Assembly: GCA_011033025.1 (NCBI GenBank)
Contig: WFMF01000003.1
Location: forward strand, 310,001-374,000
DNA from: Beroe forskalii
Lineage: Eukaryota > Ctenophora > Nuda > Beroida > Beroidae
DNA: 64,000 nucleotides
Reading direction: 5' to 3'
The translations under genes and the position numbers were made by a program. The first letter of the stretch is position 1, and every line of letters begins with the position of its first letter. This document shows, piece by piece, positions 1 through 64,000 of the stretch. The notes under the pieces were generated by a model. That model was not told where the DNA came from and ran no database searches. It worked only from the letters and a program-made list of their open reading frames with translations.

Positions 1-185
1 TCGTCGAAGCGAGTCATCGAGTCGAGTCGAGTCGTCGAGTCGAGTCGTCGAGTCGAGTCGTTGAGTCGAGTCGTTGAGACGAGTCGTCGAGTCGAGTCGT
101 TGAGACAAGTCAGAGAGTCGTCAAATCAAGTCGTCAAGTTGAGGCATCGAGTCGATTTGAGTCGTCGAGTCACTGAGTGGTCGTA
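1..185. repeat. GAGTCGTC-type simple tandem repeat
   Basis: The window opens inside a short-period repeat made of the words GAGTC and GTCGA (for example cgagtcgtcgagtcgag). It decays toward position 185. The left end is cut by the window edge, so its full size is unknown. No reading frame is maintained. Confidence 0.9.
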
Positions 186-445
186 GAGTGACTAGAGTTA
201 ATTCATGACGTAAGTGAAATTTTTTAGTTGTCACGTGACTGTACACTTAACAAGAGTACGAAAAATCGTTTATGGAAGAGCTCAAGACTTGAGTCTGATT
301 TAACTATTTGATTTTGGAAGCCCCTTTAGTGAAATGGATCAAGATGCAGCTAATTTGGTGAAGTTTAACAGCCTCTTTAAAATTGAAAAAAGCCTTTCAA
401 TAGGTGACGTCACTCAGCAGTCAACCGGAATGAGAGACTTATCGG
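186..445. other. Intergenic, no feature seen
   Basis: AT-rich sequence with no repeat or open frame that I can support. It separates the GAGTC repeat from the gccatgg inverted repeat. Confidence 0.6.
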
Positions 446-735
446 GCATAGATCAGAGCAGCAACGCCAAGAAGGCCCCATGGTAGCGCCAGTGCGCCAC
501 ATCGACGCCAGGGCAGTGCCATGGTGTAAGCCACGAGGACGCCACGACGAAGCCATGAAGACGCCATGGCTTCACAGTGGCACTGCCATGACTGCCATGA
601 TGTCACCGTGGCGCCCTTGTGGCTTCATCGTTGCCCAGTAGTGGCGTCCTCGTGGCTTCACCATGGCACTGCCCTGGCGTCACCGCGGCACTGCGGTGCC
701 GCACTGCCGCTCTTGTGGCGTCGCTGATCCATGTT
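446..735. repeat. Inverted repeat of gccatgg/ggcactgcc words
   Basis: The arm at 504-545 is the reverse complement of 641-681 with one extra base, giving a stem of about 41 bp. The loop between them carries further inverted copies of gccatggc and cactgccat. Weaker pairing continues outward to a gatcag/ctgatc pair near 450 and 728. This is a foldback block built from one short vocabulary, like the larger blocks downstream. No target duplication could be identified, so transposition is not shown. Confidence 0.75.
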
Positions 736-789
736 TTGATCCATCCCCGAAATATCTGTTAAGTTATCATTTTGACCTTCTAGATGAAC

Positions 790-1165
790 TTCGAGATGAA
801 TTCGTTGAACTCCGTTGAACTCCGTTGAACTGCGTTGAACTCCGTTGAACTGCGTTGAACTCCGTTGAACTGGAGTCCGCGAGATGAACTTCCTAGTTCA
901 TATGAATTCAAGGCGAACTGGAATGCATATGAGTTCATATGAGTTCATATGCATCTCAGTTCACTAAATTTTGGTGAACTAGTTCATCCGTGTTTAATGA
1001 ATTCATATGAGTTCATATGAAGTTCATATGAACTTGGTGGAGTTCATATGAAGTTCATATGAATTCATATGAAGTTCATATGAAGTTCATTCATATAAAA
1101 ATTTATTGAACTGGTAAACGCATTCAAATGAACTCATATGAATTCATATGAATTCATATGAAGTG
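790..1165. repeat. Palindromic-word block: GTTGAACTCC then GAATTCATATGAA
   Basis: Positions 805-872 hold direct copies of a ~10-bp word (ccgttgaactgcgttgaact). From about 893 to 1160 the sequence becomes repeated gttcatatgaa and gaattcatatg. The core CATATG and GAATTC are self-complementary, so the array can pair with itself almost anywhere. Not coding. Confidence 0.85.
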
Positions 1166-1351
1166 CGCGGCGACTTCATATGAACTGCAGTTCACCCAGT
1201 ATATAGCCGTTGCCTTGGGGAAACATTACTTTATCTCTCAATATTTGGCATCTAAAAGTGAATTTATGGTTTATTCTACTGTGCAAGTAGCCACAGATGG
1301 AAATGGAAATCATATGCAATACTCACGGGAACCCAAAGCCTCAAAACGTAC

Positions 1352-3507
1352 TGTTGCCCACAGGCAACACTGGGGAGAATGACATTTAACTATTTATTTC
1401 ACGTTCTTGGACATTCATATCACGTGTGGACGGAAACAATATGCCTTTAAACATAAATAATCATTAAATATGGAATGATTTCCATAAATGCTGTTGCTTT
1501 TAGGCAACACTATGCCTGGATTTTACATAGCATCATGCGACATTATTTTTCAACTACCAACTACGAGAATGGTTATTTTCCTGCCTTATTTGGTGTGTTA
1601 GATGTCTATAGATGTGAAGTTTGGCATAAAATTTCAAAGATTATTGTTGCTTCTAGGCAACACCAGGATTCAACATGATCAATTTTGCTCCAAAACACAT
1701 TTCTATAAAACTGCATGTCGGTATTTTATGCATTGGCAGGACCTTCTTTGCACTGAATCCTGGCTGTAGATTGAAAAGACAGATAATCTTCATGGATGAG
1801 GCCATTGGGGTCTATTAGAAAACTGGATCGTAATATTATATTATTCAAATGGACTTTAGTTAACATAGAATTATGTCCCTTACTGCATGAGTTACTGGAT
1901 ACGCCACATTTGTGCCAGGACGCCATGTCTTGACCGTTACCCCATTGAGGCGCACTCTATTTACATAACTCAGAGCTTGCAAAATGGCTATGACTGACCT
2001 TCAGAGTTTACATTTTCCTTAAAAGAATGGTTAGATGATCGTGAAAAGGATCGTGGATTTATAGGCACGTCGTAGGTATATAGCCAATAGTAATTATACA
2101 CATGTGAATAATGAATATTCGTTTAAAAGTTTCCGTTTCGGCTTGCGTGGGTTATGGATTGCCCCTTGAAAGTTGCAACATGGCCACAGTTAGGCATTTT
2201 CCAGGGAGACTTTCGTCATTTCAGTAATTTGTGATTAGGTATGCAATGAGAAGTCCCTGAAGTCTGAAAAGTGAAAGCTGAATATCGTAATATGTAGAAA
2301 TGAATGAAGGTTGTTTATAGAATCTAACAGGACATGCAATTCATGCAGGTAGAACCCACTTGATTGTATTTTTTGTCAGTTTTTCTGTTATTGCGCTAGA
2401 TCTCACCTGATCCAGTCAAAAACTCCATACCGTTATTATTCATAATCTGTACTCTTCATACTCTTAATAAGGCTATGAAGAGTATTGCACCTTCTATAGG
2501 GAGCTTTAATTTTACTTGCCTATTGTGCACAGACATTTTTTAACGCCAATAGCAAATACCATTATGCCAATCATAATTATATATTTTTATAATGTTTTTA
2601 ATTAATGTTGGTTCCGTTGAAAAATTAAGGACTCTGGACAAGTTCTGAACGACCCAAAATACAGCAAGTGTATCCCAGTGTTGCCCAGAGGCAACAGATA
2701 TAGTTATTTTAACATTTTTGAACGAACAATTTAAACATTTATATCAGAAAGAACAATATTTATATTTAAATTGGCGTGGGTATGGTAGGCCATGCCCCAC
2801 AATATAATGGGGTGTCCTGGTGTTGCCCAGAGGCAACAAAGCAACAATTTCTATATATTTTAGCCTAATTTCTGAACGTGCAGCATACAGATTTCTATTA
2901 CATAGTATCAGCCTTTTTGTTAAATGCCGTTAATCTCGCTATTTTGGGCAAACTTTCAGCTTCTCCCAGTGTTGCCCAAGAGCAACACTTTTAAATTGTC
3001 GCATATAACGTTCTTCTGCTTAGTGAATTTGCAATTTGGCTCAATTATAAAGCAATCAGACGATGCAAAACGGTCAGATAAAACATGATTCTGAGGTTTC
3101 TAGCCCATTTAGAACTGTTGCTTTTGGGCAACAGCCCCCAGTGTTGCCTAAAGGCAATCGGAACTTTGAATGCTTATATCTCTGACTGGTTTGGACTAAT
3201 GAGTTCATTCTTTCACCATCTGAATGCCACATCCAATGACCATTTAGGTGTATGCAGCAATAAAATCAAAAATCTGATTTAGCTACCTCAATTAACCCAA
3301 TTACTGAAGGTGGTAGAAAATCCTATCAAAAAATAAATGGTCAAATTAATTGGTCAATTAACTGGTTGCCTGATGCCAAAAAGATATATTTCGAGATCAG
3401 GAAGTGTGCGAAATTTAATAGGGCTAGTGTTGTTGAAAAAACGAAATCAATATCTTATTCAGAGAAGCCACAACTACTCAAAACGTAACTGTTGCTTTTA
3501 GGCTACG
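1352..3507. repeat. Nine dispersed 18-nt hairpins TGTTGC-N-GGCAACA
   Basis: Nine near-identical 18-nt hairpins occur at 1352-1369, 1492-1509, 1645-1662, 2679-2696, 2821-2838, 2970-2987, 3116-3133, 3142-3159 and 3490-3507. The type form is TGTTGCCCAGAGGCAACA, with a 6-7 bp stem and 4-6 nt loop. Several are flanked by cccag or ctggg, which lengthens the palindrome. The sites at 1352 and 3490 also share the upstream flank ctcaaaacgta. Spacing is irregular, and intervening DNA is AT-rich and unique-looking. I see no gene between them. The regularity suggests a repeated small element or degenerate tandem unit. Confidence 0.8.
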
Positions 3508-3788
3508 TTGGGCACTAATGGGTTAAATCTTTTGAGCTGCATGGTTGTGACGGTAATCTACTTGATAGTAGACGCTCCAACCAATCACAGGCGTCATCGT
3601 CAGATGATGGGGTGGTATTTGGAGAATTGGGCATCAGGACGGTTAAAAAATGGTGCGGATTCAAAAAATGGAGACAAGAAATGACAAGAGCTCAATAAGT
3701 GTTAGTTTTATAGCCCTAATTTCTACTTTACTGTCGCAATTTGAAAATGATTTATTGTACAGGATAAAATGCAGATCATCCTGTCAAA
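3508..3788. other. Intergenic, no feature seen
   Basis: Unique-looking sequence between the last 18-nt hairpin and the tRNA-like segment. No supported frame or repeat. Confidence 0.5.
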
Positions 3789-3857
3789 TGACTTAGGAGG
3801 GACTCGAACCCTCGACCTCGTGCTCATGCTACGTCTCTACCACTGAGATACTAAGCC
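3789..3857 (-). tRNA. tRNA-like sequence (pseudo-tRNA or SINE head, Ala-like)
   Basis: Read on the minus strand this 69-nt segment shows a 7-bp acceptor stem (GGCTTAG with CTAAGTC, one G-T pair), U8-A9, a 4-bp D stem (TCTC/GAGA) around AGTGGTA, a 5-bp T stem (GAGGG/CCCTC) around TTCGAGT, and a discriminator A. The A box and B box (GGTTCGAGTCC) are both intact. Only about 20 nt lie between the D and T stems instead of about 23, and the anticodon stem does not pair. It is therefore not a normal functional tRNA. The residual middle resembles metazoan tRNA-Ala with a deletion. A tRNA-derived SINE head is the alternative. Confidence 0.6.
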
Positions 3858-4497
3858 GTGGCGACAAGTGATCCACAGTGGGAAACATAATTCGAATGGA
3901 TATATAGCTCACTACGAAGCTAATTATACCATAAAAGTCCTTGACCTCCTTGCTCGGTGCTGCATCATGAATTTAATGAAGATAATTGAACGCTCAAAGA
4001 TCACAAGGAAATGTTTTTATTAGACACGAGGTATAAAGGTAACTTTTGTCCTTTCACAAATAGTTCTATTGGTGGCTCCTGCAGAACATTTAGACCAATG
4101 GCTAGTGTTGCCAAGGTCACCTCCAGCAATGATGTGCTGTGAGTACCCAAAGCCGCAATGGCTGTTGGTGTATATCTTCTGCAGGAATCATTAATAGGAC
4201 ACCCATTTTTTCAAAAGTCACGTGACTATGACGTGGAAATTTCACTACAAGGCTCCTAAATAGTCAGTAACTTCGAGGGGGTCATTTGATAGCATATGGG
4301 GGGGGGTCACGTGACGGCCTCCCAGCTGCGTAGCGTGAGTCACGCAGGCTGAGCTAACGGAGGTATCACGCACTATAAATTAACTGCGTCACGCGATCTG
4401 TCTTTCGCAATATGTTACCTTAAAACTGTGTTTAGTTGACGTGATCTGCCTCCTCCGGATCCGGCCGGAAAATGCCAGAATAACCCTTACATCACTA
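3858..4497. other. Intergenic; a few short palindromes only
   Basis: Contains a run of nine G followed by TCACGTGAC near 4301-4315, and a second TCACGTGAC near 4218. No open frame or longer repeat is supportable. Confidence 0.5.
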
Positions 4498-4905
4498 CTG
4501 TAAGTGCGTGTTACGGAACTGTAAGTGCGTGTTACGGGACCGTAAGTGCGTGTTACGGAACCGTAAGTGCGTGTTACGGGGCCGTAAGTGCGTGTTATAT
4601 AACCTCAAGTGCGTATTTTGGAACTGTAAGTTCGTGTTACGGAACCGTAAGTGCGTGTTACGGGACCGTAAGTGCGTGTTACAGGACCGTAAGTGCGTGT
4701 TACAGAACCGTAAGTGCGTGTTACGGAACCGTAAGTGCGTGTTATATAACCTCAAGTGCGTATTTTGGAACCGTAAGTGCGTGTTACGGGACCGTAAGTG
4801 CGTGTAACGGAACCGTAAGTGCGTGTTACGGAACCGTAAGTGCGTGTAACGGAACCTTAAATGCGTGTTACGGAACCGTATTCCGTAAGTGCGTGTTTTG
4901 GAACG
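4498..4905. repeat. 21-bp minisatellite (GTAAGTGCGTGTTACGGAACC)-type
   Basis: About 19 tandem copies of a 21-bp unit, roughly gtaagtgcgtgttacggaa plus cc. Variant units (tatataacctcaagtgcgta) occur near 4590 and again near 4742, about 150 bp apart, which points to a higher-order unit of seven monomers. Because 21 is a multiple of three, both strands read open without being genes: the apparent peptides are simply repeats of NTHLR or RKCVL. Confidence 0.92.
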
Positions 4906-5159
4906 ATTCGAACAAACTCTACTTTAATTACCTATCTTGGTTTCTTGTAAATTGGCTCCCGCTCAATTCAATATGAACAACATAGATATTCTTTTAGCTG
5001 TGTATCGCTCTTACGATCTCAATCAGCCATTAGACCGATTAATGGTTTGGTTTCCCATCAGTATGTATTTATTTACGTATTATCCTTGCCAGTGTTTCGA
5101 AACCGCGGCCAAAAAGGTTTAATAATGTCTCGCTCTCGGGACGACGACACAGGTAGGTA
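4906..5159. other. Spacer before the large inverted repeat
   Basis: AT-rich unique-looking DNA with no supported gene. Confidence 0.5.
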
Positions 5160-5184
5160 TGCAGGCTTTTTGTTTACAGGGTGC

Positions 5185-6381
5185 CACCCCTATGCAAGAG
5201 GAATTAACACATGCATGCCTTTTCCTAGTGGGTATGCAGGCCTAAATTATCGTATGCATGTTTTTCTTTGCAACATTGACCTACACTTGCAATATCGTAC
5301 AACAGATGCATGCTTTTTGTTATGGAGTAGTCGTGCCAACTCCACCCCTATGCAGGAGGAAATAATTCACGCATGCTTTTTCTTTCTGTATGCGCAGGCC
5401 TAAAATATCGTATGCATGCTTTTTGTGGTATCATTCACATGTATATCTGCGATCCGGTACAACAGATGCATGCTTTTTGATATGAGGGAGTAAACACGAA
5501 GTTAAGCTTACTCCACTCCTATGCCGGACGCTATAATACGTGCATACTTTCTCTTTGCGACCCTTCATAACATATGCATGCTTTTTCTTATGGATTAGAT
5601 GTCACGAAATCATTCTGACTCATTGCATTCGTATAATGCAAGACGAAGTATCACATGCATGCCTTTTCTAAGTGTATAATATATGCAGGCCTCAGTTATC
5701 GTACTATCGTATGCAATCCCTGCAGGCTAAGGTTTCTGCATGCATGCTTCCGATTAACAGGGGACGACACTTAATTTGATCACCTAAAGTTAAGTATATA
5801 ATTCTATATAATATGTGTGTAACTGTGTAAGTACATCCACACCATACACTCACACTCAGCCAGCTGATCTACCCTGTTCTGAAATTTATTTCAATCTCCA
5901 GAACGAGAAAATATAAAAGAGTTATTGCTTTATAGCTTTATAATAGGTAAGTACTTGATATCGAACCTTGAATTTAGCTTGTCAGCCACTATCTCCAGTC
6001 TCCATCCTCATTATTGATTATGGAGGAAATATTTGTTTTGTATACACTACAACTCAATGAGCTAATGAGTATGATGAAACTCGGATCAGACCAAACTGAG
6101 CGACCCCCGTGCCCGGGCCCCGGGACCAAGCAAGCAAGGTTCAGATTCGGATTATAGAGCTTGACAAAGCCTACCATGTACCGCCCCGCTTCCGCAGACA
6201 GGACATTAATTTTTATCTAGGTAGGTACAATGCACAGTACAAAGATGCAGTGATTCGATCAAAGGATGAACACAGCTCTGTGTCTTAAAATTTCATATTT
6301 GTTTACCTATAGTTACACTTTAATCAGGTAAATGTACACAACAAAAACTAAATCAGACAGTCACTCACTCAGGGAGGTCGC
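5185..6381 (+). repeat. Left arm of the 1.2-kb inverted repeat
   Basis: The outer half carries several ~100-bp units ending in atgcatgctttttg, with the phase set by gcatgc palindromes. The inner half (5760-6381) is unique-looking and contains a gcccgggccccgggac segment. A 62-codon open stretch in this arm recurs in the other arm, as expected for any duplicated DNA, and is not evidence for a gene. Confidence 0.85.
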
Positions 6382-7273
6382 ATCTTATACGGCTTTGTTG
6401 TTCAATGTACACCAGTATGATGTCATTCCACACAAGGAGACTCGTATCAATCAACTTAACATTTCAATTGCAAAGTGAAAACGCCTATTCGAAGTGAGAG
6501 TTGAAACAAGAGATTAAAAATAAAGGTGCGGCCCCACAACATAAACATTGTTACACTGCGGACAAGAAAGTGCAAGAACTATCATCGGTAAGTATGCAAG
6601 ACCTATCCTCGGTAATGTGGAAAAGTAATTGTCTAATTGAATTGACTTATATTGATACGGAACCATGGTGCTTATCATAATAAACATTATATTATATCAC
6701 GTTTGATAAGTGGGCCATCATGTTACGTCATCATCAAGCGTTAGGTATTGAATTGATGACGTTAATCTATATAAGTCATATGATACCTGCACTGTATATA
6801 TTTATATACAATCAGAATCTCGATACATCTATACATGGGTTTACGCATAGCTTGTGTCAATTTGTAGAAAATTTAACGAAAACTGGAAAGGTAACAAATT
6901 TTTTATGAGTCTGTAGAGAAGTTAAATTTTTTTTACTCCCCATTCCTCTAACGATATTCTATTGTCGAAAAGTACATTTTTTACTGATAATACTTACTTA
7001 ATAATGCATACTTATACAATTTAAACATTCTTATTTTGTACATACCTGTTCAGATTTTTCGGGTAAAATTGTAAAATTATGTACCTAGGTACTGCTTTTA
7101 CTGACATGGCTGATCACTGATCAGATTAGGTACCAACAGCACTTCTGTACTGCGTTCGTAGATAAAAATACCTTATATAATAGGTAGGTATACCTTATAA
7201 CTTTATAAAAGTTTAAAACTAAAAGTTCAACGATGCAAAATGCCCTTTGCACGTAATATAGTATTTTAATCTA

Positions 7274-7303
7274 CAAACTACAGTACAAAAGTGCTGTAGT
7301 TTG
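7274..7303. repeat. 30-nt hairpin CAAACTACAG...CTGTAGTTTG
   Basis: A perfect 10-bp stem, extended by three more pairs, closes over an AAAA loop. The same hairpin in reverse orientation lies at 57903-57926, and half of it at 7135-7156. The 7135 and 57903 copies share downstream agataaaaatac. This looks like a small dispersed family. Confidence 0.65.
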
Positions 7304-7776
7304 GACCGTGCATATCTCAGGGTTAGGAAGTAAAACCATCAATGTTAAAAAATCCTGCACATTTTTTCGTTCAGGATCATAAAAGCATAAATATAATGAT
7401 GATATCATCACAAGTATCAACCATCATTCCAATCAGCCTCCTACTATTTTAAAGTTGATTCATAAATTCTGAACTCGATAAAAAAGAATGCGGTAAAACG
7501 TCACCATTTTGCCACAAGAAATGATGACAAAAGCGTCATTTGTTCGCGTGCAAATGTAAGATATAGTTACCGCAGAAATAATCTTGTGGGACTATAATTG
7601 GGTTTGGAATGTCGGGGGAAATCTTACATTTGAATGTGATAGATTACATAGAAAACTGTATTGCGAGCAGCATTGAAGGATGATAGTAATATGATACTAA
7701 ACACACATTTGGATTTAGTAAACAACATTCTTTCATTCTCTGTTTGCTTTGTAATTGTTCAAGCGTCGGTAGTCCC

Positions 7777-7821
7777 TGAAGTGTCCTGAGATGAAATGTC
7801 GTGAGATGAGATGTCGCCCAC
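7777..7821 (-). repeat. 45-nt fragment of the telomere-carrying element
   Basis: This segment is the exact reverse complement of 16092-16136 over 45 nt. The words are gagatgaaatgtcgtgagat and atgtcgccca. It lacks the telomeric core and the opposite end, so it is a fragment or a relative of that element, not a full copy. Confidence 0.85.
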
Positions 7822-8311
7822 TCTTCTAAAGTTATCTTAGGTCCAATATTTTTCCTGTACATTTCCTTTTCCAAGCACAATGCACATTTTATCATTTTTT
7901 GTTATCAGTGCAACCTATTTAATCTATATTGTTATAATATGATTTATTTTGGAATAATCTTATCTATTTTCTCGCTAGACTATGTTCTCACTCTTCGTTT
8001 TTTAGGGGAGGGACGGACCAACTTAATTTTTGTAACTTTTTACAGTAACCCGCTTATTTTTGGAGGGGTTTCAAAGATTTTGGTCAACATTGCTTTTGGC
8101 CCAAATTTCTTATGCCTATTTGGTACGTAGGGTAAGGACAGAGGCCTATCAGCTTTTAACTTTTCAAGGTAAATTCAAGGTTCAATAAGTACCTTCCTAT
8201 AATATTTATCTACACGTACTGGAGATTGGAATAAATTAGGTACACAACAGGGGTAAATCTGATTGTGAGTGTATGGTGTTCATACTCATAGCCCGATAGC
8301 ATGTTAGTACA

Positions 8312-9510
8312 GCGACCTCCCTGAGTGAGTGACTGTCTGATTTAGTTTTTGTTGTGTACATTTACCTGATTAAAGTGTAACTATAGGTAAACAAATATGA
8401 AATTTAAAGACACAGAGCCGTGTTCATCCTTTGATCGAATCACTGCATCTTTGTACTGTGCATTGTACCTACCTAGATAAAAATTAATGTCCTGTCTGCG
8501 GAAGCGGGGCGGTACATGGTAGGCTTTGTCAAGCTCTATAATCCGAATCTGAACCTTGCTTGCTTGGTCCCGGGGCCCGGGCACGGGGGTCGCTCAGTTT
8601 GGTCTGATCCGAGTTTCATCATACTCATTAGCTCATTGAGTTGTAGTGTATACAAAACAAATATTTCCTCCATAATCAATAATGAGGATGGAGACTGGAG
8701 ATAGTGGCTGACAAGCTAAATTCAAGGTTCGATATCAAGTACTTACCTATTATAAAGCTATAAAGCAATAACTCTTTTATATTTTCTCGTTCTGGAGATT
8801 GAAATAAATTTCAGAACAGGGGTAGATCAGCTGGCTGAGTGTGAGTGTATGGTGTGGATGTACTTACACAGTTACACACATATTATATAGAATTATATAC
8901 TTAACTTTAGGTGATCAAATTAAGTGTCGTCCCCTGTTAATCGGAAGCATGCATGCAGAAACCTTAGCCTGCAGGGATTGCATACGATAGTACGATAACT
9001 GAGGCCTGCATATATTATACACTTAGAAAAGGCATGCATGTGATACTTCGTCTTGCATTATACGAATGCAATGAGTCAGAATGATTTCGTGACATCTAAT
9101 CCATAAGAAAAAGCATGCGTATGTTATGAAGGGTCGCAAAGAGAAAGTATGCACGTATTATAGCGTCCGGCATAGGAGTGGAGTAAGCTTAACTTCGTGT
9201 TTACTCCCTCATATCAAAAAGCATGCATCTGTTGTACCGGATCGCAGATATACATGTGAATGATACCACAAAAAGCATGCATACGATATTTTAGGCCTGC
9301 GCATACACAAAGAAAAAGCATGCATGAATTATTTCCTCCTGCATAGGGATGGAGTTGGCACGACTACTCCATAACAAAAAGCATGCATCTGTTGTACGAT
9401 ATTGCAAGTGTAGGTCAATGTTGCAAAGAAAAACATGCATACGATAATTCAGGCCCGCACACCCACTAGGAAAAGGCATGCATGTGTTACCTCCTCTTGC
9501 ATTGGGGTGG
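8312..9510 (-). repeat. Right arm of the 1.2-kb inverted repeat
   Basis: Reverse complement of 5185-6381 with scattered substitutions and small indels. It reaches further outward than the left arm: a gttgccatatggcca segment near 9515 has no counterpart at the left end. Confidence 0.85.
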
Positions 9511-9575
9511 AGTTGGCGTGGCCATATGGCAACTACTCCATAACAAAAAACATGCGTCTGTTACTCTGTTGCGTT

Positions 9576-9836
9576 TGCTTTACATGTCAAAGGTATGAAT
9601 ATAGTCATTTGTAAAAAGACTGCTTCCACTAAAAAAGAACTGCTCAACTTTTTGCGAGCTTTTGGCTTCCTTATGCATGCTTTATTCAATATGCCTTATG
9701 GAAAGCATGCATCATTTAAAGTAAGTCCTGCAATAATGTAATTATGCCAAAATCCACTTGCTATGGCGTGCAGTCATTTAACTAGCAAAGGCGAGCTATT
9801 TGGTGACTCATGCAGTCCGGACTCTGTTGGGGAGCC
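9576..9836. other. Spacer with isolated gcatgc words
   Basis: Contains two more gcatgc-centred words near 9675 and 9710 that echo the arm vocabulary. No gene seen. Confidence 0.5.
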
Positions 9837-10495
9837 TTTGAAAGACGATGTTCCAATGTACTTGAAACGTCTAGCTTGCTGGGGGCTGTCGCCCCCAGAC
9901 CCCTGCTCACAATTGTTGAACTTAAGTTTATATCAGTTGACCATGCTACTAGTCTCAAAATTGGCAGCAGAAATCTTAAAAAGACGATGTTCCAATGTAC
10001 TTGAAACGTCTAGCTTGCTGGGGGCTACCGCCCCCAGACCCCTGCTCACAACTGTTGGAATTAAATTTGCATCAGTTCTCCATGCAATTAGCCTCAAAAT
10101 TGGCAGCAAAAATCGTAAGAAAACGATGTTTCTATCTACTTGAAACGTCTGGCTCGCTGGGGGCTGTCGCCCCCAGACCCCTGCTCACAATTGTTGAACT
10201 TAAGTTTATATCAGTTGACCATGCTACTAGTCTCAAAATTGGCAGCAGAAATCTTAAAAAGACGATGTTCCAATGTACTTGAAACGTCTGGCTTGCTGGG
10301 GGCTGCCGCCCCCAGACCCCTGCTCACAACTGTTGGAATTAAATTTGCATCAGTTGACCATGCTACTAGTCTCAAAATTGGCAGCAAAAATCGTAAGAAA
10401 ACGATGTTCCTATCTACTTGAAACATCTGGATCGCTGGGGGCAGCCACCCCAGACCCCTGCTTATAATTACTCTTGGACTTACGTTTATATCAGA
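9837..10495 (+). repeat. 139-bp tandem array with a GGGGGC/GCCCCC hairpin
   Basis: About 4.7 copies of a ~139-bp unit; the hairpin TGGGGGCTGTCGCCCCCA recurs near 9878, 10018, 10157, 10296 and 10436. Units alternate: copies 1 and 3 share ttgttgaacttaagtttata, while copies 2 and 4 share ctgttggaattaaatttgca. The true repeating unit is therefore a ~278-bp dimer. Open stretches in this array come from the repetition and change frame between copies. The hairpin is the most conserved part of the unit. Confidence 0.9.
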
Positions 10496-10733
10496 GCATC
10501 AGGATTTGCCGCGCCATGAATCATTCATATCTTGAATATGAATTATGATGGAAAATATTTGCTCTCAATGGACATTTCGCGAGCGAAGCGAGCGGTCCAC
10601 AAAAAGTATAAAAATTTGATTTGGTGGGAAAAAATGTGGTGAGTACCGGGAAGAAAAATACTTTTGAAAGGTAAGGTCTGGAGTAAAAAGTGGACAACAG
10701 TTTGTATAAAATAGGCATTCAGATAAAAGGGTC
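10496..10733. other. Spacer, no gene seen
   Basis: Includes gcgagcgaagcgagcg near 10579, a short reiterated word. Otherwise unremarkable. Confidence 0.5.
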
Positions 10734-11472
10734 ACAAGAGTTGTGAATTTTGTCATATGGATCCATTGGGACCATCATGTCCAATGGACGTCCATTGGAC
10801 ATCCAATGGACATCCATTGAAGATGATGTCCATCGGTAAAAATGTCCAATGGTGTTCAATGGATCCGATGGATCCATTGGATCCATTTTTGATGTTCAAT
10901 GGACATGATGTTCAATAGATCCAATGGATGTTCAATGGATCCAATGGATGTTCAATGGATCCATTGTGTCCGTTGGATTCAGTGGATCCATTGTGTCCAT
11001 TGAACACCATTGGACGTGTCCATTGGATCCAAAGGATCCATTTTGCCCATTACACACAATGGATCCATTGGACACTTGCACTATAGATCCAATGGATTTA
11101 TTGGATGCAATGGATCCAATGGACTCAATGTGCAATGGATCCAATGGACAAATTGGACATTTCCAATGGTGTTCAATGGACACAATGGATCCATTGGATC
11201 CAATGAACACAACAGATCATTGAACGACAATACCAGACTGGTGTCCATCTACCAAAACATGTTTGGTGAATGACAATGTGTTCATTAGAGATCCACTCAG
11301 ATGGATCCATTGAACATCCCTTGGATCCATTGAACATGTCCATTGAACATCAAAGATGGATCCAATGGATATATTGGATCCATTGAACACCATTGGACAA
11401 TTTTACTGATGATGGACATGATGGATCCAATGGATCCATTGGACAAAATTCATAACTCTTGTGACCCTTTTA
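10734..11472. mobile_element. Foldback unit with CCAATGGATCC-word body, TA-flanked
   Basis: The ends are inverted: AAAGGGTCACAAGAGTTGTG near 10736 matches the complement ending near 11470, continuing through gaattttgtc on both sides. Both ends are bordered by TA. This is compatible with a TA target duplication, but TA is self-complementary so it is weak evidence. Nearly all the 739 bp between is permutations of ccattggatcc and ccaatggatgttcaatgg in both orientations. Apparent frames on both strands are word repeats. No coding capacity. Confidence 0.75.
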
Positions 11473-12244
11473 CTGACATATCAATTGGAACCAAAAATCA
11501 TTGGTCTGAAGTCAAAAGTTCATCTAATATTTTGCCTCAAAATTCAAATAGACACATCAAGTGGCACCAGAAACTAGGTAAAATTGTCAGAGAAGGCTTA
11601 CAAGGAAATGAATTAAATTTTACATAAATCCAGGTTCATATTAGCTGGGAAAGTGGACCATCTTGCCTCAAATAGGCATGCAAAGTGGCACCAAAAAATT
11701 AGTAAACTTTTCTGTGAAAACTTACAGTAGACTAGATTGAAAATGACATAAAATAAATGTTTACATTGGGCAAGAAATTGGGCAAGAAATTGGGCAATGC
11801 TTTGGCACCTCAAATATACATATCAAGTGCCACCAAAAACTAAGTAAACTAGGTAAGGGTAACGAAACAGTTACATTAAACTAGATTTACAATGACAATG
11901 GTATTAAATATATATGTAAATACATGTTTATAATTGTGGAGTATAAAGTGGGCATACTTTGCCTCAAATAGACAACAAAAAACTCTATAAAATTTCTAGC
12001 AAAGCTTACAATAAACATGAATGAATGAATGAATATATTTTTTACAGCACAATTACAATAGGTATACATTTTTCAATACTTTTTATATAAAAACATACAA
12101 TAAACTTGATTGGAAAATAAAGAGAACACAAGCTAATGTTGTGCAGAATGAAGTGAGCTATATTTTGACTCAGACAAATCAAGTGACATCAAAAACTACA
12201 TAAAATTTCCAGTGAAAGTTTACAATAATGCAGTTTGAAAATAA
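11473..12244 (+). repeat. Degenerate ~115-bp tandem array, left part
   Basis: Diverged copies of a unit with the order cattgggcaagaaattgggc, cctcaaatagacatatcaag, tggcaccaaaaactaggtaa, ttacattaaactagattgaa. The same array, in the same orientation, continues at 17084-18095. The DNA between is two inserted foldback elements whose target duplications lie within one array unit. Old and AT-rich; not coding. Confidence 0.8.
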
Positions 12245-12252
12245 GAAATTCC
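12245..12252 (+). repeat. 8-bp target duplication GAAATTCC, left copy
   Basis: GAAATTCC lies directly left of the GGC start of the element at 12253, and is repeated exactly at 13965-13972. Confidence 0.85.
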
Positions 12253-13964
12253 GGCAAAATGGTACCACAGGAACACGACCAAAATTAAGCTCCATTAGCC
12301 TCCATTAGCCTCCATGGAGGCTGAGTGGAGGCTGAGTGGAGCCTAAGTGGAGGCTAATTTCAAAAATTAGCCTCCATGGAGGCTAATGGAGGCATGAGGC
12401 TAATTTTTGAAGAATAGCCTCCACTATGGAGGCTAATTAGCCTCCACTAGCCTCCATTAGCCTCCACTAGCATCCACTCAGGCTCCACTCAGCCTCCATG
12501 GAGGCTAAAATTTTGGTTTAGCCTCCACTAGCCTCCACTTAAGAATTAGCCTCCATTAGCCTCCACGGAAATTTAAAAATGCATTTTTTGGATTCTATGG
12601 AAGCTGTTTTGACAGTGCTAGTGGAGGCTATAGCCTCCAAATGGAGGCTAAAATCATGAAGAAACACAGATAATATGCTAGCCTCCACAAAATTAGATTT
12701 ATGTCAGTTTTGTACAAAAAGAGTGCATTTTGTAACATAGACCAAAGTTTCTAACCCAGCTAGTATTAGGTACCACTCAGCCTCCACTAGAATCCACTCA
12801 ACCTCTACTAGGCTCCACTCAGCCTCCACTAGGCTCCACTCAGCCTCCACTAGGCTCCACTCAGCCTCCACTATGCTCCACTCAGCCTCCACTAGGCTCT
12901 ATTCAGCCTCCACTAGCCTCTACGCAGCCTCCACTCAGCCTCCACTAGCCTCCACTCAGCCTCCACGCAGCCTCCACTCAGCCTCCACTAGGCTCCACTC
13001 AGCCTCCACTAGGCTCCACTAGCCTCCACTAGGCTCCACTAGCCTCCACCAGGCTCCACTAGCCTTCAATAGCCTCCATTAGCCTCCACTAGGCTCCACT
13101 AGGCTAGTGGAGGTTAGTGGAGCCTAATGGAGGCTGAGTGGAGCCTAGTGGAGGCTGAGTGGAGCCTAATAGAGGTAAGAGGCTATTGGAGCCTAGTGGA
13201 GGCTAGTGGAGCCTTATGGAGGCTAGTGGAGCCTAGTGGAGCCTAGTGGAGCCAAGTGGAGGCTAGTGGAGCCTAGTGGAGCCTAGTGGAGGCTAGTGGA
13301 GGCTGAGTGGAGGCTAGTGGAGCCTAGAGGAGGCTGAGTGGAGGCTAGTGGAGGCTGAGTGGAGGCTAGTGGAGGCTGAGTGGAGCCTAGTGGAGGCTGA
13401 GTGGAGCCTAGTGGAGGCTGAGTGGAGCCTAGTGGAGGCTGATTGGGGCCTAGTGGAGGCTGAGTGTAGGATAGTTGGAGCTGTCTAAAAGTTTGAAGCT
13501 ATATATTGTTTTTCACATTTTTGCACATAAATCACCATTTTCAGCAAGAAATTTTGTTTTTGGAGGCTAATTGATTTAGGCTCCACTCAGCCTCCACTCA
13601 GCCTCCATTAGCCTCCATATTAAAGCTTTAGCCTCCACAAAAATGTTATATTTCAGTTTCCGTGGAGGCTAATGGAGGCTAATTCTTCAGTGGAGGCTAG
13701 TGGAGGCTAAACCAAAATTTTAGCCTCCATGGAGGCTGAGTGGAGCCTGAGTGGAGGCTAGTGGAGGCTAATGGAGGCTAGTGGAGGCTAATTAGCCTCC
13801 ATAGTGGAGGCTATTTTTCAAAAATTAGCCTCATGCCTCCATTAGCCTCCATGGAGGCTAATTTTTGAAATTAGCCTCCACTTAGGCTCCACTCAGCCTC
13901 CATGGAGGCTAATGGAGGCTAATGGAGCCTAATTTTTGTCGTGTTCCTGTGGTACCATTTTGCC
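12253..13964. mobile_element. Foldback element E1, gcctccactag lexicon, 8-bp TSD
   Basis: This 1712-bp element starts with GGCAAAATGGTACCACAGGA and ends with its exact reverse complement. The first 27 bp are perfectly inverted, and the arms then stay largely complementary to a centre near 13100. The body is almost wholly gcctccactag, gcctccactcag and their complements. Exact 8-bp direct repeats GAAATTCC flank it. There is no open frame beyond word repeats, so it is non-autonomous. The flanking array reads continuously across the removed element. Architecture is as in Foldback and TU elements; superfamily not assigned. Confidence 0.92.
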
Positions 13965-13972
13965 GAAATTCC
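13965..13972 (+). repeat. 8-bp target duplication GAAATTCC, right copy
   Basis: Exact match to 12245-12252, directly after the terminal GCC of element E1. Confidence 0.85.
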
Positions 13973-13991
13973 ATGTCCATATTGTGGGGTA

Positions 13992-13999
13992 TAAATTAG
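13992..13999 (+). repeat. 8-bp target duplication TAAATTAG, left copy
   Basis: Directly left of element E2 and repeated exactly at 17076-17083. Only 19 bp separate it from the right target duplication of E1. Confidence 0.85.
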
Positions 14000-14587
14000 G
14001 GCTAAAAAATGGGTGGACTCAACTCCGCGGCGGACCCGCTGCGGACCCGGTGGACCCGCAGCGGGTCCGCCGCGGACTCCACTAAAGTCCACCATAAATT
14101 TTTTTTGGTGGACTTTGGTGGACCCGCAGCGGACTTTTCGAAACTCCGCCGCGGAGTAGTGGATCCGCTGCGGGTCCGCTCGGGCTCCGCCGCGCACTGG
14201 TGGACAGTCCACCGAAAAAGTCCACCAAAAAAGTCCACCGTGGAGTAAAATAATTGTGGAGGTTAGTCCGCCGCGGAGTCAGTGGACTCCACTGGCGGAG
14301 TCCACTGGCGGAGTTGAGTCCACCAGTGGAGTCCACTGGCGGACTCCACTGGTGGACTCCACCAGCAGATTGACTCCACTGGCGGAGTTCATTGGTGGAG
14401 TCCACCAGTAGACTCCACTGGCGGAATCCGCCATTATGAATATTATAAGTTATGCTTTTATTTTTGGTTTTTGGAAAGGAGTGCCATGTGTACACAAAGC
14501 TGTCTCAGATTCGGTCGATATTTGAAAAACCAACTCGGGAGTAATGAGCATGTGCGTTTAAAACCATTTGCGTTTAAGAATAAAATG

Positions 14588-14627
14588 GACGGACGTTGCC
14601 CGTCTATTTCTTCTGACTGGGTGGCTA
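14588..14627 (+). repeat. 40-nt segment shared with 42775-42815
   Basis: This stretch matches the reverse complement of 42775-42815 with one substitution and one indel; the words include cgtctatttcttctgactgg. Both copies can read CPSISSDW or APSISSDW in one frame. It may be a remnant of a shared older element or exon; the surroundings differ. Confidence 0.7.
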
Positions 14628-14648
14628 ACAATACAATTAGAACTAGAT

Positions 14649-14935
14649 GGCTACGAGCGAATAATACTGCGGGAGACTCCTGGGGAGTACTGCGAGAGTA
14701 CCCCAGGAGTCCTACGGGAGTACCCCAGGTGTGCCCCGGGAGTCCGACGTGAGTACCCTGGGAGTCCTACGGGAGTACCCCGGGAGTCCTACGGGAGTAC
14801 CACGGGTGTGCCCCGGGAGTCCGACGTGAGTACCCTGGGAGTCCTACGGGAGTACCCCAGGAATTCTATGGGAGTACCCAGGAGTCCTACGGGACTACCC
14901 AGGAGTCCTAGGGGCCATCCAGAAATGAGCTCATC
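14649..14935 (+). repeat. gggagtcctacgggagtacc array (copy 1)
   Basis: Direct repeats of a 20-22 bp word gggagtcctacgggagtacc, about 12 copies. It begins with GGCTACGAGCGAATAATACT, nearly the same as the start of the array at 25653. No inverted counterpart of that start is present at the right end, so this copy looks truncated. Confidence 0.85.
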
Positions 14936-15718
14936 AAAAATCGGCCTTTTTTGAACGTACATACATACATACAACCTCATCACTACCCCATCATTTAGAA
15001 AAGATATATAAATATCCCAACCTCATCTCATCATTTAAAGATTTCTGTTACGTCACTCATTCAATATGAAGGGCTGGAGTGACGTCACTACTGCAATTCA
15101 AGTTCAATTATCTAACTTAGATGTTGTTAATTTTGAATTAAAGAGTCCTCTTCTAGCTTTTATCTTAATAATATGTGTTCTTACTGATTATAACGCAAGT
15201 AAATTGAGTTCTCCCTGTTCTCATTTGGTTCTCATTCTTTTCACTATGAAAATTTACTATGGAAAGCAGGAAAGGCCCATTGTGGCTGTTATGAATTGCC
15301 CACCGGGCGAAAAATTTGTATGGACACTCCTTGGGACTATTATATAAACACGTTCCAACTGATTTTGAGTCATTTTACTCAATATTAAATTTTTGTGACA
15401 AAATGGGCGTGGCCCCGCAACCCCCAAAGTCCAAAGTCAGAAAGTCGCAAAAACTTTGCAAAAGTTATCTCCTCAATGCCCTCTACAACCCTGAACAAGT
15501 TTTGGCATTTGGAGTCATTTATCACCCTTCAAAATCCCCGTTCTCATTTGGTTCTCATCCTTTCGGCAAATGACCACATTGCAAAATCGCCGACTCGGCG
15601 CCAATCAGCGCCGGCTAGGCGCCGATGGGAAATCGGCAACTTTTCATCGGCGGTCGTCGGCGCTGATCGGTGCTGATCAGCGCCGATATGAAAACTGCAT
15701 TAAGAATCGAAAAATTAA

Positions 15719-15880
15719 GGCAGATGTTGACTTTGCAATCGGCGCCGATCAGCGCTGATCAGCGCCGACGACCGCCGATGAGAATTTTAAAATTTCCGAT
15801 CGGCGCTGATCAGCGCTGATCGGCGGTGAATCGGCGCTGATCAGCGCTGATCGGCGCCGATTGCAAAGTCAACATCTGCC
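15719..15880. mobile_element. Nested mini-foldback E6 (162 bp)
   Basis: Starts GGCAGATGTTGACTTTGCAA and ends with its inverse. The flanks are AAAAATTAA on both sides, a 9-bp direct repeat; slippage in the A run could have lengthened an 8-bp duplication. The end differs from that of E5 (24958) by only four bases in 20, and both continue into tcggcgccgatc, so this is a short relative of E5. It sits in the left part of E3. Confidence 0.8.
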
Positions 15881-16081
15881 AAAAATTAATTATTTTTCGT
15901 CGGCGCTGCGGCTGATCAGCGCCGATCGACGCCGATGGGAAAATCATGGGAAAATCTGAAATAAAATGCACCAGACAGCTTCCGTTATACAGGTGTTTTA
16001 ATCGGCGGCAGATTGGCGCTGTCGGCACCGATCGGGGGCTGGCCGGCGCTGATCAGCGCCGACGACCGCCGATGAAAAGTT

Positions 16082-16089
16082 GCCGATTT
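16082..16089 (+). repeat. 8-bp target duplication GCCGATTT, left copy
   Basis: Repeated at 16305-16312. The opposite arm of E3 (around 15628-15650, read in reverse) shows the same sequence uninterrupted with a single GCCGATTT, so the empty site is visible. Confidence 0.9.
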
Positions 16090-16304
16090 GGGTGGGCGAC
16101 ATCTCATCTCACGACATTTCATCTCAGGACACTTCATCTCCGTGTCCTGACCCTAACCATAACCCTTACCCAAACCCTAACCCTGACCCTAACCCAAACA
16201 CTAACCCTAACCCTAACCCTAACCCTAACCTTTGCGTAGAGCTGACATATTGCGAGGTAAAGTGTCGTGAGATGAAATGTCGTGAGATGAATTGTCCGTT
16301 CCCC
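16090..16304. mobile_element. Telomere-repeat-carrying insertion E4 (215 bp)
   Basis: A 215-bp unit with imperfect inverted ends: GGGTGGGCGACATCTCATCT on the left, and on the right the inverse of GGGGAACGGACAATTCATCT. Both continue into cacgacatttcatctc. Exact target duplications GCCGATTT flank it. The core (16147-16232) is telomeric TAACCC repeats. The E3 arm it interrupts has an uninterrupted mirror copy, so the insertion is directly demonstrated. A 45-nt fragment of the same unit lies at 7777-7821. No protein is encoded. Confidence 0.92.
16147..16232 (+). repeat. Interstitial telomeric repeats (TAACCC)n
   Basis: Positions 16202-16230 are a perfect run of CTAACC hexamers. Upstream, 16147-16201 has degenerate hexamers (caaaccctaaccctgaccc). 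The complementary strand is TTAGGG, the telomere repeat of most non-arthropod metazoans. Its position in the loop of a small transposed hairpin element makes chromosome-end fusion unlikely. Confidence 0.95.
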
Positions 16305-17083
16305 GCCGATTTCCCATCGGCGCCGATCAGCGCCGATCGGCGGTACAGCCGATCGGCGCCTAGCCGGCGCTGATCGGCGCCGATCAGCGCCGGACCGGCG
16401 CCAATCGGCGCCGAGTCGGCGATTTTGCAATGTGGTCATTTGCCATCCTTTCCACCACCTTTCCATTTCCAAATCCTCACCAAATAAGCGAATGCACTTA
16501 TTTTACAAGGAGTGGTTGATGTCAAAATTTCGCCCGTAAGTGATGAGCTCATCATTTTGCAAACCTACATACATACTTATACCTCATCAGTACCTCATCA
16601 TTTCCAAAACATACATTAACATACATACCTAGTGCACCAGTGAGCTCCGCCGGTGGACTCCCGACTCCGCCGGTGGACTCCACCTGTGGACTCCGCAGGT
16701 GGACTTCACTTGTGTACTCCGCTGGTGGACTCCACCTGTGGACTCCGCAGGTGGACCAAAGTCCGCTGGTGGAGTCCACCTGCGGAGTCCACCTGTGGAC
16801 AAAAACTCCGCGGTGGACTCCAATCCGCGGCGGACTTTTTTCCCTGGTGGACTTTTTTGGTGGACTTTTCTGGCGGACTGTCCACCAGTGCGCGGCGGAG
16901 CCCGAGCGGACCCGCAGCGGATCCACTACTCCGCGGCGGAGTTTTAAAAAGTCCGCTGCGGGTCCACCAAAAAATTTTTATGGTGGACTTTAGTGGAGTC
17001 CGCGGCGGACCCGCAGCGGGTCCACTGGGTCCGCAGCGGGTCCGCCGCGGAGTTAAGTCCACCCATTTTTTAGCCTAAATTAG

Positions 17084-18095
17084 GTGATTTTTTGTCTCAA
17101 CAATGAACAAATACTAGATGAAATTTTCATTAAAACTTTCCATATTGGGCATGAAAATGGGGCAAGATTTTGCCTGATCAAATAAGCAAATAGGCATGCC
17201 AAGTGGCACCAAAAACTAATTAGTAACTTTTCATTGAAAATTTTCAATGGGTAAACTAGATTGAAATTGACATAAAATACATGTTCATATTGGGCAAAAA
17301 ATTGGGCAATGCTTGGCTCAAGTAGACATATCAACTGGCACCAAAAACTAGGTAAACTAGGTAAAGGAAAGAATCACATAAAACTAGTCTATTCTTTGTA
17401 GAACAAATACAGACTATGCATGGAGCTGTTGGAGAGTTTTGTGGCTTGACTTCTTCTTTGTGAAAGTCGAGCCACAAAACTCTCCTACAACTCCATCCAT
17501 AGTCTTTGATGGGATCCATGAAAGAGTGCCTTTATCAATGATATAAGGAGTATAGGCAGATCCAAATAAAGCATAATGAGACACCAAAAATGATATGGCA
17601 TAATGAAAGCTAACACTGAGCCACATGGACTTTAAAAAAGTGAAAACATGGTTGAAATGAACATTAAATACCTACATGTTTATATTGGGCATTAAAATTA
17701 GGCAAATGATTTGCCTCAAATAGGCATGTCAAGTGGCACCAAAAACTATGTGAAGTGTTTGCTGAAAACTTGCATTAAAATAGATTAGAAATAACATGAA
17801 ATATTGGGAAATATTGGGAAATACAAAATGGCAAATATTTTGCCTCAAATCGACAACAAAAACTAGGTTAAATTTTCAGTATAAATTAGGTCACAAATTG
17901 AAAATGACAGAAAATACATTTTGTGGAGAATGAATTGAGCAATATTTTACCTCAGATATAGACATATCAAATGGCACCAAAAAATCAAAAAAGCAAAAGC
18001 TAGATAAAAGTTTAAATGAAAGCTTACATGAGGCATGAATAGAATAGAATAGAAAGATTTTGCCATGAGGCAACTCAAATAGACAAAACATTCAT
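17084..18095 (+). repeat. Degenerate ~115-bp tandem array, right part
   Basis: Continues the array of 11473-12244 in the same orientation and with the same word order (cattgggc, ttgcctcaaatagacatatc, ggcaccaaaaactaggtaaa, attgaaaatgacataaaat). About eight diverged units. One unit near 17400-17520 contains an inverted pair around gttgtaggagagttttgtgg. Not coding. Confidence 0.8.
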
Positions 18096-19489
18096 TCATC
18101 ATATTTCATCATTAGCATGTACCCTAACTAGGGTACTCAAAATAAAGTCATGAAGTGTTCATGACACTGTTAACAGTAAAGGGACGGTTGTATGGCAAAA
18201 ATGCCCGCACACACTTAAACCGTTATGTGGAGAAGCCATTTTTAAAGCTAGAGTTCTGGTTTTTTCAGTAGCTTAGGTTTTGCCTTATATCTTGTATACG
18301 ACAAAATTAAAATCATTCCTGTGGATTAATTAGTTTCTTAATGAGAGCTAATTTAATTGAGGATGGTTTAAAAAAGGTACCCGGAATCTGCTGTATGGCA
18401 AATTTGCCCGACAGGGCTAGGATGATGTAACTCAATTATCCTGTGAGCTATGGAATAGAGGTGTTATGTAAACAAATTTAGCATTCCGTCTAATTGCTCT
18501 TGAAAGAATTTGCGGTAATCAAGGGTGTGTAGTGTTTTATATGTTTGTGTGTAGAGAAAGATATCTCTTATTACACAAAATGTAAGAGTGTTAGACAATG
18601 GCCAATGCCTGTGCGCTGAATGTGCCTGCAGCTCTACGGATAAATCCTAAAAATTGCAAAGTTTCAATCAACTGTAAAGTGCGACTTAAAATTGAGAACA
18701 TAAATTATTTTTCATAACTATTACTTTGGGCATACTTTAAGGTTACACATTGGTGAACCGAATTATGGGCAGACATAATTTTGGGCGCTCGAAGGTATGA
18801 TTGAAGAAATCAGAAAATTGGGCAAACTTTCTTGAATTTTCCATTTTGGAAATTTCTACTTTTTTAGAGGTTCATAATTATCACTTATCATGAATGTCCA
18901 TTAGTCAATGTCCTCTAACTGCTTTATTGTAAGGATCGTAGAATTGAATTGTGTTTAGATAGTTAAAGGGGTAATAGTATATAATGAAAAAATTCAGCAG
19001 TTATTAATAGATTAATGTTCGGACAAAATTTTGCTTTTGGGTGGAAATAATTATGGGCGTGAGGTTTTCCTGATCCAGCGACCTGGTTTTTATAACGAGA
19101 GGTATAAATATCGTAACATTGACTCATTGATACCAGAAGGCGCCTAAAAGGCATGCTATGTCCGCCTAAGTATAAAATTCAAAATTTTAAGGTGAGTATT
19201 GCACAGTTCGTTGAAGTAGGAAATTAAGCATGGCATTTCGACTAGAGAATTAAGGAGTTCCTGTTGAAGTTTAACTAACTCAAGTCTCATATCTATGAAA
19301 ATTGAGTACCAATCAGACTCTTGTACCGGATTTTGTAATTAGGTACCTACAGACTCGTGTCAGGGACTCGCACAACACACCTTTAGAGCTGTAACGTAAC
19401 TCGTTTATTGTGTGACGGGATCATTCATCAGTCTCTTTTAGCAAAATTGTTTAAATCACTCGTAAAACATACACATGTTACAGATACGT
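18096..19489. other. Intergenic; no gene seen
   Basis: AT-rich. The word tgtatggcaaatttgcccg occurs near 18393 and, as a variant, near 18188. Its reverse complement appears at 21881 next to the ORF1-like gene. No supported frame, RNA or array. Confidence 0.5.
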
Positions 19490-20945
19490 GGAACATACTC
19501 GTGTGGCGAGCTCGTGTTACGCACAGCGCACTCGTGTTTAGTGCAACATACTCCTGTGGCGAGCTCGAGTTACACACTCGTGTAAAGTGTAACATACTCG
19601 TGTGGCGAGCTCGTGTTACACACTCGTGTTTAGTGCAACATACTCGTGTGGCGAGCTCGAGTTACACACTCGTGTAAAGTGTTACATACTCGTGTGGCGA
19701 GCTCGTGTTACGCACTCGTGTAAAGTGTAACATACTTGTGTGGCGAGCTCGTGTTACACACTCGTGTAAAGTGTAACATACTCGTGTGGCGAGCTCGTGT
19801 TACGCACTCGTGTAAAGTGTAACATACTTGTGTGGCGAGCTCGTGTTACACACTCGTGTAAAGTGTTACATACTCGTGAGGCGAGCTCGTGTTACGTACT
19901 CGTGTAAAGTGTAACATACTTGTGTGGCGAGCTCGTGTTACACACTCGTGTAAAGTGCAACATACTCGTGTGGCGAGCTCGTGTTACGTACTCGTGTTTA
20001 GTGTAACATACTCGTGTGGCGAGCTCGTGTTACGTACTCGTGTAAAGTGTTACATACTCGTGAGGCGAGCTCGTGTTACACACTCGTGTTACACACTCGT
20101 GTAAAGTGCAACATACTCGTGTGGCGAGCTCGTGTTACGTACTCGTGTTTAGTGTAACATACTCGTGTGGCGAGCTCGTGTTACACACTCGTGTTTAGTG
20201 CAACATACTCGTGTGGCGAGCTCGAGTTACACACTCGTGTTAAGTGCAACATACTCGTGTGGCGAGCTCGTGTTACGTACTCGTGTAAAGTGTAACATAC
20301 TTGTGTGGCGAGCTCGTGTTACACACTCGTGTAAAGTGCAACATACTCGTGTGGCGAGCTCGAGTTACACACTCGTGTTAAGTGCAACATACTCGTGTGG
20401 CGAGCTCGAGTTACACCCTCGTGTAAAGTGTAACATACTTGTGTGGCGAGCTCGTGTTACGCACTCGTGTAAAGTGTAACATACTCGTGTGGTGAGCTCG
20501 TGTTACGCACTCGTGTAAAGTGTAACATACTTGTGTGGCGAGCTCGTGTTACGTACTCGTGTAAAGTGTAACATACTTGTGTGGCGAGCTCGTGTTACAT
20601 ACTCGTGTAAAGTGCTACAAACTTGTGTGGCGAGCTCGTGTTTCATACTCGTGTAAAGTGCAACATACCTGTGTGGCGAGCTCGAGTTACGCACTCGTGT
20701 TAAGTGTAACATACTCATGTGGCAAGCTCGTGTTACGCACTCGTGTTAAGTGTAACATACTCGTTCGGCGAGCTCGTGTTACATACTCGTGTAAAGTGCA
20801 ACATACTTGTGTGGCGAGCTCGAGTTACGCACTCGTGTTAAGTGTAACATACTCATGTGGCAAGCTCGTGTTACGCACTCGTGTTAAGTGTAACATACTC
20901 GTGTGGCGAGCTCGTGTTACGCACTCGTGTTTTAACACTCGTGAT
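19490..20945 (+). repeat. 46-bp satellite-like array (cgagctcgtgttac)
   Basis: About 31 tandem copies of a 46-bp unit containing gtggcgagctcgtgttac, actcgtgtaaagtgtaacat and variants with gtttagtgcaac. Each unit centres on the palindrome cgagctcg, with acgag/ctcgt flanks, so units can form hairpins. Longer blocks recur (for example the segments ending near 20750 and 20900 are nearly identical), showing recent unequal exchange. Open frames of up to 138 codons arise only because frames persist across units. Confidence 0.95.
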
Positions 20946-21877
20946 TTTGCCACAGAACATAAGAACGTGAATAAAGGACTTGAGTTGTGGTAACGTATCA
21001 CAGACAGGTGTTATTAAGGACTCGTAATAGTCGTTTATATATGTGGCGAGCCACTAGAACAAAAACGTAGTCCAAGACTCGTGTTACGAAATCGAACGCC
21101 TTTATTAGAGCAGATTCGTGCAGCAGATTTAGGTAAAGGAGTTACAGCCTCTATTAGTAAGACTAAGTATGTAACGACTTACGGGGTACTGGTAGGTACC
21201 AATTAGGTAAGTAGGTAGATATCTATAGTACCTAGTATAGTGCAGTGGATAGACCATAAACCAAACTCAACCTATGCCTCAGCCGCGGCCTACCCTACCA
21301 AATTATGGGGCTTAAAGAGCAGAAACCTTATGTTTAAAGTGTCAGCACGGATTCAATCAACTCATCACTGTATTACTGAATACTGTAATTAAAATTATTG
21401 ATTTGAATAAATTTGAATAAATGGAATCATACTTAAATCCTCGCTTAATATCCTTTTAAGCATTGAAACGTCACCTTACAGTGTATCTACTCCCGTCAGC
21501 TTCAGGAATCAAACCGGATATTGTGTAATATTTGTGTGTAAACTTTGTGTGTAGCATTTTACTACATTAGTGTGACTTGATTGAATGACACACAAAATTG
21601 ATTGTTTTTCTTTCAAGAGAAAGCGATCAAGGTGTGAAACATTACCGCAATCAAAAGAATTCGGGCTGTGACAGATCTAATTACGCGCCCACACATAGGA
21701 AATATATAGATTGAAGCTGATCGAATTAACTACAGAGTAAAGTGCAGAGGAGAACCACTGGTATAGTTTAGCCGATGTTTTTTCAAAAACTAATGAAAGC
21801 TGATTACAGATCCTTGTTGAGATTGAAATGGGTTTTTCAGAGATATAAATTATACCTTCGAAAGACATCGGGAAATT
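20946..21877. other. Intergenic; no gene seen
   Basis: Contains stray actcgtg words decaying from the array and otherwise AT-rich sequence. Confidence 0.5.
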
Positions 21878-22812
21878 GTAGGGCAAATTTGCCATACAGC
21901 CGTCGACTCTATATAACGTTCAGTCCACTTCGTGTTAACAGTTCCATTACGAATATAGTGTTTTTGATTTGGTTCTCTAGCCTTTCTTTTCTTCAGCTCC
22001 TCAACCAGACTCCTATGTTTAGTTCTCTGCTCCAAAGACCTGTCTGGGGACAAGAACACTGCACTATACCTTGCATTGTCTCTGAGTTTATGTGCCATAT
22101 GTAGGATCTGAGATACTACCAATGAGTTGGACAAACTCACTTTTACTGGCCGTGGTCCTTTCTCTGAAACCTTCCCTACCCGGCACACTTCCACTCTGGG
22201 CTTTTCTCCAATCACCTCCATGATGCCCATTATTTCTTCTTTGAGCTCCTGCTGATCATCCTCTGCAAGCCCAAACACCATGATGTTACGGCTTCGGTTT
22301 TCTTCTTCAACAACTTTTTTCACAACTGATACAATATTACCACTTGTTACATTTGCCTTACCAGTCTGCCCTGACATAACCACAGAACTGTAAGTTTTAA
22401 ATTCCTCCTTCACTGTTTCCTGGACTGATGACTTCACTGCAGATGTAACAGAATGCAACTGCTCCTCTTTGAGTTCCAGCAACTGCCGCTGGAGCTGCAC
22501 CACATTCTCCTGAGACTCTATCAGCTTCTTTTGCAGCACAACCATCTCAGCAGAGGTTTGGCTGAGAGATCTCTTCAGGGACTCATCATGCTTCACCTGC
22601 ATATCATGATTTTCCTCCTCCATCCTTCGAACAGTACGGTGCATATCTGATATATGAACAAAAGCTTGACACAGCATTGCTGCAAGTTTATCCTTTTCAA
22701 TTGCTTGACAATGGTCTACAGTCAGATCCTTAGTATTTGGACAATGTAGAACTTTCAGTTTTCTCTCTATCCACTTATCCCACATGTCCACGGTATCTCC
22801 ATCATGACCCAT
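21850..22812 (-). CDS. LINE ORF1-like RNA-binding protein
   Basis: A 320-codon open frame from the methionine at 22812-22810 (reading MGHDGDTVDMWDKW). An earlier in-frame methionine at 22866 adds 18 hydrophobic residues and is less likely. Residues about 60-137 are a heptad-rich coiled coil. Residues about 176-255 resemble the L1 ORF1-type RRM (RNIMVFGLAED, GEKPRVEVCRVG, RPVKVSLSN). The C-terminal signature is SPDRSLEQR...HYIRNGTV at 254-292. The last ~28 residues read into flanking DNA, so the natural stop appears lost. Such proteins bind RNA and assist retrotransposition. No reverse transcriptase lies nearby. The frame is otherwise intact. A second, diverged copy is at 36780. Confidence 0.8.
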   Translation of the reverse strand: MGHDGDTVDMWDKWIERKLKVLHCPNTKDLTVDHCQAIEKDKLAAMLCQAFVHISDMHRTVRRMEEENHDMQVKHDESLKRSLSQTSAEMVVLQKKLIESQENVVQLQRQLLELKEEQLHSVTSAVKSSVQETVKEEFKTYSSVVMSGQTGKANVTSGNIVSVVKKVVEEENRSRNIMVFGLAEDDQQELKEEIMGIMEVIGEKPRVEVCRVGKVSEKGPRPVKVSLSNSLVVSQILHMAHKLRDNARYSAVFLSPDRSLEQRTKHRSLVEELKKRKAREPNQKHYIRNGTVNTKWTERYIESTAVWQICPTISRCLSKV

Positions 22813-23712
22813 TGCAACAAGAAAATACGTCCAAATAAGAACTGTGGCACTTATTTCAACAATCAACTGCTGCAGTTCAAAATAATCAACATATGCTCAT
22901 ACCAGAGAGTGTATGGTCATGCATAAACAAAACATTTGTTCAAACTACAGCTTTGTTTGTGCAGCATAAGTTTGTGCATTGTATATAGCTTGAAAAGAAA
23001 AATCACAATTATGGACAGTATTTTGCCTCAAAACAGTGCCTTAAATTAGCTTAAACTCATTTCATATAGAAGGATCATTAAAAATATTCATCTAACATAA
23101 AGTACAACTAATCAATAAAGGGATCCAAGGATTGAAACTTGGAAAGGAAAACCTGTGAATGATAACAGATTATAAGATTATCTTACAGGACCAGAACAAA
23201 CCAAAAAACTTCTTTTAATAATAGAATAGGGTGATATAGACGAAACTCAGACAAACAAACAGGTAAAAGTCTGAAACCTTTCACTTTTATAATTTAAAAG
23301 TATGGAAACAATGGGCATTCATCACCCAGCTAAACTTTAATTAGGCATTAGGGGAAGGAGACTTCGTTAGAGAAACTAGGAAGCAAGAAGGAGACGTGTA
23401 TGGAGTGATTTGTTGGTACTTCATATGAACCAGCTATCCAATACTGACATAATTGGCCAGTTTCTGGATGTAAGCTGAGAAAATATCGTAGGATGTTACC
23501 CTACCCTCGCGCGCGGCGCAACGTTCCACATTTGGACGTCACTTTGCAACCTCGCCCGGGGTAGGGGGAAACTGGCCAGATTTTGCAGCAGAAAGTGCTG
23601 CACAATCTGATTGGTTGAGCGCGTACTACGTCATCATCATGAGTTAACGTATTGCGCTACGAAACGACGCGCGCGCACCAATATTGCAAAAAATTGTATG
23701 GTAGGGCAAATT
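21878..23712. repeat. 12-bp direct repeats GTAGGGCAAATT bracketing the ORF1-like gene
   Basis: GTAGGGCAAATT occurs at 21878-21889 and 23701-23712. The 1.8 kb between holds the whole recognisable ORF1-like region and its CpG-rich upstream end. Retrotransposed copies are usually flanked by duplications of this size. No poly-A or poly-T tract is visible at the 21890 side, and related words occur near 18.2-18.4 kb, so this is suggestive only. Confidence 0.4.
23490..23700 (-). promoter_or_regulatory. CpG-rich segment upstream of the ORF1-like gene
   Basis: This stretch has a cluster of CpG dinucleotides (cgcgcgcggcgcaacg, gacgcgcgcgc), an ATTGG (inverted CCAAT) and tacgtcatcatc. The surroundings are AT-rich. 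It lies 0.7-0.9 kb upstream of the ORF1-like start on the minus strand. LINE 5' regions often carry CpG-rich internal promoters. Position and composition are the only evidence. The stretch 22867-23489 between is AT-rich with nothing I can name. Confidence 0.3.
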
Positions 23713-23929
23713 GAGTGAAATTTATTGAAAAAACTTTTGTCAAATGTTACATCATTGGAAAGATCTCATTCTCAGCTATAAATTAAAAAAGAATCGTGGA
23801 AAAAGATGCTTTGGATCGGGAGTTATGGGCGTTTTAGTGAAATTTTGTTGTGAAATCGTATCTCTTCTTGCTCGAATAATCGAGCGCTATTGTTCCAGAA
23901 CTTTCTCACCTCGTGTTTGCTAGATGTTA
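23713..23929. other. Intergenic; no gene seen
   Basis: AT-rich; no repeat or frame supported. Confidence 0.4.
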
Positions 23930-24935
23930 AATGCTTGCTTACGGTGTGTGATTGTTGCCGGTCATGAGCAATTCAGTCATGATTTAATCTTCCAGTCATG
24001 ATTTTCATCTTTCTTTTGGGCTGTTCCTTGTGTGGGCGTTGCCGTTCTTCTTCTTTCCTCACTTCATGTCGAGTGTTTCGAATCCTTCAGTGATTTACAG
24101 CCATAGTTATAATCTTTTTCTGGGCTTTTGCTTGTGAGGGTGTTGCCGGTCTCAGATCTTTATTCTTTTTTCATTTCATGTCGATCAGTGTTTTGAAACT
24201 TTCGCTCTTTCAGTTATCTTCAGGCATAATTCTGATAGATTAGAATTATGCCTGAAAATAACTTATGCCTGAAGGTAGCTTGCTTTTGCAATTAATTTGA
24301 GAATGTGATGGCGTTGCCGGTCTCAGATCTTTATTCTTTCTTCATAGTATAGAGAATATCATGTCGAGTGTTCTGAATCTTTTGCTCTTCCAGCTTTCCA
24401 GCATTTTATTTATTAGTTATTTTCAGTAATATTTTTAATCATTCTTCTGGCCGGCTTTTGCTAATTGTGAGGGTTTTGCCGGTCTCAGATCTATATTCTT
24501 TCTTCATTTTAAGTCGAGTCTTTTGAATCTTTCAGTAATTTTCAGTCATGATTTTGATCTTTCGATTATAATAACATTAACCTGTTGTTGGTGATGGCGT
24601 TGACATTCTTAGATCTTTAGGCATTCTTTCTTCATGCTTTCATGCCATGTCGAGTGTTTTGAATCTTTCAGTCATTTACAGCCATAATTTTAATTTTTTG
24701 AGCTGTTGTTAAATGTGAGGGCTTTGCCGGTCAGAGATCAATATATTCTTCCTTCATTGTATGTCTTGTAATTTGAATCATTCACTCTTTCAGTCACAAT
24801 TTTAATCTTTCTTTTGAGTTTTTGCTTGTGACTGTGAGGGCGTTGCCCGTCTCAGATCTTAATTCTTTGTTTCATGTGATGTGATTTATGAAGCTGTCAG
24901 CTTGTCAGTAATTTTCTGTCATAATTTTAGACTTT
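23930..24935 (+). repeat. Degenerate ~130-160 bp tandem array
   Basis: Seven or so diverged units share gttgccggtctcagatcttt, attctttcttcat, gtcgagtgttttgaatcttt and cagtcatttacagccataat. The gttgccggtc word recurs near 23956, 24146, 24313, 24475, 24597, 24727 and 24842. Directly abuts the target duplication of element E5. Confidence 0.8.
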
Positions 24936-24949
24936 CTTGAAGTACCTAT

Positions 24950-24957
24950 TTCGATAA
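24950..24957 (+). repeat. 8-bp target duplication TTCGATAA, left copy
   Basis: Directly before the GGC start of E5 and repeated exactly at 27676-27683. Confidence 0.88.
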
Positions 24958-25652
24958 GGCAGATGGGCACCTTGCAATCGGCGCCGATCAGCGCTGATCA
25001 GCGCCGACCCACCGCCGATCGGCGCTGATCGGCGCTGATCAGCGATTGATCAGCGCTGATCAGCGACACCGCCGATCAGCGCTGATCGGCGCTGATCAGC
25101 GCCGATGGAAAAAATTAAAAATTTCATCGGCGGTCGTCGGCGCTGATCAGCGCTGATCAGCGCCGATCAGCGCTGATCAGCGCCGATCGGCGATCAATCA
25201 GCGCTGATCGGCGAAATTGGCCGCTGATCAGCGCTGATCGGCGCTGATCAGCGCCTACCAAAAAACCTGCATAAGAGCCTTAGAAAACTCCATCGGCGCT
25301 GATCAGCGCTGATCAGCGCCGATCGCAAACTTACTAAATTCGCATTGATATGGACGTGTGGGTATGTTTCCCTTAAAAATATAATTCTGGCTGGCCCTGG
25401 GTGACGTTGAGAGTCCGATAAATTGATCAAAGTGGATGGAATTGGATCAAAGAGGATGGGCACGCGGCAGGTCGTCAGGAAGGAAGGAGGTTATAAAGTT
25501 ATAAGAGGACAGCCTTCCTATCTGCTTTGGGTGCATCTCAACACCCATACACCCATGAGAGCCGCCCCTGGTCCCAGCTGGTTGATGTGGTAGTCCAACC
25601 GCTTACACCTGTGAAAGACACATCCCTCCTGCCCAATCCCTAGGACCGTAAC

Positions 25653-26233
25653 GGTCATACGAGCGAATTATTGCGGGAGACTCCCCGGAGTCCTTCGGGA
25701 GTACTCCGAGAGTCCCCTGGGAGTCCTACGGGAGTACCCCAGGAGTCCTACGGGAGTACTCCAGGAGTCCTACGGGAGTACCCCAGGAGTCCTACGGGAG
25801 TACTCCGGGAGTACTCCGAGAGTCCCCCGGGGGTCCTACGGGAGTAGCCCAGGAGTCCTACGGGAGTCCCCAGGAGTCCTACGGGAGTCCCCCGGGAGTC
25901 CTACGGGAGTCCTACGGGAGTACCCCAGGAGTCCTACGGGAGTACTCCGGGAGTACTCCGAGAGTCCCCGGGAGTCCTACGGGAGTACTCCGAGAGTCCC
26001 CGGGAGTCCTACGGGAGTACTCCGAGAGTCCCCGGGAGTACCCCGAAAGTCCTACGGGAATACCCCCGGGGGTCCGACGGGAGTTCTACGGGAGTACCAC
26101 GGGAGTCCCCCGGGAGTCCTACGGTAGAACCGCGGGAGTCCTACAGGAGTCCCCCGGGAGTACTACGGGAGTACCCCGGGAGTACTACGGGAGTACCCCG
26201 GGAGTCCTACGGGAGTAATTCGCTCGTATGGCC
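25653..26233. repeat. gggagtcctacgggagtac block with inverted ends
   Basis: Begins GGTCATACGAGCGAATTATT and ends with the inverse of GGCCATACGAGCGAATTACT, so the array is bracketed by ~18-bp inverted ends. The body is about 27 copies of gggagtcctac, gggagtaccccagga and gggagtactccg. It is the same family as 14649-14935. I found no clean target duplication; the right flank is another expanded array that could have obscured it. Confidence 0.8.
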
Positions 26234-26935
26234 ACACAGTAACACCGTTACGACACAGTATAACACCGCTATGACATAGTAACACCGTTACGACACAGTA
26301 ACACCGTGATTACGACGCAGTAACACCGTTACGCCACAGTAACACCGTTACGACACACTCTCAGTAACGTCGGTCGTCGTTACAAGTACGATTCAGTAAC
26401 AGTGTAACGACTCGGTAACATTGTTACGACACAATAACAGCGGTGCGACACACTAACACTGTTATAAAGCCAAAATAACGCACTTACGACAGAAAATGCC
26501 ATTTTACTTTTAAGACCCGTTGATAAATCGCTTTTGATGGGTAACAAGTAACTAAGTAACAATATTACTGTGTTGTAACGGTGTTACTGTGTCGTAACGA
26601 CGATACTTTCGTAACGTTGTTACTGTGTCGTAACGGCTTTACTGTTTCGTAACAACGTTACTGAGTCGTAACGACGATACTGAGTCGTAACGGCGATACT
26701 GAGTCGTAACGACGATACTGTATCATAACAGCAATACAGTGTCGTCACTGTGACGTAGTCGTAACGGTGTTTCTGCTTTACTGTGTCGTAACGGTGACGT
26801 ACTGTGCCTAATTACAGTAATTGTAAACAGTGTTACTACGCCGTAAATGTGTCGTTACGGTGTTTCTGTGTCATAACGGAGCGTCTGTGCCGTTACTTCG
26901 CATCTCTGTCGTAACAACGTTGCGGTCTATAAGTA
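26234..26935. repeat. Inverted array of acagtaacaccgttacgac words
   Basis: The left half (26234-26470) runs cacagtaacaccgttacgac; the right half (26570-26935) runs its complement gtcgtaacggtgttactgtg. The two halves face each other across ~100 bp of AT-rich centre near 26520. GTAAC and GTTAC core words are themselves complementary. Not coding. Confidence 0.85.
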
Positions 26936-27683
26936 AAGTAGTAAAGGTATAATACGTCTATCCTGAGCCGAGTTATGAACGAAATACGTTCGATTATGAC
27001 CTCAGGACTTGGAATATTTTTGCTCCCAATGTTCTCAACGTCCAATTTACGAAATTTGTTTAAGTAAGCTCATAATCGGCCCGGCGCTACGGGTCTGTAT
27101 TTATTTAGACTGTTGAATTTTGTTGTTGACAATTGATATGGTTGCTGATGTTGTGATAAACCTAGGTGCGAGGATTTGCCATTAAACGTTTCCCAGGGCC
27201 AGCCGGAATTATATTTTTAAGGGAAACATACCCACACGTCCATATCAATGCGAATTTAGTAAGTTTGCGATCGGCGCTGATCGGCGCTGATCAGCGCTGA
27301 TCAGCGCCGATGGAGTTTTTTAAGGCTCTTATGCAGGTGTTTAGGTAGGCGCTGATCAGCGCCGATCAGCGCTGATCAGCGGCCAATTTCGCCGATCAGC
27401 GCTGATTGATCGCCGATCGGCGCTGATCAGCGCTGATCGGCGCTGATCAGCGCTGATCAGCGCCGACGACCGCCGATGAAAATTTTAATTTTTTCCATCG
27501 GCGCTGATCAGCGCCGATCAGCGCTGATCGGCGGTGTCGCTGATCAGCGCTGATCAATCGCTGATCAGCGCCGATCAGCGCCGATCAGCGCTGATCAGCG
27601 CCGATCAGCGCCGATCGGCGGTGGGTCGGCGCTGATCAGCGCTGATCGGCGCCGATTGCAAGGTGCCCATGTGCCTTCGATAA

Positions 27684-28154
27684 TTATGTGAAACTCAGAA
27701 ATAGTACTGGAATGATGTCAACATCTAATCACTAATAACTTGCTGTACCTACATTCTTTTATCACAATCAGAGACATCGTTGATATATGTACTGAGTACC
27801 TTACTACATGAAATTAAGAAAGCAGTTTATTAAGAAACCGGGCAAAAAAGTTTCTTAATTAACTGCTTCTTAATTTAATGTTTCTTTAATTATATGTAGA
27901 TTAATTTTATGTGCCTTAATTTCGTGACTCTTATTTTAATGTAATATTAATTTTACATTAATATTAGAAAAATTGTACTTCAAAAGCCAAAAAAGACTCA
28001 AGAGACACCTCGGTTGACTTACTTTTATATATCCTTTTGCCGGGTTGAGCACGGAATTTGAATATTTTACAAACTTAAAGGCATAAATTGCTCGTCTGAG
28101 AAAAAATTTTCAGTAACAATTCATATTCACATTCTATGGAGCCATGAAAGTTTC
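27684..28154. other. Intergenic; ttcttaatt-rich
   Basis: Contains several tttcttaattaactgcttct words (27835-27900). These recur at 31013-31065 on the other side of the TTAA-flanked element. No gene. Confidence 0.5.
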
Positions 28155-28922
28155 TTAACCCTGCTAAATCCGACCTTTTTGCCTGCATCGAGATCCCGAC
28201 CCGAGGTGGAAACAACCTCGCCCTATCTAGACACAATAATTAATTTACGAACAGATTTGCAGACTTCTTCTCGGCGAATGCGCAATTCCGTTTTTATTAA
28301 TTGTTTCCCCTTCCAGGCCTTCTAATTTGCTTGATGATAAATGTGTAAGCGGGAATTACCAAAATGTGTGTAATTCTATTAGATAAACAATGTATTATGT
28401 AGGTCAGCACAGTGTACACTGGATAGAATTCTGTGAAACTCTAAACTTCCATTACACAGTTTACATTCACTGTAGGTACCTATAACATCTTAGTATCTTA
28501 ATACTTTAATATGACACAAGTTATGATAATAAATTATGTGCATAGGAAGGAATATCATGATCGACGTTTTTCAGGAAAATTTCGTCAAAACTATCAATTC
28601 GTCACTGAAAGTTCGGTTTCTGTATAGGTACCTACTTTTTGTACGATGTCACGAATTACATTATGCTGAATTAAGAAATATAACCTACTTATAATCGTCA
28701 AATTCAAATCATTTATAGGTACCTATATAACTACGAAGTGATGCCATCTTAGATCAAAATGAAGAGTTGCAAAATTCTGAGATAATTTTGTTCATCCATT
28801 CTTCAATTAAGCAATTGTATACGTTCTGTCTCTCGTGTTTTTGTTCATTATTTTGCTCTTAAGACGCTGTTCATCTCGAAAACACGGTAGGTATCTATTA
28901 TTTTTCTTCATTGATATAGTGC

Positions 28923-30110
28923 CATGCCCCTTTTCTCACTATTTCCACCAGTGTCACGCACCTGTTCTCACTATTCCCACCAGTGTCACGTACCTGTTCA
29001 CACAAGTTCCACCAGTGTCACGCACCTGTTCACACTTGTCCACCAGTGTCACTCACCTGTTCTCACTATTCCCACCAGTGTCACGCACCTGTTCACACTA
29101 TAAGTTCCACCAGTGTCACGCACCTGTTCACACTAGTTCCACCAGTGTCACGCACCTGTTCACACTAGTCTCACCAGTGTCACGCACCTGTTCACACTTG
29201 TTCCACCAGTGTCACGCACCTGTTCACACTAGTTCCACCAGTGTCACGCACCTGTTCACACTTGTTCCACCAGTGTCACGCACCTGTTCACACTAGTTCC
29301 ACCAGTGTCACGCACCTGTTCACACTAGTTCCACCAGTGTCACGCACCTGTTCACACTTGTTCCACCAGTGTCACGCACCTGTTCACACTAGTTCCACCA
29401 GTGTCACGCACCTGTTCACACTTGTCCCACCAGTGTCACGCACCTGTTCACACTAGTTCCACCAGTGTCACGCACCTGTTCACACTAGTTCCACCAGTGT
29501 CACTCACCTGTTCATACTAGTTCCACCAGTGTCACTCACCTGTTCTCACTATTCCCACCAGTGTCACTCACCTGTTCACACTAGTTCCACCAGTGTCACG
29601 CACCTGTTCATACTAGTTCCACCAGTGTCACTCACCTGTTCTCACTAGTCTCACCAGTGTCACGCACCTGTTCACACTAGTTCCACCAGTGTCACGCACC
29701 TGTTCACACTAGTTCCACCAGTGTCACGCACCTGTTCACACTTGTTCCACCAGTGTCACGCACCTGTTCACACTAGTTCCACCAGTGTCACGCACCTGTT
29801 CACACTAGTTCCACCAGTGTCACGCACCTGTTCACACTTGTTCCACCAGTGTCACGCACCTGTTCACACTAGTTCCACCAGTGTCACGCACCTGTTCACA
29901 CTTGTCCCACCAGTGTCACTCACCTGTTCACACTAGTTCCACCAGTGTCACGCACCTGTTCACACTAGTTCCACCAGTGTCACGCACCTGTTCACACTAG
30001 TCTCACCAGTGTCACGCACCTGTTCACACTTGTCCCACCAGTGTCACGCACCTGTTCACACTAGTTCCACCAGTGTCACGCACCTGTTCACACTAGTTCC
30101 ACCAGTGTCC
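28923..30110 (+). repeat. 32-bp minisatellite (ttccaccagtgtcacgcacc)
   Basis: About 37 tandem copies of a 32-bp unit: ccaccagtgtcacgcacctg then ttcacactagtt or variants (ttgtt, tctc, attcc). The block 29241-29456 is repeated at 29721-29936, a 480-bp offset or exactly 15 units, showing segmental duplication within the array. No unique spacers exist, so it is not CRISPR. Open frames appear in pieces because 32 is not a multiple of three. Confidence 0.95.
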
Positions 30111-30955
30111 CACTGTCCCGTACCTAATGAAACTCGTGACCACTGACCTTATTACTTGTTGAAATAAGGGTATTTTCAATTTTCGAACTCAAGGAAATAT
30201 CTTGGATTATGATATGAATCAACTTATCAATAGCCCTACCGTGCATAATACTATAATAGATTATCACGCACAGATCCACTGCACCATAATAAACTATTAT
30301 TCTTCACCCGACCATGTAACAAGTTTAAATGAAAATTGCGCTACAATGCAAGAATGCATAACGGTTTTTTGTGCACTGTAAAAACATAGGCCCGAGGTGC
30401 ATACGAAGTCCTATGTTGAAAGTTCAATAAAAAATGAACGACGATAGATATCATTCTATTCTCACAAATATCATTCAATTTTCATTATTTTTTGTTTTTT
30501 ATAAATATTAGAAAATAGCCGTAAAATGTCTTGGTTCCTGAATAAATGGGGATTACAAGTTGCAAAGCATCCACTCATCGATGTTTGTGTAAGCTGTATG
30601 CGAGAGTTGCAGTGTATTACACACAAACTTATGATATATGATACGTGCTGTGATCACATCTACAAAATTACGGCAACGGAACGACTCCTTGCAAGTAAGC
30701 TAATTAGCGTGTCTGAGAGGGCGAGGTTGATTCCACTCGGGTCGGGTTCTGGATGCAGAGTAATAGGGACGAACCACTATATCAGCCAATTTTTTTCTGA
30801 TTATGTTTAAAAACCACTAAATTTCTTAATGTTTTTAAGATAATAGTTAAATAATAGTTATATGGTCTTAAAGCAGATAAAATTCTGCTAAAATACATGT
30901 GTGTCAATAATTCATACGTTAAGTAACAGCTAAGTTATGGCCAAATGAAGAGGAG
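30111..30955. other. AT-rich interior of the TTAA-flanked element
   Basis: No supported gene. A 94-codon open stretch at 30526-30810 has no recognisable motif and is not listed as a gene. Confidence 0.4.
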
Positions 30956-30997
30956 GGCGAGGTGGAATCAACCTCGTGCCAGTTTTAGCAGGGTTAA

Positions 30998-31999
30998 TTT
31001 ATTCCAGTTCCAAAAAAGTTTCTTAATTAATTTTCAGCCTTAAAAAAGTTTCTTAATTTGCTGCTTTCTTATTTTCCTGCGGATTGATTAGTTGCTTATT
31101 AAATTTGTTACAATAAGGTAGGTCCTCGCCTGTGACTCCGAAGCTGTGATACCAGCATATTTCTTGACTTTTTCAAGAGCCTTTAAACTCACCTAATATC
31201 CTAATAAAGGAATTGTTATTTTTCAGCAAGCATGGCTGAGATGTTTTATGGGCCGGTAATGCCAAGTTCATAGCTCCTTAGGCGCCTTTTTGTGCCTGCC
31301 TTCTTTTCATGGTGTAGGTAATTTTTAAATCATTCAAGTAATCCAGCTTTCCAGTAATCAGTAATTTTGGATCTTCCTGCTTGAAGCGTTTCAGTGTTTT
31401 TTTAAAATTTTTGAATAAAGAGTGCTATAGATACTTAGATAATATTCTCTTACCCAATTTCAGAGCAGAAATCTTTTGCTTTTTACATATACCAGTGCCT
31501 CAAGATTGATTGCAGTTTAAACTTTTAAAGTGCTCAATCCTACCTGATTAAACTTGATATTAGTGCTACATATTGTCCCTTTTCTTTTAAGTGTTATTAA
31601 TTTCTAATTGTAATTTCTAGTTGTTATTTGCCTGTTTTTAGGGGTTTTTGGCGGTGGAACCGTAATTTTTGAGTGCTCCTAGAATTGGTTGTGAATTTTT
31701 TCATAATGTATTTTAATTTTTGAGCTGATAGAGAGGTAACCGTGGTCTGGGAATTTTCTTCATGGATGGATTGAGAGGGCTGGACTCTAGAAGTCGGGTT
31801 CAAGAGGTTTCAGCGTTTGAAGCCGGTTTTTTGGCTGGAGTTTGGCCGCTGCTTGCTCTTTTAGTTGGGGGCTGCTCTTCTGAATTTATGGTGGAAGGCT
31901 TTACACTGCCTGGTCCCGACTGGGTTGGGGCCTGGTGCGGGGCTTGGCAGTGGTTGCTCGCTTGAGTGGGAGACTTACATTGCATACGGACCATAATTC
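30998..31999. other. Intergenic; no gene seen
   Basis: Starts with repeated aaaagtttcttaatt words mirroring 27835-27900. Near 31750-31965 both strands are open over ~65 codons, which looks like chance. Confidence 0.45.
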
Positions 32000-32017
32000 C
32001 CGCCCTGGCCAGGGCGG
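32000..32017. repeat. 18-bp perfect palindrome CCGCCCTGGCCAGGGCGG
   Basis: Followed by taaccccccgcggtaa. The equivalent CCGTCCTGGCAAGGACGG followed by caaccccctcacagtaa heads the three repeats at 60.0-60.6 kb. This links the two regions as one repeat family. Confidence 0.8.
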
Positions 32018-32089
32018 TAACCCCCCGCGGTAAAAAGAAAACTGGCCAGGGGTATAAGTTAGAGATTTGAGTGTCACAGAGTGATATAA

Positions 32090-33425
32090 TATATAATAAT
32101 AATATATATCATGATAATTGGGACCCAATTTAAAACGATGAGATCTCAAGAACGGGAAATGGTAGAGCCATGATCGAGGTCACGTTTTGTTCATCTAAGA
32201 TGGAAGTTTGGCTTAGGCTATAAGAGAAGTTCTGGTGACGTCATTATCACGTCACTATGACGTCATCAACTAAGCGCAATTTTATTGCTGTTTTAGTGAA
32301 AATAGGCCATTTTTAAGCGCATTTTTCACCAAGAAGGAAAGGAGATAGCTCTCTGATTTTTCAGAATGATTTTTAGCAAATTTAAAGAGCTTTCAGAAAA
32401 TCATATGGATTATTGGGCTATCTCGATTTTTCACCGAGATATACGCGATTTCCTAAGGTACGGTGAAAAATCGATTTCCAAATTATTGGACATAACTTAA
32501 ACGAGTGAGATGTCAAGAACTACGACTTATCTTGAGATGAGACCAGCCAAAGTATGTTGTGCTAAGGCGGAATTGTGGCTTAGGCTATATGGGAAGTTGG
32601 TTTGAGCCTATTTGGGTGCTGTGATGACGTCATAAAAATCGCATAAAACCACTAAAAAAGCGTATTTTGCGATAGAACGCTATTTTGCGCTGCTTTGAAC
32701 ATCTCTAGCTCAAAGAGTTTTTATCGGATTATGTTTTAATTTAATAAGCTGCTTTCAGACCTTGAGATTCAGCTATAAAACGAGTTTCGGGGCGATCGGT
32801 CGAAGGTTGTTGTCGTGGGAGACTTCTAAAAATTGAACCGCAAATTGATTGAAAAAATTACGTTTATGACGAAAAATTATACTGTAATCCTATTCTGTGA
32901 TACGATGGTCAACTGATAATGGTTTTTCTATGTCTCACAGTGAATAGGGATGGGAAATATACGATGAACTAGTGGAGCACGTGAGTTCACGCGGACGTTT
33001 TGTAGAAATTAGGGGATTTAAAGAAATTGATATTTACACGGGATTTTCGACTTGATTACGTTGAAATGAGTTCAAATACGACTAATGCACATGAAATAAG
33101 ATGCATGTGCTATACTTCAGCACGTGAGTACACACGGACGTTTTGTAGAAATTAGGGGATTTAAAGAAATTGATGTTTACACGGGATTTTCGACTTGATT
33201 ATGTTGAAATGAGTTTAAATACGACTTATGCACGTGAAATTAGATCTGGTTGCTATATTTCAGCACGTGAGTACACACGGACGTTTTGTAGAAATTAGGA
33301 GATTTGAAGAAATTGATATTTACACGGGATTTTCGACTTGGTTACGTTGAAATAAGTTCAAATACGACTTATGTACGTGAAATAAGATCTGGTTGCTATA
33401 TTTAAGCACGTGAGTTCGCGTGGAC
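32090..33425 (+). repeat. Diverged copy of the ~1-kb repeat family of 60.8-63.6 kb
   Basis: The order of words matches the right end of the window: gataattgggacc, aagaacgggaaatgg, catgatcgaggtc, atctaagatgg, ggctataagagaagtt, TGACGTCA sites, then cacgtgagttcacgcggacg and ttttgtagaaattagg. The internal gacgtcat-bearing stretch appears twice (near 32240 and 32620). The last 450 bp is a ~142-bp tandem (next entry). No coding potential seen. Confidence 0.7.
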
Positions 33426-33430
33426 AATTT
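32975..33430 (+). repeat. ~142-bp tandem (cacgtgagtacacacggacg)
   Basis: Units begin near 32977, 33119, 33262 and 33403, each with cacgtgagt-acac-cggacgttttgtag, then gaaattgatatttacacggg and cgacttgattacgttgaaat. The same head word occurs once or twice per unit in the 60.8-63.6 kb copies. Confidence 0.85.
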
Positions 33431-33485
33431 GTAGAAATTAAGAAATATATCAATTCTAGTAATTCCAAGTTAGAATAACGTAGTT

Positions 33486-33615
33486 TTGGACTTCGTCAGG
33501 GTGAGTTACGTGGGTTCGGCTTGCGTGTGGGCTAGTTACGTGGGTTCAGACTACGTGAGGGCAAGTAACGTGGGTCCAAACTGCCTTTGGTTAAGTAACA
33601 TGGGTTCAAACTACA
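33486..33615 (+). repeat. ~36-bp tandem (agttacgtgggttc)
   Basis: Four units of gtgagttacgtgggttcg, gactacgtgagggcaagta and similar words. Ends just before the MITE. Confidence 0.75.
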
Positions 33616-33631
33616 TACATCTGTCAAGATA

Positions 33632-33778
33632 TCACCACCAAAACCGTTGGACGGTTGGTCTAGTAACCCCCCGCGGGTTTGGATGTGACAACGGAACCTG
33701 AAAAGAGACAAAATGGGCTGATCACATCCAAACCAGCGGGGGGTTACTAGACCAACCGTCCAACGGTTTTGGTGGTGA
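33632..33778. mobile_element. TA-flanked hairpin MITE, 57-bp arms
   Basis: The arms 33632-33688 and 33722-33778 are reverse complements with one mismatch in 57 bp, around a 33-nt loop. Ends read TCACCACCAAAACCGTTGGA. TA flanks both ends, compatible with Tc1/mariner-type insertion, though TA is itself palindromic. Near-perfect arms indicate a young copy or strong hairpin conservation. No coding capacity. Confidence 0.8.
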
Positions 33779-33785
33779 TATACTA

Positions 33786-34873
33786 ATGATGAAAAATAAT
33801 TTGTGCTATAATAGTTTGTGCTGTAAAAGTTTATCATTCAATTGAATTGAATTCTATTGTAAGGCGATGGACTTAATGTACAAACGACATGACGGAGAAC
33901 GAAAGAACTGAAATGGTGTTTTTCGAATCCTCTGATAGTACCTGCAGCTGCGTATGGTTTCTGCTGAATGCCGTAGATCACAACCAAAACAATCTTCAAT
34001 GCTCCCCGTGCCAAAGGTCAGTATTCTACAATGTGAGTAGGGCATGTCGTTGATATTTCTTGACGGTTTTGCTGAGTAAAACAAAATGTTTGATCATTGA
34101 CTGCTCTGTCGACGTCCTCTTTTTGCAACTTTTTTGCCCCTCTCCCTCCCTGGTTTCATAAAATCCCTATCCTGTGTAAGGACTGACATGATAGCACAGA
34201 TGTGAGCTTTGCTCACTTGGCTGCAGGTCTCTTAGTCTAAAGAAATCTTATTACAAGACTAGACTGTCAAAGAATCAAGTAAAGACACCATTTCCCACTA
34301 TAAATAGTACCAAAAAAGCATCTCCAGACAGTTAGAAGATATGACAGGACTTTCTACTTTCCAGTTGCGAGCTTGAGAGGGTACAGTTGATTGAACTCTT
34401 CCCTGTCACATGCCTGATTTCGGAGGACTTCTCATCCGAAGGAAAAAGTTGAATCTTCATAGTTCCTCCCCCTTGGATGGTGTTTAGTTCCTCCCCCTTG
34501 TAGTTGTAAAACTAACATTTCATTAAATGCACCTCTGGTGCCCTTCATTGCACCTTACCAGCCCCTTGGACGATTCTTTATAGTGGTTGTCAGATCAGCA
34601 GATCAAGGATTTTATGCTCTAAAATGGCCACTTAAACCCATTTATACTTAATAAATTGCATCAAATTCGAAAAACCCAAATCACAGTCCATGACTGGAAT
34701 AAAGTCTCCTCGAGTTCCCGACGGGAACTGAAAAATGAAAAACCGAACTGATATTTTTAATAAAATCTGAAACTTAACAAACTCTGGCAATGGTACCTGA
34801 TTCATGAAGTAAAACAATATAACTCAAGCAGCTATCAGAGCTTACCAATATCATATTGCATTTTTGATGTCAT
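33786..34873. other. Intergenic; no gene seen
   Basis: Unique-looking. A small duplication of gttcctcccccttg occurs near 34460 and 34489. Confidence 0.45.
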
Positions 34874-35414
34874 CAAAGACCTGGTTCGCCAATATTTGTT
34901 TTATCAGTTATATTAACTCATACTCAGGAGACTGTAAGACCTTGGAGCATGCTTCGGCACACCTGTGCTCTGACTTCGAGTGAAGTTGGGATCTGTGTTG
35001 ATTGATCTTCGGATTGATTCATTACTCTTGTACTTCTGTATTCTCATACTCAGATAACATGGTTAAGGACGGGAAAGACACTCTCTGGAAGTTTGAGGAT
35101 GGACTACGGACAAAGACCTCTATCATGTGATTTCTAGCATCAAAAATGTGGGAGGAGGATCGTTGGGCGCCCATAAAACGACGTTTAACTCCGCCTAAGC
35201 CGGTCGTGACTCCATTTCATAACACCAGAATGGAGGTAAGCCCGGGACCACATAGCTAGAACTACACTATTGAAGAAGACTTCCTATCACCCAAAGTCTC
35301 TTCGAGTTCTAACACTAGTCTAAGACTCTCTTCTGGATGGCATGGTGGCTCAACTCAAGGGTAGTGTGCCTGTGTGACTCAAAGACCTGGTTCGCCAATA
35401 TTTTTTTATCAGTT
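34874..35414 (+). repeat. Direct repeat pair ~35 bp, 0.5 kb apart
   Basis: 34874-34909 and 35380-35414 share caaagacctggttcgccaat followed by att-t-ttatcagtt. Nothing recognisable lies between them. Confidence 0.75.
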
Positions 35415-35493
35415 CAATTCAGTTTAATAAGTTAATAACAGTAACACCAGACTGAATCAGTTCTGCTAAAGTAGGTACAGATTTTCAGCTCGA

Positions 35494-35548
35494 TGTAAAA
35501 CCTTAAAAATTTTCGCTCGATGTAAAACCTTAAAATTTTTTTCCACGC
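35494..35548 (+). repeat. Short tandem duplication gctcgatgtaaaacc
   Basis: Two adjacent copies of gctcgatgtaaaaccttaaa with slightly different AT tails. Confidence 0.8.
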
Positions 35549-35656
35549 ACTGGAGCACTATACTATAGCTAAAAACTTGCTGCGTTTGCGCGGAAATGAA
35601 AAGTCTCTGTCGTCCGTTTGTATGTTTGCTGATTAATAAAATTATTATATTCTCAG

Positions 35657-35778
35657 GCACTGGATCAAAGCCCCAAGTTTCACAGAAGATAATGAAACAG
35701 GCACCCTACCTGCACTTGGGGTACCATTTCCTGCGGATGTTGCCCAAAACGTAGCCTTGTAATCTCCTATGGCCACAG
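35657..35778 (+). other. Exon-like island (terminal exon candidate)
   Basis: A tattctcag acceptor-like site precedes it and ACAG/GTGAGT, a near-ideal donor, follows. One plus frame reads HWIKAPSFTEDNETGTLPAL and continues 14 more residues to a TAA at 35760. The opposite strand is also open and has a plausible acceptor and donor (AAGTGCAG/GTAGGG), reading GDYKATFWATSAGNGTPSAG. Base composition is higher in GC than the neighbourhood. I recognise no family and cannot decide the strand, so this may be a gene remnant or chance. Confidence 0.2.
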
Positions 35779-36084
35779 GTGAGTAATGTGGGTAATTCAA
35801 AAAACCCATGAAATTGAATTGCAAACGAGGAAATTCTGTGGATCTTGGTTCCATTGCTATATAATATACATGGCCATGTTGTTTTCGAGCGTGCTCCATA
35901 CGTATAACCAACACTGATCACTGATGTTGAATCAAAACCAGAGATGGAGTTACCTATATAAACACGCGGGAAAGTCTTTCTCTGAAAAGTCCATCAGTAG
36001 TTTTCGAAAGTTCATCTTTAGTTTTATATCCGGATTCCGACACGCTGAATTACTGAATGTGACAAAACTTAACTAAACATGCTT

Positions 36085-36230
36085 ACACTGTTTATTTACC
36101 CCGTTTGGTGTTAATTTACCCCGTTTATTTACGCTGTTAACTACCATGTTTATTTACGCTGTTTGTTATTAATGTTTACCCTGTTTATTTACCCTGTTTA
36201 TTTACTTACTCAATTTACCCTGTTTTATCT
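36085..36230 (+). repeat. Degenerate cctgtttatttac tandem
   Basis: About nine copies of a 12-15 bp word (tgtttatttaccctgtttat). Leads directly into a perfect hairpin. Confidence 0.8.
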
Positions 36231-36233
36231 ACT

Positions 36234-36269
36234 CCATTTAACGTACATAGGCAAATGTACGTTAAATGG
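36234..36269. repeat. Perfect 15-bp-stem hairpin
   Basis: CCATTTAACGTACAT (36234-36248) pairs perfectly with 36255-36269 across a 6-nt loop. It stands two bases outside the large inverted repeat starting at 36271. Confidence 0.9.
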
Positions 36270-36410
36270 AAACGGTTTGCAACTGTATTCACTATACAGC
36301 TGTTGTTACAAGGTGCTGATTTAGGGGGGGGTCACCCCTCATATTTTGGAAAACACGAATTTGAGTTATAAGTTGACCAGGATGGCAAGGGCGTGTACCA
36401 ACATTTTGAG

Positions 36411-36624
36411 CCAGATAACATTTTTTTGCAGTTCCAGAGGAGTCAGAGGTTTCGAACATGAATAAATTGGTGCGAACCATAATTTCTACTACAAAACCAA
36501 AGACACCAGAAATGACTGATAAAGCAGATTTTCTTGCAGTTTGCTCTGGAAATTTGCTGTTTTCGTCAGTATCTACAGTCACCATATATGCAGTGGTGAT
36601 TTTGATGGTGTTCTTGAGTCCATA
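36411..36624 (-). other. Arm-specific insertion with open minus frame
   Basis: This ~215-bp segment interrupts the left arm and is missing from the right arm. On the minus strand it is open throughout and includes TDENSKFPEQTARKSALSVI, with a tgactgtag acceptor-like site just upstream. It could be a captured exon fragment. No family recognised. Confidence 0.25.
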
Positions 36625-36779
36625 GGCCCAATATTGCCCATATGAGGCCTCGTAGCATAAATGGCGTCAGTATTATCACTTTCAGTCCAGTGAGTGCGTT
36701 GCTATTTTCTTACTCTCTTATCGCAACGTTTATCAGTTATGTGACTGCTGTACATCGTGCAACCTTGTTTAGCATTGAA

Positions 36780-37646
36780 ATGGGTAGTACAATTACATCG
36801 CAGTGGGACCCTCAGGACGTAGAGGAATTGAAGAAAAGCAGTGTGGATCACATCCAGGAGACACTCCAGGAGCTCGGTGTGGAGAGTACGGGGAAACTCA
36901 GCATCTTTGTGATCAGCAAGCTGAAGAAGGACAGAATTTTCACGTTACTGCTTGATACTCTCAGTATGCTGGATAACCTGACGTGTCATGTTGTAAACAG
37001 CTCGTACACACCCCGTGGTATGACTGCCGAGCTTCTGGAAGCTCAGAGGAAGATCATCTCGCTCCAGTCAGAGCTACTTGAGTGCAAGCAAGAGAAGTTG
37101 GACTCAGTCAAGACTGTAGTATAGTCATCAGTGCGCGAGACCGTGAAAGAAGAGATCAAATCCTTCAGTGCAGTTGTCCAGATTGGTACAGGAGGCTCAC
37201 AGAAGCCTTTGAGCCAATTGGTGCTGAAGAAATTCGTTCAGGACATTGTTAAGACTGAAGATCGCGGCAATGACGTCATGACTTTTGGAATGAGTGACGA
37301 GGAAAATGAAGACACGAGTGCCAAGGTCAGCGAGCTGTTCGGTGCGTTGGGGGAGAAACCACGAATCGATGTCTGCAGAGTGGGGAATCATGTTCCCGAT
37401 GGCTCACCGAGGCCGGTGAAGGTAGTGTCTACGTCCTCGACCGTAGCAGATCAGCTGATGCAGAAGGGGAGGAGACTCAGTCTGGAGAAGTACAAGAGGG
37501 TGTACGTGAATCTGGAACGTTCACTGGAGCAAAGGGAGCAGCGCAGGGAGCTGGTGAAGGAGGTCAAACGGTTAACGGATTTGGACAAGCGTCACTTCAT
37601 CAGAAATGGGAAGGTGTGTAGTGTCGCCCTTACCTTACCTTATTGA
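36780..37646 (+). pseudogene. LINE ORF1-like gene with one in-frame stop
   Basis: The frame starts at the ATG at 36780 (MGSTITSQWDPQDVEELKKS) and runs 289 codons. One TAG, codon 115 at 37122-37124, interrupts it. Downstream residues align with the 22-kb gene: ETVKEEIKSFSAVV against ETVKEEFKTYSSVV, GEKPRIDVCRVG, RPVKV, RSLEQR and HFIRNGKV. N-terminal halves differ, as is usual for this family. The order is a helical N-terminus, short coiled coil (81-114), RRM-like fold, then C-terminal motif. Codon 115 may be a true disabling change or a sequencing difference. No reverse transcriptase follows. Confidence 0.75.
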
Positions 37647-37657
37647 ACCTTATTGAT

Positions 37658-37683
37658 CTGTTTAGTAGGATCCTACTAAACAG
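37658..37683. repeat. 26-bp perfect palindrome centred on GGATCC
   Basis: CTGTTTAGTA, GGATCC, TACTAAACAG read the same on both strands. It lies 12 bp after the end of the ORF1-like frame. Confidence 0.95.
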
Positions 37684-38008
37684 GTCAGCAACTTGATAGC
37701 GGCGCGTATGTGTATTGTGTTTTTTGAAACGTGTGTTTTGAGTGTGAATCCTGGATTTTAACATGTGTTTTTGTGTCGACAGATGGAGTAACTTAGCGTT
37801 CAAGTGGGCGGACACAAAACTTAATTGTTTTCCCAATCATTTCAACCATTCCTGGTGTTTTATAAGTAGCGCTTGATATAAGAGTCCTTGATTGGCGTGC
37901 AGCACCCAATTTTTGGTCGATTTCAATGATTATTTAATGTATATTATATTTTGTTTAGAAGCCCTCTGCGGTACCCTTCTTAGGTTTGTTTTCAAACAAA
38001 CAAAACAA

Positions 38009-38305
38009 CAAGAATTGCGCCTGCCGGTGCTTTTCTTGTTGTCCGTTGTTCCCGTATGCAGGCGCTTAATTTCCCTCTCCTATGTGCTTGATTTAACGCG
38101 CGCACGCACGTGGGCGTTTAATCGGTCCGGATGCACGTGGCAAATTCTACGCGCGCAATCACCACAATTCGTACAACTCTTAGAAGTTTCGTTTTGTTGC
38201 GCGCCGTTCCCAGTTTCATAACCACGTAGTTCATTTTTGTTACGCGTTACATTTTCTTTGCTGTTGACATCAAGCCGTCGCACCTTATTGTTGCATCTTA
38301 AATCC
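38009..38305 (+). repeat. Dispersed caagaattgcgcctgccgg family, copy 1
   Basis: Shares with 50351-50740 the words caagaattgcgcctgccgg, gttcccgtatgcaggcgctt, aatttccct, gcgcgc clusters, tacgcg and catcaagcc, in the same order. Similarity is patchy (perhaps 65 percent). GC-rich with many CpG against AT-rich flanks. No frame is shared, so probably not coding. Family unknown. Confidence 0.65.
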
Positions 38306-38632
38306 TTTTGCATGAATTGAAGAGGTCAATAAACATGAAAATAGAAATGATGGGCAGGTACCGGAATGAAAAAGATTGCAGATTTGGATATAATTACGGG
38401 GAAAACTTCTGCTCAATTCCTTGGACCAATCATCATGATCCATCGTCACACTCAAATCATGAATTCATTGTCAGTTAGATGCTCAAACCGAAAAAAACCC
38501 AAATGTTTCAATCTCCAATCGAAACCGTGAAAATCAATAAATATTTTGAATTCATTATTTTAGCGTGAAAAGATTTGATGAAATCGATCTGGCAAGATTT
38601 TGAAAAAAAATCAATTTCAAGGTTGGCATGAG
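38306..38632. other. Intergenic; no gene seen
   Basis: AT-rich unique-looking DNA. Confidence 0.4.
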
Positions 38633-38701
38633 CTGAGCATCGAACCCAAATTCCCGTCAGCTAACTGCAGTGTACAGTTTCACTCGATGCCACTACACCA
38701 A
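38633..38701 (-). repeat. tRNA-like segment, possible SINE head
   Basis: On the minus strand it reads tggtgtagtggcatcgag, an A-box-like word, and about 35 nt later gggttcgatgctc, a B-box-like word. Stems are not well formed, so it is a decayed tRNA-derived sequence at best. Confidence 0.4.
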
Positions 38702-38724
38702 AAACTCCAAAATGCCCCGACTTG

Positions 38725-38990
38725 ACTGATATTATAAAGGAGCAGTTGCATGATATCTTACGCCATTTGTGGAAATTTCTCCCCCATATTTAGAGATTTC
38801 TCCCCCATTTTTAGAGATTTCTCCCCCATTTGTAGAGATTTCTCCCCCACTCGGGCACTTTTCAGAATTAACAGTACGGATAAAGGTAGTATACACAAAT
38901 TCTCCCACAATCCTCCAAACCACGATCTCTACTAACCCTCTCATTTGCCTTTTTGTAAAACAAAAACGCAATTGGAGAGGGAAAAAATCG
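38725..38990 (+). repeat. Dispersed family with ctcccccatttttagagatt tandem, copy 1
   Basis: The order tgatattataaaggagca, cgggcacttttcagaatta, aaccacgatctct, ccctc, ttgcctttttgt and a complementary acaaaaacgc tail matches 54640-54830. This copy has gained four tandem 22-bp units (gagatttctcccccattttt) at 38768-38855. Confidence 0.8.
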
Positions 38991-39452
38991 TAATTTTACC
39001 GGGAGGAGCAAAGGTTTTTATGTGCTAAAATGGCCAAATAAAGTCCAATTCACTGATAAATTGGTTTGTCCATCAATTTACCCTAAATGATTGGCAGAAC
39101 AAGTTTGAGGCTCATATCTCCAAAAATGTGGCCATAATGGCCATCTTTAGGCCCATAATAGGCCCCTGGCCTACTGCAGCCACTTTGGCGCGCGCTTATC
39201 GAATGCAATAGAAATAAATTAAAAGCTCTAGCTAAGCTCTATCTCCATCTGGCGAAATTTTTTTTTTGGAATTTGGACGTATTTTTTGCTCTGAGGCCTC
39301 ACATGGGCAATGTTGGACCTATGTTGGTACACGCCCGGGCAATCCTGGCCAATCTCAAATCCGTGTTTTCCAAAATATGAAAGTTGACCCCCCCCCCTTT
39401 AAATCAGCACCTGGTAATAACAGCTGTATAGTGTATACATTTGCAAACCGTT

Positions 39453-40530
39453 ATCATATAGACAAGTATGTCACGTGTAACGTCGCCCCGTAATAGCAAT
39501 ACAGGTATAGATGTGGCTGCTATACATTTTTGAGAGTAATTGCAATTGCCAATGGCGCGATGTACACCATGAGAGGTTACATCGTTCTCCCTTTTGATAT
39601 TGTACACTTTGTTTTGTCGGTCGTTCAGTGTTCACATTCCGATGCATTGGTCTGTTGCAGCTGATTTGTACATTACCAACTACGTTATACATTCAGATGT
39701 GATTGGATTAGTGAGAATGTGGGAAAGTGTGCGTATTGAATATTCACATCGTGATCGTATCTTTTGGAATTTGGATTTGTTTGTATCATTGCCTTTGCAG
39801 AAGTTTATCGATATGAACGTTTTGATACACAAATTATGTGATAACTGAATATGAATAATTCATAAACATGAAGTGATAAAGTGACTCATTGTCGTTCGTG
39901 TATATACGTGCAATTATACACTTGCTGAATTATAATTCACCATGCTGCCCCTCAGCTAAATTTTTGCCTGTCAATATGTTAATTATAGATTGAAACGGGA
40001 CAGAACTGCAACAACAGCTTTTTACTAGCAAATTTAGGGACAAAAAAAGTAATGGGGAGTACATTTTGTGAGCATTCAGCAGTCTGCAGTGCAGCGCATG
40101 TAACGTATTCTAGCTTTATGTTTAAGAGTGCATTAGTGTAAACTAAGCTTGCTTCTGTATACCATTTTTGTGTAAACTGTAACTGATGAGGGGACACTGG
40201 TGAATTAGGGTGTGGTGTGCCAGTTATACAGTACCAATCAGTATCTTTAGCTTCTCAAATTCTGATCAACTGATTGATCGGAGGATTTGATGCGTGATCG
40301 GTGTGTAATTTCTTGATGAATTTTGGGTTCTGGAGAGCTGGTGCTTCAATAATTATACTCCATACCTACCTTCAAGCGTACCTGCTATAAATTCCGCGCT
40401 TGTCAGCATGGCCATATGCTGTTAAGTGTACCTATCCAATGAATACCTTTCCAATGTACGGTAATTATATATTTCTTATAACAAATTGTAATCATTCTTG
40501 TTGAAATATTATTTGAATTTACATTGTCAG
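39453..40530. other. Intergenic; no gene seen
   Basis: AT-rich. No supportable coding or repeat feature beyond short words. Confidence 0.45.
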
Positions 40531-40622
40531 GTGATTGATCGATGGATCGAGTTCGACGTATATCCTGAAACTTCCTGCCGCGATGCCGTCTTGAGCCCTA
40601 TCAATCTTCTTTGCGTTCATAG
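40531..40622 (+). other. Exon candidate (92 nt)
   Basis: A ttacattgtcag acceptor-like end precedes it and ATAG/GTCAGT follows. The open frame reads VIDRWIEFDVYPETSCRDAV and continues to CVH in 30 codons plus two bases. The DVYxxxSC spacing is faintly reminiscent of PDGF/VEGF growth-factor domains, but it is too short to claim. It does not join in frame, without a stop, to the candidate at 41740. Could be chance. Confidence 0.2.
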
Positions 40623-41739
40623 GTCAGTAATGATAAAGAGATTTAACGCCTCCCACATGAACCTTCTTACTTTTAGGATTTCAAGATTTGTATTAATATT
40701 ATGTGACGGGTACCTTCTACCTATTTATGAAGTAGAGAGGGATAGAGAGTACATTTCAAATTTTACTGTGCTGTAAAATATTATAATTGAATTGAATTAA
40801 ATTATAAGGACATCATATAAAAAAGGGGTATACTAAGGCAAACTTTGATCGAAATAATTCCACATTTTTTGGGTTTTGGCAAATAAGTGCTTTATCGGAA
40901 ATAATTTGGGCGGACCAAGTTATTTGTTATTAGTGGACATGATCAGAAACCCCTCCCTTTTCATGTACAGTTTCTTGGATTTCACGTTGGCAGCCAATTG
41001 GGCAGTTAACGTTAGTTTGGGGTCGTTCACATATTACGGAATCAATTTTTGGTCATTTTCAACCCCTATCCCTCTGCCTCGTAATTAAACGTGATCAAAG
41101 CCAAACCCCCTCTTGAGGAGAATAGTACGACGTGGGGTGACATAGGCGGCTGCGATCCCCTTTTGGACAGACAACGTGAAAATGTCGCTAAGATGAAAGC
41201 TCGGATCCTAGCAAAATAACCTGATAAGGAATTATACAGGTTTTGAATGTAACCCGCCACCTCCTTAATTCAAAAATCTACATACGTCCCTGCCCCCCAC
41301 CTACTTGAGTTGACGCAATGAAGTAAATGGAAGGTGTAAAATAGTAAAATAGTAACATGTAAATACTCTAATATTGATTATTTCTCAACTTAGAAAAATT
41401 GTTGATGAATAAAATGTAGAGGAATGGTTTGAAAAATGTTGCTTTTGAGTCGATATTCTGGAAATTTTGCCAGAAAAATATCGAGAATTCGGGGCAAAAA
41501 TTTCAGAAACTTGTGTCGAAAACTGGATACTTCAATTACATAATCAACCACTGAAACACCCATCCCCCTCACTGCGACACTGCGCTAATTTGAAAATACG
41601 CTAATTTCGATGATTACGTAATATGTGAACGATCCCTTTGATGTAGGTACCAGGTACCTATAGAAAGCTGATTTTTGTTTTTTTCAGGTATAGCTGATAA
41701 CCCGAGTTCTTTGACAATTGACCATTTTTATTCTTTCAG
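40623..41739. other. Intergenic; no gene seen
   Basis: AT-rich unique-looking DNA between the two exon candidates. Confidence 0.4.
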
Positions 41740-42057
41740 ATAACAGCTGCTGCGGTCCAAGACGTCGTGCCAGTGTCCAACAGTCGGCTTAATAGTCGCA
41801 ACTCCAATTTCCTAGTTGCGGGAATGCGGGCTATGACCGAGACAACTGTGGCACTGGATTGGAACAAGTTCTCCCCTTTCTGCTTTTCTACTTTTCTGTC
41901 ATCAGCCCGTCATGTTACAACGATGACGGATGGCATACAAGACACCGATCACTGTAGCCCCTCATCCTTCTACATCGGGTACATCGACTGCCAGGTCTTG
42001 GTCAGTACAGTGAGTCGAGTACACAGTGGCCTTAAATATTCTCGTGAGAGGAGGTAA
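41740..42057 (+). other. Exon candidate (106 codons)
   Basis: A good acceptor-like tract (accatttttattctttcag) leads into the only frame of six that is open, ending at TAA 42055. It includes LNSRNSNFLVAGMRAMTETT and SSFYIGYIDCQVLV. Possible donors are CAG/GTCTTG near 41994 and ACA/GTGAGT near 42010. Base composition rises to about 50 percent GC. No family recognised. Confidence 0.22.
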
Positions 42058-42774
42058 TAATAATATCGTGACGTGCTTGACTCAGCATTTCGGGAACAAT
42101 TTATGTCCAAAATTCGTTCAAAGTTTCCCTGTAATTTTACTTACGGTGCTTAAGCCATTCTGTTAGTGTTAAGGTTTTTGTGCCATTCCAATCGTGGCGC
42201 CGAAATTTCCTAATTTCATAGTTTCATGATGATGAAACTCTTTGAGAAGGGGTCCGCTGTATAAAACGTTATATAACACGGTTCGAAGAGTCATCAATAA
42301 CATATAGCAACAATTTTTCACTTCATTTCTAAACGCCTGAGTTCATGAATTTTTTGTGAATTCCGTTGTATATGTTGCTGTTGTATATGTGCCGGTACCA
42401 CAGTTTTGAGTTTCATGACGGAGGGCGCCGGGTAATTAAGTTGATGCAATGGTACAGTGGTGGACAGAAAAAAATATGCATTTTTAGCATTTTCAGACTG
42501 CTTTCATAAATAAAAACAAAAAATTTTCATGTGAATAGATTGAAAGAGTTAATTTATTGACAGATTGCATTTGTTGTACTTGTATATGCTGCAATTTCAT
42601 TGTTTCAACATTCAATTACTGTAATATGTGTCACAATTTTGTCCCATTTTGGAATCTTCGTACTTTTCTCACGGCGCGAAAGATATTGCGCTGTGTGAAT
42701 TGTACTGTATAATAGTCTGTAAGCGCGCAGGAAAAATGCGCGCCGCGGGAAAACGAGTTTCCCCCGTCTATTGA
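42058..42774. other. Intergenic; no gene seen
   Basis: AT-rich. The minus-strand open stretch 42605-42901 shows no recognisable domain. Confidence 0.4.
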
Positions 42775-42815
42775 TAGCCATCCAGTCAGAAGAAATAGAC
42801 GGGGCAACGTCCGTC
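42775..42815 (-). repeat. 41-nt segment shared with 14588-14627
   Basis: Inverted match to the segment inside element E2, with one substitution and one indel. Surrounded here by gcgcgccgcggg words. Confidence 0.7.
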
Positions 42816-43400
42816 GAAGAAAATACTATGCACGTAGGGCGCGGCGCCATTTTCCTGGATGGTCGTTTTGACGGTTCAAATCGATCAGTCAAAAAGACCA
42901 ACTGTTGGTGAGAAATAGGGCCCTGGTTTAGCGCTTGCCGCGCCGCGCACTCTGTGCGCGAAACCAGGGTCCTGGTTAGGGCAAGCGCACGGAGTGCGCG
43001 GCAAGCGTTTCGCGACGCCCCTGGTTAGGGGAACTCGAGAGGGTCTGTCAACGTCAAACAAAGACAGCGCTGTTGGATAAGCACGCGCGGCTCATCGCGC
43101 TCTCACGAGCGCGAGGGACTATTATAACTAAGTTCAATGATACTTTTGCAGTGTTTTTCTTCATCAGACGTTCTCTGGCCCAGCCGATGGCAAAAACCAC
43201 GGTATAGGTAAAACCACGTAAAAATCAGTTTTCTATACCCTCCGTCGCGCGCATGCTTTTTATGTGGATGTCCAGGGGTGTTATGTCAAAAGACCCCTCG
43301 GAGTTCCCCTAAGCAGGGGCTTGCCGCGCACTAGCCGTGCGCGTAACCAGGGTCCTGGTAAGGGCAACCCTCGGAGCAGCAAGTAACGCCGCGCTTACCA
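42816..43400. repeat. GC-rich inverted words ccctggtt / gcgcttgccgcg
   Basis: CCCTGGTTT (42921-42929) pairs with AAACCAGGG (42961-42969), enclosing a gcgcac/gtgcgc stem. The word gcttgccgcg at about 42932 is inverted at about 42998 as cgcggcaagc and returns near 43320. The phrase ccagggtcctggt recurs at 42964 and 43346. Another degenerate foldback-like block, CpG-rich, without identifiable ends. Confidence 0.6.
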
Positions 43401-46324
43401 CTTGTTATGTATCCCTGTTTGTTCGCGCTCGCAAAATAAGGCTCCGTAACATAGAGTAAACGCCGCGCGCACAATTCAAAATTTAAATATTTGTTATTTT
43501 TTGGCATCATCCAAAAGAATATGCAACCGATAAAACTTAACCTTTTTAACCCCCAAATTGGACTGCAATTGGTAATTTCAACAAAAATAGAAAATATAAT
43601 GATATGATTATGATATTCAACATGTTGCCAAATAGTTTTGAATTCTCAAATTTAGCTGTATTCTTAATTTTGATTCCTTTAATCTCCTTTATATTCGTAG
43701 TTTACTATAAATTGATTTTATGAAGATAACTCATTTCCCTCTTTGTAGAAGTCAAGTATTCCTTGAGGTGAATCAGACAGATCAGCCACTGATCTTCAAC
43801 TCTTCACCTTGTTGAACATTTAAATTATTCATTTTTATTCTTTAATTGTTGTTATATTTATCATTATCTAAGCTGATAATGATAGCATGTTTTTGTATTA
43901 TCCTGTTGACTATATTTTCAATGATGACAGTTAATGACAGTACCGTGTCAAGGTACATAATCAAATGATCAAGTGTTTTGAAGAATGATATAAGATGATT
44001 CGTGTTGCCCAATTGGCAAAATCCTTTATCTTATCTTATCGTACTTTATTTGCAGTCTTTTCAAACTTTTGGCTTATCTTAAATTTGCACCTTCTGCTTT
44101 GGTACATACAATAGCCCCTGCAAGTATGATTCCTATGCCCCTACATAATACTATATTATCAAGGGTTACATTTTTCATGCTAGGTTTTTAAATCAGAATT
44201 TGGCCCTGTTTTCTAATCTCATTTATCCCTACAATTAGAGGGCATGTGTTGCTAGTTTTTAGGTTTTAATGTATTTTATTTCACTATGTTATTCAAAGTA
44301 ACACATTGTATATATATGTGGAAGTAATTGATTAATTAACTTTTCCTATGCCCCAGAATATGCTATTAGTAAAATGAATGATTATTTAATAATAGAAACA
44401 ACTTTTAATCTTAATACAAACAACTTTTAAAAACTTTTTTGGCACATCACAATCAAATCATCTCACATACCTATTTATCAATATGAATAATAGGCTGCCC
44501 TTCTGTGTAAAATTTTCACCACAAGATTAAGTTTACATGCTCAAAAATACCACATGTGGATTGGCTGTGTCCGAATCAGCTAATTTTAAAACAGACTGTT
44601 TTATGAATATCTATTGCAAGCACCAGGTAGGTATACCACCATGGGTACACTATGCAGGAAGCCAGCTAAGTCAGCACAATACCCACTGCCAGCATTTGGG
44701 CCAATGGACATTCTCTGTCTATTAACTTGGACAATGACCAATCCAAATGGAAACAGCAGCTACCCTACCAATTCAGACTGACGTCCGCTTTCCTAGCGAA
44801 CAATTAAGTGGTTTTGTTCAGAGTAGTTTCATTTGTATAGATAATACTATCCATAGAAAATTCATTTATCAATCTGTTTGAAGGGGCACATCCAACCATA
44901 ATTATATGGTAAAAATTATACGGAAAATTCATTTATCAATCTGTTTGAAGGGGCACATCCAACCATAATTATATGATAGTCTGTTGATTTATCAAATGGG
45001 CACCTTAGGCAATCTAGTAAATTAAATTGAAATGAAGACAATAAATTAAATAAATCACATTGAGGTTATATAGCATTTAAAAATTAAAGATAATAAATTT
45101 AAAAATTCATACCATGGTCTACAATCTAGAACAACAAAGAAAGCCTAAAAAACTTGGCCCATGGCCAGTCGGTTACCCAAGCAGTCCATTCAAAAAGATT
45201 TTTAAAAAGCCTATTCAGTCACTATCTGTCCTAACTTAACTGCCTGAATTCTGAGACGCCTACCTGTGACCCTATGTCTAAACCACCTTCCTTTCCCGAG
45301 GAGACCTGGCTTTTTGATGCTACTTTTGATAAGAAATATCAAAATTGGTCCTAAACAAAGGAACAACTAACCACATTGATATTTTCATCCATGATCATTT
45401 TATTTTATTTGTAAGATCTCTATGTTTGTAAAAATGGCATGAATTTAATAAATTAGGTACTTGTTTTCAAATTACTTATTTGTTTTCTTGAATTGCTTTG
45501 ATATGTCTAGAATTTAACACTACTTTCCACCAAGGCATCAAAGTTTTATTCTCTTGTCATTGTTCTTGCAAATGTTCTTGTGATAATCAGCAGTAATATT
45601 TAACTTGAATTGAGTTCAATTGAATGTGATATAGGTACCTAGCTTACATAATATGTATAGTGATGTCTTTTGGAAAGCTGGTAGACACTCCATATATAGA
45701 CTTGTGCTCACAAGAAGGAGCAGGTTATATCATGGGTATAACTAGGTAGATTAATTAATTAATTAATTAATTATAGAATAGTAGAATCATTTATTAGAGT
45801 ATTATAGGTAAACAAATTTCTTCATTAGATTAGGTAGGAGTTTTTATATTGTCCAAAGTGCCAGTTAAAAAAGGCTGGTTTAATTAGAGGCCAGTTGATT
45901 AGAGGCCAGTTAAATTAGGTCAAATGAAACTTTCATGACTTGGCTCATACAGTGTTAAATTCACTTGAATGTCATTATATAAAGATATAACATGATGATG
46001 ACCTAAATCATCATATTTAGTCTGGGATTTGGGTCTATTGATGCAATTTATCCAGTGTAAATGGGTTTTATTGGTTTTTATTTGTAGCATAAAATCTTCA
46101 TTCTGGCAGTAACTAGATGTTTTTGCCCAAGGGGCAGTTATCATGGTTCAAAAATGATTCAATCTTTGTCCATAGGGCCAGTTAAATATTTCTGGTTAAG
46201 AGAAAAGCTGGTGAAATAAAGGCCAATAAGCTAGTAAGGTATTATTTTTAAGGGAGCCTGACTTTGTACTTCAACATTTCACCACTTGCAGACACTTTAT
46301 CTCTTTCTCCTGGCACCAACCATT
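43401..46324. other. Intergenic AT-rich DNA; one tandem duplication
   Basis: Nearly 3 kb without a supportable gene. It contains the duplication listed at 44856-44975, a possible solo element end at 44995, and a (TTAA)n-like run near 45751-45771. Confidence 0.5.
44856..44975 (+). repeat. 53-bp exact tandem duplication
   Basis: 44856-44908 and 44923-44975 are identical over 53 bp, 67 bp apart, with a 14-bp non-repeated joint. Confidence 0.95.
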
Positions 46325-46440
46325 ACTAACTACTAACCATTACAAACTAACCCAAACCCTTTACTCTAAACCCTAGCCCTAACCATAAACCAACTCAAAC
46401 CCTACTCAAAACCTAATCCTATCCACTACCTATAGTTGAA
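46325..46440 (+). repeat. Degenerate telomere-like CTAACC words
   Basis: Words such as aaccctagccctaaccataa and cccaaacccttta suggest a decayed (TAACCC)n tract. No perfect run of two or more hexamers is present. Confidence 0.4.
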
Positions 46441-47719
46441 ATATAATGATGTGGTAAAGTGTCCATATCCATATTTTCATTAAGACAAGTAGGTACAGTC
46501 AATACAGTATTTTAATTGAAATATATTTAAATGTAAAAATTGTTTGCACAAATTAACTTTTGAAATATCATATGTGTACCTAAGTAGATTTAAAAGCTAT
46601 GTCTATCCATGAAGATATGTTGTTTCAATCAAATGAAGATTAAGAGAATAAGAGGTAACCTTTCACTGGGTTTTGGAAATGGGCGGCTTTTTATGATGGT
46701 GGGTCTGTGCTGCTTGAGTTTGAGGAATTGAAAAGGCAACTCATCTAACAATTGTACTGAAGATTGATACAGGTAGGTACCTACTCGAAAAAATGAAGCA
46801 TAATCTAGTTGATAAATACCAACTAGATTATGATTATTATGATAATATACCCTTTTGTTGCAACAGAAGGTAATTGGCAGTGCTTGAAATTGAATATTGT
46901 TATGAATTAGTTAATCACCATTCAGTTGTAAAGTCTGTAATATTTCTTAATTCTTACTTCTGTTTTTAGAATTTTTCTTCATTTGTCACTAACACACCAG
47001 GCATCAGAACAGTCCAAGCTAGAGATTACTTGGAGCTAGAGATTCCTTGGATCAGGTAGAGTTGTCCTTATGTTGGGTCTGAAAAGGTGTAACCCAATTT
47101 TGGGCACCAATTTTGAATTGGCACCCAAAATTTGATTTGAAGAAGTCAAATGGGGGTTTATTTTTCGATCTGAATGGATTTTTTCAGTATATCTCTCCCC
47201 CACAATAGCACAGTGGTAAAACAGAGACTGAAACTGATCCCCTATGTCAATTTAGATTTAGAATGACCAACAAATCAGTTGAACGTCTGTTGAATTCATT
47301 ATATATCTTTCATATCATGGACAGCAAACAACTGCCTGGGTTCTATTTCTAAGTGTAGAAAATGATGAATAACGAAATAAAATGAATCTTGCAGCTTACC
47401 TGGCTGTTTGAATAGTCATAACTCGAGTAACTTACAGGATATACTACTCATAAAGATGAATCCTGAGTGTGTCGAAGGTCTTGACTTCAGATGCCACAAC
47501 TTCTCTCTAATCTCTGATGGAAGATAATATATTGCTATATGCTGATAAAATGCAAATTTAACAGGTAAATCAATTAGTCCTACCTAATTAGTCCTTCCTT
47601 ATTCTTTTAAAAACTAGCAGGCCCGTTGGGCCTGCAAACACACTGCTCACACGGCACTGCTGCCTGCTTCGCAGCGCAGGGGCCATGCATTACCAATCAC
47701 TCACACATTCTGGTGCCGT
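46441..47719. other. Intergenic; no gene seen
   Basis: AT-rich. Near 47205-47235 a fragment atagcacagtggtaaaac resembles a tRNA A box, but no B box follows. Confidence 0.45.
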
Positions 47720-47905
47720 TGCCGGACAAAAGCACACACATTCCTGCATAAATTTTTCCTCGTGATCATGAAAGTGGTCACGGGTTGTCAACGTGATAAA
47801 AGTGTGCGCTTTTGTCCGGTGGACGGACAAAAGCGCACACTTCACGTTTTAAACACGTGGTGTTAATCATGTGAATATCCCAAAAGTGTGCGCTTATGTC
47901 CGGCA
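47720..47905. repeat. Small foldback block of gtgtgcgcttttgtccgg
   Basis: The ends are inverted (TGCCGGACAAAAGCACACAC at 47720; gcgcttatgtccggca to 47905). At its middle, 47800-47818 and 47824-47842 form a perfect 19-bp stem with a 5-nt loop. So the same word occurs four times, as two nested inverted pairs. No target duplication seen. Confidence 0.75.
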
Positions 47906-48029
47906 GCCTCTGGTACACATGTGAGAACCGCCAGGCTGACCGGCGACCGCCCCGCTCTTTGAAGCTGTTGAAAACCATCTATGCAACTCTCAAACCATCG
48001 TTAATTCAATGGGGTTGGCAAGTTATGGG

Positions 48030-50290
48030 AGCCCATGTATCCGTTTCGGTTACACCGGCTCCCCCTATTCTAGGTATCACAAATTACAGAGTTCACCGTA
48101 CCCAGGCTTTCCCTACACATGGGATAACCTCTTATGAAAGCTCCCCTATACACCGCTCCCCCTAATCTAGGGCTCCCCCGATTGTCCGGGGCTCACCTCT
48201 ATACACGGTCTCGCCCATACCAGACTCACCCTATTGCTGGGCTTCACCATACCAGGCTCCACCGAACCTTGGGCTTCACCAATGCCTTGGGATAACCTCG
48301 ATACAGGGGCTCACCCGTACCAGGCTCACCCTTAACTTGGGCTTCGCCATACCAGGCTCCACCGAACCTCGGGCTTCACGGATGTTCTGGGATAACCCCG
48401 ATACAGGGGCTCACCCGTACCAGGCTCACCCTTATCTTGGGCTTCACCATACCAGGCTCCACCGAACCTCGGGCTTCACTGATGTTCTGGGCTCACCCTT
48501 CAACATGGGATCACCCCTACCAGGCTCACCCTTACCTTGGGCTTCACCATAACAGGCTCAACCGAACCTCGGGCTTCACTGATGTTCTGGGCTCACCCTT
48601 CAACATGGGATCACACCTACCAGGCTCACCCTTACCTTGGGCTTCACCGAACTTGGCTCCACCTTATCCTGGGCTTCACCATAACTTGGGCTCACCAAGA
48701 TACATGGGATCGCCCATACGAGGCTCACCCTTACCTTGGGCTTCACCGACCTTGGCTACACCCTGTCCCGGGCTTCACCATAGCTTGGGCTCCCCCACAC
48801 TTACATAGGCTCCCCCTACCAACTCGGGCTCACATATGATAACTCGGGCTCCCCCATACTTACTTGGGATCCACCTTCCAACTTGGGCTCCCCTATACTA
48901 ACTCGGGCTCCCCCACACCAACTTGGGCTCCCCCATACTACCTAGGGCTCCCCATACTTACTCGGGCTCCCCAGTACTAACTCGGGCTCCCCCATACCAA
49001 CTTGGGCTCCCTCTTATTAACTTGGGCTCCCCCATACTAACTCGGACTCCCCCATGCCAACTTGGGCTCCCCTTTATTAACTTGGGCTCCCCCAAACCAA
49101 CTTGGGCTCCCCCATACTAACTCGGGCTCCCCCATACTCCCATACTAACTCGGACTCCCCATACTAACTCGGGCTCCCCCATACTAACTCGGGCTCCCCA
49201 TACCAACTTGGCTCCCCCGTTCTGTTTGGGCTCCCCCATACCCAACTTGGGCTCCCCCGTGCTGTTCGGGCTCCCCCATACCAACTTGGGCTCCCCCGTG
49301 CTGTTCGGGCTCCCCCATACCAACTTGGGCTCCCCCTTATTGACTTGGGCTCCCCTATACTAACTCGGGCTCCCCCATACTCCCATACTAACTCGGGCTC
49401 CCCATACTAACTCGGGCTCCCCCATACTAACTCGGGCTCCCCCATAATAACTTGGGCTCCCCCACACTAACTCGGGCTCCCCACACTAACTTGGGCTCCC
49501 CACACTAACTTGGGCTCCCCCATACCAACTTGGGCTCTCCCATACCAACTTGGGCTCCCCCGTGCTGTTCGGGCTCCCCCATACCAACTCGGGCTCCCCA
49601 CACTAACTTGGGCTCCCCACACTAACTTGGGCTCCCCCATACCAACTTGGGCTCTCCCATACCAACTTGGGCTCCCCCGTAATGTTCGGGCTCCCCCAAA
49701 CCAAATTGGGCTCCCCCATACTAACGTGGGCTCCCCGTGCCGTTCGGGCTCCCCCATACAAATTTGGGCTCCCCCGTAATCTTCGGGCTCCCCCAAACCA
49801 AATTGGGCTCCCCCATACTAACTTGGGCTCCCCCGTGCTGTTCGGGCTCCCCATAACAACTTGGGCTCCCCCGTGCTGTTCGGGCTCCCCCATACTAACA
49901 TGGGCTCCCCCGTGCTTATTGGGCTCCCCCATACCAACCTGGGCTCCCCCATACCAACTTGGGCTCCCCCGTGCTGTTTGAGCTCCCCTATGCTAACATG
50001 GGCTCCCCCGTGCTGTTCGGGGTCCATCATACCAACTTGGGCTCCCTTGTTCTCTTCGGGCTCCCCCATACCAACTTGGGCTCCCCCGTAATGTTCGGGC
50101 TCCCCCATACCAACTCAGACTTCAACACACTGTTAGAGCTGCTGCGTACAATCTTGGGCATCCATGCACTATTAATACTCCCCATGCCTATTTTGGACTT
50201 TGGGATCTCCCTTCCTTTCAGTATAAGGGCTCTCCATTTGACTCAGGCTCTCCATCTACGAACGTCGGCTCCCCACACTATATTTCAAAT
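48030..50290 (+). repeat. Left arm: gggctcaccc / gggctcccccatac array
   Basis: The first part (48030-48800) has ~100-bp higher-order units with accaggctcc, accgaacctcgggcttcac and gatgttctgggctcaccc. The rest has 15-30 bp units: gggctcccccataccaactt, gggctcccccgtgctgttc. Long open frames on both strands are repeat artefacts. Confidence 0.93.
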
Positions 50291-50350
50291 CAGTTTTAAA
50301 TGAAAAACATTATGAATGGTACTAAATCAATGGGTTCAATTAAATTTAAA

Positions 50351-50740
50351 CAAGAATTGCGCCTGCCGGCACAATTCTTGTTTGACCATTGTTCCCGTAT
50401 GCAGGCGCTTAATTTCCCTCCCCCACGGTGCTTGATGTATCATGTAACCTTTCCATCATGATACAACACGCAGTCGTTCGCAGTAAGGGCATAAATATTG
50501 CTCCACTGCTGCGCGCGACCACCGAGAACATGCATTGGCACGTGTCATTTCTTCTAAAATTCTTGCGCGCGCGTTCGTACCTACCAAGTTGTTGTACTCA
50601 GTTCGTTGTAGATTTCGCGTCATTTTGTTGAATTAGTTTACGTTTCGCATCAGATTGTGTCACTGTTCATTTACGCGCTGTATTTTCCTGAATGTTTATG
50701 CGAAGAAGCTTCATCAAGCCTCAAATCACCTATGCACTTT
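50351..50740 (+). repeat. Dispersed caagaattgcgcctgccgg family, copy 2
   Basis: Counterpart of 38009-38305. Here the head forms a hairpin: CAAGAATTGcGCC at 50351 pairs with GGCacAATTCTTG ending at 50380. CpG-rich tail with gcgcgcgcgttcg. Confidence 0.7.
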
Positions 50741-50851
50741 GCCATCTGAGAAATTTTCTTGTCAATTAGTTATTGGCTGAGTGATCAGTGATCATCAAGG
50801 AATTGAAATTTCGTACCGTGATGTGGAATTGGGGGGATTGTAGCCCAAAAA

Positions 50852-50925
50852 AAACCAAGCCCTACCCCATTTTTCGATTCTTGGGCTAGGTTTTTTTTTG
50901 GTTTTTTTTGGTTTTTTTTGGGTTA
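50852..50925. repeat. Hairpin AAACCAAGCCC plus (TTTTTTTTGG)n
   Basis: AAACCAAGCCC at 50852 pairs with gggctaggttt at 50883. It is followed by three ttttttttgg units. The counterpart at 54166-54282 has the mirrored order, (CCAAAAAAA)n then the hairpin, so the two ends are inverted around a 3.4-kb interior. The hairpin loops (taccccatttttcgattctt against taccccaaaatcaggatctt) are in the same orientation. Confidence 0.8.
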
Positions 50926-51109
50926 CATTTTGGTTATTTCTGAGGCTTTTTCCAATGAATTTTAACTTAAAAATCTGTTGTTTTTGAACATATATTTCAC
51001 AGTCAGCGGCTCTTAAGGGTTATTTGATGGATAAAAACGGTTATTTTCACACTTTCAGAGCTTGAAGGGCTTTGGTATCACCTAGCAGTAAAATGCTCAA
51101 TATTGCCTG

Positions 51110-53200
51110 ACTAACTGGGGTCTCTTGCTGACCTACTGGCGACTCTTGCCTCAGTGACTGGTGACCATACCATGCTAGACCCAGCTTGTCACTGTTGCCT
51201 AACTCACTGGTAACTATAACCTGATCCGATGGGAACTCTCACCTCTTGCTTGAGCAAGACTTCTGGCTGAAACTCCTGGCTGACCCGCTGAGTGCTGACC
51301 CAGCTAATTGCAACTCGTGCATAATTCACTGGTAAATCTGACCTGACCAAGTAGGGCCTCTTGCTCTCTTGTCTGGCTGAATGACGAGACTTTGCCTGAC
51401 CTATTTGCTTACTTTGACGCTTAGTCTTACCCAATCCAGGTGGCGACTTGTGCCTGACCAAATTGTGACCCTGGCACAATTCGACCTCTTCCTGAATGCC
51501 TCACTGACTGGTGACTCCCCATGACCCAGCTGCCCATTGGACCACTGGTAACTCTTAACTGATGATCTCCTGGCGCCTCTCACTCGACCTATTGGCGTCT
51601 CTTACCTAATCTAATGACGATCCTACCTGACCTACTCCTAGGTTAGTCCTAGGTTAGATTGCTCGATTAGATTCCTGAATCTAATCTGACCTACTGGCGA
51701 CTTTTATCTGGCCTAGTGATGATTCTTACCTGACATACTGACGAATCTTCTCTGACATACTTGCGACTTTTACTTAATAACCTTCTTCCGACCATTGCCT
51801 GACCAATGGCCAGTGACCATAGCTTAGGTGAGACTAGACACTTACCTGTTGACGCAGCTGCTACTTCTTGCCTGACCCACTAGTGACGCTGAAATGTGTA
51901 ACTGTTAGAGCTACTGGCGTCTCCTGATACTACCAAACCTTCTGGCATCATCGGATTCTACCTGACCTACTGGTGCCTCCTGATCGTACCTGATCAACTA
52001 GGGTCTCCTGTTCAACATACCTGACCTACTGACATCTGGAGTGATCCTACCTGACCTATTGGCGTCTCCTAATCCTACCTGACCTACTGGCATCTTCTGA
52101 TCCTGCCTGACCTATTTGCATTGCAGCTCCTGATCCTACATGATCAATTGGCGTCTCCTAATCCTACCTGACCTAATGGCTTCTCCTGATCCTACCTGAC
52201 CTAACTGGTGGCGTCTCCTGATCCTTGAATCCTTCACGAACTGCTGTGTTCTGGCGTCTCCTGATCCTACCTGACCTGCTGGCATCTGGACTGATCCTGT
52301 CTGACCTATTGGTGTCCCTTGACCTACTGACATCTCCTGATCCTATCTTACCTTCTGGTGCCTGCTATGCTACCTGATTTACTGGCGTCTCCTGACCCTA
52401 CCTGACCTACAGCTGGTGTCTCCTGATCATGTCTGACCTACTGTGTAGTTTTTACTTTCGTCTCCTGATGCTACCTGACCTACTGGCATCTGGACTGGTC
52501 CTAACTTCAGACCTATTGGCATCCCCTGATCCTACCTGAGCCTCCTGATCCTACCTGACCTATCAGCGTCTCCTGATCCTACCTGATTTACTGGCGTCTT
52601 CTGATCCTACCTGACCTACTGACATCTGGACTGGTCCTAACTTCAGACTTATTGGCATCCCCTGATCCTACCTGAGCCTCCTGATTCTACCTGACCTATT
52701 GGCGTCTCCTGATCCTACCTGATTTACTGGCGTCTCCTGATCCTACCGGACTTACAGAGCTGGTGTCTCCTGATCCTACCTGATTTACTGGCGTCTTCTG
52801 ATCCTACCTGACATACTGGCATCTGGACTGGTCCTAACTTCAGACCTATTGGCATCCCCTGATACTACCTGAGCCTCCTGATACTACCTTACCTACTGGT
52901 GTCTCCTGATCCTACCTGATTTACTGGCGTCTCCTGATCCTTATTCCTACCTGACCTACAGCTGGTGTCTCCTGATCCTTCTTGACATACTGTGTACTGG
53001 CGTCTCTTGATCCTACCTGAGCCTCCTAATCCTACGTATGAACTACAAGCGTCTTCTGATCCTTCCTGACCTACTGGCGTGTCCTGATCCTACCTATACC
53101 ACTGGTGACAACACTTATCTGATGACCCAGCTGGTACTTCTTGTCTGGCCCACTGCTGACTCCTAGCTGATCAAGTATCCCACTGGTGATTCTGACCACT
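51110..53200 (+). repeat. Degenerate ~30-bp array (tcctgatcctacctgacc)
   Basis: About 60 imperfect units such as ctactggcgtctcctgatcc and tacctgacctactggcatct. A ~190-bp block (ttcagacctattggcatccc and neighbours) recurs near 52505, 52645 and 52833. The first 500 bp are most diverged (gactcttgcc, actggtgac). Not coding. Confidence 0.85.
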
Positions 53201-54165
53201 GGTGGTTCTGACTGGTGATCTTCTATTCTTCTGGCCTAATACCCTCCTACATGAACCAGAGTCTGACCAGATTCTGGGCGGTACCCTTTTCAGACTCACT
53301 TCTCCCAGTGTTAATTACCCAATTTTGACTTCACAGGACACGTTTCCACAGCAAGTCGACTGTCACAAGAAGCTGGTGGCAGAACTTACCTGTCCCTTAG
53401 CCATGTTGATGACCTTGTGGCCTCGTTGAAGATATGCTGAGCATCAATAATCAAGCCCTGCTGACAGTGCGGCTGACCTTTGTCAATCATAATTGAAGCA
53501 AGAATGCTAAATGGCTCTCAACTGGCCAACTCTCAGCTGGCCGACCTTCACCTGGTGCAGTGTTGGTCGGACTCCATCCTTTCTGTCCCTTAGTGACTCC
53601 CAGTTAACTCCTTGCAACATTTCCTAGACCCTCTGGTGGCACTGAACAGTAAACCCTGCGCACGAGAAATAGGCGGGTTGGATGACGTCATTATCATATG
53701 ATTATGTAATGAGTTGTTGACGTCACACTGCCTATTTCTCTTTCGCACCATATAGTGTGACCTCCTCATGAAACCTTCATCCTGACTCTTATCTCGCACT
53801 GAGATCCGATGAAACGCTTGGTGACTCGACTCTTTGAAGGCCCCATGTGCCTCGGGTCTTGAGTAACTCCAACGTGGTAATGAGACAATGAGTGGCTGGA
53901 GCGCTCTTGTTTAGACCAGTATGGCCTGATTTGACACCTTTCGATACTTTACTTTCCTCTCTAATCACTGTAGCACTGTTGAACCAAGGTCCCGTGCTAT
54001 TTCATGATTTTCCGTTGTACCTTATCAAAAAGCAGAATGCTATCAAAATACTAATAAAGTCCTTAAAATAGTGATTTTAGTCATCTGTAATGATTGGAAA
54101 CCATTTAGTATCAATAATACCATGTAAGTAACACAAATAACACATTGGTGTAAAATGTCCAAAAA
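53201..54165. other. Interior DNA; no gene seen
   Basis: Starts as a decay of the 30-bp array, then unique-looking sequence. A 75-codon open stretch at 53202 has no recognisable motif. Confidence 0.45.
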
Positions 54166-54282
54166 GTTCAAAAAAACAACCCAAAAAACCAAAAAAACCA
54201 AAAAAATCCAAAAAAACCAAAAAAACCAAAAAACCAAAAAAAACCAAGCCCTACCCCAAAATCAGGATCTTGGGCTTGGTTT
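54166..54282. repeat. (CCAAAAAAA)n plus hairpin AAACCAAGCCC/GGGCTTGGTTT
   Basis: Poly-(ccaaaaaa) at 54166-54240, then a perfect 11-bp stem (54241-54251 with 54272-54282) and a short t-rich tail. Mirror partner of 50852-50925. Confidence 0.85.
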
Positions 54283-54299
54283 TTTTGGTTTTTTCGAAA

Positions 54300-54639
54300 A
54301 GCAATATTCGCCCTTTACATCGACCATATTTCTCGAACTTATTTGAATTCAGTATACAGTCGAATGAATAGTTATGTAGTTTGGCACTAAACTAAGTACA
54401 GAACCAACCGCATAGCCCGAGTCGCTCTTAAGATTTTAAGACACACGAAATCTTCATCAGCCCTTTAATTTAGAATGAGTCGTAATTTAGGAGAGTTTGA
54501 GCACGTGGCACGGATGGGCCTATTCAGTCCAAAATATTCACATTTTCGACAATCGACAGCTTCAAAATTAAGAATTTTGTGATTTCGGGGGGGGGGGGAC
54601 CCCGGACGGACGGACGGACGGACGGACAGGGGAAATTTT
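54300..54639. other. Intergenic; G run and (ACGG)n
   Basis: A run of about 12 G (54587-54598) is followed by ccccggacggacggacggac. Otherwise unremarkable. Confidence 0.6.
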
Positions 54640-54830
54640 CGCGACTGATATTATAAACTTATAAAGGAGCAATCCGGGCACTTTCCAGAAATTACAGTAG
54701 TTGTATTGCAAACCTGGACCTCATATACACATATTATCCTATTTCTCACTTTTCCAAAACCACGATCTCTGCCAACCCTCCTCATTGCCTTTTTGTTTTA
54801 CAAAAAGGCCAATGGGGAGGGAAAAAATTA
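54640..54830 (+). repeat. Dispersed family, copy 2 (matches 38725-38990)
   Basis: Shares tgatattataaa, aaaggagca, cgggcacttt, aaaaccacgatctct, ccctcctcattgcctttttg and a complementary caaaaaggcaatg-type tail. It lacks the tandem insertion seen in the other copy, so it is closer to the basic unit. Confidence 0.8.
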
Positions 54831-55241
54831 GAATCAGGAATCCAAAACAATTAATTCTAAACAGTACTAGGAAATTTGAATAACATGATTATTGACCTTC
54901 AAGAGAACATTGGATAATTGATAAAATCTTTTTAAGCGTCACTTCTTGCTTAGGAAAAGCCCGCCTCTGACACCCCAGAAAACCGGTAGATTAGGAAAGG
55001 AAGGAGGTTGTCGTTCAGGCATGATTTTTGCGCTCAGGGATCAGGTTATGTACTGAGATGTTACCCCACAGGCTTGGGCAGCAGAGTTAAGGTTTGTGGC
55101 GTGCGTGCCGTGTTCACGGATCAACCCCCAAACTACTGTAGTAGCAACTGAAATACATGTGTCTGAAGTGTTTGCGTATGGTCAGGGTGTTACGGAACCA
55201 CATGTCTTGCATGGATGTCCACAAAACGTTCACTCTTGTCT
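54831..55241. other. Intergenic; no gene seen
   Basis: Unique-looking DNA downstream (minus strand) of the transposase fragment. It may include degraded transposon sequence, but I cannot support it. Confidence 0.4.
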
Positions 55242-55502
55242 TCAAGGTGCTGACGGGACATCTGATTGAGAAAGAAGCTCTGTAAACTTTAGTTTTTGAA
55301 AATTAACCAGCTGTGAACAGACAAAGAGAAGGGGTGATGCAAATGCAATGTGCTGATGAGGGATCTTCGTCAGGATCTTAAATGTCTTTAGATAATTGAT
55401 TGCCCTCTCCACGTGAACTCTGGCGTGAGCAATCTCCTTTGATCTGCGTAGCTCACTCTCAGTGAACTGTGTGTTTCGCGTCTTGAAAGATGGCAAATTG
55501 AC
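55242..55502 (-). pseudogene. DDE_4-type transposase, C-terminal fragment (Harbinger/ISL2EU-like)
   Basis: The 86 residues begin VNLPSFKTRNTQFTESELRR and contain IAHARVHVERAINYLKTFKI followed by CSQLVNFQ. The HVERAI-xx-K motif with LNIPPF-like upstream and VC-LxNxQ downstream words is diagnostic of the last part of DDE_4 nucleases. Its glutamate is the third acidic catalytic residue. The first two acidic residues are not present: the sequence runs straight into the gggctcccc array at 55503. So only the C-terminal quarter survives, ending PSAP-stop at 55242. It is the only recognisable transposase in the window. Confidence 0.8.
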
Positions 55503-56800
55503 GCTCACCCCGAACAGCACGGGGGAGCCCAATTTGGTTTGGGGGAGCCCGAACATTACGGGGAGCCCAAATTTGTATGGGGGAGCCCGAACGGCACGGG
55601 GGAGCCCAAGTTGGTATGGGGAGCCCGAGTTAGTATGGGGGAGCCCGAGTTAGTATGGGGAGTCCGAGTTAGTATGGGAGTATGGGGGAGCCCGAGTTAG
55701 TATGGGGGAGCCCAAGTTGGTTTGGGGGAGCCCAAGTTAATAAAGGGGAGCCCAAGTTGGTATGGGGGAGTCCGAGTTAGTATGGGGGAGCCCAAGTTAA
55801 TAAGAGGGAGCCCAAGTTGGTATGGGGGAGCCTGAGTTAGTACTGGGGAGCCCGAGTAAGTATAGGGAGCCCTAGGTAGTATGGGGGAGCCCAAGTTGGT
55901 GTGGGGGAGCCCGAGTTAGTATAGGGAGCCCAAGTTGGAAGGTGGATCCCAAGTAAGTATGGGGGATTGGGGGAGCCCGAGTTATCATATGTGAGCCCGA
56001 GTTGGTAGGGGGAGCCTATGTAAGTGTGGGGGAGCCCAAGCTATGGTGAAGCCCGGGACAAGGTGTAGCCAAGGTCGGTGAAGCCCAAGGTAAGGGTGAG
56101 CCTCGTATGGGCGATCCCATGTATCTTGGTGAGCCCAAGTTATGGTGAAGCCCAGGATAAGGTGGAGCCAAGTTCGGTGAAGCCCAAGGTAAGGGTGAGC
56201 CTGGTAGGGGTGATCCCATGTTGAAGGGTGAGCCCAGAACATCAGTGAAGCCCGAGGTTCGGTTGAGCCTGTTATGGTGAAGCCCAAGGTAAGGGTGAGC
56301 CTGGTAGGGGTGATCCCATGTTGAAGGGTGAGCCCAGAACATCAGTGAAGCCCGAGGTTCGGTGGAGCCTGGTATGGTGAAGTCCAAGATAAGGGTGAGC
56401 CTGATACAGGTGAGCCCCTGTATCGGGGTTATCCCAGAACATCCGTGAAGCCCGAGGTTCGGTGGAGCCTGGTATGGCGAAGCCCAAGTTAAGGGTGAGC
56501 CTGGTACGGGTGAGCCCCTGTATCGGGGTTATCCCAAGGCATTGGTGAAGCCCAAGGTTCAGTGGAGCCTGGTATGGTGAAGCCCAGCAATAGGGTGAGT
56601 CTGGTATGGGCGAGACCGTGTATAGAGGTGAGCCCCGGACAATCGGAGGAGCCCTAGATTAAGGGGAGCAGTGTACAGAGGAGTCCGTGATTAGAGGTGA
56701 TCCCAGGTTTAGGGGAAGCCTCCGTACGGTGAACTCTGTAATTTGTGATCCCGGGAGTAGGGGGAGCATTAATGCCTCCCCCTATTCCCGGGCTCCCATA
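55503..56800 (-). repeat. Right arm: gggctcccc array, inverted
   Basis: Reverse complement of much of the left array, with the same higher-order units (aacatcagtgaagcccgagg, gttcggtggagcctggtatg). The inner edge abuts the transposase fragment at 55502. Shorter than the left arm by about 1 kb, the difference lying in the gtgctgttcgggctcccc part. Confidence 0.93.
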
Positions 56801-56816
56801 CTTGCCAACCCCATTG

Positions 56817-57341
56817 TTTCTATATTAGGAAGCAAGAAAACGCACCAATTACCATGTAGAGGGGCTTGCCACCCTCTCGCAACATTAAGTTATAATGACT
56901 CTGTATTACATGGTTACTGTAACAGATATTGATTACAATAATGATAACATATAAGCTAAATGACGTATCCACGTAATTCATGACAATCCTGAATAAAGTA
57001 TAAAAATATAATAGTCTCACGAACATTTAACATAGCTCCTCTGCGAATTACATCCCTTGATATCTAGCGTCTCTCACATACACTTTATAAGGATGCTAAA
57101 TGAAAAACCCATCTATTACATGAGCTCTATTTGATAAATCCAACACCGCATCAATGTTATATCTTCTCTACATCAACATTATATAAAATAGATCTTTGCT
57201 AATTCACATGCCAAGTTATCATGCGTCTTCTTTGTATCCTCATGTAATTTATAGCCCCAAGATGAATATTATTCACAGTCGTCCCCAAACCACAACTACA
57301 TATAACCTACGTGTTACAAATATGCAGAACACGTTCGACTA
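56817..57341. other. Intergenic; no gene seen
   Basis: AT-rich unique-looking DNA. Confidence 0.45.
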
Positions 57342-57535
57342 TTATATTACTTTAGCGAAAGCCATTCATAACATATCTAAATTTATCACGGCTCCACTCT
57401 TCGAGTGTCGCGTGATAAATTAGATATAAATATTTCGTAGCAAGCTACTCAATATTTATATCCTATTACATACTCATTTCATTCGTATGTAATAGAGATA
57501 TGTTAATTCCTGGTCTTTCGCTAAAGTACATATAA
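57342..57535. other. Four-way-junction (cloverleaf) palindrome
   Basis: Outer stem: 57349-57361 pairs perfectly with 57515-57527 (13 bp), extended by TTATAT/ATATAA. An inner stem TAACATATCT (57369-57378) pairs with 57496-57505. Inside are three hairpins nearly end to end: 57380-57421 (11-bp stem AATTTATCACG plus an inner CACTC/GAGTG), 57423-57462 (12-bp stem plus inner GTAGC/GCTAC) and 57463-57495 (11-bp stem CTATTACATAC). Only one unpaired base lies between junction stem and hairpin 1, and one between hairpins 1 and 2. All stems are perfect. It could be a structured RNA, a transposon end or a foldback remnant. No frame crosses it. Confidence 0.8.
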
Positions 57536-58325
57536 ACATTACAGTACAACAAACAATGAAAAGTACAGACATACAATCGTACCATACAGCAAAGTCTAAA
57601 GTTTTAGATCAGGCAAGGACAAAACAACGAGAAGTTCCGGCGAACAACGAAATAGGAACTAGAAACACTAGCCACCACCCAGTTGATCACATAAACTCAT
57701 TAACATTGTAGTTGTGCCAGTGCCTAAGCAAACACGCAGGCTTACATTGTATGAAACTCTTGAGTGTATTATACAATTTGTTCTTCTCAAATTTCTGATT
57801 ATTAATAAGTTTATTGATTAACAGCTTGACATCATTAATAAATACAATTAATAAATACATATTATGTTGCCCTTTACTAACCCTGAGATATGGACTGATC
57901 GGACTACAGCACTTCTGTACTGTAGTTCATAGATAAAAATACTATTAGACGATGATTTGCATATTCTAAATAATTCACCTTTAAATATACCATATATTAT
58001 GACAAGATTTAATACGGCTTATTACACTTATTAATGTGTCTATTTTGGTTCTGAATCACCTGTGTGTAATTTGTGTATCACACTCAGCCTTTTAATTGGT
58101 ATTTCACTGATAACGGTTTAATAATTCATGATATTGCTGCGAGTATTTACTATTTTATTGTGTGTAATGTCGCTCTTGTCCCACTAAACTCACAGCTAGT
58201 AGACCACTTCCAAATAACACGTTGCTTTTTCAGTTATGAAACGGCTTAAAACGATACATGTTCAAAATCTTTCGATATTTTTGCCTCAATGTCAACAAAA
58301 ATTTGATTTAACCAATTCATATACC
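57536..58325. other. Intergenic; contains a dispersed hairpin
   Basis: AT-rich. The hairpin ACTACAGCACTTCTGTACTG at 57903-57926 is the reverse of the one at 7274-7303 and shares agataaaaatac with 7160. No gene seen. Confidence 0.5.
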
Positions 58326-58655
58326 GGTGACACCAGCGCAGTCGCCAGTCTGACACCAGCGCAGTCTGACACCAGTAAACTCTGAAATGAAACCAGTGTG
58401 CTCCGATACCAGTGCACTCTGAATTTACTGAAACCAGCGCACTCTGACACCAGTGCACTCTTACAGTTGACACCAGCACAACTCTGAAACCAGTATACTC
58501 TGACATGAAACCAGCGCACTCTGACACCAGCGCACCTTGACACCAGCGTATTTTGACACCAGCGCAGTCTGACACCAGTGAACTCTGAAATGAAACCAGT
58601 GCACTCCGATACCAAGGTTTTACAAGGTTTACAAGGTTTTACAAGGTTTAAAGGT
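58326..58655 (+). repeat. tctgacaccagcgcac array, copy 1
   Basis: About 17 units of 15-24 bp: tctgacaccagcgcagtc, tgaaatgaaaccagtgtgct, accagtgcactctg. Ends with a separate ~15-bp tandem acaaggttttacaaggt at 58613-58655. Both minus frames read as repeats of ALVSEC or GVRLRW, not genes. Confidence 0.88.
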
Positions 58656-59302
58656 CAATATTAACCAACTAACGTTGGTTGTTATATTATACAATAACAC
58701 AAACAACAAACATCATCCTTTATTTCATGTAAAAGTCTTCCCTTTCTCGCATATTTTCATACTTGGTAGTATCATGATCTCAAAAAGGTTAATATCTCAA
58801 TACTCTCATTGTTCACATTCAGTATGATAAACAAAATTTTCTCAAATTGTCTATGGCTGTTTCAAATCCATTTCATCAGATCACAAAAATTACATAATTG
58901 AATCATAATTTCCATATGAGGCATAAGCAGTTTAATCCCACGTTAGTTGAGTAAAATAGTGATTTCTCATGTTAATAAGTGATTTATCACGTTAAGTGAT
59001 TTCTCACGTTGCTTCCGTCGTTATATAATGAGTATGACTTCTCAGCACAATAGTCATCCGTATTAGCTGTACCCCGCACATTGGGTAATAGGGTGATAAT
59101 CTATCATAGGGCACTCCTATGCTGAGGTATTACCGAGTCTTGGGGCATAGGCGGTGAATAAGTGAGGCTCATTTATGCAGGATATTCCATCATAGTTGAT
59201 TTGGCAGTGAAATCAAACCTATGTAAATATGTAAGTGTAAGGTATGATAATTATGAATCAGTGCATAGGTGACGGAATGTGGCACACCATTTTACCTTCA
59301 TT
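58656..59302. other. Intergenic; no gene seen
   Basis: AT-rich with small gtgatttctcacgtt repeats near 58950-59010. Confidence 0.45.
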
Positions 59303-59644
59303 TTAGTTTTGTGATATATCATTCGCTATGTATATAGTGAGTGTGTTTGCTCGTTTCTCTTTTTCTTTTAACTCGTTGATATATTTGCGCCTGGTTTCAA
59401 TGACATGACATAAAAACGTGCACATACAGTTGATTATGTACTCACGTCTTTGATTTTGTGAGATATCCCCGTTTTGAGTGACAGTGTGATGTTCATTAAA
59501 TGTACTGTGGTTGTCCGGGTTTTTCAAGACATAATATGGTGATAGAAGAGTGTGAAAGTGAGTTTTAAGTTGAGGTTGATCAATGGGCACGTGAAATTGA
59601 GATCCTGGAGCTTTATTTAGTCTCGTGATAAGCTTATTGCGCAG
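59303..59644 (-). other. Unrecognised open frame, exon-like (113 codons)
   Basis: A minus-strand frame enclosed by two tctgacaccagc arrays. After array-derived residues it reads LRNKLITRLNKAPGSQFHVP and continues with IINCMCTFLCHVIETRRKYI and a lysine/glutamate-rich helix to a TAA at 59303-59305. Composition is non-repetitive and protein-like. There is no recognised domain and no good splice site at the array edge, so a gene fragment or chance frame are both possible. Confidence 0.25.
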
Positions 59645-59945
59645 GCTACACTCTGACACCAGCGCACTCTGACTCCACGTCACTTCGGCAAAGGAGTCGG
59701 CCTTGACAGCATCGCACTTTGACAGCAGTTGACTCTGACACCAGTACACTTTGACACCAGCTCACTCCATGGCTCTAGTATGAAGTACACTCCAACACCA
59801 GTGCATTCTGAGTCTGGCATGGCACCAGTACACTCTATTTGTTCAGTGGCACCAAGTCATTCTGACACTATAATGCCTTCTGACAGCAGTGCGCTCGGAC
59901 ACCAGTCAACTGTGACACCAGTTTACTCTGCCTCTACATTCTCAT
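59645..59945 (+). repeat. tctgacaccagcgcac array, copy 2
   Basis: Same word family and same orientation as 58326-58655, more diverged (ttgacaccagctcact, gacagcagtgcgctcgg). Confidence 0.85.
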
Positions 59946-60026
59946 ATTTAGAATTTTTTGATGTTTTCGGCTTCTGCATAGGTTAACCTTGGTCTGTCAT
60001 TACAGTGATCTTGTAATTAGACTGTA

Positions 60027-60321
60027 TTTCCGTCCTGGCAAGGACGGCAACCCCCTCACAGTAAGAAAAAAAAAAAAAAAAAAAAAAAAACTTGCGTTTG
60101 AAAATGGTGAAGGAAGCATCTGAGAGCTTTGAAACCTATCTTAAACGATTCCTCGTCAAATTCTACATATTAGTCGACCTGTCTCGAGTGAATGCGTATA
60201 CCAAAATCTCGAGATATCCTCCCCTCGAACGTAACCTTGCCAGGACTAAATAGTAAGACATCGATGTCACAGGACGAATATATTTCCGTCCTGGCAAGGA
60301 CGGCAACCCCCTCACAGTAAG

Positions 60322-60353
<32 letters not shown>

Positions 60354-60760
60354 TGCGTTTGACAATGGTGAAGGAAGCATCTGAGAGCTTCGAAACCTAT
60401 CTTAAACGATTCCTCGTCAAATTTTACGTAGGAGTCGACCCTTCTCGAGTGAATGCGTATACCAAAATCTCGAGTTATCCTCGAACGTAACCTTGCCAGG
60501 ACTATATAGTAATGTATCGATGTCACAGGACGAATATATACCTACTCATACATACATATTTCCGTCCTGGCAAGGACGGGAACCCCCTCACAGTAAGAAA
60601 AAAAAAACCTATCTTAAACGATTCCTCGTCAAATTTTACGTAGGATTCGACCCCTCTCGATTGAATGCGTATACCAAAATCTCGAGATATCCTCGAACGT
60701 AACCTTGCCAGGACTAAATAGTAATACATCGATGTCACCGACGAATATATACGCAGTTAG
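60027..60760 (+). repeat. Three tandem ~256-bp units with internal poly-A
   Basis: Units start near 60027, 60283 and 60558 with tttccgtcctggcaaggacg, whose CCGTCCTGGCAAGGACGG is a 7-bp hairpin. Next come caaccccctcacagtaag, an A run (27, 31 and 9 residues), cctatcttaaacgattcctc, gaatgcgtataccaaaatct and cgtaaccttgccaggac. The last word is the complement of the head hairpin word. The third unit has lost the segment after its A run. Internal poly-A of varying length suggests slippage. Confidence 0.9.
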
Positions 60761-60766
60761 TTAGTT

Positions 60767-61657
60767 ATATATAGACGTGATAATTTTAGGACCAAAACGG
60801 GAACGGGGTAAACTCGAAAACTATAAAAGATACAGGCATGATCGATGGTGGGTTTTCTTCAGCTAAGATGGGAGAATGAAATAGGCTATGTGAGAAGTTT
60901 CACGGATCGATTTTTAAGCTGTTATGACGTCATCAAAATCGATGAAATCACGATTTTTTAGCGAAAAACGTAATATTGGACCACTTTGAAGCACTGTATC
61001 TGAAAAGTTTTCTACCGCGTCATGATTTCCCGACTTATGTAGCATCTAGACCTTGAGATTTAGCCACAAAAGAAGTTTCATGGTGATTGGTGAAAAAATG
61101 AGGTCGTGGGAGGCCTCCAAAAATCGAGGATCCTTAGTAAGCCAAAATATGGCGACTTTGAGCATCTATATCTCAGCTCAAGAACATTGCACCATCTTTT
61201 CCAGGCGTATCAATGTTCTTTCCCCGTCAAATATCAAGGGTAAAAAGTTTCAAGTCTTCCCGATTTAAGGGAAAGGTGTGGTGGTACCTCAAAAACGTGA
61301 ATTTGAGCCGCGCGAAAAAGTCGAAAATTTGGCTGTCCAATTTCAGGCCGAATTCCAAAAGTGCAGGGCTGTTGTGCTACACGATAGTTACTGAATCAAC
61401 ATTTTAACATACTTGGTACTTGAATAAAACAAGAAATGGCCGATGGAAATGAAGTGCACGTGAGTTCACGTGGACGTTTTGTAGAAATTAGGGAAATCAC
61501 CATTTAAAGGATTTTAACTAATTATTTCTATGTTTGACGCTTAATAACGTATGTTTAGTTAATAATAACCTCATACAATTAAAAAGCGGCGCCCCTGTGA
61601 CTCTGTGAGGGGGTTGCTATGACAGCCGCTTGCGGTTTTGTCTGTGGTACATACTTA
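60767..61657 (+). repeat. ~1-kb repeat, copy A
   Basis: Begins tatatatagacgtgataatt and ends gtctgtggtacatactta. Contains TGACGTCATCAAAATCGATG, a gcatctatatctcagctcaa stretch and one cacgtgagttcacgtggacg unit. The right end gtgagggggttgctatgaca is the inverse of the caaccccctcac word heading the 60.0-60.6 kb units. Frames found here are duplicated because the DNA is duplicated, and are not supported as genes. Confidence 0.9.
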
Positions 61658-62690
61658 TATATAGACGTGATAATTTTAGGACCTAATTTTCGACGGGGTA
61701 GACTCAAAAACCATAAAAGATAGAGACATGATCGAGGGCGCGTTTTTTTCAGCTAAGATGGGAGAATGTAGTAGGCTATGTAGGAAGTTTCGCGGATCAA
61801 TTTTTTGGTGTTATGACGTCATCAAAATCGATGAAATCACGATTTTTAGCGAAAAACGTAATTTTGGACCACTTTGAAGGACTGTATCTGAAAAGTTTTC
61901 CACCGCGTCATGATTTCCCGACTTATGTAGCATCTAGACCTCGAGATTTAGCCACAAAAGAAGTTTCATGGTGATTGGTGAAAAAATGAGGTCGTGGGGG
62001 GCCTCCAAAAATCGAGGATCCTTACTAGACCAAAATATGGTGACTTTGAGCATCTATATCTCAGCTCACGAACATTGCTCCATCTTTTCCAGGCGTTTCA
62101 ATGTTCTTTCTCAGTCAAATATCAAGGGTAAAAAGTTTCAAGTCTTCTCGATTTCAGGGAAAGGTGTGGTGGCCCCTCAAAAACGTAAATTTGAGCCGCG
62201 CGAAAAAGTCGAAAATTTGGCTAAGTCCAATTTCAGGCCGAGTTCCAAAAGTGCAGGGCTGTTGTGCTACATGATAATGACTGAATCAACATTTTGATTT
62301 ACTTGGTACTTGAATAGAACAAGAAATGGCCCATGGAAATGAAGTGCACGTGAGTTCACGTGGACGTTTTGTAGAAATTAGGCAAATTTAAAATTTGAGT
62401 CTTAAGACTGAATTTTCGACTTGATTTGATTGAAACAAGTCACAATGCAATAGACAAACATGATTCCAGGTCCATATGACAAATCTTGCACGTGAGTTCA
62501 CGCGGACGTTTTGTAGAAATTAGGGAAATTACTATTTCAAAGATTTTAACAACTGATTTCTATTTCAAACGCTAAATAACGTATGTTTAGATCATAACAA
62601 CCTCTTACAATTAAAAAACGGCGCCCCTGTGACTCTGTGAGGGGGTTGCTATGACAGCCGCTTGCGGTTTTGTCTGTGGTACATACTTAG
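61658..62690 (+). repeat. ~1-kb repeat, copy B
   Basis: About 90 percent or better match to copy A, with one additional ~140-bp cacgtgagttcacgcggacg unit near 62485. Confidence 0.9.
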
Positions 62691-63560
62691 TTATATATAG
62701 ACGTGATAATTTTAGGACCAAAACGGGAACGGGGTAAACTCGAAAACCATAAAAGATACAGACATGATCGATGGTGAGTTTTCTTCAGCTAAGATGGGAG
62801 AATGAAATAGGCTATGTGAGAAGTTTCACGGATCGATTTTTAAGCTGTTATGACGTCATCAAAATCGATGAAATCACGATTTTTAGCGAAAAACGTAATT
62901 TTGGACCACTTTGAAGCACTGTATCTGAAAAGTTTTCTACCGCGTCATGATTTCCCGACTTATGTAGCATCTAGACCTCGAGATTTAGCCACAAAAGAAG
63001 TTTCATGGTGATTGGTTAAAAAATGAGGTCGTGGGAGGCCTCCAAAAATCGAGGATCCTTAGTAGGCCAAAATATGGCGACTTTGAGCATCTATATCTCA
63101 GCTCACAAACATTTCTCCATCTTTTCCAGACGCATTAAGGTTCTTTCTCAATCAAATATCGAGGGTAAAAAGTTTCAAGTCGTCCCGAATTAAGGCAAAG
63201 GTGTGGTGGCCCCTCAAAAATGTAAATTTGAGCCACGCGAAAAAGTCGAAAATTTGGCTAAGTCCAATTTCAGACCGAGTTCCAAAAGTGCAGGGCTGTT
63301 TTGCTATACGATAGTGACTGAATCAACATTTTGATTTACTTGGTACTTGAATAGAACAAGAAATGGCCCATGGAAATGAAGTGCACGTTCAAGTTCACGT
63401 GGACGTTTTGTAGAAATTAGGCAAATTTGAAATTTGAGTCTTAAGACTGAATTTTCGACTTGATTTGATTGAAACAAGTCACAATGCAATAGACAAACAT
63501 GATTCCAGGTCCATATGACAAATGTTGCACGTGAGTTCACGTGGACGTTTTGTAGAAATT
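62691..63560 (+). repeat. ~1-kb repeat, copy C
   Basis: Third copy, closest to copy A at its start (aaaacgggaacggggtaaac) and to copy B at its end (two cacgtgagttcacg units). Lacks the terminal gtgagggggttgct segment and ends at ttttgtagaaattata. Confidence 0.88.
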
Positions 63561-63736
63561 ATACTCTAGTAGCAGAGAGGTGTTGAGTATGCACTTCGTT
63601 GCCCACGGAATTTCTCGATGGAGGGTCTTTTTTAATTCAATTCTGAGCAAGAATCATCTAGGTACGCAATTTAAAAACGTATTATGAATCCTGTGGGGCC
63701 TATTTTCTAATCGCCCTCAGGCGCGTAGGGTGGAAT
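63561..63736. other. Spacer, no feature seen
   Basis: Unique-looking DNA between two repeat families. Confidence 0.4.
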
Positions 63737-64000
63737 TTCATATCTCGGTCCAAGAAGGTCGTAGAGACTTCATCTTGGGCTTAAACGAATCACAATTGCC
63801 GTGTTTCTATACAATTGTTCATGCAGATATGCTCTAAAGTGTCCAGGAAAAAAGTTTTGGACCAAAAACTGTTTTTTTCACCATACGTGATGAATTTATC
63901 ATTGGATGTTTCATATCTTGGTCCAGGAATGTCGTAGAACGTTCATCTTGAGCTCAAACGAATCGCAATGGTCACATTTTTATACAATTTTTCATGAATG
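63737..64000 (+). repeat. ~172-bp tandem repeat, cut by window end
   Basis: tttcatatctcggtccaaga at 63737 recurs as tttcatatcttggtccagga at 63909, with shared gtcgtagag/aac, ttcatcttg-gct-aaacgaatc and tatacaatt-ttcatg. The array runs off the window. Confidence 0.88.

Follow-up and report, generated by a model that had tools for sequence, protein, structure and literature searches.

GG-tipped foldback elements with 8- and 9-bp target duplications in a Beroe forskalii contig, and arm words that mostly go with their own ends

Introduction

Foldback elements with long repetitive arms are found in many organisms, and the function of these arms has been tested in few cases. A 64,000-nucleotide stretch from the ctenophore Beroe forskalii (contig WFMF01000003.1, positions 310,001 to 374,000; hereafter the window) contains several inverted-repeat elements that begin with GG and have arms built of short repeated words. 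This locus raises the question of how end and arm are related, either as a shared end in front of arms of arbitrary content, which was the view of the initial annotation, or as an end that goes with a word of its own. If words and tips were to change together genome-wide, the arms would be records of transposase binding specificity, and comparing families within one genome would test a binding-site model against free-running repeat expansion.

Results

Six inserted elements and their nesting

Six inverted-repeat elements, E1 to E6, carry direct repeats adjoining their tips, 8 bp long in E1 to E5 and 9 bp in E6, as the initial annotation had reported. The two copies match exactly in all six elements. 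Features are given in window positions and are unstranded unless a strand is stated. E1 (12253-13964; tip GGCAAAATGGTACCACAGG) is flanked by GAAATTCC at 12245-12252 and 13965-13972. Its outer arms consist of words of the TAGTGGAGGC type in both orientations, with head-to-head direct arrays in the inner region at 12774-13480. E2 (14000-17075; tip GGCTAAAAAATGGGTGGACT), flanked by TAAATTAG at 13992-13999 and 17076-17083, has arms of a GTGGACTCC/CCGCGG word at about 14000-14430 and 16645-17075, and its loop holds E3 and a half element of a further class, C. E3 (15565-16444) belongs to class B (GGCAAATGACCACATTGCAA) and is flanked by ATCCTTTC at 15557-15564 and 16445-16452; the first 30 bases of its left and right ends are identical.

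Two smaller elements lie within E3. E6 (15719-15880) is a 162-bp class B element with the word GATCAGCGC, between copies of the 9-bp repeat AAAAATTAA at 15710-15718 and 15881-15889. E5 (16090-16304) is 215 bp long, with GGG tips, a (CCCTAA)n core and two to three direct 15-bp words of the CGACATTTCATCTCA type at each end. Its duplication, GCCGATTT, lies at 16082-16089 and 16305-16312, the right copy being placed by comparison with the E3 arm as well. The order of nesting is E5 and E6 within E3, and E3 within E2. The remaining element, E4 (24958-27675), is also of class B (GGCAGATGGGCACCTTGCAA), has arms with the word GATCAGCGC and is flanked by TTCGATAA at 24950-24957 and 27676-27683; its right tip, ending at 27675, reads GGCACATG, with one mismatch. 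Long, inverted arms with internal repeats are present in E1 to E4 and, in short form, in E6.

Tests of the target duplications

Two 8-mers drawn at random from the window are identical at a rate of 5.25e-5. For each of E1 to E4 the tip-adjacent pair was the sole 8-bp match among 33 x 33 flank offsets, and the same test gave six 8-bp matches for E5 and two for E6. The insertion of E5 is nevertheless secure, because its unoccupied site is visible in the left arm of E3, which in reverse complement reads GTTGCCGATTTCCC, while E5 itself sits in the opposite arm. Duplications at six of six elements and this empty site uphold the earlier description, in which foldback elements sharing a GG(C/G) tip had inserted with a duplication of 8 to 9 bp. 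None of seven other inverted repeats, a set that includes the class C region (25653-26233) and the region of E7 (885-1194, the true E7 tip being at 1208), had a direct repeat of at least 8 bp when the tips were shifted by up to 12 bp. The inverted repeat at 26234-26806 has a 7-bp direct repeat, which lies within its own word. Word arms also occur where no insertion is visible, as the window contains word arrays that lack a duplication of at least 8 bp (504-681, 10719-11476, the class C element at 25653-26233, 26234-26806 and 48007-56816).

Tips and flanks were read by eye and then tested, automated scans being noisier. An unfiltered scan returned 676 pairs, mostly palindromes and array words among those listed. 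One filtered scan kept a single candidate of 12 (E3), and another kept 11 of 80, consisting of E1, E3, E4 and eight array-internal pairs; E2, E5 and E6 are missing from the latter because the filters dropped them. A scan for GGC pairs gave 33 with an 8-bp repeat, seven of which match at 24/25 at least, namely E1 to E4 and three array-internal pairs with the palindrome TCCATGGA. E6 (GGC, 9 bp) and E5 (GGG, 8 bp) were also recovered by the tip-pair scan.

Relatedness of the tips

The ends had been described as shared, and this stands for part of the set. With GGC left out, shuffle tests relate the tips of E3, E4 and E6 (p 0.00075 or less); the similarity of E1 to E3 is marginal (p 0.035, or 0.0015 with GGC), and no relation is shown for E2 against E1, E3, E4 and E6 (p 0.12-0.47, or 0.009-0.054 with GGC). 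The tips of E5 and class C have little or no similarity to those of E1 to E4 past GG. The shuffles gave no support, beyond GG(C), to a single common tip for all elements.

Further ends in the window

A one-ended element on the minus strand, E7 (780-1208, the left extent being approximate), has its tip, GGCTATATACTGGGTGAACT, at 1208 and arm words TTCATATGAA/TGAACT; its left end was not found. The loop of E4 contains a class C element (25653-26233) with ends GG(T/C)CATACGAGCGAATTA and words GGAGTCCTACG, for which no target duplication was found, and the class C half element in the E2 loop (14649-14914, plus strand; GGCTACGAGCGAATAATAC) has the same word. A one-ended copy of the E5 family (E5b; 7770-7823, minus strand) shares the 15-bp word of E5 and has the tip GAG rather than GGG.

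The tips of E7 and E2 agree at 16 of 20 bases, a match as good as this arising in 10 of 100 shuffled windows, and the words of their arms are largely different (cosine 0.07). TGGACT occurs 23 times and TGAACT once in the E2 arms, against 25 copies of TGAACT and none of TGGACT in the E7 arm, counts that are non-independent, as the words are repeated, and that concern a motif picked after the tips were seen. The word carries the base difference of the tip itself, and so is not simply arbitrary.

Association between tips and arm words

E3, E4 and E6 share a word (arm 6-mer cosine 0.64-0.94), and E1 and E2 each have their own. Shared ends with unrelated arms is not supported as a general rule, the only strongly shared ends among E1 to E6 being those that share the word; elements whose words differ also differ in their ends. 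Tip and arm similarity are correlated across the five GGC elements (E1 to E4 and E6; Mantel r 0.88, 3 of 120 permutations) and across ten ends (r 0.83, 0 of 20,000 permutations), where the larger set adds E7, E5b and the class C ends, found during this analysis, hence the five-element version alongside. The association spans about five end classes, one of which is a single element (E1). In class B, in class C and in the E5 family, members that have an end in common have their word in common too. The value over ten ends leans towards each word having its own end, which the initial annotation had itself set against its model.

Words can also diverge behind a related tip, as the E2/E7 and E1/E3 pairs indicate, E1 and E3 having moderately alike tips (score 5.0) and unrelated arms (cosine 0.01). 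The E2 arms share some 6-mers with the arms of E1 and class C (0.14-0.15), and there the tips are unrelated. The two arms of E4 are 98.0% identical, and both indels between them are word duplications, of 30 and 10 bp. Of the 13 indels of the E2 arms one is a clear 10-bp word unit, and of the 23 of the E1 arms one is a clear 11-bp unit. The majority of indels in these two elements are not simple word units, and part of them could be artefacts of aligning the inner regions. The earlier proposal that arms are overwritten by arbitrary words retains support from the word-unit duplications and the two diverged pairs, and 'arbitrary' is its weakest part, given that the E2/E7 word follows the tip.

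Coding capacity and searches for relatives

Our list held 121 open reading frames of at least 70 amino acids, shorter and low-complexity frames being omitted, and 97 of these were scanned against Pfam; the other 24 lie in repeat arrays or overlap others. The 97 matched four families, with one frame each. DDE_Tnp_4 at 55245-55649 was the only match seen above the curated cut-off; it lies inside a different foldback, and a search of the Protein Data Bank with this frame returned nothing meaningful. No Mutator, Merlin or P transposase was found among the 97 frames. A Mutator-type DDE transposase, which non-autonomous copies would lack, gave no match in these 97 of 121, and DDE_Tnp_IS1595 and a THAP-bearing P-type transposase domain were likewise absent from them, the latter absence alone proving nothing. 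Five frames in the E2 loop and one in the E4 loop gave no Pfam match, the E4 loop being thinly covered because one frame was scanned there. The lack of a transposase in the frames scanned is as expected of non-autonomous copies.

DNA pattern scans of viral contigs gave 0 matches, and a protein-based scan of them gave two pattern matches, neither confirmed. The tip pattern had 0 matches in genome contigs. The word pattern matched 10 bacterial contigs at one palindromic site each, which we read as chance, judging from the pattern match alone. A phage collection searched with 443 bases from E4 yielded no match. A literature search for self-complementary word arms led us to recognise none, which is not proof of absence.

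Discussion

We consider that E1 to E6 are probably (at roughly 0.62) non-autonomous cut-and-paste DNA transposons forming several families of one superfamily, each with its own tip and mostly its own word. This reading takes together the tips, duplications, nesting, unoccupied site, word-unit indels and tip-word association seen in the window. A single transposase superfamily behind all six is plausible, and the words may serve as repeated motifs for transposase binding. Much as known foldback transposons do, most of the elements pair their word arms with an end sequence of their own. E1 to E4 and E6 would be the foldback members, and E5, with a GG tip followed by short repeated inverted words, would be a small element of related layout. 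The superfamily would make 8-bp, sometimes 9-bp, target duplications, with unseen autonomous copies supplying a transposase that cleaves at the GG tip and integrates the element with a stagger of 8 to 9 bp. The words, as binding motifs, would change jointly with the tip, arm length would vary through word-unit slippage or unequal exchange, and pairing and conversion would keep the two arms alike. More speculatively, each arm could be a self-complementary array built from copies of the binding motif next to the element's tip, a mutation in the tip leading to rewriting of the whole array, as in E2 versus E7. Tip, word and the DNA-binding domain of the transposase would then co-evolve, so that families within a single superfamily would have arms without apparent relationship; we consider this form unlikely.

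The model of the initial annotation, in which the transposase recognises the short tip only and the arms are freely overwritten by arbitrary inverted words, draws on the like beginnings and 8- to 9-bp duplications of the five GGC elements, on the differing words of E2 and E7, on the unrelated arms of E1 and E3, and on the part of arm change that consists of whole words. Galileo offers a parallel, its families being described in the passages cited with about 40 conserved terminal bp and family-specific arms (PMC3688188, PMC4168063). We think this model unlikely, as the constancy of word with end in class B, class C and the E5 family and the tip's base difference in the E2/E7 word stand against it. 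Repeated self-insertion of small elements like E6, followed by conversion between arms, might also produce self-complementary arms; E6 does lie within an element of its own class, and one-arm insertions that became part of both arms are reported in a passage on Galileo (PMC4168063). However, the class B tip, at up to three mismatches, occurs in the window only at the six known ends, with no eroded copy within the arms, and the tips of E1, E2, E3 and E5, at up to five mismatches, have no copy inside arms, which makes this origin very improbable.

Several unrelated superfamilies, such as Mutator-like and Merlin-like elements, could have independently gained GG tips, 8-bp duplications and foldback arms. 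The dissimilarity of the E5 and class C tips to E1 to E4 beyond GG would fit, and as described in the passages cited both Mutator (duplications of 8-11 bp; PMC6446971) and Merlin (8 or 9 bp, terminal GG; PMC8101967) would match. Such convergence seems rather improbable to us in view of the exact GGC and near-equal duplication length of E1, E2 and class B, for which we estimate a chance of about (1/64)^2 in three independent classes.

Comparison with known systems

The hAT superfamily has 8-bp duplications and a CAG-type tip; the duplication length fits, but the tips here are GGC or GGG, and we rejected membership. Just one high-identity CAG pair is accompanied by an 8-bp repeat, and it falls inside the E1 tip. 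Galileo and the P superfamily have a 7-bp duplication and a THAP-bearing P-type transposase, and we rejected membership on the 8- to 9-bp duplications here. Sea-urchin TU elements, as the initial annotation states, combine foldback arms with 8-bp duplications; a 1983 sea-urchin paper is cited in PMC4079207. A foldback structure, duplications of 8 to 10 bp and composite repeat arms are described for both Tetris of Drosophila virilis and Tm1 of root-knot nematodes (PMC4079207, PMC3169594). In the passages cited, Tetris copies are without conserved open frames and the repeat unit is named TIR-220 (PMC4079207); Tm1 duplications are mostly 9 bp, and Tm1 includes a group with a gene for a putative transposase (PMC3169594).

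Galileo resembles these elements in its conserved terminal segment and family-specific, repeat-bearing arms, the repeats holding binding sites, a likeness of description (PMC3688188, PMC4168063); its arms are described with several transposase-binding sites (PMC3688188). With Merlin all six elements share terminal GG and 8- or 9-bp duplications, as well as TIRs that differ between families of one species (PMC8101967); the one-ended E5 relative departs in beginning GA. Merlin TIRs are given as 24-462 bp, with tandem repeats (12 and 163 bp) mentioned for one family only, and, in contrast to the elements here, no word arms are mentioned in the passages describing Merlin (PMC8101967).

Duplications within 8-11 bp and long TIRs with short repeats, as in Mutator-like (Phantom/Muta) elements, are both found here. 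In the parts of the Aedes aegypti reports cited, Muta/Phantom likewise has 8- or 9-bp duplications within one family, a terminal motif followed by 9-15-bp subterminal repeats, and many non-autonomous copies with variable interiors (PMC5225508, PMC6446971). For the 14 Aedes Muta families (MULEs) duplications of 8-9 bp are described there, and subterminal tandem repeats of 9-15 bp for 10 of the 12 families with long TIRs (PMC5225508); the 145-bp TIRs of Muta1 contain nine copies of a 12-bp tandem repeat (PMC5225508, PMC6446971). Unlike Muta, several arms here are longer and have words in both orientations, the likeness between the two being one of description. We read the superfamily as Mutator/Phantom-like or Merlin-like. 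The elements are of a known kind, with the self-complementary arms possibly a variant of it.

Foldback elements and their target duplications

All six inverted-repeat elements described in the initial annotation are present, E1 at 12253-13964, E2 at 14000-17075, E3 at 15565-16444, E4 at 24958-27675, E5 at 16090-16304 and E6 at 15719-15880. The direct repeats reported for them are exact and adjacent to the tips, the outermost bases of each element, measuring 8 bp in five and 9 bp in E6. Random 8-mer pairs from the window agree by chance at a frequency of 5.25e-5. With tips shifted by up to 12 bp, a repeat of at least 8 bp was found in 0/7 other inverted repeats of the window, a set that includes two later treated as class C and E7 (see below); one of the seven gave a 7-bp repeat, within its own word array. 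The elements are also nested, with E3 containing E5 and E6 and itself lying in the loop of E2. E5 is inserted in the right arm of E3, whose left arm retains the uninterrupted site with a single GCCGATTT copy. We take E1-E6 to be real transposition products. The core of E5, a 215-bp element, is a (CCCTAA)n run (16146-16230), the telomere repeat of animals.

Automated scans for inverted ends were noisier than reading by eye. The first, unfiltered, returned 676 pairs; one filtered scan retained a single pair of 12, E3, and another retained 11 of 80, namely E1, E3, E4 and eight array-internal pairs, its filters having discarded E2, E5 and E6. A scan for end pairs gave 33 GGC pairs with an 8-bp repeat, seven of which matched at 24 or more of 25 bases: E1-E4 and three array-internal pairs with a palindromic 8-mer. 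The same scan recovered E5 as GGG with 8 bp and E6 as GGC with 9 bp.

Terminal sequences define several groups

With the shared GGC removed, shuffles still support a relationship among the tips of E3, E4 and E6 (p ≤0.00075), the likeness between E1 and E3 is marginal (p 0.035) and the E2 tip has no detectable relation to those of E1, E3, E4 and E6 (p 0.12-0.47); counting the GGC lowers these values. The E5 tip, without its first three bases, has no significant likeness to the others (p ≥0.097). A search for tip copies identified a one-ended element, E7: its tip, at position 1208 on the minus strand, matches the E2 tip at 16/20 bases and marks the outer boundary of a further array, of TTCATATGAA words (about 780-1188). 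Because an equal match arises somewhere in 10/100 shuffled windows, the credibility of the E7 tip would come from its placement, at the array edge and facing outward. No left end was located for E7, and the 8 bp adjoining the tip occur just once in the window. A separate end group, class C, comprises a half copy at 14649 and an element at 25653-26233, for which no target duplication was found. Directly next to the latter, in the E4 loop, lie inverted arrays (26234-26806) built from a 19-bp ACACAGTAACACCGTTACG word. The E5 family has a one-ended copy at 7823 with the tip GAG.

Arm words largely follow the tips

It had been proposed that a common transposase recognises the shared ends, with arms overwritten by arbitrary inverted words. 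That proposal has only partial support: the GG(C) and the duplication length are common, and the word tracks the tip in three of the four multi-member end classes. E3, E4 and E6 (class B) have GATCAGCGC words in common (6-mer cosine 0.64-0.94). The class C members are alike in their GGAGTCCTACG words (0.82) and those of the E5 family in a 15-bp word (0.84), and arm cosine across end classes is at most 0.15. Tip similarity predicts arm similarity across ten ends (r 0.83, 0/20,000 permutations), across the five GGC elements originally described (r 0.88, 3/120) and across these five plus E7 (r 0.75, 10/720). Counterexamples exist: E2 and E7 have similar tips and an arm cosine of 0.07, the moderate tip similarity of E1 and E3 goes with a cosine of 0.01, and the E2 arms have some 6-mers in common with E1 and class C arms (0.14-0.15), whose tips are unrelated to that of E2. 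The difference between the E2 and E7 tips, GGACT versus GAACT, is repeated in the arms, where TGGACT and TGAACT number 23 and 1 in the pooled E2 arms and 0 and 25 in E7, for a motif picked after the fact and with counts that are not independent.

Several arms are also self-complementary internally. The proportion of 8-mers with a same-arm reverse complement is 45-65% in the outer arms of E1 and both arms of E2 and E4 (shuffles 2-7%), 16 and 39% in the E3 arms (shuffles 1 and 5%) and 52% in the E7 array (shuffles 3%); E6 reaches 77% with both arms pooled. Neither the inner E1 arrays nor the arms of the inverted repeats at 48-57 kb and 5-9.5 kb share this pattern (0-5%). The E4 arms are 98.0% identical and contain just two indels, of 30 and 10 bp, each an exact duplication of words. 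This shows gain or loss of words in place for E4 at least. Clear units were seen once among 23 E1 arm indels (11 bp) and once among 13 in E2 (10 bp), the remainder being not simple units or lying in poorly aligned parts. The likeness of the arms would suggest conversion between them.

Other repeats and genes in the window

The arms of a large foldback at 48007-56816 are 1.3 kb long, consist of GGGCTCCCCC words and are about 95% identical; the foldback contains a DDE_Tnp_4 transposase fragment (55245-55649, minus strand, Pfam E 3.2e-10). The inverted repeat at 5184-9510 has ATGCATGC-rich 1.2-kb arms, 98.9% identical, in which no tandem array was listed. A self-complementary TCCAATGGA/GGATCC word array at 10719-11476 has inverted ends of about 35 bp (TCAGATAAAAGGGTCACAAG type), and 53% of its 8-mers have a reverse complement in the array (shuffles 11%). 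No duplication of at least 6 bp was found near the tips of any of these three. Long tandem arrays occupy 19488-20931 (46/138-bp units, CACTCGTGTAAAGTG...) and 28918-30109 (37 copies of a 32-bp unit). Open frames at 21853-22896 (minus) and 36618-37643 (plus) are coiled-coil-like and share the phrase EKPRxxVCRVG; neither has a Pfam match over the cut-off, and they resemble the first open frames of LINE retrotransposons, which they may be. An Rfam tRNA match at 3789-3857 (minus, 44.3 bits), which ARAGORN did not call, may represent either a tRNA gene or a repeat derived from a tRNA.

Relationship to known transposons

In architecture the elements match foldback DNA transposons, and the original observation stands. 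The sequence itself reads as that of a eukaryote. No coding capacity was detected: six ORFs from the E2 and E4 loops gave no Pfam family, and none of 97 window ORFs scanned gave a Mutator, Merlin or P transposase. Scans of bacterial, viral and phage collections returned no relatives. The findings are best explained by several non-autonomous families within one superfamily, carrying tip-linked word arrays that are probably binding sites. The superfamily may be either Mutator-like or Merlin-like.

Descriptions in the literature place these features among known kinds. Merlin elements are described with GG termini and duplications of 8 or 9 bp (PMC8101967). The Aedes Muta elements (Mutator), grouped elsewhere with Phantom (PMC6446971), are described as carrying short subterminal repeats and making duplications of 8 or 9 bp (PMC5225508). 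In E4 (8 bp) and E6 (9 bp), which have related tips, both lengths occur, as would be expected from a single Muta-type transposase. In the accounts of Galileo, several transposase-binding sites lie in the arms behind a conserved end (PMC3688188), and the arms lengthen through duplication, through the recruitment of coding sequence and through secondary insertions (PMC4168063).
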